From NCBI RefSeq assembly GCF_004138165.1, contig NZ_RYFF01000046.1, forward strand, positions 1-39,451: a stretch of DNA of 39,451 nucleotides, in the 5' to 3' direction. This DNA comes from Candidatus Chloroploca sp. Khr17 (lineage in GTDB: Bacteria > Chloroflexota > Chloroflexia > Chloroflexales > Chloroflexaceae). Each line of letters begins with the position of its first letter. Position 1 is the first letter of the stretch. The notes beneath the pieces are model-generated. The model was not told the origin of the DNA. It was given only the letters and a program-made list of their open reading frames with translations, and did no database searches. A program made the position numbers and the translations under genes. This document shows positions 1-39,451 of the stretch, one piece after another.

Positions 1-89
1 GCCGACCAGGATGACGGAGGCCGTACCGGGGTTTCCGTGTCAAGCGTTTCGGCGGCGGGAGCTGGCTGTTCAGGGCTGTGGGTAGTCAT
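1..89 (-). CDS. Unknown protein, N-terminal 29 codons only (runs off left edge)
   Basis: An ATG at 89-87 follows a purine-rich GAGAGG about ten bases upstream and opens a frame that stays open to base 1. The visible residues (MTTHSPEQPAPAAETLDTET and onward) are Pro/Ala/Thr-rich, like a disordered N-terminus. No domain can be recognised. It diverges from the truncated TPR gene to its right. The start is inferred from the ribosome site only; a spurious frame is possible. Confidence 0.35.
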   Translation of the reverse strand, partial: MTTHSPEQPAPAAETLDTETPVRPPSSWS

Positions 90-159
90 CACAACGATCC
101 TCTCGTACCGCCCTGCATGCAACGGGTTTTTGGGAGCATGGTGTCCAAAGGTAGTCTAG

Positions 160-1203
160 CACATAGGGTACGACGCGGCCCGCCCGCTCTATGAACGCGC
201 CTTGGCCCTCCGCGAGCGCGTGCTCGGCCCCGAGCATCCCAATACCGCCACCAGCCTCAACAACCTCGCGGCCCTGCACTATGCCCAGGGGAACCACGAC
301 GCCGCCCGCCCGCTCTACGCACGCGCCTTGGATATTCGCGAGCGCGTGCTCGGCCCTGACCATCCCGACACCGCCACCAGTCTCAACAACCTCGCGCTCA
401 ATCACTATGACCAGGACGATGTCCAGACCGCCGAGCGGTTGATGAGGCGGGCGCTGGTGATTCGCGAAGCCCGTCTCGGGCCTGACCACCCCGACACGCA
501 GGGCTCACGCCGGAGTCTGGCTGCCATACAGGAACGCCTGAGGGGAACGGCCGCCCCGCCGCCCAGCGACGTCACCGCGCTCCTCGCCGCCATCGCCGCC
601 GTTGCCACCGGTGACGATGCGCCACGGCAGGAAGTCACAGCGGCCCTGGCGCACCTTGAGCAGCAGGGCTGGAGGCTGCGCGAACCCGTCGAGCGCATCT
701 GGGCGGGGGAGCGGGATCGCGCGGCGCTCGTGGCGGGTCTCGATGACCAGGACGCGGCGCTGATCGACCAGGTGCTGGCGTTGATCGAACGCCTTGAAGC
801 ACTGCTCAACAGCCTGCCGGAAACGGTGCGCACCGCGCTCCGTGAGGGCGATGCCGTGGCTCTTCAGGCGTCCATGGCCGCCCTGCCAGAGGATCAACGT
901 CATGCGGTGCGTGCGCAGCTTCAGGAAGCCGGGATCATCGGTGGTGGCCCGGATATGAATGTGGTGCTACGCCAATTCGAGCCGCTGATGCGGGCGATTG
1001 CTGCGGTGGCGAACGGCGACAATGCGTCACGGCAGGACGTCACTGAGGCGCTGGCCCAGCTAGAGCAGCAGGGCTGGAGGCTGCGCGAGCCGGTCGAGCG
1101 TATCTGGGCGGGGGAGCGTGACCGGGAGGCACTCGTGGTGGGCCTCGACGACCAGGACGCGGCGCTGATCGAGCGGGTGCTGGCGCTGATCGCGTCGCCG
1201 TGA
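160..1203 (+). CDS. 5'-truncated tetratricopeptide-repeat protein (kinesin light chain type)
   Basis: The frame opens right after an in-frame TAG at 157-159 and enters a TPR in mid-repeat (YDAARPLYERALALRERVLG). There are about three 42-residue TPRs with the LGPxHPxTATSLNNLA signature. The C-terminal part holds two copies of a roughly 65-residue helical unit containing LEQQGWRLREPVERIWAGER, separated by a linker. There is no ATG or ribosome-binding site at the 5' end; the first usable start is TTG at 202. Complete relatives begin with several more TPRs, so this is probably the 3' remnant of a longer gene, cut at about base 160. TPR arrays of this kind act as protein-interaction scaffolds. No enzymatic domain is visible. 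Confidence 0.7.
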   Translation, partial: HIGYDAARPLYERALALRERVLGPEHPNTATSLNNLAALHYAQGNHDAARPLYARALDIRERVLGPDHPDTATSLNNLALNHYDQDDVQTAERLMRRALVIREARLGPDHPDTQGSRRSLAAIQERLRGTAAPPPSDVTALLAAIAAVATGDDAPRQEVTAALAHLEQQGWRLREPVERIWAGERDRAALVAGLDDQDAALIDQVLALIERLEALLNSLPETVRTALREGDAVALQASMAALPEDQRHAVRAQLQEAGIIGGGPDMNVVLRQFEPLMRAIAAVANGDNASRQDVTEALAQLEQQGWRLREPVERIWAGERDREALVVGLDDQDAALIERVLALIASP

Positions 1204-1365
1204 TGATCATTGTTGCCCGGCCCTGCGCCGCATGCGTGGCGATCTTGCCACATACGCGGCGATCTCGCCAAGGGTAGGTTAATGGACTCACTGGGGTGCG
1301 GTGAACGATCAATGTGAGGCTCGGATGTCGTATCGCGCCAACGCAGCTTTTGAAAGGACGGCACC

Positions 1366-1506
1366 GTGTCCACGTCACTGCGCATGGATCCCCGCCTCGC
1401 CCGTCGCCTGGCGGAAAAACAGGCCCTCCTTGAGTCGCGACGCCTGCTCACCGACGCGACCCTTCGCCAGATCCACGCCCATCTTTTCGTCACGAGATAC
1501 GGATGA
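1366..1506 (+). pseudogene. Probable N-terminal stub of a Fic-family protein
   Basis: A GTG at 1366 follows a strong ribosome site (GAAAGGA, about eight bases upstream). It encodes 46 residues, including MDPRLARRLAEKQALLESRR and ATLRQIHAHLFVT, ending in TRYG and a stop. This resembles the segment just before the conserved TYHSNAIEGN motif of Fic AMP-transferases, where a helix-rich LAEKQALLD-RRPLP stretch is common. The expected motif is replaced by a stop exactly where the 3' end of the large helicase (stop at 1490) overlaps. I infer that the gene was cut when the defence island joined here. The match is by memory of the family and could be fortuitous. Confidence 0.4.
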
Positions 1507-4500
1507 TTGTCGATAATTCGGCAACCAGATCAGCACCACGGCTTACATCAGCCGCCCGCAACTCCACGACCGTCCACGGCGGCTCGCCGGATCGTAGGCG
1601 CTCGCGTAAATGGGCGTCGCGGGCGCGGTTGGCACCGCGGTGGAAAGCCGCCCCATCAATGTAGATGGCGAGCCGCCGCTCAGGTACGGCGAAGTCGGCA
1701 ACCGAGATCGCTGGCCCGCTGTCGGGGCTGACTGGTACCTGGCGCTCGGGGTGAAAGCCGTGGGCTGCGAAGAGCTGTAGGAAGCGCAACTCCAGCGGCG
1801 ATCCCACGCCTGCGGTGTAGGCTTCCAGCCATGGGGTGGGGTCGTCGATGTCGCCCCGTTCGAGCGGGCGCACGACTGGCGGCGTCTCGGCCAGGGCTTG
1901 CAGATCGGCACTGATGCGCGGCCAGCGCAGCCGATCATGATGGCGCTGGTTTTCGTAGGATTTCAGGCAGCGATAACAGGCGGTCGTGCAGTTCGCGTGG
2001 TCGAGGTGCTCAATGGCACGCACGGCAACCAGGTGGAGTTCATTGGCGATGCGCGGGAGGTAACCACTGCCGCCTACGCTCGGGTCGATGAAACTTAAGG
2101 CCATCTGCTGGTAGGTTCGCCCCTGTTGGTTGACCTCCCAGGGACCCTCAAGCAGAAACTCGATTTCCGGGCCGTCCAGCATATAGCGGTGCCGCATACC
2201 GAGCCGCAAGGCGTAGCCCAGGGTCAAGCCCCATGTGGTCAGATCTTCTGTGTCCGCCCCGTCAGGTACGGGGGCGAGCAGGCGCAGCACCTCAGCGCGG
2301 GTAGTGGTCATAAGCGCCGTTGGGGTTGGCTCCCGCCCTGCTTCAGGACAGCCCTGGCGGTGACCAAAGGGATCCTGGGCGCTGTCGCCGACACGGGGTT
2401 GACGCCGCGCCCCCTTCACGGTTGTTGCCGCCATCGGAATGCTCAGGATGTTGCCACAGCTCGCACAGAGTCGGTAGCCCGCCGCGTCTTCGGTCAGAAG
2501 TTGGTTGCTGGCCCGTTCCGCTGGCCCGGGTGGCGGACCCTCGTTGAGCCAGCGCACCTCCTCGTTGCGGCTCAGGCGGAGTCCCCAACCCGGCCCGGTC
2601 GTCCAACGGCCCACCACGTCACCCCCCCACTGCGGATGGCCGCTTACCCGGTTGCTGACGGCATAACGATCCTCTTCGTCCAGGATCGGACTCTCGTCAC
2701 GTATGGCAAGAAAGCCGCCGTACGCGACAGACGGGTAGGCCGGGCCAAGCTCTTGACTACCACAGCGCGGGCAGGCGGGCTCATCGGCATCAAAGCGGAG
2801 GGTGCAACGTCGGCATTGGCGGTACAACCAACTTGGTCCCTCGCTGCGCGGGTTCCAGGGCGAGGCGGTGTCTAGCCCGACCACTTTCCAGCGTGCGCCA
2901 CGAGCATATACTGTCGCCTCGGGCTGAAACTGGGCGATGCCAAAGCGACGGGCCACGCTGATCGGGTCGTCCTCGTTGGCATCACCGCGGAGCCGCAGTG
3001 CCGCCGGTTCGGCAGGAAACTCGTAGCCTGGCAAAAGACCAAACTCGGCAAAGCGCCGCAGCGGGTAGCCCGACGAACGGTCATCCGCGTCGCCCTCGCC
3101 CATGTTGACGCCGAGCAGGCGGCGGACGAGATCGGCTGCACGCATGGCGTCCCGCTCGCGCTGAAGGTTCAGGTTGAAGCGCTCGACGGCGGTGCGCAGC
3201 TCGATCACCTGGCGCGCGGTGCGGTCGATCACATCCTGCATGCGGGCAGGGAGTTGCTCCAGATGTGCGCGGAGGTCGGCCTCGCTCAGGCCCGCCGCCG
3301 GGAGAATTTGTTCGCCCCAGGCAGTGCGAGCCAAAGCGAGGGCGTGACCGATCTGGGCCTGCACGCCCATCAGGAGCGCATCGACTTCGGTCTGGTTGAT
3401 CTGGCCCTGCTGATTGATGTACTGCAGCATCTTGCCGGCCAGCCCCGGCTCGGCAGCGCCAATGGCGATCGCGCTCAGGTGGCGCAGGATGGTGTCGCGG
3501 TTGCCGAGGGCCAGCGCCGGGGCCGGTACCTCACCCGCGATCATCTCGGCGGGTTTGTCATAGAAGTACTGGTCGTGCGGGGTGCTACGGGCATAGCTCA
3601 GCACCAACCCGACCCGCGTTCGTCGGCCGGCGCGCCCGCCGCGCTGGGCGTAGTTGTCGGGCCGGGGTGGCACGTTGCGCAAGATGACCGCATCCAGACC
3701 ACCAACATCAATGCCCATCTCGAGCGTCGGCGAGCAGGCAAGCAGGTTCAGTGGCGATTCGCGCAGCGTTGCCTTGAACTCCTGCTCAATCACGGTACGC
3801 CGTGCGGTCGGCACCTGCGCCGTATGCTCAGCAGCGACGAGCGGTACGATAGTGTTTGCCTGGATGCGTTGCACGGTGCGGTTGGCCGCAAGCTCAGCGG
3901 CAGGCCAGGGGCTGAGTTGTCCATGGCAGCGCGGACAGGGCAGGCCCGCTGTCGCCCCAAGAACCGGCAGCGAACAGGTGTTGCAACGGAGCCGCGCTGC
4001 GTCGTTGACCAGGCGCAGGCGAATGCTCTCGGCGTTGACCTGCAGGAGGCGGGTACGATCCCTGGCCCCGTAGAGGTCGGCGGCGATGAGGAAGCTTCCC
4101 TCCTGGAGGAAGCGCAGCAAGGCGACCATGGCCGTCTCGTCAGCCTGCGCTGCACCAAAGCCCTGGCAGAGCAACGTGAGCATGCGCTCCAGGCTCGGGC
4201 TGCGCCCACCGGTTTTGGGGCGACGCCAGGGGTTGTTGAGCCGCACACCTAGCGGTACGTCAGTCCGCTCCATGTAGGCGACCGGCTGCCCATCATCGCC
4301 TAGGGCGTAGCCGCTCGGCTGCTTCACCCGGCGTTCCCACTCGGCTGCCCGTACATAGGCCGGGCAACTCGGGTGCTGCGGGTGGTAGCGCAGCATCGGT
4401 CGGGAGAGACAGCCGCGTACCCGGATCTCGTCGAGCAGGCAGCGGCAGAGGTAGGTCAACTGGTCGGCAGTCGCAAAGCCGAGGGTCTGGCGGAGCGCAG

Positions 4501-6934
4501 CCCCATGGGTGGCGACATACTCCTCTAGGCGATCGTAGGCGATCTCTACGAGGCCGAGGTTGATCAGTGTCGCACGGTAACCCGCATTGAGCGCGATCTC
4601 ATCGAGGAGGGGCGCTTCTTCATAGGCGCGCACCCGCTCAAGCTCATCAGCGGTCGCGAAGGTGCCGCGTGGGCGTTGCGGGGTATCGTTGGCCTCCAGC
4701 GCCCACTGGCCAAGCGCCTGCACCAGATCCTGGATGGAACGCGCTTCCTGCTGGCGCAACAGATCGACCACACGCCGACGCATGCGGTCGTAGCGCCCGG
4801 CAAAGGTGACGAAGCGGGCCTGGTGGGCGGCATCCTGGCGGCTATCGCTGAAGATGAGCAGCCGCTCTTTGCCGTCGTGGGTCGGGTCGGCACGGTGGCT
4901 CTCGGCCAGGGCTTCGACCAACCCTTCGGCCATGACCTTGACCGCCGCTGAGGTGCCCAGGGCCACCGGTGTGAGCACATTGCGATTGCCTAGGGTGGCA
5001 CCGCAGCAGAGACATGCGGTGCGGGCCGGCGCAAGCGTGACCTGGAGCGAGAAATCGGTCTTGGTGCTGCTGAAATACAGGTGCTGCGGGTCGAAGGAAC
5101 CCTCGCTGACGACACGCCCTTTGAGTTGCCTGGTCTGCTTGCGATTGCGGGTCGGCATCGGCGGAGCCTCGTCTTCCTCCTCGAGTGCGCCGACGGTCGT
5201 GGCGAAGCGGGCGGGTTCATACAGCATCCACTCAAAGCCATCGGTCTTGCTGGTGCTTGGGCGGAGCGGGCCGGTCGTCGGATCATGTTCGTCGTCGCCG
5301 ACGAAACGCAGGTAGTGGGCCCCGCAGCTACGGCAGAGGTACAGCGGAGCCGTCGGATAGCCACAGGCCCCACAGGTCGCTTCGCCCATCGGGTAGAGGC
5401 ACCCGCAGTCCGGGTTAACGCAGCGGTGGAACTGCCAGCCGCCGCGGATGAGCCGGTGGGCGCGCAGGCGCAGTGCGCCCGGGGTGGCATCGGGAAGGGC
5501 TGCGCCGATGATCAGGGCAGCCTCGACCTCGGCACGCACCGTTCCAAAGGAGGCGCTGGCGTACGTGGGCAGTTCAGCCTGGACGCGCTGGGCGATCTGT
5601 TCAAGGGAGAGCGGCTGGCGCACCAGCCAGCGATTGATCAAGGGGATCAGGTTCCAGATGCCAGGTTTCAGGTTCCAGGTGTCGGGTGTCAGGGTTGAGG
5701 TAGCGGCGGTGAGGGCGTGGGGCGGGAGGGAAGGCACAAGTTGCGCCCAAAGCGCTGCGGAAAGCCGGATCGGTTCAGGTTGCATGACTCCATCACGCTC
5801 AACCCACAGCTCCGAATCAGGGGTCAGGTGTGGGGTGTCAGGGGTCAGGGTCGATCCCCGATCCCCGATCTCTGCCCCCTGAAACCTGATCCCTGAAACC
5901 TGATACCTGATCGCTGGAACCTGTTCAAGTTCCTCGCCGATGACGCGAATACTGACTGGCGCGACCCCGGTCAGCTTGCTAAAGAATTCCTGCACCGCCT
6001 CATCGCGCAACTGAACCCGCTCTGCGGGGCTGATCGCGTCGTCAGCAATGCTCTTAATCGTCGCCGAGGTACCGACCGGCACGAGCGACGGGAAGCGGCG
6101 GGCGCGCAGTTCCTCGGGCGGCGTGAGCATCCAGTTCTGCTGAGCACCTGCGAGGTGGGCGCGTAGCCGACGTACCAGGAGGGCGATGTTGCTGCCCAGC
6201 GTGCCACGGTAGGTATGCACCTCATCGAGCACCAGGAAGCGGCAACGGTGATTGGCAAAGATTGCATCGCGGTCGGCTGGGCGCACCAGCAGGTACTCCA
6301 ACATGACGTAGTTGGTCAGCAAGATGTGCGGCGGACGTTCGCGCAGCTCGCGGCGGCGTTGCTGGGTCGTACTGCGGTCGTACTGCGCGACGTCCACGGC
6401 CCCTGCCCAGCCCGACTCGTCAAGGTAGGCCTTGATGCGCTCGTACTGGTCGTTGGACAGGGCATTCATGGGGTAGATCAGGATGGTGGTCAGCCCAGGG
6501 CGACGGAAGGATGCGGCGTCAGCGATCGCATTCTGGATCACCGGCAGCAGAAAAGCCTCGGTCTTGCCGCTCCCGGTGCCGGTCGTGACTACCACCGAGG
6601 TTGGTTCGGCGGCGAGTAGGGTTTGGATCGCCGCCGCTTGGTGCTGGTAGGCCCGCGCACTGCCCGAGCGACGCTGCATCACACGGGCGAGATTCGGGTC
6701 AAGTCCAAGCTCCGCCCAGCGTTGCCCGGCGCGGAAGGGTCGGTGAACCTGGTAGAACGGATCTTGAGCGAGGAAGCGCGGCTGGGTGAGCGCCGTCTCA
6801 AGAGCCGCCTTGAGCGTTGGATCCTTGGCCCGAAACTCGGACTGCAGGTAGCTGCGGTACTCATCGGTGACCCGCTCGAGGGCCAGAATGGGGTGGAGCG
6901 TCGGGGTCAGGTGTCTGGTGTCAGGTGTCTGGTG
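1490..6934 (-). CDS. Giant DUF1998-type DEAD/DEAH helicase with C-terminal PD-(D/E)XK-like nuclease domain; start codon lost in repeats
   Basis: The helicase homology begins near 6904 (HPILALERVTDEYRSYL). The frame is open only from 6934, where a heptamer repeat supplies a TGA, and there is no ATG, GTG or TTG before the GTG at 6682. Counting from that GTG (1730 residues): Q-motif RAYQHQ at 10-15, Walker A GTGSGKT at 35-41, DEVH at 153-156, SAT motif in VGTSATI, several CxxC zinc clusters, motif VI QRGGRAGRR near 1015, and a DUF1998/MZB cysteine cluster (CTTACYRCLKSYEN) near 1566. The last ~110 residues look like a Vsr/DUF559-type nuclease (VADFAVPERRLAIYIDG, then FHR). Two heptamer inserts near residues 250-290 and 327-344 keep the frame. 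DUF1998 helicases are core parts of DISARM and Druantia. It is the last gene of the Trx-UvrD-STAS set. Confidence 0.85.
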   Translation of the reverse strand, partial: HQTPDTRHLTPTLHPILALERVTDEYRSYLQSEFRAKDPTLKAALETALTQPRFLAQDPFYQVHRPFRAGQRWAELGLDPNLARVMQRRSGSARAYQHQAAAIQTLLAAEPTSVVVTTGTGSGKTEAFLLPVIQNAIADAASFRRPGLTTILIYPMNALSNDQYERIKAYLDESGWAGAVDVAQYDRSTTQQRRRELRERPPHILLTNYVMLEYLLVRPADRDAIFANHRCRFLVLDEVHTYRGTLGSNIALLVRRLRAHLAGAQQNWMLTPPEELRARRFPSLVPVGTSATIKSIADDAISPAERVQLRDEAVQEFFSKLTGVAPVSIRVIGEELEQVPAIRYQVSGIRFQGAEIGDRGSTLTPDTPHLTPDSELWVERDGVMQPEPIRLSAALWAQLVPSLPPHALTAATSTLTPDTWNLKPGIWNLIPLINRWLVRQPLSLEQIAQRVQAELPTYASASFGTVRAEVEAALIIGAALPDATPGALRLRAHRLIRGGWQFHRCVNPDCGCLYPMGEATCGACGYPTAPLYLCRSCGAHYLRFVGDDEHDPTTGPLRPSTSKTDGFEWMLYEPARFATTVGALEEEDEAPPMPTRNRKQTRQLKGRVVSEGSFDPQHLYFSSTKTDFSLQVTLAPARTACLCCGATLGNRNVLTPVALGTSAAVKVMAEGLVEALAESHRADPTHDGKERLLIFSDSRQDAAHQARFVTFAGRYDRMRRRVVDLLRQQEARSIQDLVQALGQWALEANDTPQRPRGTFATADELERVRAYEEAPLLDEIALNAGYRATLINLGLVEIAYDRLEEYVATHGAALRQTLGFATADQLTYLCRCLLDEIRVRGCLSRPMLRYHPQHPSCPAYVRAAEWERRVKQPSGYALGDDGQPVAYMERTDVPLGVRLNNPWRRPKTGGRSPSLERMLTLLCQGFGAAQADETAMVALLRFLQEGSFLIAADLYGARDRTRLLQVNAESIRLRLVNDAARLRCNTCSLPVLGATAGLPCPRCHGQLSPWPAAELAANRTVQRIQANTIVPLVAAEHTAQVPTARRTVIEQEFKATLRESPLNLLACSPTLEMGIDVGGLDAVILRNVPPRPDNYAQRGGRAGRRTRVGLVLSYARSTPHDQYFYDKPAEMIAGEVPAPALALGNRDTILRHLSAIAIGAAEPGLAGKMLQYINQQGQINQTEVDALLMGVQAQIGHALALARTAWGEQILPAAGLSEADLRAHLEQLPARMQDVIDRTARQVIELRTAVERFNLNLQRERDAMRAADLVRRLLGVNMGEGDADDRSSGYPLRRFAEFGLLPGYEFPAEPAALRLRGDANEDDPISVARRFGIAQFQPEATVYARGARWKVVGLDTASPWNPRSEGPSWLYRQCRRCTLRFDADEPACPRCGSQELGPAYPSVAYGGFLAIRDESPILDEEDRYAVSNRVSGHPQWGGDVVGRWTTGPGWGLRLSRNEEVRWLNEGPPPGPAERASNQLLTEDAAGYRLCASCGNILSIPMAATTVKGARRQPRVGDSAQDPFGHRQGCPEAGREPTPTALMTTTRAEVLRLLAPVPDGADTEDLTTWGLTLGYALRLGMRHRYMLDGPEIEFLLEGPWEVNQQGRTYQQMALSFIDPSVGGSGYLPRIANELHLVAVRAIEHLDHANCTTACYRCLKSYENQRHHDRLRWPRISADLQALAETPPVVRPLERGDIDDPTPWLEAYTAGVGSPLELRFLQLFAAHGFHPERQVPVSPDSGPAISVADFAVPERRLAIYIDGAAFHRGANRARDAHLRERLRSGEPPWTVVELRAADVSRGADLVAELSTIIRIS
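5645..5700. repeat. Heptamer repeat insert inside the helicase gene (1)
   Basis: A run of degenerate 7-bp units (CCAGGTT, TCAGGTT, CCAGGTG, TCGGGTG, TCAGGGT) lies in frame within the helicase. On the coding strand it reads [19 protein letters not shown]. The codon that would be TGA in a pure repeat is TGG (Trp). Confidence 0.85.
5818..5933. repeat. Heptamer repeat insert inside the helicase gene (2)
   Basis: Two opposed short arrays (GGGGTCAGG type and CCTGAAACC type) flank a GATCCCCGATCCCCGATC core. Translated in frame they give YQVSGIRFQG followed by TLTPDTPHLTP, an insertion in the poorly conserved region after helicase domain 1. Confidence 0.85.
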
Positions 6935-7042
6935 TCAGGTGTCTGGGCCGCATAACCAACGTCTGGAGCCGTGGAGTCAGGTGTCTGGGCAGCATAATCA
7001 GCGGTCGGATCTGAAACCTGAAACCTGAAACCTGAAACCTGA
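6904..7042. repeat. Heptamer repeats joining the small upstream gene to the helicase
   Basis: Arrays of GTGTCTGG/GTGTCAGG on the plus strand (6904-6945) and CCTGAAACC units (7016-7042) flank a short unique segment. They supply the stop of the 7296-6907 gene and the TGA (6937-6935) upstream of the helicase frame. The two frames overlap by 28 bp here. Confidence 0.85.
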
Positions 7043-7296
7043 CGATCCTCCACCCAGGCGCTCAGTTGCTCAGCGACGGTCGGCTGCAGGGTGGCGGTAT
7101 CGAGCACCTCGGCAAACTCCACGAAGCCCCAGGTGGCGGGCACGGCGGCGAACAGCGCGTCGAGTTGCGCGGGCGTGATCGTGGCCACCTCCGTCCAATC
7201 CAAGACGAAGACCTGCTGGGCCAGGGCTTGGCTCAACGCCTGGAGGGCGGCATCCCCTTTCGGCAGGATGTCAGCGAGACGCAGAGGAACACTCAT
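6907..7296 (-). CDS. Small STAS-like protein with repeat-derived C-terminal tail
   Basis: The ATG at 7296 has an excellent ribosome site (AAAAAAGGAG, about six bases upstream). The first ~85 residues (RLADILPKGDAALQALSQAL, then VFVLDWTEVATITPAQLDAL) have the strand-helix pattern of STAS or STAS-like DUF4325 proteins, a fold used in small regulatory partners. That match is weak. The remaining ~45 residues ([10 protein letters not shown] to [11 protein letters not shown]) are translated heptamer repeats. The stop falls inside the array, 28 bp into the open frame of the helicase. One extra 7-bp unit (net +1 base) would fuse both frames. The job is unknown; the position directly before the helicase suggests a partner of it. 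Confidence 0.6.
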   Translation of the reverse strand: MSVPLRLADILPKGDAALQALSQALAQQVFVLDWTEVATITPAQLDALFAAVPATWGFVEFAEVLDTATLQPTVAEQLSAWVEDRQVSGFRFQVSDPTADYAAQTPDSTAPDVGYAAQTPDTRHLTPDT

Positions 7297-7309
7297 TGAT
7301 ACTCCTTTT

Positions 7310-7491
7310 TTAGGGGTCAGGTTTCAGGTTTCAGGTTTCAGGGTTCTTGCTTGCTAACCCCTAACCCCTAACTACTCACATTCGGTCAAGGTTCTTGCTT
7401 CCTGACACCTAACACCTAACACCTAACACCTAACACCTGACACCTAACACCTGACACCTGACACCTGACACCTGACACCTAACACCTAACA
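7310..7491. repeat. Intergenic heptamer array between UvrD-like and STAS-like genes
   Basis: Left part: TTTCAGG units. Middle: CCCTAACC units. Right part: about 15 units of CCTGACA/CCTAACA. It fills the whole 190-bp gap and even supplies the TAG stop of the UvrD gene. No promoter is visible in it. Confidence 0.9.
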
Positions 7492-9633
7492 ACGTTGCCA
7501 CAGCGGTTCGTTCAGCCCGGCGACGAACGGCGAGGGCGCGGTGGCGACGGCACAGACCAGCAGTGCCCGCATCGCCCGCGAGCAGCCGACATAGAAAAGC
7601 CGCCGCTGCTGGTCAAGTATGACCGCCTGCTCCTCTTCCGGTAGATGTTCGAGCTCATGCGGAAGGCTGCCCGCCTCCAGGCGCATGATCGCGACCATCG
7701 GGAACTCCAACCCTTTGGAGGAGTGCAGCGTCAGCACTTTGACCACCGGCTTGCGCAGGTCGATCTGCTTGCCACTCATGAACTCTGCCGCCACGCCCTG
7801 ACGACTCAGACGGGCGGCGATCTGCTGGGCGAGCGCTTGGCTGTGGCAGAGCACCGCCCCGGCGTGCAGCGGTAGCCGCAGCTCGCGGGCGGCTTGTGCG
7901 AAGAAACTGCGGATCGCCTCCACTTCGTGCTGGTCATCCCGCGCCAGCAGGAGCGTCGGGGCGATACCCTGATGCGCAGCAGGCTCTTGGACGATACTCT
8001 CGGCGTCGCCCGCCTCGGTGCCAGCCAAGATGGCTGCGCAGGCGGCGGTAATCGCAGCTGTGTTGCGATAGTTGCGCCGCAAAAGAACGGTGCGCCCGCG
8101 CATGCTCAGGTCGCTATGGATCTGCTTCCAACTGAAGCCGCGCTGGTAGAGCGACTGCGAGGCATCGGCGGTGAGGTAGACGCCCTGCGGCGCGGCAACC
8201 GAGGCCAGCAGGAAGCGCAGTGCGACTGGCGAGAGATCCTGGGCCTCGTCGATAATCACCGCCTGGTAGGGCTTGGTCGGCTGGCTCAGGGCCAGTTCGA
8301 GCGCCTGGCGGCGCACGCGCTCCCAGGTGGTCAGACCCTCGCGTTCCAGCGCGGTGCTCCAGGCCACATAGAGCGCCCAGATCGCCTCGCGCAGGTTGGC
8401 CCGCAGCGGCAGCCCGCGCCCGCGTCGCTCGAGGGTCAGGTACTCGTCGCGCGTTGCTACCCCACGTGCCTCAATCACGCTGTTGAACTCGTCAAGCAGA
8501 TAGTCGTTGCCGAGCCGGGCGAGCACCTCCTGACGCACCTTGCGGTCGAACTGATTGGGTGCGGGCAGCTCAATCGTCGCCAACACCTGCGCGAGCAGCG
8601 CCTCCTGCTGGCCAGCAATCGCGAAGTTCGGCTTGCCGTAGGCGCGCACGTACTGGCGGAAGATCACGGCGTCGACCGTATTGACTTCGACGCCGCGCTC
8701 CTTCGGCGGGCCGCCGAGCAGCCGTTCCAGCAACTGCTCGGAGTAGCGCACCAGGGCGTTGGTGTAGGTGGTGAAGAGGATCGGCGTGCGCCCAGCGGCG
8801 ACCAGGCGCTGCACGCGGTAGAGCGCCAGCACCGACTTGCCCGTACCAGGGCCGCCTTTGACCAGCGCTGGCCCTTCCAGCGAGGTCTCAAGGATGCGCT
8901 GCTGGTCAGCGTCGAGGCGCAGCAGGAACGTGGTCAGTTCGCCCTCGACGAAACGGTCGAGATCCTCCGGCTCGTGGAGCACCAACTCGGGTTGGCGCTC
9001 GATCTCGGCCAGCGAGCGCGGGTAGAGGATATCGCAGATCCGGTCGAAGAGCTCGGTCGGCACGCCAGCCAGCAGCAGATCATCCTCGGTGCGTGCCGCG
9101 AGCAGCGCCGCCCAATGTGGTGAAGGAATGCGCCACTGACGCAGCAGTCCCTCGCTCATCGTGACGGGGAGCAGACGTGGTTCGAGCAGCGGAGCCGCCG
9201 GGGTCTCCACGCCGAGCAGGGCCGCATCGGCGGCGTCATCTTCGGGCAGACTGGCGTCCGTCGGCGCGGATACGTCAACTTCGTAAATGGCCGGTTCCTC
9301 GTGCAAATCGACTGCGAGCAACTCCGGCGGCGGCGCACCCTCGGGCACCACACCAGAGCTGAGCGCATCGGCGTAGGTGCGGTCATCGCGCTTCCGCACG
9401 CCAATCAGCTTCACCCAACCATCGCCGAAGCTATAGAACAGGCGGTAGGCCCCGATGCGCACGCGGTAGATCGGCGGCTTGTGGTTGCCAATCTTCTTGG
9501 CATCGCCCTGGGCCGAGATCGGGTCACGCTCGAGCACCTTGACCTTCTGGGTGACCAGGCGGCTCACCGCCGTGGGCAAGCCGATCAGCTCATTCATAAA
9601 GGTCGGCGGCGCGATCACATTCCATTTCTTCAT
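7486..9633 (-). CDS. UvrD/Rep superfamily 1 helicase with N-terminal RelE/ParE-like domain
   Basis: I take the ATG at 9633 because it follows CTGGAG at good spacing and begins the conserved MKKWNVIAPP. Residues 1-90 resemble a RelE/ParE-type toxin fold (AKKIGNHKPPIYRVRIGAYR, then FYSFGDGWVKLIGVRKR). The helicase follows: Walker A GGPGTGKS at 260-267, motif II IIDEAQDLSP, motif III QSLYQRGFSW, motif IV RRNYRNT, motif V LHSSKGLEF, motif VI LFYVGCSRA. The length is 715 residues. It should unwind DNA with ATP. The toxin-like head may bind DNA or RNA rather than cleave; its catalytic state cannot be judged. The stop lies in the heptamer array, so the last residues may not be original. It lies in the set with the Trx-like gene upstream and the large helicase downstream. 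Confidence 0.9.
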   Translation of the reverse strand: MKKWNVIAPPTFMNELIGLPTAVSRLVTQKVKVLERDPISAQGDAKKIGNHKPPIYRVRIGAYRLFYSFGDGWVKLIGVRKRDDRTYADALSSGVVPEGAPPPELLAVDLHEEPAIYEVDVSAPTDASLPEDDAADAALLGVETPAAPLLEPRLLPVTMSEGLLRQWRIPSPHWAALLAARTEDDLLLAGVPTELFDRICDILYPRSLAEIERQPELVLHEPEDLDRFVEGELTTFLLRLDADQQRILETSLEGPALVKGGPGTGKSVLALYRVQRLVAAGRTPILFTTYTNALVRYSEQLLERLLGGPPKERGVEVNTVDAVIFRQYVRAYGKPNFAIAGQQEALLAQVLATIELPAPNQFDRKVRQEVLARLGNDYLLDEFNSVIEARGVATRDEYLTLERRGRGLPLRANLREAIWALYVAWSTALEREGLTTWERVRRQALELALSQPTKPYQAVIIDEAQDLSPVALRFLLASVAAPQGVYLTADASQSLYQRGFSWKQIHSDLSMRGRTVLLRRNYRNTAAITAACAAILAGTEAGDAESIVQEPAAHQGIAPTLLLARDDQHEVEAIRSFFAQAARELRLPLHAGAVLCHSQALAQQIAARLSRQGVAAEFMSGKQIDLRKPVVKVLTLHSSKGLEFPMVAIMRLEAGSLPHELEHLPEEEQAVILDQQRRLFYVGCSRAMRALLVCAVATAPSPFVAGLNEPLWQRC

Positions 9634-9762
9634 GCTGGCTCCAGGGCAAGGATCTCCAGTTCGATGTAGGCGCAGTGCAAATACGGTGGCGAGCTGTAAA
9701 CAAGGGCAAAGTGCGGAAACGACCCGGAACAGGGTCACCAAAAGGGGCACTCCCAGGTGCCG

Positions 9763-10557
9763 CTACACCAGGGGCTTGCGGCGCCGACAGCTCAGTTCAA
9801 TCAGCAACTGCTTCGCCTCGAGGGCGCCGTGGGTCAACTCGTCCCTGGTGAAGCGCTGCTCAAGGGTCGCCTGGTTGCCTGAACGCCGAAAGACCCAGAG
9901 CCCCTCAGTCGCGGTGACGACAAATGAGCGGAGTTGCCTCGCTTTGGCATGATAGCGGATGGTCTGGGCCATCGCCAGCGCAAGATCACGCTCGCTGATA
10001 ATGTGGGCCTTGTTTTCAAAGAGGGTGAGCACCGGGACGATCACCGTCTCCTCGAAGGAGAATTCTGGCCGACTACGATACGGCTGAGCGGATTGCCGGT
10101 CGGTGGCACGGTAGCCGTTTGGTTGAGCGGATTGCCGGTCGGTGGCGCGGTAACCGTTTGGCTGCGTGGCCCGCAGATTACAGCGCGGTGCCGCACGCTT
10201 TGGCGGCGCGATCGGCCCCGGCTCTGGCGCTGATGCTACGCCTACCGTGAAGAGCCTGCGCTTGAGATCCTGGATCGCCTCGCGACTCAGCGCCCCTTCA
10301 AAGCGCCAGTGGGCGAGGCCGCGCTGCAACAGGACCACTGCCGGGGACGAAATCACTCCGTAGCGGGCCGCCAGGGCATCGCTCTCGTAGGTGTCGACGT
10401 AGAAGAAGCGCACTGCACCCGCAAAGATGCCTGCGATAGCATCCATCTGGCGCTCGGCCTTACGGCAGTCAATGCTATCATCGCCGAAGAGGACGACGGT
10501 GATCTCCTCGCCGTTTAGGGTGAGTTGATCGAAGTTGTGGGTGGTGAGCATGCGCAT
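9763..10557 (-). CDS. Thioredoxin-fold protein without CxxC, with C-terminal domain of unknown function
   Basis: ATGs lie at 10557 and 10551; an AGGA precedes the first by about eleven bases. Residues 1-100 follow the thioredoxin pattern (TVVLFGDDSIDCRKAERQMD, then VRFFYVDTYESDALAARYGV and a cis-Pro-like SSPAVV). The redox CxxC is reduced to a single Cys, so disulphide exchange is unlikely. A Pro/Arg linker carries a 13-residue unit (QPNGYRATDRQSA) twice. The C-terminal ~100 residues (FENKAHIISERDLALAMAQT onward) match nothing I recognise. It is divergent from the toxin-antitoxin pair and 129 bp upstream of the UvrD-like gene. Confidence 0.65.
   Translation of the reverse strand: MRMLTTHNFDQLTLNGEEITVVLFGDDSIDCRKAERQMDAIAGIFAGAVRFFYVDTYESDALAARYGVISSPAVVLLQRGLAHWRFEGALSREAIQDLKRRLFTVGVASAPEPGPIAPPKRAAPRCNLRATQPNGYRATDRQSAQPNGYRATDRQSAQPYRSRPEFSFEETVIVPVLTLFENKAHIISERDLALAMAQTIRYHAKARQLRSFVVTATEGLWVFRRSGNQATLEQRFTRDELTHGALEAKQLLIELSCRRRKPLV
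10073..10163. repeat. 39-bp in-frame tandem repeat in the thioredoxin-fold gene
   Basis: Two near-identical copies of a unit beginning CGGATTGCCGGTCGGTGGC lie back to back, followed by a partial third. At 39 bp, the unit changes protein length by 13 residues without shifting frame. It lies in the interdomain linker. Confidence 0.8.
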
Positions 10558-10593
10558 CGGTTGATAATCCTGCACATTTGTTGCATTGGTAGA

Positions 10594-10779
10594 TCGGAAG
10601 CTAACACCAGTATACGTGGCAAGGCTTACGGCACCATTACCTGATCAGCGCTAGTCACCATGCGGTGTCGTTCTCAGTATAGTTGCTCGGAAGCTAACAC
10701 CAGTATACGTGGCAAGGCTTACGGCACCATTACCTGATCAGCGCTAGTCGCCATGCGGTGTCGTTCTCAGTATAGTTGC
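10594..10779. repeat. 93-bp direct repeat, two copies, in a divergent intergenic region
   Basis: Copies at 10594-10686 and 10687-10779 differ at one base that I can see (A/G in AGTCACC/AGTCGCC). Each holds CACCATGCGGTG (an inverted repeat), AGCGCT, TGATCA and CAGTATAGTTG, whose complement contains TATACT. The pair lies upstream of the minus-strand thioredoxin-fold gene and the plus-strand antitoxin gene. It is a candidate duplicated operator/promoter segment. Confidence 0.85.
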
Positions 10780-10861
10780 GTGGGCAGGAATACATGCGCA
10801 CGGCTTGGATAGGCAATCAGCATACGTAACGGCATAGTGAGGCCCGCAACGCTTGCGCCTG

Positions 10862-10870
10862 TGCTACAAT
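10862..10870 (+). promoter_or_regulatory. Candidate extended -10 promoter for the DUF433/DUF5615 pair
   Basis: TGCTACAAT is an extended -10 form (TGn followed by TACAAT) about 45 bases before the ATG at 10915. No convincing -35 hexamer was found at 16-18 bp upstream. Confidence 0.4.
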
Positions 10871-10914
10871 CATTTTGCAATCACGAGCATCGAGAATTGG
10901 GGAACGCCGAAACG

Positions 10915-11244
10915 ATGAGTACGTTAGCTACGCTTGAACAACTCCTTCAGCATCTGACCCGCGCCGAGAAGGCCCAGGTGCTGCAGTGGGTTGTGCGCGA
11001 TCTGGGCGACGCCTTCCCCGGCATCGAGAGCAACCCCGGCGTGAGTGGCGGCGAGCCCTGCATCGTGCGCACGCGCATCCCGGTCTGGGTGCTCGTCCAG
11101 GCGCGTCGGCTTGGCTCGAGCGAGATCGACCTGCTGCGGGCCTACCCAGCGCTGCGGGCCGAGGACCTTGCCAATGCCTGGGCCTACTACCGTTCGCACC
11201 CTGACGCGATCGAGGCCCAGATCGCCGAAAACGAGGCAGCGTAG
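10915..11244 (+). CDS. DUF433-family antitoxin
   Basis: The ATG at 10915 is preceded by GGGGAA about twelve bases upstream; an earlier in-frame start at 10837 would overlap the promoter. The 109-residue protein has a helical N-terminus and then the DUF433 core: NPGVSGGEPCIVRTRIPVWV, SSEIDLLRAYPALRAEDLAN, and AWAYYRSHPDAIE. DUF433 proteins are winged-helix DNA binders, usually the antitoxin partner of a DUF5615 PIN-like toxin, which is the next gene three bases downstream. They probably repress their own promoter. Confidence 0.88.
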   Translation: MSTLATLEQLLQHLTRAEKAQVLQWVVRDLGDAFPGIESNPGVSGGEPCIVRTRIPVWVLVQARRLGSSEIDLLRAYPALRAEDLANAWAYYRSHPDAIEAQIAENEAA

Positions 11245-11247
11245 GCA

Positions 11248-11586
11248 ATGGCACAGCTCTACGCGAACGAGAACTTCCCCCTCCCCGTCGTCGCAGAGTT
11301 GCGGCGGCTCGGCTACGACCTGCTGACCAGCCAGGAGGCCGGAAATGCTGGGCGAGCCGTCCCCGATGAGGAGGTATTGGCCTTTGCGGTGGCTGAAGGC
11401 CGTGCCCTGCTGACGATCAACCGCAAGCATTTCATTAGGCTCCATCGTGCGACGCCGGCCCACGCTGGTATCATCGTCTGCACCTACGACCCGGACTTTG
11501 TTGGCCAGGCGGCCCGCATCGCTGCCACCCTGGCCGAGCAGTCGGCGCTCGACGGCCAGTTGCTGAGGGTCAATCGGCCTGCGTAA
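11248..11586 (+). CDS. DUF5615 PIN-like toxin
   Basis: The ATG lies three bases after the antitoxin stop, typical of a coupled pair. The 112-residue protein shows the DUF5615 pattern: an N-terminal acidic strand (LYANENFPLPVVAELRRLGY), a middle DEEVLAFAVAEGRALLT, and a C-terminal HAGIIVCTYD. The usual first DEN reads NEN, and the LLTxDxDF motif reads LLTINRKHF, so one metal ligand may be altered. PIN-like toxins cleave RNA. Its 3' end overlaps the convergent methyltransferase gene by 17 bp. Confidence 0.85.
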   Translation: MAQLYANENFPLPVVAELRRLGYDLLTSQEAGNAGRAVPDEEVLAFAVAEGRALLTINRKHFIRLHRATPAHAGIIVCTYDPDFVGQAARIAATLAEQSALDGQLLRVNRPA

Positions 11587-14332
11587 CCCCCACATACCTT
11601 GTCCCCCGCTTCTCGCCCTCCACCCGCGCCAACCCCTCGTCCACTAGGCGCCTGAGCAGCGCCCGTGCCGTGGCTACGTCAACCTCCAGCGACCCCTGCA
11701 CCTCGCCACTGCTCAGGCTGGCCCGCTCGGCGAGCAGCGCCTTCACGCGCTCGTAGCGCTCGGCCTCGTCAGCGCGGTACCCCTGCCGTACCTCCGCCGC
11801 CTTGCGCATAGGTCGCGGCGACACGCGCTCGGCTGCCGCCGCAAAGTCAATGACCTGCTGCGCCGGCGGCGACTCTTCCCCGAGATCCAGGGCCAACTGC
11901 GGCTCGGCGTAGAGCGGCGTTGGTTCCTCCACGCTGGCCTTGCGCCCGCGCCGCCCGCCCTGCACCCCTGACCCCTGACCCCTGACCCCTGACCCCTGAT
12001 CCTCCGCCCCTGACCCCTGACCCCTGACCCCTGACCCCTCCGGCAGCGGCAACTCGATCACCGGCTCCGGCAGATTCTCATTGAGCGGGATGTCCCAGTA
12101 GGGGTCGTGCTGCTTTGTGAACGCCTCCAGGCCCAGCGCCTTCAGCTCGTCGAAGGCCGCCAGGCAGCGCTCCGGCGCCTGCGGGTAGCTTTTGTGGCTA
12201 AAGGTTGAGAGCACGTGGGCGTACTGCTCGCGGCTCAGTCCGTAGGCCTCGGCGACCACCGCGTCAATCGCCGCCCGCACCGCCCAGCGCGCGTCGTCAT
12301 CCTTGAGCACGGGCCAGTCGAAGGGTGCCCGCTCTTCGCGCCACGCCTCGCCCACCTGCTCGCGCCACAGCGCCGCGTACCCGGCGTGGTTGCAGGTGAG
12401 GCGCAGGGCTGAGTGGGCGAGGAAGCGAGCAGGTGTCAGGTGTCGGGTTTCAGGTGTCAGGAGGGCGCGGGGCACCGGCAGGCGGTTGGCGATGAACAAG
12501 TTGACGTTTGCCGAAACCATCTGACGGGCCACAAAATCGTAACTGAATGAGCAACAAATAGATAGCAAAAGTAGGGAATATGCGGTTGAATGATTTGACG
12601 ATTCTTGATCAACAAATGTACTATCACCAGTTAGCACGCCTGCAGGTAGCAGAGCCGTTACAAACGTCCGCTCATTGGTTGAGCTTGCCACTTTTCGGAG
12701 TGCCAGTCTCCAAAAAACAACAGACTGCAACCAAGTGGCTCGGCCAATCTTTTGAGTGTGCAATAAATACTGGGGTCTTGCCTCCCACATGTCGGTGTAC
12801 TGATGAAAGGTCTTGCCCTCGTGCAGCACCAGGTAGCCCTGTTCGCGCAGCGCAGCCGCAACCTCAGGGTCACGGGGATCTACGCCGTTGGGAAGCACCT
12901 GGCTGGTGGGGGTGAAGCGCCAGGCGTCATCGGTCATGTGTAGCTCACGACCCAACCGGATGCCAAGCTGCTCACAGACTTGTCCAAAGGGTACGCCGTT
13001 AGCAAAGCAGATCCGGGCCACTTCTGCATCAGCAGGCGAGCGTAGCTCCAAGAGGCTCAGATACTCGCCACCGGTGCGGCGTACAAAATCGAGGCTGTAG
13101 CGCAGCGGCGCTTGACGCTGCTGCTCAAAGAGCCAGGCATCGTCGTGAAGATAGAAGGCGCACGGGAATTCAGTCGTTGGCCCCTGTCGGGCCGCAACGA
13201 CCGGGGCAAACTTGAAGCGTGAGTCAATCTCAAACAGCTTGTTGCGGTTTTCAAAGGAGTAGCAGCAGCGTGTCGCCATCTGCTCAAAGTAGAGGCGACG
13301 AATGCCGGTCGCACCCTCATTGGCGTGGAAGGCCGAAGGGACGACGACGCCAGTCAGTCCAGTTGGCCCCAGCACCTGGGCGTTGCGCTCCATGAAGGCA
13401 CGGAAGGCGTCTTGCTTGCCAATCGTTTTCTCGCCGTCGATTTCGACCACCTGATAGGTGTACAGCCGATCCAGCACACGTTCTACGCCACGAAACTCCT
13501 CAATGTACTCAGCATGCGCTGCCGCAGCCTGTGGGTTGCTCATAATCCGCCGCTCGATGGCCTCACGCTCACGTTTGGTTGGCGCATCAAGCACCGTGAA
13601 TTCATAGGCGGCAAAGAACTCTTTATCCGCAGGCAACATGCGATCCCACGGCGGATTCCCCACCACCACATCAAAGCCGTGGCGCGGCAGTTCAGGTGTT
13701 AGGGATCGGGTGTCAGGTGTCAGTCCAGGTGTTAGGGGTCGGGTGTCAGGTGTCAGCTCCGCCCCCGGCTCGTCCGCCCCTGAAACCTGAAACCTCACAC
13801 CTGAAACCTGAGCATAGAAGACTTCCGGGAAGGCCAGGTCGTAGGGGAAAGCAGGGGTCAGGTTCCAGGTGTCAGGGGTCAGGATGAGCGCAAGGGCATC
13901 CTCATAGCTCTTGATTGCCTCCGGCAACTCGCGTAGCCCCAGGCCCCGCGCAAGCATCCTTCGCAGCGTAGGGGTCAGGTTCCAGGTGTCAGGTGTCAGT
14001 CCTGCATCGTCCTTACCTGACACCTGCGTAGGGGTCAGGTTCCAGGGGTCAGGTGTCAGTCCTGCATCGTCCTCACCTGAAACCTGAAACCTTACACCTG
14101 ACACCTGCGTAGGGGTCAGGTTCCAGGGGTCAGGTGTCAGTCCTGCATCGTCCTCACCTGACACCTGCGTAGGGGTCAGGTTCCAGGTGTCAGGGGTCAG
14201 CCCTGCATCGTCCTCACCTGACACCTGACACCTCACACCTGACACCTCACACCTGACACCTGCTCTGACACCTGACACCTCACACCTGACACCTGCTCTG
14301 ACACCTGACACCTGACACCTGACACCTGACAC
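11570..14332 (-). CDS. Eco57I-like N6-adenine DNA methyltransferase, C-terminal segment (NPPW motif, target recognition, winged helix)
   Basis: This is the third frame of one broken gene. The first ~220 residues are mostly translated heptamer repeats interleaved with real sequence ([32 protein letters not shown]). Then come motif [16 protein letters not shown] near base 13660, the LDRLYTYQV and [11 protein letters not shown] strands, a target-recognition region with [15 protein letters not shown], and the LPVP landmark seen in Eco57I/BREX-type enzymes. The C-terminus has a winged-helix-like tail ([20 protein letters not shown]). Motif I lies in another frame (14233-15312), so this product alone cannot bind AdoMet. 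Adding one 7-bp unit in the array at 14220-14350 would join them. A class 1 DISARM methylase (DrmMI) role is likely if the gene is restored. Confidence 0.8.
11964..12039. repeat. Heptamer array near the 3' end of the methyltransferase
   Basis: About ten units of CCTGACC, split by TCCTCCG. Read on the coding strand it gives [10 protein letters not shown] peptides with no stop. It sits in a linker between the catalytic region and the winged-helix tail. Confidence 0.9.
12429..12461. repeat. Short heptamer insert in the methyltransferase
   Basis: Units CAGGTGT, CAGGTGT, CGGGTTT, CAGGTGT, CAGG on the plus strand. In frame it reads [10 protein letters not shown] just after the LPVPR landmark. The would-be TGA is CGA (Arg). 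Confidence 0.85.
13694..13811. repeat. Heptamer insert just before the NPPW motif
   Basis: Opposed arrays encode [10 protein letters not shown] and [20 protein letters not shown] in frame, between FPEVFYAQ and the strand carrying NPPW. Confidence 0.88.
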
Positions 14333-14350
14333 CTGACACCTGACACCTGG
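13855..14350. repeat. Large composite heptamer array splitting the methyltransferase
   Basis: Four higher-order units each contain GTAGGGGTCAGGTTCCAGG, then CAGTCCTGCATCGTC or a near-identical variant. They are followed by a long run of nearly pure TGACACC/TCACACC units (14216-14350), including about seven perfect TGACACC copies at the right end. The two flanking methyltransferase frames overlap from 14233 to 14332. Gain of one heptamer or loss of two would restore a continuous frame. Confidence 0.92.
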
Positions 14351-15312
14351 CGCGCCAGCGCCACATACGCGTCGTCGTCACAGCCGCCGCCCTTGCCCGT
14401 GCCGAGCATCACGCCGCCGGCCCAGGCAGCGGCGAGCAGGCGGAAGGGGGCCAGGGCGGCGTCGAGGCGGGTCTTGGCGGCACGCTTGCGCTCGATGTCG
14501 GCCACGTCGATGCCGACGCTCTCTTCGAGGGCGGCGACGTGGCTCAGCGCGGCGGCAAGGCTCTGCTGGAGCCGGGCCTGCAAGCCCTGGTTGAAGATGT
14601 CGTCAAGTGGCTGTTGGCTGCCAGGGTAGCGGGCCAGGTGCTCGGCGAAGGGCCCGGTGAGCGAGTCGCCCAGCACCAGGCGGTGGTCGAGGAAGGTCAA
14701 CGGCAGGCCCTCGGCGTGGGACTCGATCCAGATCGCGACGCGGGCCAGGGCCACCGCGAGAGGGTTCTTATCGACGCCGTAGAGGCAGTGGACGGCGGCG
14801 AGGCGTCGGCAGAGCGCACGAGCCTTCTGCTCGGAGAGGCCGGGCTGGTCGCCCTCGCGGGCGCGGCTGGGCAGGTAGGCCACCAGGGCATTGTCAGGGT
14901 CAGGCAGCGCCTCAACGCGCTGGCGTAACTCTTCGGCACGGGCGGCGGGGCGCACCGCCGCAGCGGGATCGCGCACCTTGAGCTTCGCAGCCTGCTCTTC
15001 AGCCACGCTCGCCAGTTCATCACAGCGGCGGCACGCCTCATAGAGCCGGTCGCCCAGGAAGCGACAGGCCTCGACCAAAAAATGCCCGCTGCCCATCGCG
15101 GGGTCGAGCACACGCAGGGCCAAGATGCGACCGGGCTGTGGATCATCTTCAGGGCTACGCTCATCACACTGCGGGCCGACCGTCTCTTGCACCAGGAAGC
15201 GCACGAAGGAGCGCGGGGTATAGTAGGAGCCGCTGGACTTGCGCCCGAGGCCCACGCGCAGGAAGAAGCGGCCAGGCGGGATGGCTTCGATCCATTCCAC
15301 GTTTGTAGGTTT
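14233..15312 (-). CDS. Eco57I-like methyltransferase, middle segment (AdoMet-binding motif I)
   Basis: This is the second frame of the broken gene; homology runs from [20 protein letters not shown] near 15310 to [11 protein letters not shown] near 14350. It contains the [14 protein letters not shown] landmark, motif I ([17 protein letters not shown], bases about 15085-15125) that binds S-adenosylmethionine, then [20 protein letters not shown] and LGDSLTG. The frame is open upstream to 15960, but that stretch is antisense to, or a shadow of, the inserted four-helix-bundle gene. It has no start codon of its own with a ribosome site. Product without the N- and C-terminal parts is unlikely to be active. 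Confidence 0.75.
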
Positions 15313-15434
15313 CAGATCAGGTGTCCGGTTTCTGGTGTCAGGTGTCAGGCCGGAGTCGTCGGTATCAGAGCCATCTCCACTGATCTCCGAACTGTGCCCA
15401 CTGACACCTGAAACCTGAGACCTGAAACCTGACG
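15308..15434. repeat. Heptamer array on the 3' side of the inserted four-helix-bundle gene
   Basis: Opposed units (TTTCAGATCAGGTGTCCGG on the left, CCTGAAACCTGAGACCTG on the right) with a short unique core. It abuts the stop of the gene at 15435. Confidence 0.88.
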
Positions 15435-15803
15435 TCAGCTCGTCTTCGTCCTCAGACTCTTTATCAGCCCATTCAGCATCTTGCCAACCTCCGACGTTTG
15501 TGCCAGTAGCGGAGCCAACTCCCGATCCTCCGTGTAGCCCAGCCGACCCGCGATCAGCAGGTGCGTCTCCAGCTCCATGAGCGAGCCGTTCGCGATCGAG
15601 AGGTGATGGAGATATTCCTTGATTGCTTCCCTCCCCTGCCCCTCCGCAATGTTCGCCGGCACTGAGACCGCTGCCCTCCGAAGCTGGCTGCTCAACCCGT
15701 ACGTCTCGCTCTTGGGGAACCCCTCTGTCAGCCTGTAACACCCGACTACCAGATCCATCGCCTTCTGCCACACCTTCAGATCCCGATAACTGCTGACGCT
15801 CAT
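15435..15803 (-). CDS. Four-helix-bundle protein of the 23S rRNA intervening-sequence (S23/IVP) family
   Basis: The ATG at 15803 has GGGAG upstream; an earlier in-frame start at 15821 is less well placed. The 122 residues match the IVP family throughout: [50 protein letters not shown], and [18 protein letters not shown]. These proteins are encoded in spirochaete and other 23S rRNA intervening sequences and are scattered through many genomes; they form oligomeric four-helix bundles and no enzymatic activity is established. Here the gene, with heptamer arrays on both sides, lies inside the methyltransferase gene in the same direction. It therefore probably came in as an insertion. Confidence 0.92.
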
Positions 15804-15826
15804 TGGTGCTCTCCCTAACACTAGGT

Positions 15827-15912
15827 GTGAGGTGTGAGGTGTCAGGTGTCAGGGCCGAACCCCGAACCTGGACATCTGCCCCCTGAAACCTGAAACCTGA
15901 TACCTGACACCT
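15827..15912. repeat. Heptamer array on the 5' side of the inserted four-helix-bundle gene
   Basis: GTGAGGTGTGAGGTGTCAGG units at the left and CCTGAAACCTGAAACCTGAT units at the right. It gives the N-terminal methyltransferase frame its stop at 15849. Confidence 0.88.
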
Positions 15913-17354
15913 TGCGCAATCGGAACAACCACCTCGAGCTTCTGACGGCGCAAGCGACACATCGGCTCGGCGGCAATCCCAGGCTCCAGCTCCAGCAGGG
16001 CCTCGTAGACCCGCCCCAGGTCTTCGACATCGAGTGCCGCATAGGAGACACGTTCACGGGCGGTGCCGCCCTTACCACGCGGCGTCCAGAGCAGCCGGTC
16101 GAGCAGCAGGGCCACGGCGCGCTCGCCCCAACGCAGCCCGGCGAGCGTCGGCGTCGCGGCGGGATCAAAGAGGCCGCCGGCCAGCGGCTTCACGGTAAGC
16201 TCTTGGCTCTCAACGCCCTCGGCGAAGAGGCGGAAGAGCTGGCGCAGGCCATCTTCAAGCATGCGCCCCGTCTCGGCACCCTCGTCAAGCACCGCACGCA
16301 CAATCGGTGCCAACGCCGTTCCGGGGGCATAGGTGCCGCGCCAGATCGCCGAGTCGGCGAAGCTAAAGCGGCGGGCCGGGTCATCGCTTGCGGCTAGCTT
16401 GAGGATGACCAGCAGCCGGTAGACGATCACCAGCCCCTCGCGCCAGAGGGTTTCAGGTGTCAGGTGCCTGGTGTCAGGTGTCAGTTCAGGGTTTAGGTGT
16501 CTGGTGTCTGGTGTCAGTTCGTCATCTGTGCCCTGTTCTGAAACCTGACCTCTGACTCCTGAAACCTGCGCTCCGGCCCCCTGAAACCTGACCCCTGAAA
16601 CCTGACCCCTATTCTCCGGATGATCAAGGATCGCCTGAATAAAGCCCTCAATCGCCTCACGGGCCTGGCGGCGCAGGTCGTTGGTAACACGAGTCTGCTG
16701 GAGGCGGGCCTGCTCGATCAGCTCAGGGAGCTTGCGGAGGCCGGCGGGCGAGGCCAGGGCGAGCAGCAGGCGATAGGAGTCGGGGACGATGCGGCGCTTG
16801 CGCCACTGCGTGTGGATCGGGATGATCACCTGCGAATCGGTGCGGGCGGGGTCAGAGATGATCAAGCGCAACTCGACGCCATTGGTCAGCAGGCCCATGC
16901 GCTCGCGCTCGGCGAGCAGCACCCGTTGGGCAACACGTAGCGGGCTATAGCGCGCAGCGGCCCCGCGGCGCCCAGGCGCATCAAGATCGGCCTCAAGCTC
17001 GGTGGCCCAGACACGCAGCCGCGAGCCATCCGCAGCGACAAGTAAGCGCCCGCCGTCCTCATCCTCCAAACTCGTGCGCACCTTACCGCCATCCGCCGGC
17101 TCAACGTAGCCAAGCCGCGCAACGAGCGGCAGCAAGACATGGTTAAAGACCCGCTCGGAGCCACCGCGCACAACTAATTCGCGCAGCTTGCGCTCATAGC
17201 GCTCCCAGGACTCCTGCAACTCCCGGCCCTCCGTGCCGGAGGCCTTGGACAACAGGCCCGCCTTGGTGAGCGCCTGCTCCAACTCCAGGCGCACGAAAGG
17301 CTCCGGCAGGGCCGGGCCGGTGAAGATGCAAGCTGGTAAGAGGTCGAGGGGCAT
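15849..17354 (-). CDS. Eco57I-like methyltransferase, N-terminal segment
   Basis: The ATG at 17354 follows AGTAGGAA by nine bases and lies 13 bp after the stop of the nuclease gene, so the two are probably coupled. The ~480-residue segment starts [20 protein letters not shown] and includes [20 protein letters not shown], an N-terminal region with an [16 protein letters not shown] strand, and the helical block [20 protein letters not shown]. That block directly precedes the [20 protein letters not shown] segment in intact enzymes of this kind. Homology ends at VVVPIAQG (near 15910), then heptamer-encoded residues and a stop. One in-frame repeat insert lies at 16448-16612. It cannot methylate alone. 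Confidence 0.78.
16448..16612. repeat. Heptamer insert in the N-terminal methyltransferase segment
   Basis: Opposed arrays give [20 protein letters not shown] and [20 protein letters not shown] in frame. Both Arg codons (AGA, AGG) stand where a pure repeat would have TGA. Confidence 0.9.
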
Positions 17355-17367
17355 GGATCTGTTCCTA

Positions 17368-19071
17368 CTACTTGTTCCTGTAGCGCTTCCACTCAGCCTC
17401 GGAGGCATTGAAGTCGAGGTAACGCTCGGAGAAGGCGTTGAGCCAGGTGCGCGTTACCGCATCAATGTCCAGCGCCAGCCAGTCGGCAATCAGCGTGTCA
17501 AGGGGAATGGCGCGGGGCGGCGGGGTGTGCTCGGCGAGCGTTTGGCAATACTCGCTAAGGGCTGCGGCCATTTTTGGATCATCAGGAGCATAGAGCACGA
17601 TCAGCTCGCCGATCCCATAATCCGGATCGCTCGCGCTAAGGGCCAGCGCAAGCATGTGGTTGCGCCAGAGCTGCTGGTAATTGGCGCCCAGGAGCTTATC
17701 GTAAGTATCAGGCCGCCACCAGCGGTCGGCATGATCAAACCAGTAACGATAGCGAGCCTTTGTGCCTGCCCCCTTTTTCGCCGAGAACGGCTCGGAGTAC
17801 TTCGTCTCAATTCCGACAAACCTGCGCTCCTGGCCCGATCGGTACCTAATCATGGCGTCGAAGGCAGTGTTGTCTTTCAACACCTCGTGTAGATTGGAAA
17901 CCTCCAGGGCAATCTCGATCACCTCGTCAACCGGATAGTCAGGTATTAGCGAGGAGACCAGCTTTCGTGCAAGGTCAGGATTGTCACGCAGCTGGCCGAA
18001 GAGATTGAAGCACATTGGCTGGCTGGAGAGCATATTGCCGTAGAGACGGTTTTTTCCAGCCGCGCCTGGCTTCGGAGGAAATCGCTCCCTGGCGACCTGC
18101 GCAATCGCTGGCGTCAGGAAATTTCTCCCCTCCCACGCATCGCTCTCGCTGAGATAGTTTCCGTGACCTGGCGTAGGAGCACAGTCGGCACGCAGTACAT
18201 GGTGGCGGTACCAGCTCTGGTGGAAGCGCTTGCGGGCGACCCATTCATCGTCGCCGGCGACGGGCTTGCCGTAGACAGCCTGAGGGTCTTCCTGATCACG
18301 CCACCAGAGCCCGATGTGCAGATGATTGCCCAGTGCCGCCACATCGTTGCGATGAAGGCGCAGATCGACGATGCGGTCATCATTGGGGCTGTATGGGCGG
18401 GCCTTATGAAGGGTTCCCAGGAGGGGACCAAGCGAGTCGCCAGTCGGCTTCCAGAGGTTGGACCAATTACGCGTGGGTGCGGCTCCCCACACCAGTTGGA
18501 GCGCGAATGGCCCCTGAGCCTTATGGTCGGCTTTGGCTTGTGACGCGATTCGTGCCTGGAGTTCCTTTTTCCACTCGGGCTGCTCAGAGCCCGGCCCCAT
18601 CGCTACCGTCACATGCTGCCATCCCGCATTGGGCGCATCGGTGCATGCACGGGCACGACCGATGCGAATGCTGGCTCGTGGCCGCTCATCGTACGGCACT
18701 GTTGGGGGCGCATCAACAGCGACATACTTCCTCGCCCTCGCGAGTAAAAAGCGCTGGTGGCCCAGCCGGTTAATCAGTGGGTAGAGGTAATTCTCCAGGT
18801 CGTATTCCTTGTGCAGCCGCTCGCGGGCGCGTACATCGATAACCATCTCCAGGTATAGGTCCGTGTGATCGCCAAGATATGGCCCAACCTGCGTCGCAAC
18901 CGCATCCAGGTACGCCTGAAGTTCTTGCTGGGCGCGGCTAGTCTTTGCATCCCAGCTAGCTAGGCGCGGCTGCACATCGGGCAGCTCGCAGAGTAGCTCA
19001 CCCGGCTCGTAGAGCGTCCATGCGGCTGCGGCAGGTGAGGCAGGCACCAAAGGCGTGGTTGGTTCAGACAT
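17368..19071 (-). CDS. PGN_0703-like PD-(D/E)XK protein with a possible RusA-like N-terminal domain
   Basis: The ATG at 19071 follows AAAGGAG by nine bases; the in-frame ATG at 19158 has no such site. The protein is 567 residues. The C-terminal half has the layout of PGN_0703-type putative endonucleases: MLSSQPMCFNLFG at 347-359, an acidic helix (VDEVIEIALEVS), FDAMIRY with D405, and VGIETKYSEPF with E422 and K424 as the D...ExK triad. The middle (GPFALQLVW at 187-195, then PNDDRIVDLRL at 229-239) recalls RusA-type Holliday-junction resolvases, but this is weak. It lies between the DrmD-like helicase and the methyltransferase, so it may be the nuclease of the system. It has no heptamer insert, unlike its neighbours. 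Confidence 0.65.
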   Translation of the reverse strand: MSEPTTPLVPASPAAAAWTLYEPGELLCELPDVQPRLASWDAKTSRAQQELQAYLDAVATQVGPYLGDHTDLYLEMVIDVRARERLHKEYDLENYLYPLINRLGHQRFLLARARKYVAVDAPPTVPYDERPRASIRIGRARACTDAPNAGWQHVTVAMGPGSEQPEWKKELQARIASQAKADHKAQGPFALQLVWGAAPTRNWSNLWKPTGDSLGPLLGTLHKARPYSPNDDRIVDLRLHRNDVAALGNHLHIGLWWRDQEDPQAVYGKPVAGDDEWVARKRFHQSWYRHHVLRADCAPTPGHGNYLSESDAWEGRNFLTPAIAQVARERFPPKPGAAGKNRLYGNMLSSQPMCFNLFGQLRDNPDLARKLVSSLIPDYPVDEVIEIALEVSNLHEVLKDNTAFDAMIRYRSGQERRFVGIETKYSEPFSAKKGAGTKARYRYWFDHADRWWRPDTYDKLLGANYQQLWRNHMLALALSASDPDYGIGELIVLYAPDDPKMAAALSEYCQTLAEHTPPPRAIPLDTLIADWLALDIDAVTRTWLNAFSERYLDFNASEAEWKRYRNK

Positions 19072-19177
19072 AGAGCGATGCTCCTTTGCAATCCGCGTCA
19101 GCAAGACTCGTGCGCCAATAGGCAATGATGTGGGCAGGGTTGTGCATCCGGCATCCATCGTTATGTGAGGCTGGTTA

Positions 19178-22100
19178 TTACGGCATGCTTGGAGGCAGCA
19201 ACATCAGCACGCCAAGCGGCAGCACTTCGGGCGGGCGCAGCGCCAGGCGGGCGTCTAGGTCGGCACAGCGCTGCTGGTAGATGCGCAGGGCGTGTTCGGC
19301 GTCGCCACGCAGACGTGGCGGAGCTGTGCGGTCATTGTGGAAGGCCGCTAGACGCTCAACCGGATCGGCTAGCGTTTGCCATGCACGCGCCGGCTGTGCC
19401 GCTGGCGCTGTGTCGGCGGCGAAGAGATCCATCTGGAGCGCGGGCACAGCCCCTTGCGGCGCGATGCGCTCAGCAAGCTGGCTCAGCCAGTCGTCGAGCC
19501 GCCCGCGCTCTGCCTCAAGGCTACGGCGGCGCTCGGCGCTGAAGGCAGATGCCGTGGCGCCGTGACAAAACTCACGCGTGATCAGTGCCTGCGCCTGCGT
19601 CAGCGCGTCGGCATACCAGGCAGCAAAGTATTGATCGTACACGCCGGTGGTACGCACGGGCCTGGCCTCTTCCACAAGCGGCAGCCAGTCCGACGGATTC
19701 AGCAGCACCTGGGCAGGTATCAGGGGTTGGGTGTCAGGTATCAGGTCAAGTCTGCCGTCATCGTCATCTTGACCCCTGAACTCTGAACCCTGGGTAGGTG
19801 TCAGGGGTTGGGTGTCAGGTGTCAGGTCAAGGGTGCCATCATCGTCATCTTGCCCCCTGAACTCTGACCCCTGAACTCTGACCCCTGAAACCTGAAACCT
19901 GAAACCTGACCCCTGAACCCTAACCCCTAGCACCTGCTCCAGTTCGCGGCCCGCCTTGCTCTCGATGCGGCCCAGGAAGGTGAAGAGCAGCGTCGGCACG
20001 GGCACGGCGGCAACGGCGACACTACACCGGAGATCCTGGCCGCTGTCGGCGGCTTTGCCAAACGAGAGATTGCGTACACGGTCGAGCGCCCGGCGCACCA
20101 AGGGGTGTGCGCGACCCAGGAAGCCCACTGGACGACCGAGCGCGTCGTGGGTCAGGTTGAGGTCAGTCGTGAGGCGGGTCACGCGGGTCTCGGCGTCATA
20201 GCCAGGCAGGTCGCTCAGGCCGTGGGCCCAAGCAGCGGGCAGCAGCGCCTCCTGAACGCGAGGGTCAGCGCCAGAGCGCACGTCGCCGCCGTCAATCCGG
20301 ATCGCATCGCAGACAAACCCCGACAGGTCGGTAATACTGGCGCTGTGGCCGCGCGTGCGCGCGGCCACAGCGCGCTCCATGCTCTGGGTATCGGCGGCAA
20401 GCCCGGCGTCACCTAACCAGACGTGGGAGCGGGCCGCCTGCTCGAAGCTGCGCAAACTGCGGTCGATCTCATCCAGCAATTCGCGATCTAAGGTTTCAGG
20501 TTTCAGGTGCCAGGTTTCAGGCGTTAGTGCTGCGTCGTTGGGTTGCTCAGCCGCATCCGTACTCGGCGGCGCCGTGTTGGCGTGCGCGAAGATTTCAGGT
20601 TTCAGGTGCCAGGTTTCAGGCGTTAGTGCTGCATCGTTGGGTTGCTCAGCCGCATCCGCACTCGGCGGCGCCGTGTTGGCGTGCGCGAAGGTTTCAGGTT
20701 TCAGGTGCCAGGTTTCAAGCGTTAGCGCCGCGTCGTTGGGTTGCTCAGCCGCATCTGCGCTGGGCGGCACCGTGTTGGCGTGCGCGAAGGTTTCAGGTTT
20801 CAGGTGCCAGGTTTCAGGCGTTAGCGCCGCGTCGTTGGGTTGCTCAGCCGCATCTGCGCTGGGCGGCACCGTATTGGCGTGCGCGAAGGTTTCAGGTTTC
20901 AGGTGCCAGGTTTCAGGCGTTAGCGCCACGCCGTTGGGTTGCTCAGCCGCATCTGCGCTGGGCGGCACCGCGTTGGCGTGCGCGAAGGTTTCAGGTTTCA
21001 GGTGCCAGGTTTCAGGCGTTAGCGCCGCGTCGTTGGGTTGCTCAGCCGCATCTGCGCTGGGCGGCACCGTATTGGCGTGCGCGAAGGTTTCAGGTTTCAG
21101 GTGCCAGGTTTCAGGCGTTAGCGCCACGTCGTTGGGTTGCTCAGCCGCATCTGCGCTGGGCGGCACCGCGTTGACTTGCTCATCGGCAGCTTGCCACGGA
21201 TCGTTGTTAGAAATCGGCGCATCTTCACGCAGAAACTCCAGCGCAAGCAGTGATGCCTCGGCAAACCCTGACCCCTGACCCCTGACCCCTGAAACCTTTC
21301 CCAGGGTGTTGGGCACGAACGTCAGCCGGGTGCGCTGCCGCTCGTACTTCGCGATGAGGCGCAGCAGGATGCGCTCCTCGAAGGTGCCCCGCAGGTAGAG
21401 ATAGCGCACGACCGGGTCATGCGTCTGGCCAAAGCGATCGATGCGCCCATTGCGCTGTTCAAGCCGATTAGGGTTAAACGGCAGCTCCAGGTGAATGAGG
21501 TGGTGGCAACGGTAGTGCAGGTTCAGGCCCTCGGCGGCCGCATCGGTACTGACCAGCACGAACCCATCGGCGTTTCGGAAGCGATCGGTGGTCGCGCTGC
21601 GTTGTGCATCATCATGCTCACCGCTCATGGTCAGCACCGGCCCCAGCCCGGCGCACTGAAGCGCCTCAACAGCGGCGCGCTGGCTGTCAATGTACTCGGT
21701 ATAGATGAGCACATTGGCCTGTGGCTCCTCGGCGCGGATAGCCTGGAGCGTGGCAACAAGCTGGTCGAGCTTGGGATCCTGGTTGAGCGCCGCCTCGGCC
21801 AGATCGGCGAGCGTGCCCAACTGATCGACCACCTCGGCCTCACGGCGCTGGCGGGGATCGTCGGCGCGAATCTCCCGCTGGACATCGATGAGCAGGCGCA
21901 CGAGATCCTCGGCCTGGAGCTGATGCTGAAGCAACTCCTCCTCGATGCTCAACGCGCCAAAGCGCTCGAGGCGCCGCTGGATGTCGCGCAGCGCCTTCCG
22001 CCGCTGCTGACGACTCTCTTGACGCTCCGCAATCCCACGCACGATCTCCTGACGTCGGTCGCCAATCGCCATGAGGGTTTCACGGCATGCGGCCACGGTC

Positions 22101-23239
22101 GAGACACTGCGCTTTAGCAAGGCAAAGAGCGAGAGCACATCGCTGTAGGTTTTGGTGCGGAAGGCGCGGCGCAACTGCGGAGCGATCAGGTCAAGCAGGG
22201 CACGCTGGAGGGCGATAAAGGCCGGGTGACGATCTGGTTCAGCGGTGACCGGGAGCGGCAGCACCACACGCTCGCGGAAGCGCGCGACCCCCGTCGTGGG
22301 ATCAACGATATGGCGCTTGAGCCGACGCACGACATGGGCACGGTAACGGTCGCCGCGCAGATCACCGGCATGATCCACAAGCGACGGGTCAAGCAGAGCG
22401 CAGAGCGAGGCGAACGAGCGATCATTGCCATCGTGGGGCGTCGCGGTGAGCAAAAGCAAGGCATCACAGCGCCGGGCAAGCACATCGGCGAGCCGACGAC
22501 GCTGCGAGTCTTCGCGGTCACCGCCACTGACATCCATGCAATGGTGGGCCTCGTCAATCACGATCACATCATAGCTGGTACGATCAAGCAGATCGACAAT
22601 ATGATCCTGCTTCAAAAAGTCAATTGAGGCCAGGCCCAGGGGCAGGTGGTCAAAAGGATTAGCCCCGCTCTCGGTACTGCGGCGCACCTCATCGAGAGCG
22701 GCGCGGTCAAGCGTACGCATACGCAAACCAAAGCGTTCCGCGAGCTCAGTGCGCCACTGATCGAGCAATGGCCCGGCGGGGGTGACGACAAGGATGCGGT
22801 GGGCCAGGCGGCGAGCGATCAACTCGGTCAGGATGAGGCCAGCCTGAATGGTCTTGCCAAGACCAACCGCATCGGCGAGCAGCAGACGCACGCGACTCAT
22901 CCGCAAGGCACGCACCACCGGCACCAACTGGTAGGGTTCGAGCTGCAGGCGGCCAGGCTGCACGGCGAGCAGAGCATCAGGGCCAAGCGCCTGCTCCAGC
23001 AGGAATGCCTGGTGGTAGACGCGCCAGTGGAGGAGCGGGGCAGCGCGTGCGGGGCGCAGATCGCGCACGATTGGCTGAATGGATTCGAAGGGAGCAAGCA
23101 GATCGAGCTCGCGCCCACGGAGGCCGCCGTCGATGCAGCGCAGGCGGTAGAGCGTCTGCTGTCCAAGGCGGTCAGCGAAGACCACCTCCCAGCGCAGCCC
23201 GCGGGCTTGCACCTCCGTGCCAGGGAGCAGGGTTGTCAT
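19178..23239 (-). CDS. drmD: SNF2-family helicase, DrmD-like, expanded by in-frame repeats
   Basis: The ATG at 23239 lies downstream of AGG at fair spacing. The 1353 residues start MTTLLPGTEVQARGLRWEVV, a DrmD/RapA-type beta domain. Helicase motifs: I in LLADAVGLGKTIQAG, II in VIDEAHHCMD, III in LLLTATPHDG, V in STDAAAEGLNLH, and VI in NRLEQRNGRIDRFGQ. Three repeat blocks keep the frame: a short one near residues 648-657, seven 33-residue units at about 686-916, and two 20-25-residue units near 1115-1175. Without them the length would be about 1050, usual for DrmD. DrmD is an ATPase of class 1 DISARM, which restricts phage DNA together with a methylase. I use the symbol by similarity only. 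It is the first gene of the island's main minus-strand set, 106 bp upstream of the nuclease gene. Confidence 0.82.
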   Translation of the reverse strand: MTTLLPGTEVQARGLRWEVVFADRLGQQTLYRLRCIDGGLRGRELDLLAPFESIQPIVRDLRPARAAPLLHWRVYHQAFLLEQALGPDALLAVQPGRLQLEPYQLVPVVRALRMSRVRLLLADAVGLGKTIQAGLILTELIARRLAHRILVVTPAGPLLDQWRTELAERFGLRMRTLDRAALDEVRRSTESGANPFDHLPLGLASIDFLKQDHIVDLLDRTSYDVIVIDEAHHCMDVSGGDREDSQRRRLADVLARRCDALLLLTATPHDGNDRSFASLCALLDPSLVDHAGDLRGDRYRAHVVRRLKRHIVDPTTGVARFRERVVLPLPVTAEPDRHPAFIALQRALLDLIAPQLRRAFRTKTYSDVLSLFALLKRSVSTVAACRETLMAIGDRRQEIVRGIAERQESRQQRRKALRDIQRRLERFGALSIEEELLQHQLQAEDLVRLLIDVQREIRADDPRQRREAEVVDQLGTLADLAEAALNQDPKLDQLVATLQAIRAEEPQANVLIYTEYIDSQRAAVEALQCAGLGPVLTMSGEHDDAQRSATTDRFRNADGFVLVSTDAAAEGLNLHYRCHHLIHLELPFNPNRLEQRNGRIDRFGQTHDPVVRYLYLRGTFEERILLRLIAKYERQRTRLTFVPNTLGKVSGVRGQGSGFAEASLLALEFLREDAPISNNDPWQAADEQVNAVPPSADAAEQPNDVALTPETWHLKPETFAHANTVPPSADAAEQPNDAALTPETWHLKPETFAHANAVPPSADAAEQPNGVALTPETWHLKPETFAHANTVPPSADAAEQPNDAALTPETWHLKPETFAHANTVPPSADAAEQPNDAALTLETWHLKPETFAHANTAPPSADAAEQPNDAALTPETWHLKPEIFAHANTAPPSTDAAEQPNDAALTPETWHLKPETLDRELLDEIDRSLRSFEQAARSHVWLGDAGLAADTQSMERAVAARTRGHSASITDLSGFVCDAIRIDGGDVRSGADPRVQEALLPAAWAHGLSDLPGYDAETRVTRLTTDLNLTHDALGRPVGFLGRAHPLVRRALDRVRNLSFGKAADSGQDLRCSVAVAAVPVPTLLFTFLGRIESKAGRELEQVLGVRVQGSGFRFQVSGVRVQGSEFRGQDDDDGTLDLTPDTQPLTPTQGSEFRGQDDDDGRLDLIPDTQPLIPAQVLLNPSDWLPLVEEARPVRTTGVYDQYFAAWYADALTQAQALITREFCHGATASAFSAERRRSLEAERGRLDDWLSQLAERIAPQGAVPALQMDLFAADTAPAAQPARAWQTLADPVERLAAFHNDRTAPPRLRGDAEHALRIYQQRCADLDARLALRPPEVLPLGVLMLLPPSMP
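19711..19931. repeat. Heptamer-based composite repeat near the 3' end of the SNF2 gene
   Basis: Two copies of a ~78-bp unit contain GGTATCAGGGGTTGGGTGTC or close variants plus GTCATCGTCATCTTG. They encode GSEFRGQDDDDG followed by LDLTPDTQPLTPTQ or LDLIPDTQPLIPAQ. A run of CCTGAAA/CCTGACC units follows. The Asp-rich DDDDG is an acidic island in the protein. Confidence 0.9.
20492..21180. repeat. Seven tandem 99-bp units inside the SNF2 helicase gene
   Basis: Each unit joins a heptamer block (TTTCAGGTTTCAGGTGCCAG) to unique sequence. The marker GTGCGCGAAG recurs at 20582, 20681, 20780, 20879, 20978 and 21077, exactly 99 bp apart. Each encodes 33 residues, with NTVPPSADAAEQPND and then LTPETWHLKPETFAHA. 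Copies differ by a few bases, several of them conservative, so they are not all recent. Confidence 0.95.
21265..21300. repeat. Short heptamer array in the SNF2 gene
   Basis: Units CCTGACC x3 then CCTGAAA. Translated in frame as [11 protein letters not shown], between FVPNTLGK and AEASLLALEFL. Confidence 0.88.
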
Positions 23240-23615
23240 AGGGAACCTGCTCGCATAAGCAAGGGCGTGGGTACGATAAAGCGGTACATGAACAACCTGA
23301 CTAACTCACATGACCCAGCATCAGAATCACGCAAACCCTGACAAACGACCGCGCACGGCGCGTCGGTGGCATCTCATGCAAAGCTACGCACCCGCTTGAG
23401 CAACAACAGCCGGTGACAATGTGCTCCCCAGGAGATGCAGGAACACGCGGCACAGGCGACACTGCATGCCCCAGCATCATCTGCGGCAACGTCGCACCCA
23501 GCATCTCACGCTCATTGGGCGTAAGCACCCGCAGCAACGGTAGCGCCCACGCCGACCAGCCGAGAGACCCAGATCTACTCTGGTGCAGCAATCAGAACTG
23601 ACATCTGCGCCGCTG

Positions 23616-23643
23616 AGTATAGTTTACACTAACAGATGAACAA
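23616..23643 (-). promoter_or_regulatory. Candidate sigma-70 promoter for the DrmD-like operon
   Basis: On the minus strand, TTGTTC (23643-23638), a 16-bp spacer and TATACT (23621-23616). It would leave a leader of about 370 bases before the ATG at 23239. Bases 23240-23600 hold no gene I can support; a 96-codon minus-strand frame there looks like chance. Confidence 0.3.
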
Positions 23644-23707
23644 ATGCATTACCATGTGGATTAGGATTCGTTCACGCTTGTGCTGAGCCAACGGAAAGGT
23701 TCATACG

Positions 23708-24190
23708 ATGCAGACGCTGCTGTTTCTCTGTACTGGCAACTACTATCGGAGTCGCTTCGCTGCGTACCTGTTCAATGCGCGAGCGCAAGCGCTTGGTCTC
23801 CCCTGGACAGCCTTCTCGCGCGCCCTGGCCCTCGAACGAGGCAGCGGCAACGTTGGCCCCATCTCACCGCTCGCCCTGGACGGCCTAGCGCAACGTGGCG
23901 TGACAGTGACGCCCCCCATCCCCGTGCCCACCCAGGCCAGCGAGGAGGATTTCGCCAGGGCGCACCGCCGCATCGCGTTGTACGAGCGTGAGCATCAACC
24001 GCTGATCATTGAGCGCTTTCCCGCGTGGACAGAGCGAGTCACGTACTGGCATGTCGCCGACGTCGGCGATGTCACGCCGGAGGATGCCCTTGCGGCGATT
24101 GAGCGCGAGGTCACGGCCCTCCTGTCACGCGAGCATCTCCTGGTGAGCGGCGGCGTGTCGGCGTCGGAGTTCTTGGATGACCTGGGATAA
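23708..24190 (+). CDS. Low-molecular-weight protein tyrosine phosphatase family protein
   Basis: The ATG at 23708 follows GGAAAGG at about eight bases. The 160-residue protein begins with the P-loop signature C8-TGNYYR-S15 (Cx5RS; nucleophile Cys8, phosphate-binding Arg14), the form CxGNxxRS of LMW-PTPs. The general-acid DP motif near residue 118 reads ADVGDV, so the acid may be displaced. These enzymes remove phosphate from tyrosine or act as arsenate reductases; the substrate here is unknown. It stands alone, divergent from the DrmD-like operon. The ~100-bp spacer between the putative promoter region and the ATG holds TTTACACTAAC. Confidence 0.88.
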   Translation: MQTLLFLCTGNYYRSRFAAYLFNARAQALGLPWTAFSRALALERGSGNVGPISPLALDGLAQRGVTVTPPIPVPTQASEEDFARAHRRIALYEREHQPLIIERFPAWTERVTYWHVADVGDVTPEDALAAIEREVTALLSREHLLVSGGVSASEFLDDLG

Positions 24191-24239
24191 TTTGACGTTT
24201 AGACTATCCAGCCACATCGTCCAACCCGCTTTCGGGGAA

Positions 24240-25140
24240 CAAAGAAGAGCAAACACCGCTTTTTTGACGCAAAGGCGCAAAGGCGTAAAGCACCGGGGGT
24301 GATCATGGCAATGGGCCTTGATGCTCGCCCTCGGCAGGGCGCAGCAGCGATGGGGACGACGATGTGATCGACAGACGCGCAGGGGCTGCTGCGCCCCTAC
24401 CGGGATGGTCGGTGCAGGAACCAAAGTGTATTGCCGCGCTCTTCCAATATCGGCAAGCTGCTGCGCCCCTACCGGGATGGTCGGTGCAGGAACCCGTCTC
24501 GGCATTGGGGGTTGAGGGCGAACAGAAATCGTGTTTGTTGCCGCAAAAGAACGCAAAGAACGCAAAAAATGGGGGTGCCATCGCCCGCAACATAGCCAAT
24601 GCGCACCACCGGTAGGGCGCAGCAGCGATGGGGGTGATCATGGCAATGGGCCTTGATCCTCGCCCACGGCAGGGCGCAGCCGCGAGGCACCTCGTGGTGA
24701 CTAACCGATGCGCAGGGGTTGCGGCGCCCCAACGGTGTGCGTTTGCCGCAAAAGAACGCAAAGAACGCAAAAAATGGGGGTGCCGTCGCCCCTCGCCCGC
24801 AACAGAGGACAGGGATAGGGCGGGCACCGGGGGTGATCATGGCAATGGGGCTGGATCCTCGCCCACGGCAGGGCGCAGCAGCGGGGGTGATCTTGGCAAT
24901 GGGCCTTGATCCTCACCCCCGGCAGGGCGCAGCAGCGATGGGGACGACGGGGTGATCAACGGACGCGCAGGGGCTGCTGCGCCCCTACTTTTTTGACGCA
25001 AAGGCGCAAAGGCGTAAAGCACCGGGGGTGATCTTGGCAATAGGGCCGATCCTCGCCCCCGGCAGGACACAGCAGCGCTGGGGGCGACGAGGTGATCAAC
25101 GAAGGTGCAGGGGCTGCTGCGCGGAACGGTTCCCCCGTGT
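24240..25140. repeat. Block of dispersed intergenic repeats, left of the AT-rich gene
   Basis: No gene is supported in this 900-bp stretch. Three interleaved elements recur: (a) GCAGGGGCTGCTGCGCCCCTAC, an imperfect palindrome, at about 24389, 24450 and 24967; (b) TGATCATGGCAATGGG followed by CTTGATCCTCGCC and GGCAGGGCGCAGC, at about 24300, 24636, 24833, 24890 and 25027; (c) GCAAAAGAACGCAAAGAACG, at about 24541 and 24742. CGCAAAGGCGCAAAGGCG also appears twice. All recur at 26400-26765, so these are members of a genomic repeat family. Confidence 0.85.
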
Positions 25141-25141
25141 C

Positions 25142-25174
25142 CTGGGAGCGCGGGCGGCACGCCCGTGCTCCCAG
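25142..25174. other. Strong hairpin, 15-bp arms
   Basis: CTGGGAGCGCGGGCG, a three-base loop (GCA), then CGCCCGTGCTCCCAG. The arms pair with one G-T wobble. No T-tract follows, so it is a repeat-type palindrome or processing signal rather than a classic terminator. Confidence 0.75.
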
Positions 25175-25421
25175 GCTTGCCTGTTACCCCACATGTGAAC
25201 CCGTATACTACACAACGATCCCCTGGTGGCACGGTGGCCGGCGTGGTGCGGCGCGAGGCGGCGCTTGAACGATGGCCCCGTTGATCGCGTGGGGTGTTGG
25301 CGAGGCAGGGTGCGTTGGGACAACGCGCCGAGAGGAGGGCCGCACCAGCGGCGTCGGGTTGCACCGCCTGGTGAGATTGCATGGTGAGAAGGCTTTTAAA
25401 TGGAGGTTAAAAGACCGCTTT

Positions 25422-26174
25422 TTACAATCGATTTTGCTCTTGCACCAGGAGTCTTCCCAGGTTATGAAAGTGCTCATTTGTGATTCCATACGCGACAGGA
25501 TGTGGTGTGATGGCGAAAATCGTGTCATTATTATGAGTTATATGTACTTTATCTATACTTTTCCATTGAGTCGCTGATCCTGTAATTTGCTTCCACCAAA
25601 ACTTATACTCCTGATTGCTGCTATAGAAGACAACATAACGTGGCTTGTGGATTTCAATGAATCTTCGTATTGCTGCCGACCGTGGTTTTGACCATGTTTT
25701 TTTATACACATCACGGTTTATTAATTCGGGTATGCTTGAATGCTCATTATATATCCATTTTTTTATTGACTTAGAAGGAAGAGGAAGAAGTTCTAAAATG
25801 CAATTATTGCCGGTATGGACGCCAAGTTCTTCGCGCTGAAATTCTCTAACCATTTCCCTGTCAACGTTATGGCCTTCTGCGCTTAATAGAATACGGATTA
25901 ATTTACTCCAGGTTGGTTGTAATCGCGCCTTTGGTCCGATAAATTGCTGTATTCCAAACTGTTTATGTTGGGCGTTCAGGTCATCTATCGTTACTTTTCC
26001 TCGTACTTTCCAGTGATTCAGGCGGTGAACAACTTCTTTGATCGTTCCATCACTCCCGTCTTCCATCCCAATAAACCAGTACTTCCCATTAAAATTTCCG
26101 TATCCGAAAAAATTGTTCATGTACTCGTATAGGAGAGTGTCATCTAGTTCGAAATTAGTAGTCATACCAGCCAT
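25422..26174 (-). CDS. Uracil-DNA-glycosylase-like superfamily protein, AT-rich, probably acquired
   Basis: The frame starts at ATG 26174 (or 26165); neither has a clear ribosome site. The 250 residues show a UDG-like layout: GKYWFIGMEDGSDG near the N-terminus in the position of the GxDPG motif, NNCILELLPLPSK as a central strand, KPRYVVFYSSNQEYK, and ITPHPVAYGITNEHFH in the place of the HPS loop. The catalytic Asp/Asn cannot be assigned, so it may be an inactive or RNA-related member. Base composition is strikingly low: 17 of 60 bases at 25741-25800 are G or C, against a GC-rich surrounding. Repeat blocks flank both sides, which points to transfer. Confidence 0.6.
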   Translation of the reverse strand: MAGMTTNFELDDTLLYEYMNNFFGYGNFNGKYWFIGMEDGSDGTIKEVVHRLNHWKVRGKVTIDDLNAQHKQFGIQQFIGPKARLQPTWSKLIRILLSAEGHNVDREMVREFQREELGVHTGNNCILELLPLPSKSIKKWIYNEHSSIPELINRDVYKKTWSKPRSAAIRRFIEIHKPRYVVFYSSNQEYKFWWKQITGSATQWKSIDKVHITHNNDTIFAITPHPVAYGITNEHFHNLGRLLVQEQNRL

Positions 26175-26399
26175 TCTCGTTCGTCGTAGAGCATTATCAA
26201 CAACGGCCTATCGGTCGTCATCATAGCGACCGCTTGCTGAGGATTGATGCTCGTGGGGGCGGTCCAGGCGACTCCGCTCGTGGCGTCGGCCAGGGAGCAT
26301 ACATACCGTCTGAGCTAGGATACCACGAAGATGGAACCGATCCATTACCAGGCCTTAACTGGCTGTGACAAACCAGCAAGAAAGGCTGCGCAAAAGCCG

Positions 26400-26765
26400 A
26401 TCCGCGTAGCAACGCTTTACCCCCGACAGGGCGCAGCAGCGCTGGGGGCGACGGGGTGATCATGGCAATGGGGCTTGATCCTCGCCCACGGCAGGGCGCA
26501 GCAGCGAGGCACCCCGTGGTGACCAACCGACGCGCAGGGGCTGCGGCACTCCTCATGTGTTTGTTGCCGCAAAAGAACGCAAAGAACGCAAAAAAACGGG
26601 GGGCCGTCGCCAGCAACACAGCCGATGCTCACCCACGGCAGGGCGAAGCTGGGCACCGGGCGTGATCATGGCAATGGGGCTGGATCCTTACCCACGGCAG
26701 CAGGGCGCAGCAGCGAGACACCCCGTGGTGACCAACCGACGCGCAGGGGCGGCTGCGCCCCTACT
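26400..26765. repeat. Block of dispersed intergenic repeats, right of the AT-rich gene
   Basis: Same elements as at 24240-25140: TGATCATGGCAATGGGGCT at about 26457 and 26665, GCAAAAGAACGCAAAGAACG at about 26567, and ACCCCGTGGTGACCAACCGA twice. The right copy ends GGGCGGCTGCGCCCCTAC. No gene is supported between 26200 and 26765. Confidence 0.85.
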
Positions 26766-26833
26766 TGACTCTCAGCGGCGCAGCAACTACCATGGGCGCA
26801 CGAAGCAATGCCGTGCGGAGTGCAACGAACGCA

Positions 26834-27082
26834 ATGTCTGGCGACGAACTATCCCCTGCTGATTCCATCGACCCGCTCAAAGTCGGTGAGTTGATTTCGC
26901 TGACCGAGGCCATCGCCTATACTGGGTTGACCCGCAATTCTCTGAATGGCTATATTCGGCGTGGGCGCTTGAAAGCAAAAAAACTCGGATCAGTCTGGGT
27001 CACGACCTACGCTGCGCTTGATGAATACCTCGCCTCGCGGGACATGGAGAGCATTCCCAAAAAGTATCGTCAGCGCTCTTGA
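26834..27082 (+). CDS. Excisionase-type (HTH_17/MerR-like) DNA-binding protein
   Basis: I choose the ATG at 26834; in-frame starts at 26765 and 26792 would run into the repeat block. The 82 residues contain a MerR-like winged helix: LISLTEAIAYTGLTRNSLNG, then YIRRGRLKAKKLGSVWVTTY and LDEYLAS. Such small proteins are excisionases of mobile elements or toxin-antitoxin and phase regulators. No integrase is in the window. The start is uncertain because the only GGAG lies 14 bases upstream. Confidence 0.7.
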   Translation: MSGDELSPADSIDPLKVGELISLTEAIAYTGLTRNSLNGYIRRGRLKAKKLGSVWVTTYAALDEYLASRDMESIPKKYRQRS

Positions 27083-27128
27083 CCGTAGACGATTATTCTT
27101 GTACCATAGACCCTATGAAATGACGCAA

Positions 27129-27155
27129 CCGCCAGGTGCTAGGAACACCTGACGG
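27129..27155. terminator. Hairpin downstream of the HTH gene
   Basis: CCGCCAGGTG, a 7-base loop, then CACCTGACGG (one C-A mismatch). It begins 47 bp after the stop. There is no T-tract, so intrinsic termination is uncertain. Confidence 0.35.
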
Positions 27156-27563
27156 CTGCTAACCTCACCACCTGATCGTAGCAGGCGGTGCGGCTGGGCT
27201 GCATGGTACCACACTGTGCGGCGTCCTCCAGCAGCACCCCGTTGCCGCGTTGCTCCGCAACGTAGCAGGCGTTGAGGTGCTGTGTTCGTTCCAGGGGCTT
27301 GTCATTTCTCTCCTGGCTCGCGCCGGAGGTCGCCGTGTTCTCTGCGGTTTGTCCCCGTGGCGCTCGTGCGCGGCCTCCGGCGAGGAGGTCGCCGGGCGTC
27401 CGTGTTGTGCGCTACCCCAGGGCGGGTGCGCTGCGGCCAGCAGCGGCATCCTCGTCCCCCCGTCATGCCCTCGCTCCCCCGCGCTGGCGGCAGCCTGCCG
27501 CCCCCGCCCTGGCCCCCTGCACCCGTGGCCGAGGTTCGCCCACCTCGCTACGGCACGTTCGTC

Positions 27564-28106
27564 GTTCCCGTCCGGTCGCTGGTCAGCCCCACCCTGGGCT
27601 GGCTGGCAACGCCCCCCTGGATCGGCGCTCGCCGCCTGCCCAGGGGGGCGTTGCCATACGACTCCCCTGGTCGCTCGCTCGTTCCGCCCATCCTGCCGCT
27701 GGTCAGCCCCACCCTAAGCACGGTCGGCCTGACCACCCGCCTGCCCAGCGGGGCGTTGCCTTGCCCCACGCCTGGTCGTTCGCTCGTTCCGCCCATCCTG
27801 TCGCTGATCAGCCCTACCCTGGGCACGCCCGGCCTGACCCCCTGGCTGCCCAGAGGGGCGTTGCCTTGCCCCACGCCTGGTCACTCGCTCGTTCCGCCCA
27901 TCCTGCCGCTGGTCAGCCCTACCCTGGGCACGCCCGGCCTGACCCCCTGGCACCCCTCACCCGTCGCGGAGGTGCGCCCACCTCCCTGCGGTCGCTCGCT
28001 CGTTCCGCTCATCCTGCCGCTGGTCAGCCCTACCCTGGGCACGCCCGGCCTGACCACCCTCCTGCCCAGGGGGGCGTTGCCCGATCATACCCTTGGAGGC
28101 GCTCCT
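27564..28106. repeat. Five tandem 105-117-bp repeats upstream of the membrane-protein gene
   Basis: Starts at about 27564, 27681, 27786, 27891 and 28002 (GTTCCGCCCATCCTGCCGCT in the better copies). Period lengths 117, 105, 105 and 111 are all multiples of three, so a plus-strand frame stays open from 27282 through the repeats into the gene at 28107. I regard it as non-coding because the Pro-rich translation has no domain and a strong ribosome site lies at the inner ATG. Region 27156-27563 is GC-rich and holds nothing else I recognise. Confidence 0.8.
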
Positions 28107-29282
28107 ATGCACCATGATCCCGCCGCCCGTCTGCGTCGCGCCCCGACCGCGACGCGCATCCTTGACCTCGCCGCCTGGTTGGGCCTGCTCGCCGGGTTGC
28201 TCTGGTGGATGCATTTCTTCTGGCTCATGATCACCCCCGTCATGCTTACCGAACTCGTGCTCGTCGCCGCCTTTGCCATGGCCTACGCCGTGGTGCTGCC
28301 CATGCTGATCAGCATGCTCTTTCCCGGCACGCCCGCAGGCATGCTCTTGGCGGAAACCCGCTGGCGCACCTTCGGCCACGCGATTGCGCTGGGGGCCGCC
28401 GTCTTCATGGTTTATCACGGCTTCGTCGCGGTCTGGGCCTGGTGGCAAACCCGGCCCGTGACCGTCGCGGCGGGCCAAGACCTGCCGCTGGCGATGGGCA
28501 CGATCATCGTCTTTGTCGTCGTGCCCGCCTTATCCTGGGTGCAAATGGCCCCCGACCAGTGGGTCGCGGAGATCGTCCAGGCCCAGCAGGTCAAGCGCTT
28601 ACGCGCCGCGCAGCAGGCCAATCTGATGGCCGCCCGCATCCAGTACGCCCGCGCCATGCACCTGCTCAAGCGGGGCCTGGCCAATACCACCGCCGCCGAA
28701 CGCGCCGAGTTAGCGGGCACCTTGATCGCGATGCAACGCGCCGAAAACGAGGCGATCAGCCAAGTCGCCGACCAGATGCGCTTGCTGACCGGCATTGACA
28801 CCGGCACGCCGCTGCTCGACGACGACCACCTGCTCGACCAGTACGACCGCCTGACGGTGGCGATGGAGCAACTGGTGACGCCGGTCAACGCGGCCTACGC
28901 GGAGGCTCCGGACGCGGTGGCTCCACCGCCTGCCGCGCCGCTGACCGTGCCGCTGACCGCTCCTGAACCAGCCGCACCAGCCGCACCGTCCCCCCCGGCC
29001 CGCCACGAACCGCCCCGGCCCGCGTCCAGCCCGCCCGCGTCCAGCCCGCCCGCGTCCAGCCCGCCCGCGTCCAGCCCGCCCGCGTCCACCGCCACCGCGC
29101 TCGCCGTCGCCCAACGCGAACTCAGCGGCGCATGGTCACGCGCCCAGCTCGAAGCCGTCTTGTCCGTGCAGAAAACCAAGGCCACCGCCTTGATCCGCAC
29201 CTGGCGCACCGAAGGCCACCTGATCGAACTCAGCGACCCCGCCTTCCACTACGCCTGGGCCACCCCCGAAAGGAGCGTCTAA
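28107..29282 (+). CDS. Four-span membrane protein with coiled region and C-terminal winged-helix-like domain
   Basis: The ATG at 28107 has TTGGAGG eight bases upstream; the frame runs further 5' through repeats but this is the natural start. The 391 residues have hydrophobic spans at about 21-42, 46-72, 90-113 and 126-147. A long charged helix follows (VAEIVQAQQVKRLRAAQQAN onward), then a Pro/Ala linker with about five ASSPP units from a 15-bp tandem repeat near 29025-29090. The C-terminal domain (ELSGAWSRAQLEAVLSVQKT, KATALIRTWRTEGHLIEL) looks like a winged helix. I do not recognise the family. It is co-transcribed with the next gene. Confidence 0.75.
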   Translation: MHHDPAARLRRAPTATRILDLAAWLGLLAGLLWWMHFFWLMITPVMLTELVLVAAFAMAYAVVLPMLISMLFPGTPAGMLLAETRWRTFGHAIALGAAVFMVYHGFVAVWAWWQTRPVTVAAGQDLPLAMGTIIVFVVVPALSWVQMAPDQWVAEIVQAQQVKRLRAAQQANLMAARIQYARAMHLLKRGLANTTAAERAELAGTLIAMQRAENEAISQVADQMRLLTGIDTGTPLLDDDHLLDQYDRLTVAMEQLVTPVNAAYAEAPDAVAPPPAAPLTVPLTAPEPAAPAAPSPPARHEPPRPASSPPASSPPASSPPASSPPASTATALAVAQRELSGAWSRAQLEAVLSVQKTKATALIRTWRTEGHLIELSDPAFHYAWATPERSV

Positions 29283-29283
29283 C

Positions 29284-30051
29284 ATGGGCTATGTTCCCCC
29301 CCGCGGGGCCGATGGCCGCATCATCGTCGGCCCCTTGTTTGGCGACAGCGACGCGCCGCCGCCAGAGGCCGATGCCCCGGTCGCGCCGGACGCGCCGCCG
29401 AGCGCCCACGCCCCGCCTGCCGCGCCCGCCGCAAGCCGTCGCCAGGACGCGCCCACCCCCTTCGGCATGCTTCGCCCCGAGGCTGGCCCGCTCAGCCCTG
29501 GCCCGCGCCGCTCGGCCCGGCTCGTCCTGGCCGTCGCGCTCGCCTGCCTCCTGCTCGGCGGCGGCCTCTGGGCCACCTGGCCGCGCCCGGAACCCGTGGC
29601 ACTGCCCGACGCCACGAACCCGGCCCCGCCGACCGCCGCCACCGCCGCGCGCCCCGTCCTGCCCCGCGCCGTCGTCGCCTTCGCCGCCCCCGACGGCGTC
29701 GCCGTGGGGGCGTTGGAACCAGGCCGCCCCTACACCACCCTGACCACCCAGGACGGCTGGCTGCGCATCGCCGCTGACGGCTCCGGCACCGTCTGGATTC
29801 GCGCCTGGGAACTCACCGGCAGCGGGCCACCGACCGCGACCCCGACCGCAACCGCGCTGCCGACCGCGACGCCGCGCCCGGCCCCGCCGCCGCCAGCGGC
29901 CCCCGTCGCCCCAGCGCTCACCTGCGTGCCGGTCATCGACGGCAACTTCGGCGGCACGCTCGGCGAAGCGTGCGGGGCCACCAGCGCCGAACGCCAGCAA
30001 CGCGCCCTGGAACTGCTCCAAGCGGCGGATCAGGCCCGGAGCGGGGAGTGA
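29284..30051 (+). CDS. Single-span membrane protein with SH3-like extracytoplasmic domain
   Basis: The ATG lies one base after the previous stop and has AAAGGAG at good spacing. The 255 residues consist of a Pro/Ala-rich cytoplasmic part, one membrane span at about 79-98 (RLVLAVALACLLLGGGLW), a linker, an SH3b-like domain at about 130-185 (VVAFAAPDGVAVGALEPGRP, then DGWLRIAADGSGTVWIRAWE), a TATPTAT linker and a short Cys-containing tail. The domain order suggests a type II topology with SH3 outside. SH3b domains often bind cell-wall or protein ligands. The function is unknown, but the tight coupling suggests a complex with the multispan protein. Confidence 0.75.
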   Translation: MGYVPPRGADGRIIVGPLFGDSDAPPPEADAPVAPDAPPSAHAPPAAPAASRRQDAPTPFGMLRPEAGPLSPGPRRSARLVLAVALACLLLGGGLWATWPRPEPVALPDATNPAPPTAATAARPVLPRAVVAFAAPDGVAVGALEPGRPYTTLTTQDGWLRIAADGSGTVWIRAWELTGSGPPTATPTATALPTATPRPAPPPPAAPVAPALTCVPVIDGNFGGTLGEACGATSAERQQRALELLQAADQARSGE

Positions 30052-30182
30052 GGGCGTGGCCGCCAAAGAACGCAACGGAACGCAAAAAAAGGTCGCGCCA
30101 TGCTGCCCCTCGCTGGCAATGCGGACGAGGGGGAGCAGGGCACGGCAGCGCCGTGCCTCGACGGCGCTGCCCGTGCCCCACG

Positions 30183-30310
30183 CCGCATCATGATGCCGAT
30201 GATCATGCCCCGCGTACGGGCACGGCAGTGCCGTGCCCCCGCCGCCGCATCATGACGCCGATGATCATGCCCCCGTACGGGCACGGCGCCGCCGTGCCCC
30301 ACGCCGCCAT
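30183..30310. repeat. Tandem GC-rich palindromic repeats
   Basis: Two to three copies of a ~60-bp unit: CCGCATCATGATGCCGATGA, TCATGCCCC, then GTACGGGCACGGCAGTGCCG. Each contains nested palindromes (GGCACGGCAGTGCCGTGCC). The whole gap 30052-30519 holds no gene, only such GC-rich repeats and a GCAACGGAACGCAAAAAAAG relative of the element at 24541. Confidence 0.7.
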
Positions 30311-30519
30311 GCGCACCCCATGGCCGTAAGGCCGAAGCACGCGCCTGCGCAGAGATGGGGTGGCGGCACGGGTGCGGGGCGCGTGCTTCGGCCCTACGAT
30401 GCTGCCATGCCCCGCGCCGCGCCGCCGCCGTGCCCCCACAAAAAATCGCGGATGTGGCGGGGGCAAACCCTTGACACCATTGTCGCCCCAGAAGGAAACA
30501 GCAAGGCAGCAAACAGGAT

Positions 30520-33500
30520 TCAGAACACAGAATTCAGGACATTCGTGCGAACAAGGGGGGCCGCCACCACCCGAAAACCCCGGGGGTCGTCCGAGTCGCT
30601 GGGAGGGTGCCAGTTCCGCGCCCCGCAGCGAACATATGTGCTATAATTACGCCACGACCCACCTCGCCACGGCACGTCTCCCTCATCAGTTGTAAAGTCT
30701 TTCCGCTCCTGCGCGGCCTCGGCTGGGTAGGCCTGGTAGCTGCTGCTGGCCCACTCCCAGACGTTGCCTGCCATATCAAGCGCCCCACACGCCGCCGCCC
30801 CTGCGGGACAACAGCCCACGGGGGCGGCACGATCCAACTCGTTCGCGTCAGAGATCGCCAATTCCGGCGTGGGCTCCGCGTCGCCCCACGGATACGGACG
30901 CCGCTGGCCCTGCGCGTCATAGGCTGCGGCAACTTCCCATTCGGCCTCGGTCGGCAGGCGTAATCCATAGCCTGCCGGCAGCACGTCAGCCAGGCGTTCG
31001 CTCAGCCACGCACAAAAAGCCGTCGCCTCGTACCAGTTCACCCCGATCACCGGCTGATTGAGCCCATTGAAACGAGCATTATCCCACTCATCTGGCTCGG
31101 TGCGCTTGCGTGCCTGCTTCCACTGCCAGCCCTCGGGCGTCCACCAGCGTTCCGCTGCATCACCGTAGCCCTCAGCGACAAACAGGGCGTACTGGGCCAC
31201 CGTGATCGGAGCGCGGGCGATCCAGAAGGCGGAGAGGGGTAGCGTGGCGGAAGGTTCACCCTCATCCCACCCGCCGATCTGATAGCTTCCCCCTGGCACA
31301 GCGCACCAGTAGCCCTGTGGTTGCCCAAAGGTGGTGCTGCGCTGCGCCAGTTCCGCCTGCCACGCCTCGACCGTCACCGGCATACGCGGATCATCACCCA
31401 AATCACCCAGCAAGAACCCCGCCCGCACCCGCCCAGCCACCGGCAGGGGTTGGTCGCGGTCGGCCAGCAGCGTCACCAACCCGTCACGCAGATCAGCCTG
31501 TAACCCAGCGACATCCACCTGTTGCTCAGCCAGATACGTCCAGTCGCGATCAACCCCCAACTCCGCCGCCAGGATCAGATCCCGGTACCACCGCGCCACG
31601 GGCTTCGCCACACCCTGCTCGCGGCGGTCAATCAGCACGCGCAGCACCTTCTCGACCAGAAACGGGTTTGTCGCCTGCACCACCCCCACTCCCAGGAAGA
31701 GCGGCTCCCGCCAGCGGTCATCATCGCGCCGCGCAAGCACCTGCGCGACCGGATCACGACTGAGCAGCATGTGCCGCCCGGCACAGTGTTCCTGCAAGGT
31801 CAGGTGGGCAAAGACATAGCTCGTCGGCCCGTCCGGGGTCAAAAGGCCGCTCCGGTGTTCGATGTAATCGAGACAACGCCCGGCGGCTCCCCAGGGTTCG
31901 GAGAGTTTTGCCGCTTCAAAGAACTCGATCAGCGCATCGCGGATCTGGCTTTTGCCCAGCCGCCCGCGTCCATCTTCCGACGACCCCGCCGCGTGCGCAT
32001 CGTAGGAGAGCCGGTCGAGCAGCGGGCGCAAGCGGGCCGTTGTCCAATCCGGCCGCCCCAGCGCATCGGCCAGGTTCTGCCCGTCATGCACTTTGTCCCA
32101 CTCGCCGAGCAGCAATTCCAGGATCTGCTCGTAGAGCGTCGGGCGGTCACGGGGCAAAGTACCGCGTCGAAACAGCAACAAGGCCATCAAGGTCACGAGC
32201 AAGGGTGAGGCCGCCATCGCCCGCAGGCGCGGGCTCTCCGCAATCGTCGCGATCAGATCGTCGCTCAGGCGCTCGGTCTCAGTGTGGGCCAAATGCCCAT
32301 GGGCGACCAGTTCGCCATACCACGCTGGAACAAACGCCCGTACCTGGCCCAGCGTCAACGGGGCCAGCGTCGTCACCGGCCAGCCGAGCATGGCCTGCAG
32401 GTCGTCGGTGAACGCCCGCGTGCGGCAGGTCACCACCATGCGCACCTGCGGATAGCGGGTCGCAAAGGCCTGCACCGCCTGCAGCGTCGTGGCCCGATCT
32501 ACGGCCTGCGCGGTCGGCTCCAGCAGCACTTCATCCAACCCATCGAGCAACAGGATCACCGCCCCGCGCACCAGCGCATCCGTGAGCAGATCGTTGGGCT
32601 GCGCCACCCCGTGCGCGGCAAGCGTGGCACGCAGCAACGTCATCACCGCCTGCACTGGTGCCGCCTTCTTCGCCAACGCTCCGGCCAGCCGACGCAGCGG
32701 CAGCAGCAGCGGCAGCAGCGGTGGGGCGGCGTCCCATCCTGGCAAGGCCGTCGCCGGGTCAGCCTGATCCAACCCGCGCCGTGCCAGTGCCCAAGCCAGA
32801 TGGCGCACGAAGGTACTCTTGCCGCTGCCCGGATCGCCGAGCACCACCAGGCGTGGCTGATCAGCCAGGGCCTCGGTCGCCGCCTGCGCCCGGAGCAACG
32901 TCAGCGGTGCCGCGTCATCCGCACGCCCACGCCCACGGGCACTGCCGTCGGCCTCGTCCACCCTGGTCGCCAGCACCGCTGCGACCGGGAGCACATGCTC
33001 GGGATCGTACGCTTCGGCAGGCTGGGTCAGGTTGTCATCGGCAAAGTAGGGCCGCAACGCTTCCCGCGAGCCGGTCGCCAGCGGCAGGAGCATCGTTGTC
33101 GCCAGCAGCACATAGACCCGCGCCAGATCCAGGCCCTGCGCCCCGGCCAATTGCGTATCCAGGCCCCGCAGCGGCAGGGCGCGTAGATCATTCGCCAGCG
33201 CATCGAGGTACCAGTTCAACCGCTGCTGCTCGTCATGACTGGGGACACGTTGGTAGATGATCGTGCCAAGGTTGAGCCCTACGACTGGGGCATCAACCTG
33301 CCCGCCGCTCACCGTCGCCTGGCCCTCGGTCGTGGCCGTGGCCCCTTGGCCGATAGCAACGGTGCTCTGGGTGAGATTGCCTGCGCTCAGCGTATCACCG
33401 CCGCCAGCGGGGGGCGCTGGCGGCGGCGTCTCGCCAAAGACCTGCGCCGCGACGAAGGCGGCTTGTTCCGAGGTAAGTGCATCGCTTTTCTGCGCCAGCG

Positions 33501-33582
33501 CAGCGCGAGCGATGGTGTCGTCGAAGTCGTCGCGCAAGGCGCGAAGACGGGTGATCAAGGCGGTCAAGTCAGCGTCGTTCAT
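30520..33582 (-). CDS. NACHT NTPase with N-terminal amyloid-like motif and C-terminal FGE/C-type-lectin-fold domain
   Basis: The ATG at 33582 follows GAGG by six bases. The 1020 residues: a helical module at 1-52 shared with the gene at 36978, then a Gly/Thr-rich linker, a beta motif at 94-112 (QVDAPVVGLNLGTIIYQR), and a NACHT with Walker A GDPGSGKST at 249-257, Walker B LLLDGLDE at 344-351 and VVTCRTRAF. From about 755 comes an FGE/sulfatase-modifying-type domain (YWCAVPGGSYQIGGW, YPWGD, MAGNVWEW, RGGSW, GFRVV). FGE domains with this fold often bind ligands and serve as hypervariable receptors. The arrangement is that of a bacterial NLR: sensor at the C-terminus, NTP-driven switch, amyloid-type output. 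The catalytic cysteines of true FGE were not verified. Confidence 0.85.
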   Translation of the reverse strand: MNDADLTALITRLRALRDDFDDTIARAALAQKSDALTSEQAAFVAAQVFGETPPPAPPAGGGDTLSAGNLTQSTVAIGQGATATTEGQATVSGGQVDAPVVGLNLGTIIYQRVPSHDEQQRLNWYLDALANDLRALPLRGLDTQLAGAQGLDLARVYVLLATTMLLPLATGSREALRPYFADDNLTQPAEAYDPEHVLPVAAVLATRVDEADGSARGRGRADDAAPLTLLRAQAATEALADQPRLVVLGDPGSGKSTFVRHLAWALARRGLDQADPATALPGWDAAPPLLPLLLPLRRLAGALAKKAAPVQAVMTLLRATLAAHGVAQPNDLLTDALVRGAVILLLDGLDEVLLEPTAQAVDRATTLQAVQAFATRYPQVRMVVTCRTRAFTDDLQAMLGWPVTTLAPLTLGQVRAFVPAWYGELVAHGHLAHTETERLSDDLIATIAESPRLRAMAASPLLVTLMALLLFRRGTLPRDRPTLYEQILELLLGEWDKVHDGQNLADALGRPDWTTARLRPLLDRLSYDAHAAGSSEDGRGRLGKSQIRDALIEFFEAAKLSEPWGAAGRCLDYIEHRSGLLTPDGPTSYVFAHLTLQEHCAGRHMLLSRDPVAQVLARRDDDRWREPLFLGVGVVQATNPFLVEKVLRVLIDRREQGVAKPVARWYRDLILAAELGVDRDWTYLAEQQVDVAGLQADLRDGLVTLLADRDQPLPVAGRVRAGFLLGDLGDDPRMPVTVEAWQAELAQRSTTFGQPQGYWCAVPGGSYQIGGWDEGEPSATLPLSAFWIARAPITVAQYALFVAEGYGDAAERWWTPEGWQWKQARKRTEPDEWDNARFNGLNQPVIGVNWYEATAFCAWLSERLADVLPAGYGLRLPTEAEWEVAAAYDAQGQRRPYPWGDAEPTPELAISDANELDRAAPVGCCPAGAAACGALDMAGNVWEWASSSYQAYPAEAAQERKDFTTDEGDVPWRGGSWRNYSTYVRCGARNWHPPSDSDDPRGFRVVAAPLVRTNVLNSVF
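30561..30678 (-). other. Hypervariable FGE tail of the NACHT protein (copy A)
   Basis: This 118-bp stretch aligns without gaps to 34630-34747. Coding-strand positions 43-64 and 99-118 are identical in the two copies, while 28 of 118 bases differ and cluster in two blocks. The residues are SWRNYST and ARNWHPPSDSDDPRG here, against LFLQNNT and ARTRSRPYIWNDLQG in the other copy. The blocks form the ligand-facing loops of the fold. Confidence 0.75.
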
Positions 33583-33664
33583 AAAACCTCACGAGGGCTA
33601 ACCAGGCGCACCTGCGCAGGCAGGGCTTCAGCGACCACACGGCACTGCGGCAAAGGATCCCAGC

Positions 33665-33690
33665 CGATGTCACGCTGTTGCGTGACATCG
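33665..33690. promoter_or_regulatory. Perfect 11-bp hairpin in the leader of the NACHT gene
   Basis: CGATGTCACGC, loop TGTT, GCGTGACATCG. It lies 83 bp upstream of the NACHT start and 250 bp after the preceding gene. It could end transcription from the upstream genes, act as an attenuator, or be an operator. No T-tract is obvious on the minus strand. The rest of 33583-33941 shows nothing else. Confidence 0.6.
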
Positions 33691-33941
33691 TGTGATGGGC
33701 GCTGCTTGTTCCCGCGCGCGACGCGAGGCGGTCGCAGCGAAGGGGAGCATGGCCTGATGCTCAAGCCTGTCCACCATTGCAACATCATCGTCCATCCTTG
33801 CCATCATGTTCATCACCGGTACGACGGGAGGGCGCGTCGCACGTGTTCAGGATGCGCCTGGAAGCGAGGGCGGGATGCTCTCGCGCCCAGGCTTGGCCCC
33901 TACCACAACGCTGAACCGTTCCGGAGCGTCGCGCCCGTGCG

Positions 33942-34424
33942 TCACGCTTTCTTCCCAGCGCGTGGATCATCGGCGTTTCCTTGCCCCGTCCATGTGATGT
34001 CACCCGTACTGATCCCAGCTACCGGGCCATAGGCCTTAGCATTATCCTTGAGATTAACTTCACCATGCATCCCCGCAGCAGGGGAAGCCAGCTTCACCTC
34101 GTCCGCCAAGTGCCGCAACCGTGCCGCGAACGGCTCTGAACGAGCAGCCAGTTGCGTCAGAAGCGTTTGCAACGGAACCGCAAAGAGAGCAGGATTGGCC
34201 TCAAACAAAGGCAGGGTCTGTTGCACGTCCGTCGCGCCGTGCGTCGCCACCTCTGCCGTGATCACCTGGGCCACCTGTTCGCCCTTGCTCACCGCCTCCG
34301 TCTTCGCCGGAGGCTCGTGCTGCTCAAGCCTCGCCTTCTCCACCACCGCACGATAATCGGCATACGCCTTATACGCCCCAACCAGACCCGTGATCACCAC
34401 GCCCAAACTCACCGGATCAAGCAT
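33942..34424 (-). CDS. Small protein with hydrophobic N-terminus and C-terminal amyloid-like motif; candidate effector
   Basis: The ATG at 34424 follows GAAAGGA at eight bases. The 160 residues start with a hydrophobic helix (MLDPVSLGVVITGLVGAYKA), then an all-helical region (residues 22-115), and end with GEVNLKDNAKAYGPVAGIST and GDITWTG at 121-147. That last element shares (G/A)PVxGxxxG(T/D)Ix(Y/F/W) with the NACHT and adaptor proteins beside it. Bacterial NLR systems with amyloid signalling often pair the sensor with a small, frequently membrane-active, helical effector (for example the Bell type) carrying the same motif. I infer such a role. The family is not recognised. Confidence 0.6.
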   Translation of the reverse strand: MLDPVSLGVVITGLVGAYKAYADYRAVVEKARLEQHEPPAKTEAVSKGEQVAQVITAEVATHGATDVQQTLPLFEANPALFAVPLQTLLTQLAARSEPFAARLRHLADEVKLASPAAGMHGEVNLKDNAKAYGPVAGISTGDITWTGQGNADDPRAGKKA

Positions 34425-34615
34425 CGGTCATTCCTTTCGTGTCAACCGCCCCTGCCCACCCTCACGCCCATCACAGCGGCCCGCAACGGCCCTGCCCACC
34501 CGATTGGCCCCCGCCACCTTCGCGCCGAAGCGCCTGCGCCTGGGCCCCCGCCTGCATCGCCACAAAGCATGATCGCTGCGACGCAGCGCAAGAAGCAGAG
34601 CTCAGAGTGTCTGCA

Positions 34616-36400
34616 CTAACAAGGAGGGGCCGCCACCACCCGAAAACCCTGGAGGTCGTTCCAGATGTAGGGACGAGACCTGGTCCGCGCCCCGCAGCGA
34701 ACATACGTGTTATTTTGAAGGAACAATCCACCGCGGTACGGCACATCCCGATTATTAGGTATAAAGTCTTTCACTTCCTGCGCGGCCTCGCCTGGATAGC
34801 CTGAGTAGCTGCTGCAGGCCCACTCCCCCACATTGCCCGCCATATCCAGCGCCCCGCACGCCGCCGCGCCTGCGGGACAACAGCCGACGGAAGCTGGGCG
34901 ATCTAGGCCACTCGCGTTAGAGATCGCCAGATCCGGCGTTGGTGCTACGTCACCCCACGGGTAAGGACGCCGCTGGCCCTGCGCGTCATACGCCGCCGCC
35001 ACTTCCCACACCGCCTCGGTCGGCAGGCGTAGCGTCCAGCCTGCCGGCAGCACCTCAGCCAGGCGCTCACTCAGCCAGGCGCAGAAGGCCGTGGCCTCAT
35101 ACCAACTCACCCCGCTCACCGGCTGATTGGCCCCGGTGAAGAGAGCATTATTCCAGTTATAAGGCTCTGTTTTCTTGCTGGACTGCTTCCACTGCCAGCC
35201 CTTGGGCGTCCACCAGCGTTCCGCCACCTCGCCATAGCCTTCAGCGACAAACGGGGCGTACTGCGCCACCGTGATCGGATACCGCGCGATCCAGAAGGTG
35301 GGGAGGGGCAGGGTAGCAGCGGCTTGCCCCTTGTCCCACCCGCCGATCTGATAGCTTCCCGCTGGCACATAGCACCAGTACCCCTGTGGCTGCCCAAAGG
35401 CCGTGCTCCGCTGGGCCAGTTCCGCCTGCCATGCCGCCAGCGTCACTGGGATACGCGGATCGCCCAGGGTGCCGACGATCTCGGCTGCACGTCGCCGCAC
35501 CGCGAAGGGGGCGGCAGGTGTTTCAATGATCTGCGCTCCCACGGCAATACTGGCAGCATCGGTCAGATGACCCTCCGCCAGGTAGTCCAGCGCCTCGCTG
35601 AACGCCCCCCGCCGATAGCACGCCTGTACCTGCTGCGCACCACCTTGCTGGGCAACGCCACGCAGCCGCTCGACGTCTGGATACGATGCAGCATCGTCGC
35701 CCAAGGCCCGCAACGCCGCGAGCGCCGCAGGCCACGCCTGCTGTTCCAGCGCGGTGAGAGCCGCCTGGTAGTGGTGCTCAGCTTGGGCACGCGCTGCAAC
35801 CCAAGCGGCATGCCCCTCGGGATCGGCATAGTCCGGGGCCAGGGCACGCATGGCGTCAAGTTCGTCCTGCACCGCTTCCCAGGCATCGTCGCCCCGCAAC
35901 GCCGCAAGGGCGGCATAGCGCTGCGGCAAGGCGTGGCGCTGACGCGCCTCCGTCAGGCGGGCTTGCACCTCCTGATCAGTAGGTACCAGCGCAGCGATCT
36001 GAGCGAAGTGTGCGGCAGCCTCGTCCCAAGCACCAGCCACCGCAGCCGCACGAGCGGCGTTCATCAGACGGCGGCGGGTCACGGGATCGAGCGCCGGGGG
36101 CAAGCCTGATGCGTCAGGCTTGCCCGGATCTGGGGCTACCGGCGCATCGACCAGCGACTGGCTGGGCAAGGGCCCAAGTGCATCGTCGTCGTCAGGGTGA
36201 TCCTCAACCGTCACCCCCCACCGGCGCAACGTCTGCTTGAGCTTCCTAATCTCGTCGCGAGCCGTCACGATACCGGCGGGCACCTCGGGACGCACGTGCG
36301 CTTTCCCTGTGATGGCGACCTGCTCAAGGTAGGTGGCAAGGGTTCGGCGATGCGCCGCAATCCGCTGACGCAGGCGGTCAATGTCGTGGTCAGATGGCAT
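34616..36400 (-). CDS. TPR-FGE protein with N-terminal adaptor-like helical module
   Basis: The ATG at 36400 follows AAGGGGAC closely; an in-frame start at 36421 lies inside the previous gene. The 594 residues: helical module at 1-70 (HRRTLATYLEQVAITGKAHV, IVTARDEIRKLKQTLRRWGV) also found at the end of the upstream protein, a linker, TPR-like helices at about 110-320 (AWDEAAAHFAQIAALVPTDQ), and an FGE-type domain at about 335-594, closely related to that of the NACHT protein (GQPQGYWCYVPAGSYQIGGW). It has no NACHT. It looks like a second receptor or decoy in which a TPR scaffold replaces the NTPase. The start overlaps nothing; the gap from the upstream stop is 17 bp. Confidence 0.82.
   Translation of the reverse strand: MPSDHDIDRLRQRIAAHRRTLATYLEQVAITGKAHVRPEVPAGIVTARDEIRKLKQTLRRWGVTVEDHPDDDDALGPLPSQSLVDAPVAPDPGKPDASGLPPALDPVTRRRLMNAARAAAVAGAWDEAAAHFAQIAALVPTDQEVQARLTEARQRHALPQRYAALAALRGDDAWEAVQDELDAMRALAPDYADPEGHAAWVAARAQAEHHYQAALTALEQQAWPAALAALRALGDDAASYPDVERLRGVAQQGGAQQVQACYRRGAFSEALDYLAEGHLTDAASIAVGAQIIETPAAPFAVRRRAAEIVGTLGDPRIPVTLAAWQAELAQRSTAFGQPQGYWCYVPAGSYQIGGWDKGQAAATLPLPTFWIARYPITVAQYAPFVAEGYGEVAERWWTPKGWQWKQSSKKTEPYNWNNALFTGANQPVSGVSWYEATAFCAWLSERLAEVLPAGWTLRLPTEAVWEVAAAYDAQGQRRPYPWGDVAPTPDLAISNASGLDRPASVGCCPAGAAACGALDMAGNVGEWACSSYSGYPGEAAQEVKDFIPNNRDVPYRGGLFLQNNTYVRCGARTRSRPYIWNDLQGFRVVAAPPC
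34630..34747 (-). other. Hypervariable FGE tail of the TPR protein (copy B)
   Basis: Partner of 30561-30678: same length, identical cores and divergent blocks. Of the 28 differing positions, 17 have an A in one copy and 11 have no A in either copy. Confidence 0.75.
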
Positions 36401-36417
36401 CACACGTCCCCTTCGCA

Positions 36418-36978
36418 TCACCCATCATCAGGATGATCCGCCACCATGATCCCCCACCCACGTAAGACGGCTTTGGCCCGCGCAATGCCCTCGCGTGCCT
36501 CGTGCAAACCGTGGCTGATTTCTGGACGGGCATGAGCCGAACCCAGCAGGGCCAGTTGCTGGAGGTAGTGAGCCAGGGTGCGGCGATAAGCGGCCAGCCG
36601 ATCCTGCTGCTGCGCCACCTGGTCAGGGGCGACCGGCGCTGGCGGTGGCCCCAATGAAGGCGGGGAAGCCATGGGGCCAGGCTGAGAAAAGGAAATCGTC
36701 CCTAGGTTCACCCCAATCACTGGCCCAGCGACGGTGCCCGACACCTCGACCGTGCCGGTCGTTTGATCGCGCCCGGCCAGGTGGCCGGTGGTCAGCGCAC
36801 CAAGCCCATTGCCATCACCAAACACAAGCAGCGCAAGCTGTTCACGGTCGTTCGGAGCAAGCGTGGCCCCCTGCTGCGCCCAAGCGCTGCGGGCCGCCGC
36901 TTCACCCCATTCGTGGGCCAGCGCACGGAGCCGTGCAGCCAGCGCAAGGATGGTCGCATCCTCAATGTCGTCGTTCAT
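36418..36978 (-). CDS. Adaptor-like protein: helical N-module, amyloid-like motif, helical C-module
   Basis: The ATG at 36978 follows AAAGG at five bases. The 186 residues have three parts. Residues 1-55 match the N-terminus of the NACHT protein (MND at the start, LRAL, then VFGD). Residues 79-98 (VSGTVAGPVIGVNLGTISFS) carry the shared beta motif. Residues 120-186 (YRRTLAHYLQQLALLGSAHA, ARAKAVLRGWGIMVADHPDD) match the N-terminus of the TPR-FGE protein. It therefore combines the interaction modules of both receptors and could bridge them. No enzymatic domain is visible. It lies 151 bp after the HTH gene and 17 bp before the TPR-FGE gene, so it is probably in the same transcript. Confidence 0.72.
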   Translation of the reverse strand: MNDDIEDATILALAARLRALAHEWGEAAARSAWAQQGATLAPNDREQLALLVFGDGNGLGALTTGHLAGRDQTTGTVEVSGTVAGPVIGVNLGTISFSQPGPMASPPSLGPPPAPVAPDQVAQQQDRLAAYRRTLAHYLQQLALLGSAHARPEISHGLHEAREGIARAKAVLRGWGIMVADHPDDG

Positions 36979-37129
36979 CGTGCCTTTCTTCCGCGCTCCA
37001 TTTCAGTCCGACAGCCAGCGTGAGGAACCAGCCGCCGGTGTGCGGCGCTGGACGCCACGCTCATCGCAAGCGCAGCCTCCTGAGCCAGCGTCCCCCAGGC
37101 CCCCCACACCAGGCCAGAGGACGTTCCTC

Positions 37130-37426
37130 TCACCCTGCCTCATACGGAACCTCAACGATCAACAGCCGATATGCCTCCGCAGGCGACACCTGGGCATGGC
37201 GGGCAAAGGCATTTGCCAACTTCCACGCAGTCGTACGCTGCATCCCGCCGATGCGACCCGGCTGTTGCGCAGGATTCACCAACGCCTGGATGGTGGACAC
37301 GGCAACCCCCGCCTCGCGGGCCAGCGCCGTCAACGACAACTCGGCCTGGGCAACCGTTTCGCGAAACGTGGGAGCCAGCTTTCTCAGCAGCCGGGGTGAG
37401 GGCTGATGGATCGAGGCAGTTCGCAT
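37130..37426 (-). CDS. HTH (XRE/Cro-like) regulator
   Basis: The ATG at 37426 has GAGGATC at good spacing; the in-frame ATG at 37441 has none. The 98 residues contain a helix-turn-helix (LSLTALAREAGVAVSTIQAL) followed by a helical region (RTTAWKLANAFARHAQVSPA). It is first in the run of minus-strand genes leading to the NACHT gene and lies directly downstream of a good promoter. It is likely to control that promoter. Confidence 0.78.
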   Translation of the reverse strand: MRTASIHQPSPRLLRKLAPTFRETVAQAELSLTALAREAGVAVSTIQALVNPAQQPGRIGGMQRTTAWKLANAFARHAQVSPAEAYRLLIVEVPYEAG

Positions 37427-37460
37427 CGGCGATCCTCGCATTCAAAGACGATTCGAGATG

Positions 37461-37490
37461 AGTATAGAGGGAAGGTACGCCGCGTGTCAA
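37461..37490 (-). promoter_or_regulatory. Sigma-70 promoter for the HTH-adaptor-NACHT gene run
   Basis: On the minus strand, a consensus TTGACA (37490-37485), an 18-bp spacer and TATACT (37466-37461), about 35 bp before the ATG at 37426. It is the best promoter match in the window. Confidence 0.7.
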
Positions 37491-38315
37491 GCAGGCCGCG
37501 CAGCACAGCATGCGACCCGGCACGCTCGCGCTGCGCCGTGCGTCGGCCTCCAGGATCAACGCGGGCTGCCCAGCTCACCCCTCAGCACGCCACCACTTGC
37601 GACACCTCGCGACACCTGACGACACCTGACGACACCGGCACGCAGGAAGCTCCAACGGTCAGCCACCCGCCTCACGCCACGCTACCGTCACCGAGAAACC
37701 ACGCTGACGCTACTGGGACAGCGCATGGAACCCAGTGGGGGGCAGCGCCGATCATCGGTGACAGGCAACGAGCCAGAGGCGTACCTCCCCCCGGTGAGCC
37801 CTGCCAGATGCCCTATCGGTAGTCGCCGCCCCGAAGGACGTGCGCTTCATCGGGTGCGCCAAGGCTGCTGACCGCGCACCCTTCGCACCCTCAACCAACC
37901 ATGCCCAACAGCACCAGATGGCTGATGAAACGTGCATGCCTCCTGCATATCCTACCGACAGGGACAAACCAAGATCGCTCGGTATGCAGCCATCATGCGC
38001 ATCCTAAAACTTGACCACCTCGCCCAGAAGGCTTGGGTTTGTAGGGCTATGCCGTCATATATGGGTATGTAGCGATAGCGATGGTTACGGTGGCGTGGGA
38101 TGGTGGCAGCGCAGAGCTTGGGTCGTACCAGGATTCCATCCCCAATGCGCCGTCAGGTCGTTGAACCTCACGGCGCATCTCTCCTGCTAACAACTAAGCC
38201 GATTCGACGGTGGATTCACCGCCTCCAGCCACCCCTTCGGCGAACAGCCGTACCCTTGGCGGCTCTGCGGCTTGCGCTTGATCAGTGTCCCCACACCAGG
38301 CGCACACTCCTTCAT
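37491..38315. other. Gene-poor stretch
   Basis: I see no supportable gene in these 825 bp. A small direct repeat (CGACACCTGA-type, three units) lies at about 37595-37640. Open frames here have no ribosome site or domain. The base composition drops somewhat around 37900-38100, which may be decayed sequence. Confidence 0.6.
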
Positions 38316-38348
38316 GATGGTTCGAGACACCGTTATCTTCGAACCATC
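38316..38348 (-). terminator. Hairpin across the stop codon of the lectin-like gene
   Basis: GATGGTTCGA and TCGAACCATC form perfect 10-bp arms around a 13-base loop that contains the TAA stop (38335-38333). No T-tract follows on the minus strand. It could protect the mRNA end or terminate transcription. Confidence 0.5.
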
Positions 38349-39451
38349 GGGAGATACACGTGATGCCCTACGTTGATTACCGGCACACTTGGGAGCTCCT
38401 GGGGTTCTTTGGGATCCGTTGCGATTGCAATGGTCAGCGGTAGCTCTAAGGTCATTGGGGGCACGGCGGCACTCTGCCTGGGTGCCATCTCAGATTCGGT
38501 TATGACCACCCGAAGCATATACGTTCCTGGTGCAGACGACGTTGGAATATACACATAAAACAGCAACAAGGTGTTCGTAGAAAGAAATTGCTGCCCGAGC
38601 ATACGGAAATCCGCCATCCCCGGCTCAAGGATCGAAATGGTTGCGTGTGCGTTCGATGGCACATTGCCTACCGTGACCAGAAACGTGCTCCCAGGCCCCC
38701 CAATCGTGTAATCACTCTGGATATATGGCTCCGGTGGCGTCGCTGATGTGGTTACGGTAAAACTCCAAACGCCTGTCCACGCGCTCTCGTCGCCCCCATC
38801 AAACGCTTGGACTTGCCACGTATAATTTCCATCCGCGAGTTCAGGAGCTGTCCACGTGGTGTCATTGAGCCATCCCGTCTCAGCAACGGTGTTTCCGGTA
38901 CTGCTCTGAAGCCGCACCCGGAACCGGCGCACCGCCTCAGGGCCATTATCAGGATCACCGCCATCAGCCCACGTAAAGGTTGGGGTTGCGCTTGTGAGCG
39001 TGCTAGCGGGTTGTGGGCTCAGCATATTTGGCTGATGAGGCGGATAATTTGGTGTTTGGGGTGGGATCTTCGTTTCGTCTGTCGTAAGATCAATACTGCC
39101 CCCCAGATCAATCCAGTCTGACCACGTACTCCCCTCCCAGAAGCGCTGATGCAATCGGTTGTCCGTCCCTTGGATGAAGCAGTCTAACCGTGAATTGTTT
39201 CGCCAGGTGAAACAACTCGGTGCTGACTGAAGCCCTCCGCCTAAATCAACCCAGTCTGACCAATTTGCCCCGTTCCAGAAGCGCTGGTGAAGCCGGTCAT
39301 CCGTGCCCCGTATAAAACAATCCAAGCGCGAGTCGTTTTGCCAGGCGAAACAGGTCGGCGCTGACTGGAGCCCGCCGCCTAAATCAACCCAGTCTGACCA
39401 ATTTGCCCCGTTCCAGAAGCGCTGGTGAAGCCGGTCATCCGTGCCCCGTAT
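38333..39451 (-). CDS. Secreted lectin-like (PLL-type repeat) and fibronectin-III-like protein, C-terminal part
   Basis: The frame is open to the right edge, so the start lies outside. At the N-terminal side are 46-residue repeats (LDCFIRGTDDRLHQRFWNGA, NWSDWVDLGG, with a 138-bp DNA period), typical of PLL/tectonin-type beta-propeller lectins. Then comes a linker (PPQTPNYPPHQPNMLSPQP) and an Fn3-like domain (TPTFTWADGGDPDN, DGNYTWQVQAFDGGDESAWT). A final beta domain ends in HHVYLPMVRR. This YLPxV-plus-Arg tail is frequent at the C-terminus of secreted Chloroflexota proteins and may be a sorting signal. It probably binds surface sugars. Confidence 0.78.
   Translation of the reverse strand: MRGTDDRLHQRFWNGANWSDWVDLGGGLQSAPTCFAWQNDSRLDCFIRGTDDRLHQRFWNGANWSDWVDLGGGLQSAPSCFTWRNNSRLDCFIQGTDNRLHQRFWEGSTWSDWIDLGGSIDLTTDETKIPPQTPNYPPHQPNMLSPQPASTLTSATPTFTWADGGDPDNGPEAVRRFRVRLQSSTGNTVAETGWLNDTTWTAPELADGNYTWQVQAFDGGDESAWTGVWSFTVTTSATPPEPYIQSDYTIGGPGSTFLVTVGNVPSNAHATISILEPGMADFRMLGQQFLSTNTLLLFYVYIPTSSAPGTYMLRVVITESEMAPRQSAAVPPMTLELPLTIAIATDPKEPQELPSVPVINVGHHVYLPMVRR

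Follow-up and report, generated by a model that had tools for sequence, protein, structure and literature searches.

The window analysed here is a whole contig of 39,451 bases (G000:C158, where G000 is the window's own genome). Between two blocks of repeats it carries a complete reading frame for a 250-aa protein on the minus strand, with an ATG start and no internal stops (Table 1). The G+C content of this gene is 0.397, and its third codon positions have a value of 0.382, against 0.594-0.805 in six other genes of the window. Windows of 753 bases that do not overlap the gene average 0.648 (sd 0.040) and never fall below 0.543, so the gene is the single sharp GC outlier of the contig. The first-pass annotation had described a sharp contrast in composition with the surroundings, and this is confirmed: the gene has 39.7% G+C against a mean of 64.8% in the rest of the window, with 17 of 60 bases being G or C at 25741-25800. 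A scan for promoters and terminators gave 3 (1.9 expected) and 1 (1.4 expected), respectively, and an Rfam scan of 24000-27500 returned two sub-threshold microRNA matches that are read as chance.

Table 1. Coordinates of the AT-rich gene, its flanking repeats, the anchor genes and the adjacent defence operon
Feature	Position	Strand	Basis
Defence operon left of the hotspot	1490..23239	-	PADLOC matches
DruE-like helicase	1490-6682	-	Defence operon
UvrD-like helicase	7486-9750	-	Defence operon
Type IIG-like methyltransferase	11570-14332	-	Defence operon
DrmMI-like methyltransferase	15849-17408	-	Defence operon
DrmD-like helicase	19178-23239	-	Defence operon
160-aa gene, left hotspot anchor	23708..24190	+	PF01451 E 0.0042, below cut-off; 89% in G001
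Left genus-specific dispersed repeat block (candidate)	24259..25128		Repeat analysis, relatives search
Left bounding copy of repeat end	24377..24400		Crossover point relative to empty site in G001
Further dispersed host repeats, left edge of foreign segment	25123..25402		Matches elsewhere in G000; G001, G002, G005, G009
Foreign segment, unmatched in seven relatives	25403..26311		~0.9 kb; nucleotide search, query positions 281-1189
Gene for predicted UDG-fold protein	25422..26174	minus	ORF list, family alignment, model, fold matches
Dispersed host repeat, right edge of foreign segment	26312..26411		Relatives search
Right genus-specific dispersed repeat block (candidate)	26419..26764		Repeat analysis, relatives search
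Right bounding copy of repeat end	26741..26764		Comparison with G001
HTH_17 DNA-binding gene, right hotspot anchor	26765..27082	+	PF12728 above cut-off

The operon to the left of this region mixes Druantia-like (DruE) and DISARM-like (DrmMI, DrmD) components with a UvrD-like helicase and a type IIG-like methyltransferase. Two further reading frames there, 6910-7296 and 17371-19158, have no PADLOC matches. The DrmD-like frame contains several tandem copies, by eye, of in-frame repeat units of approximately 30-40 aa, and the frame of the type IIG-like methyltransferase begins with a repeat related to these units. To the right of the gene, the frame at 27282-29282 includes four tandem copies of a GC-rich repeat of 105-111 bases (27636-28067). 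Farther along, 30520-33582 encodes a NACHT-type NTPase fused to a formylglycine-generating-enzyme-like domain. DNA matching part of this last frame is found beyond the same HTH gene in two same-genus genomes (G001 and G002).

The stretch that a nucleotide search left unmatched in seven relatives, with at most 40 candidates scored per genome, contains only the 250-aa gene with 137 bases upstream and 19 bases downstream. It is narrower than the gap between the two repeat blocks. The DNA common to the window and to G002 begins at 26312, and in G002 it borders a different AT-rich gene.

Dispersed repeats of the same kinds do occur on both flanks, as had been remarked earlier. Family D1 has six copies of 112 nt, five in 24289-25128 and one at 26446-26557, and families D2, D4, D6, D7 and D9 are likewise represented to the left and to the right of the gene. 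One copy (24877-24988) has at least 12 matches in the host genome, 8 of them at the glycosylase locus, and at least 18 and at least 17 matches in two genomes of the same genus. The same copy gave no match in three same-family genomes with 40 candidates scored per genome (G005 had 121). Judged by these matches, the flanking repeats look genus-specific and appear to belong to the host genus, and for this reason they are probably not the vehicle of the gene. The proposal that the repeat family carried the gene is not supported, since the repeats are present in same-genus genomes that lack it. The repeats were also rejected as a vehicle on the basis of 27 homologous loci, among which only L038 matches the repeat blocks, and weakly. 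The match in this locus covers 31 bases (3083-3113, 87%) just after the Nodularia family member.

The two 80-base edges of the foreign segment share no word of 7 or more bases in either direct or inverted orientation, and the target-site duplications suggested as a check were thus not recovered. Words shared by the edges are fewer than random pairs give, so there is no evidence of transposition. A cut-and-paste transposon was rejected as well, with no transposase recognised in the segment or in the two anchor genes. The cassette may have entered or left by recombination between copies of the repeat.

The genes that anchor this site can be followed in genomes of the same genus. The product of the left anchor is weakly like a low-molecular-weight phosphatase, below the Pfam cut-off. 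In G001, contig C10 (7,531 bases) consists of a TPR-like gene (by eye), a phosphatase-like gene whose product is 89% identical to that in the window, one repeat copy and the start of the HTH gene, after which the sequences diverge. The glycosylase-like gene is absent from the C10 site. Compared with C10, the window is longer by 2,364 bases (24401-26764), an excess flanked by two copies of the repeat end. C10 is also without the defence operon (1.5-23.2 kb in the window) between the TPR-like and phosphatase-like genes, with the left anchor of this comparison being less sure because TPR genes are repetitive. G001 has the HTH gene a second time, on contig C107, where it adjoins a full-length DrmD match. 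In G002, an AT-rich gene (0.39) and a partner lie ahead of the HTH gene; they are PADLOC candidates PDC-M30/M41, labels that we take to stand for TcmP-like and DUF5131-like proteins. Because of these arrangements on C10, on C107 and in G002, the host genus seems to exchange defence genes at the position next to the HTH gene. The G002 pair (L056, 4058-6055) lies at the same edge that bounds the glycosylase cassette. Beside the second HTH copy of G001 there is a CRISPR array (L055, approximately 5970-6600, by eye).

The outcome that the first-pass annotation had set against its own reading, an orthologue of equal composition in the corresponding place of a related genome, was looked for and not found. 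The gene is present in 0 of 60 relatives, of which 2 are from the genus, 34 from the family and 24 from the order. In a sample of the phylum, 5 of 400 genomes have a match, including the window's own. The other four are an intact gene (G242, 35% identity), two overlapping frames (G147), a fusion (G316) and a fragment (G314). Members of the family are distributed patchily over Cyanobacteria, Chloroflexota, Bacteroidota, candidate-phyla bacteria and others. In a phylogenetic tree, the protein nests with those of Laspinema and Chamaesiphon (Cyanobacteriota) with support of 99/98, and the Chloroflexota members are scattered over several places. A tree that holds six Chloroflexota rows together, apart from the remaining 19 rows, is rejected (p-AU 1.8e-48, with the divergent Chloroflexota row L042 left out of the six). 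Long branches, that of the window's protein included, limit finer statements about the tree. Acquisition of the gene by horizontal transfer from outside the genus is well supported; the early suspicion that it is foreign was borne out by its absence from the 60 relatives and by its grouping with cyanobacteria.

The composition of family members elsewhere is variable. In a comparison of 27 related loci that includes near-duplicates and two fragments, the open frame is at least 0.04 below its locus in 13 cases and at least 0.04 above it in 3, so a low GC content is common, though not universal, in the family. Where the GC content of the locus is at least 0.55, the gene is 0.06-0.13 lower in five of five cases. 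Some copies carry a frameshift or a truncation, have one diverged end or run into the end of a contig (L004 in G147, L029, L043, L044, and L011 in G314). Such broken copies are as expected for a dispensable gene that is gained and lost.

The 250-aa protein by itself has no meaningful match in Pfam, NCBIfam, PHROG or PADLOC, and no curated cut-off is reached. Sequence searches of the PDB also gave nothing meaningful, and there are no matches among 50,697 phage and 72,556 plasmid records. Single-protein scans of genome contigs and viral contigs found no relatives, and alignments were therefore needed to find the family. A three-member alignment searched against GTDB contigs yielded 26 loci among 88 pattern matches. 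One more locus (L018) comes from IMG/VR, where three of four viral scans gave the same single contig and the fourth gave none. The working alignment, A5, has 25 sequences with near-duplicates among them. It omits L029, whose C-terminus has diverged, the fragments L043 and L044, the damaged genes of G147 and G314, and the divergent L005 of G316, a family member with approximately 140 extra N-terminal residues.

Known glycosylase models barely register this family. The Pfam cut-off for PF03167 is not reached, as the protein has no match and one of the 25 members matches at E 0.023. A PF03167 search of the host genome did not return the gene. The best match to the UdgX model among the 25 members is weak and involves one member (E 0.098). 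Profile alignment by hhalign to family-4 UDGs, represented by 20 sequences from relatives, is weak (Prob 1.5%, E 0.034) and leaves the N-terminal motifs unaligned, with a sensible-looking stretch only in the C-terminal 'PK-VV...HP' region. Alignments to MUG (2 sequences) and UNG (3 sequences) are also weak.

A structure prediction is more informative. With the A5 alignment, AlphaFold2 produces a model with a pLDDT of 91.3 and a pTM of 0.90, where a single-sequence model is useless (pLDDT 33). In Foldseek searches with the model, the best PDB matches are family-4 UDG, TDG and MUG, with E values from 4e-4. The best 38 rows are all UDG-superfamily enzymes, UdgX and SMUG1 also among them, at TM-scores by model length of 0.31-0.44, and five of these matches reach E 0.001. 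VIA reports Z scores of up to 8.8 over 157-159 residues and all 50 rows listed are UDG-superfamily entries, a Z near 8 being possible from a common structural arrangement. Among viral models, a phage UDG-like protein comes nearest (E 8e-6). The order of elements in the model follows the UDG plan: a strand leads into the first motif, followed by helices, a strand into Glu128, a long helix, a strand, a helix, a hairpin, a strand into the His-Pro motif and a final helix. A UDG-superfamily α/β fold is well supported for the modelled protein. The original label 'UDG-like' is right by fold, as judged by the AlphaFold2 model, Foldseek and VIA, and by no family model. The modest TM-scores make the relation to known UDGs a distant one, and the family is apparently an undescribed branch of the fold. 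Among the open-licence full texts listed for UDG or glycosylase defence, none is recognisable as a description of it.

The family has four motifs, numbered here by the window's protein: G-M-E-D/E-G (36-40), Q-x-T-W (86-89), L-E-L-L-P-L-P (127-133) and H-P-x-A-x-G (225-230). Gly36, Met37 and Glu38 are found in 25 of 25 members. The position of Glu39 is Glu in 24 and Asp in one, which is the window's protein. In the second motif, Gln86 (23/25) and Thr88 (24/25) precede residue 89, which is Trp in 19 and Tyr in 6 sequences by A5 columns. Gln113, Gly118, Pro131-Leu132-Pro133, Tyr142, Tyr157 and Arg165 are invariant (25/25). Near the C-terminus are His225 (23/25) and Gly230 (24/25). By its sequence, the family has a putative active-site signature of its own and no model above cut-off in the libraries scanned.

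Structural comparison suggests what two of these residues may do. In the VIA rows for 1mug and 3uo7_A, residue 1 of MUG and residue 123 of TDG begin at model residue 21. If these alignments are ungapped, Glu38 is opposite MUG Asn18, presumably the catalytic Asn of that enzyme, and opposite TDG Asn140, a residue that is also named in Foldseek match titles. Other TDG rows start at 8/112, and Asn140 would then be opposite residue 36, not 38, if ungapped. The model is consistent with Glu38 in the catalytic slot, where MUG and TDG have Asn and UNG has Asp. The position of Glu128 is Glu in 24 of 25 members and Asp in one. From the order of strands, not from residue-level structural alignment, Glu128 would fall in the base-reading slot, where family 4 has Asn82, Brig1 has E147 and Brig3 has D127. 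These residue roles rest on topology and motif order, and sequence-profile alignment gave the placements no confirmation. Mutation N123D is reported to turn the uracil enzyme UNG of E. coli into a cytosine glycosylase (PMC3989344). Because of this effect and the acid at the putative base-reading slot, a cytosine-type substrate is predicted.

Comparison with characterised members of the superfamily reveals partial likenesses in each case. Family-4 UDGs bind an iron-sulphur cluster with four cysteines. The enzyme of this family from Sulfolobus tokodaii (PDB 4ZBX/4ZBY) is the best Foldseek match, with the same strand and helix order and a C-terminal HP motif. However, the new protein has one cysteine (Cys125) and hence no four-cysteine iron-sulphur site, has Glu where family 4 has Asn, and carries approximately 40 extra residues after the first motif, so that Glu38 and Trp89 are 51 residues apart compared with about 12 in family-4 relatives. 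MUG and TDG (PDB 1MUG, 3UO7) match the fold over 146-159 residues and place an Asn slot opposite Glu38 if ungapped, but they have Asn instead of Glu and are only 9-12% identical. UdgX has a KRRIH loop with a covalent His, and this motif is absent from the window's protein.

Two glycosylases of anti-phage systems provide the closest functional precedents. Brig1 is an α-glucosyl-5hmC DNA glycosylase (Hossain 2024; PMC11078745) and Brig3 a 5hmC DNA glycosylase (Mejia-Pitta 2026, preprint; PMC13160076), with E147 of Brig1 and D127 of Brig3 needed for defence. Brig2 acts on modified thymine (PMC13160076). Homologues of Brig1 are patchy across phyla and clustered with BREX/Pgl, toxin-antitoxin and restriction genes (PMC11078745). 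The new family shares with Brig1 the superfamily fold and a patchy spread over phyla, with some members in islands that hold restriction, BREX/Pgl and toxin-antitoxin genes, and Glu128 may correspond to the acid at the base-reading position of Brig1 (E147) and of Brig3 (D127). Its resemblance to Brig3 extends beyond the superfamily to the long insert that separates the catalytic motif from the stacking aromatic residue (N50 to W100 in Brig3, 50 residues; 51 here). In contrast, no conserved residue stands at the spacing expected for N145 and W122 of Brig1 (columns 126 and 90), and the residues listed in column 90, beside the stacking aromatic, include no aromatic one. The catalytic slot is N50 in Brig3 and, putatively, Glu38 in the new family, and the column that would match Brig3 E55 by its spacing is not conserved (column 43 is Asn in 12 and Glu in 5 of 25). 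As columns 90 and 43 are not conserved as such, the Brig1 and Brig3 pockets are not reproduced. Unlike in the Brig3 system, a look at the neighbours, rather than a sequence search, recognised no BapA-like partner beside the gene. The principle of base excision as a phage defence is already known from what the Brig1 and Brig3 papers report, and the 42 Brig1 homologues, which include some from Cyanobacteria, could contain members of the new family.

Several family members have defence genes nearby. L023 is flanked by BrxA (E 7e-54) and PglZ (E 8e-217), and L033 by an McrBC component (E 7e-31), an AAA_5 protein and a type IV enzyme (E 3e-85). In L034, a serine recombinase is followed by a type I methyltransferase (E 6e-161), and in L041 PDC-S06 is two genes away. 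In five of seven cyanobacterial loci (L019, L020, L027, L029 and L038), a PIN/VapC-like gene occurs by eye within three genes. Location in a defence island holds for the window, L023, L033 and L034, and not for all loci. The defence context that had been surmised for the gene is thus borne out by the Druantia/DISARM-like operon on its left and by the neighbours of L023, L033 and L034.

A control with housekeeping UDG genes from 20 paired genomes points in the same direction. At E 1e-15, 54 PADLOC models match near the new family and 26 near the control genes, among 103 and 109 genes, respectively (up to three per side, fewer at contig ends); these are counts of overlapping models, not genes, and are suggestive rather than statistical. 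Among the matches listed, those near the new family include PglZ, BrxA, type I methyltransferase, type IV enzyme and PDC-S06. The control models listed are helicases, DndA/SspA and methyltransferases, but defence names such as SspH, DUF499 and PDC-S03 occur there too, along with mad genes. The DndA/SspA matches are presumably IscS-like. Left out of the pairing were L032, from a genome without a PF03167 match, L036, the viral contig L018, the near-duplicates L020 and L039 and the fragments L043 and L044; L022 and L025 were both kept even though they have neighbours in common.

We favour the view that the gene is a mobile, horizontally acquired, single-gene anti-phage module that would encode a monofunctional UDG-superfamily glycosylase like Brig1 and Brig3, and we assign this reading a probability of roughly 0.6. 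It fits the foreign origin, the patchy spread, the hotspot, the BREX, Mcr and restriction-modification neighbours, the UDG fold and the putative base-reading acid. Action on modified phage bases, raised in the first-pass annotation, is plausible by analogy with the Brig1 and Brig3 precedents. We infer the residue roles, catalysis, substrate class and anti-phage effect of the protein as follows. It would bind incoming or replicating phage DNA and flip a base into a UDG-type pocket, where the aromatic residue 89 would stack on the flipped base. Glu128, at the place of an Asn in uracil glycosylases, would read the Watson-Crick edge, and a cytosine-type base, probably modified at C5, would be expected. 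Glu38 in the catalytic slot would activate a water molecule, and the glycosidic bond would be cut. Many abasic sites could then block replication and transcription of the phage.

A different, rather unlikely explanation is that the protein belongs to an undescribed UDG family of repair glycosylases, excises uracil or another endogenous lesion from DNA, and spreads by horizontal transfer. The fold would suit such an enzyme, and in some lineages the gene has a fixed place, by eye, as a repair gene might. For example, three Nostocales copies adjoin a pntB-like gene with no defence gene recognised beside them (by eye), and the same neighbours recur in two Laspinema genomes and, by eye, in two Chloroflexota genomes. 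The Chloroflexota copies L022, L025, L028 and L042 reside among metabolic genes, again with no defence gene recognised beside them by eye. However, the host genome has three other PF03167 genes, and 20 of the 21 hosts of the family have at least one, which already covers routine uracil repair. A repair function also sits poorly with the patchy spread and absence from all 60 relatives, with Glu at a putative base-reading position that is Asn in uracil enzymes, and with the location in a defence hotspot.

The gene might instead belong to a phage or integrative element and serve that element, for instance by removing modified bases that the host makes, by processing the element's DNA or by keeping out rival phages, a reading that we consider somewhat less probable than repair. 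It draws on the viral contig L018, where C5 methylase, type II enzyme, N4/N6 methylase and serine recombinase genes are neighbours. A serine recombinase is the next gene in L018, L034 and L040, which belong to one clade (Pfam; L032 and L036 are alike by eye), and L018 and L034 have an HTH_Tnp/terminase-like gene on the other side. Outside this recombinase-linked clade, however, no serine recombinase was recognised within three genes per side. No other gene lies within the foreign segment of the window, the phage and plasmid records have no match, and L018 is the single contig produced by the viral scans. It is improbable that the UDG-fold protein is non-catalytic or has a different chemistry, as a sensor of modified DNA or a UdgX-like covalent binder, an idea encouraged by the one weak UdgX-model match and by a Glu-Glu motif and extra helices that, to our knowledge, are unlike every known UDG motif, because the strict conservation of Glu38, Glu128 and His225 suggests an enzyme and no single partner gene recurs family-wide (by eye, only within the recombinase-linked branch).

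If the reading as a single-gene glycosylase module is true, base-excision phage defence would be broader than the available accounts of Brig1, Brig2 and Brig3 indicate. It would also point to phages with modified cytosine that infect Cyanobacteria, Chloroflexota, Bacteroidota and candidate-phyla hosts. More tentatively, and with odds somewhat short of even, this could be a separate, undescribed family in at least five phyla that has a double-acid pocket, with Glu38 for the catalytic Asn and Glu128 for the uracil-reading Asn, for modified cytosine beyond the Brig1 and Brig3 substrates, and that moves alone, as a cassette of one gene, into defence hotspots rich in repeats. The family offers concrete residues for mutation and a clear prediction of substrate class.

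There is one further instance of a UDG-like-looking protein near a member of this family. In L037 and L039, a second small protein of this kind is encoded at 11994-12533, 1.3 kb downstream of the family member; its L037 copy gave no Pfam match, and a GTFNPE... motif can be seen in it by eye.
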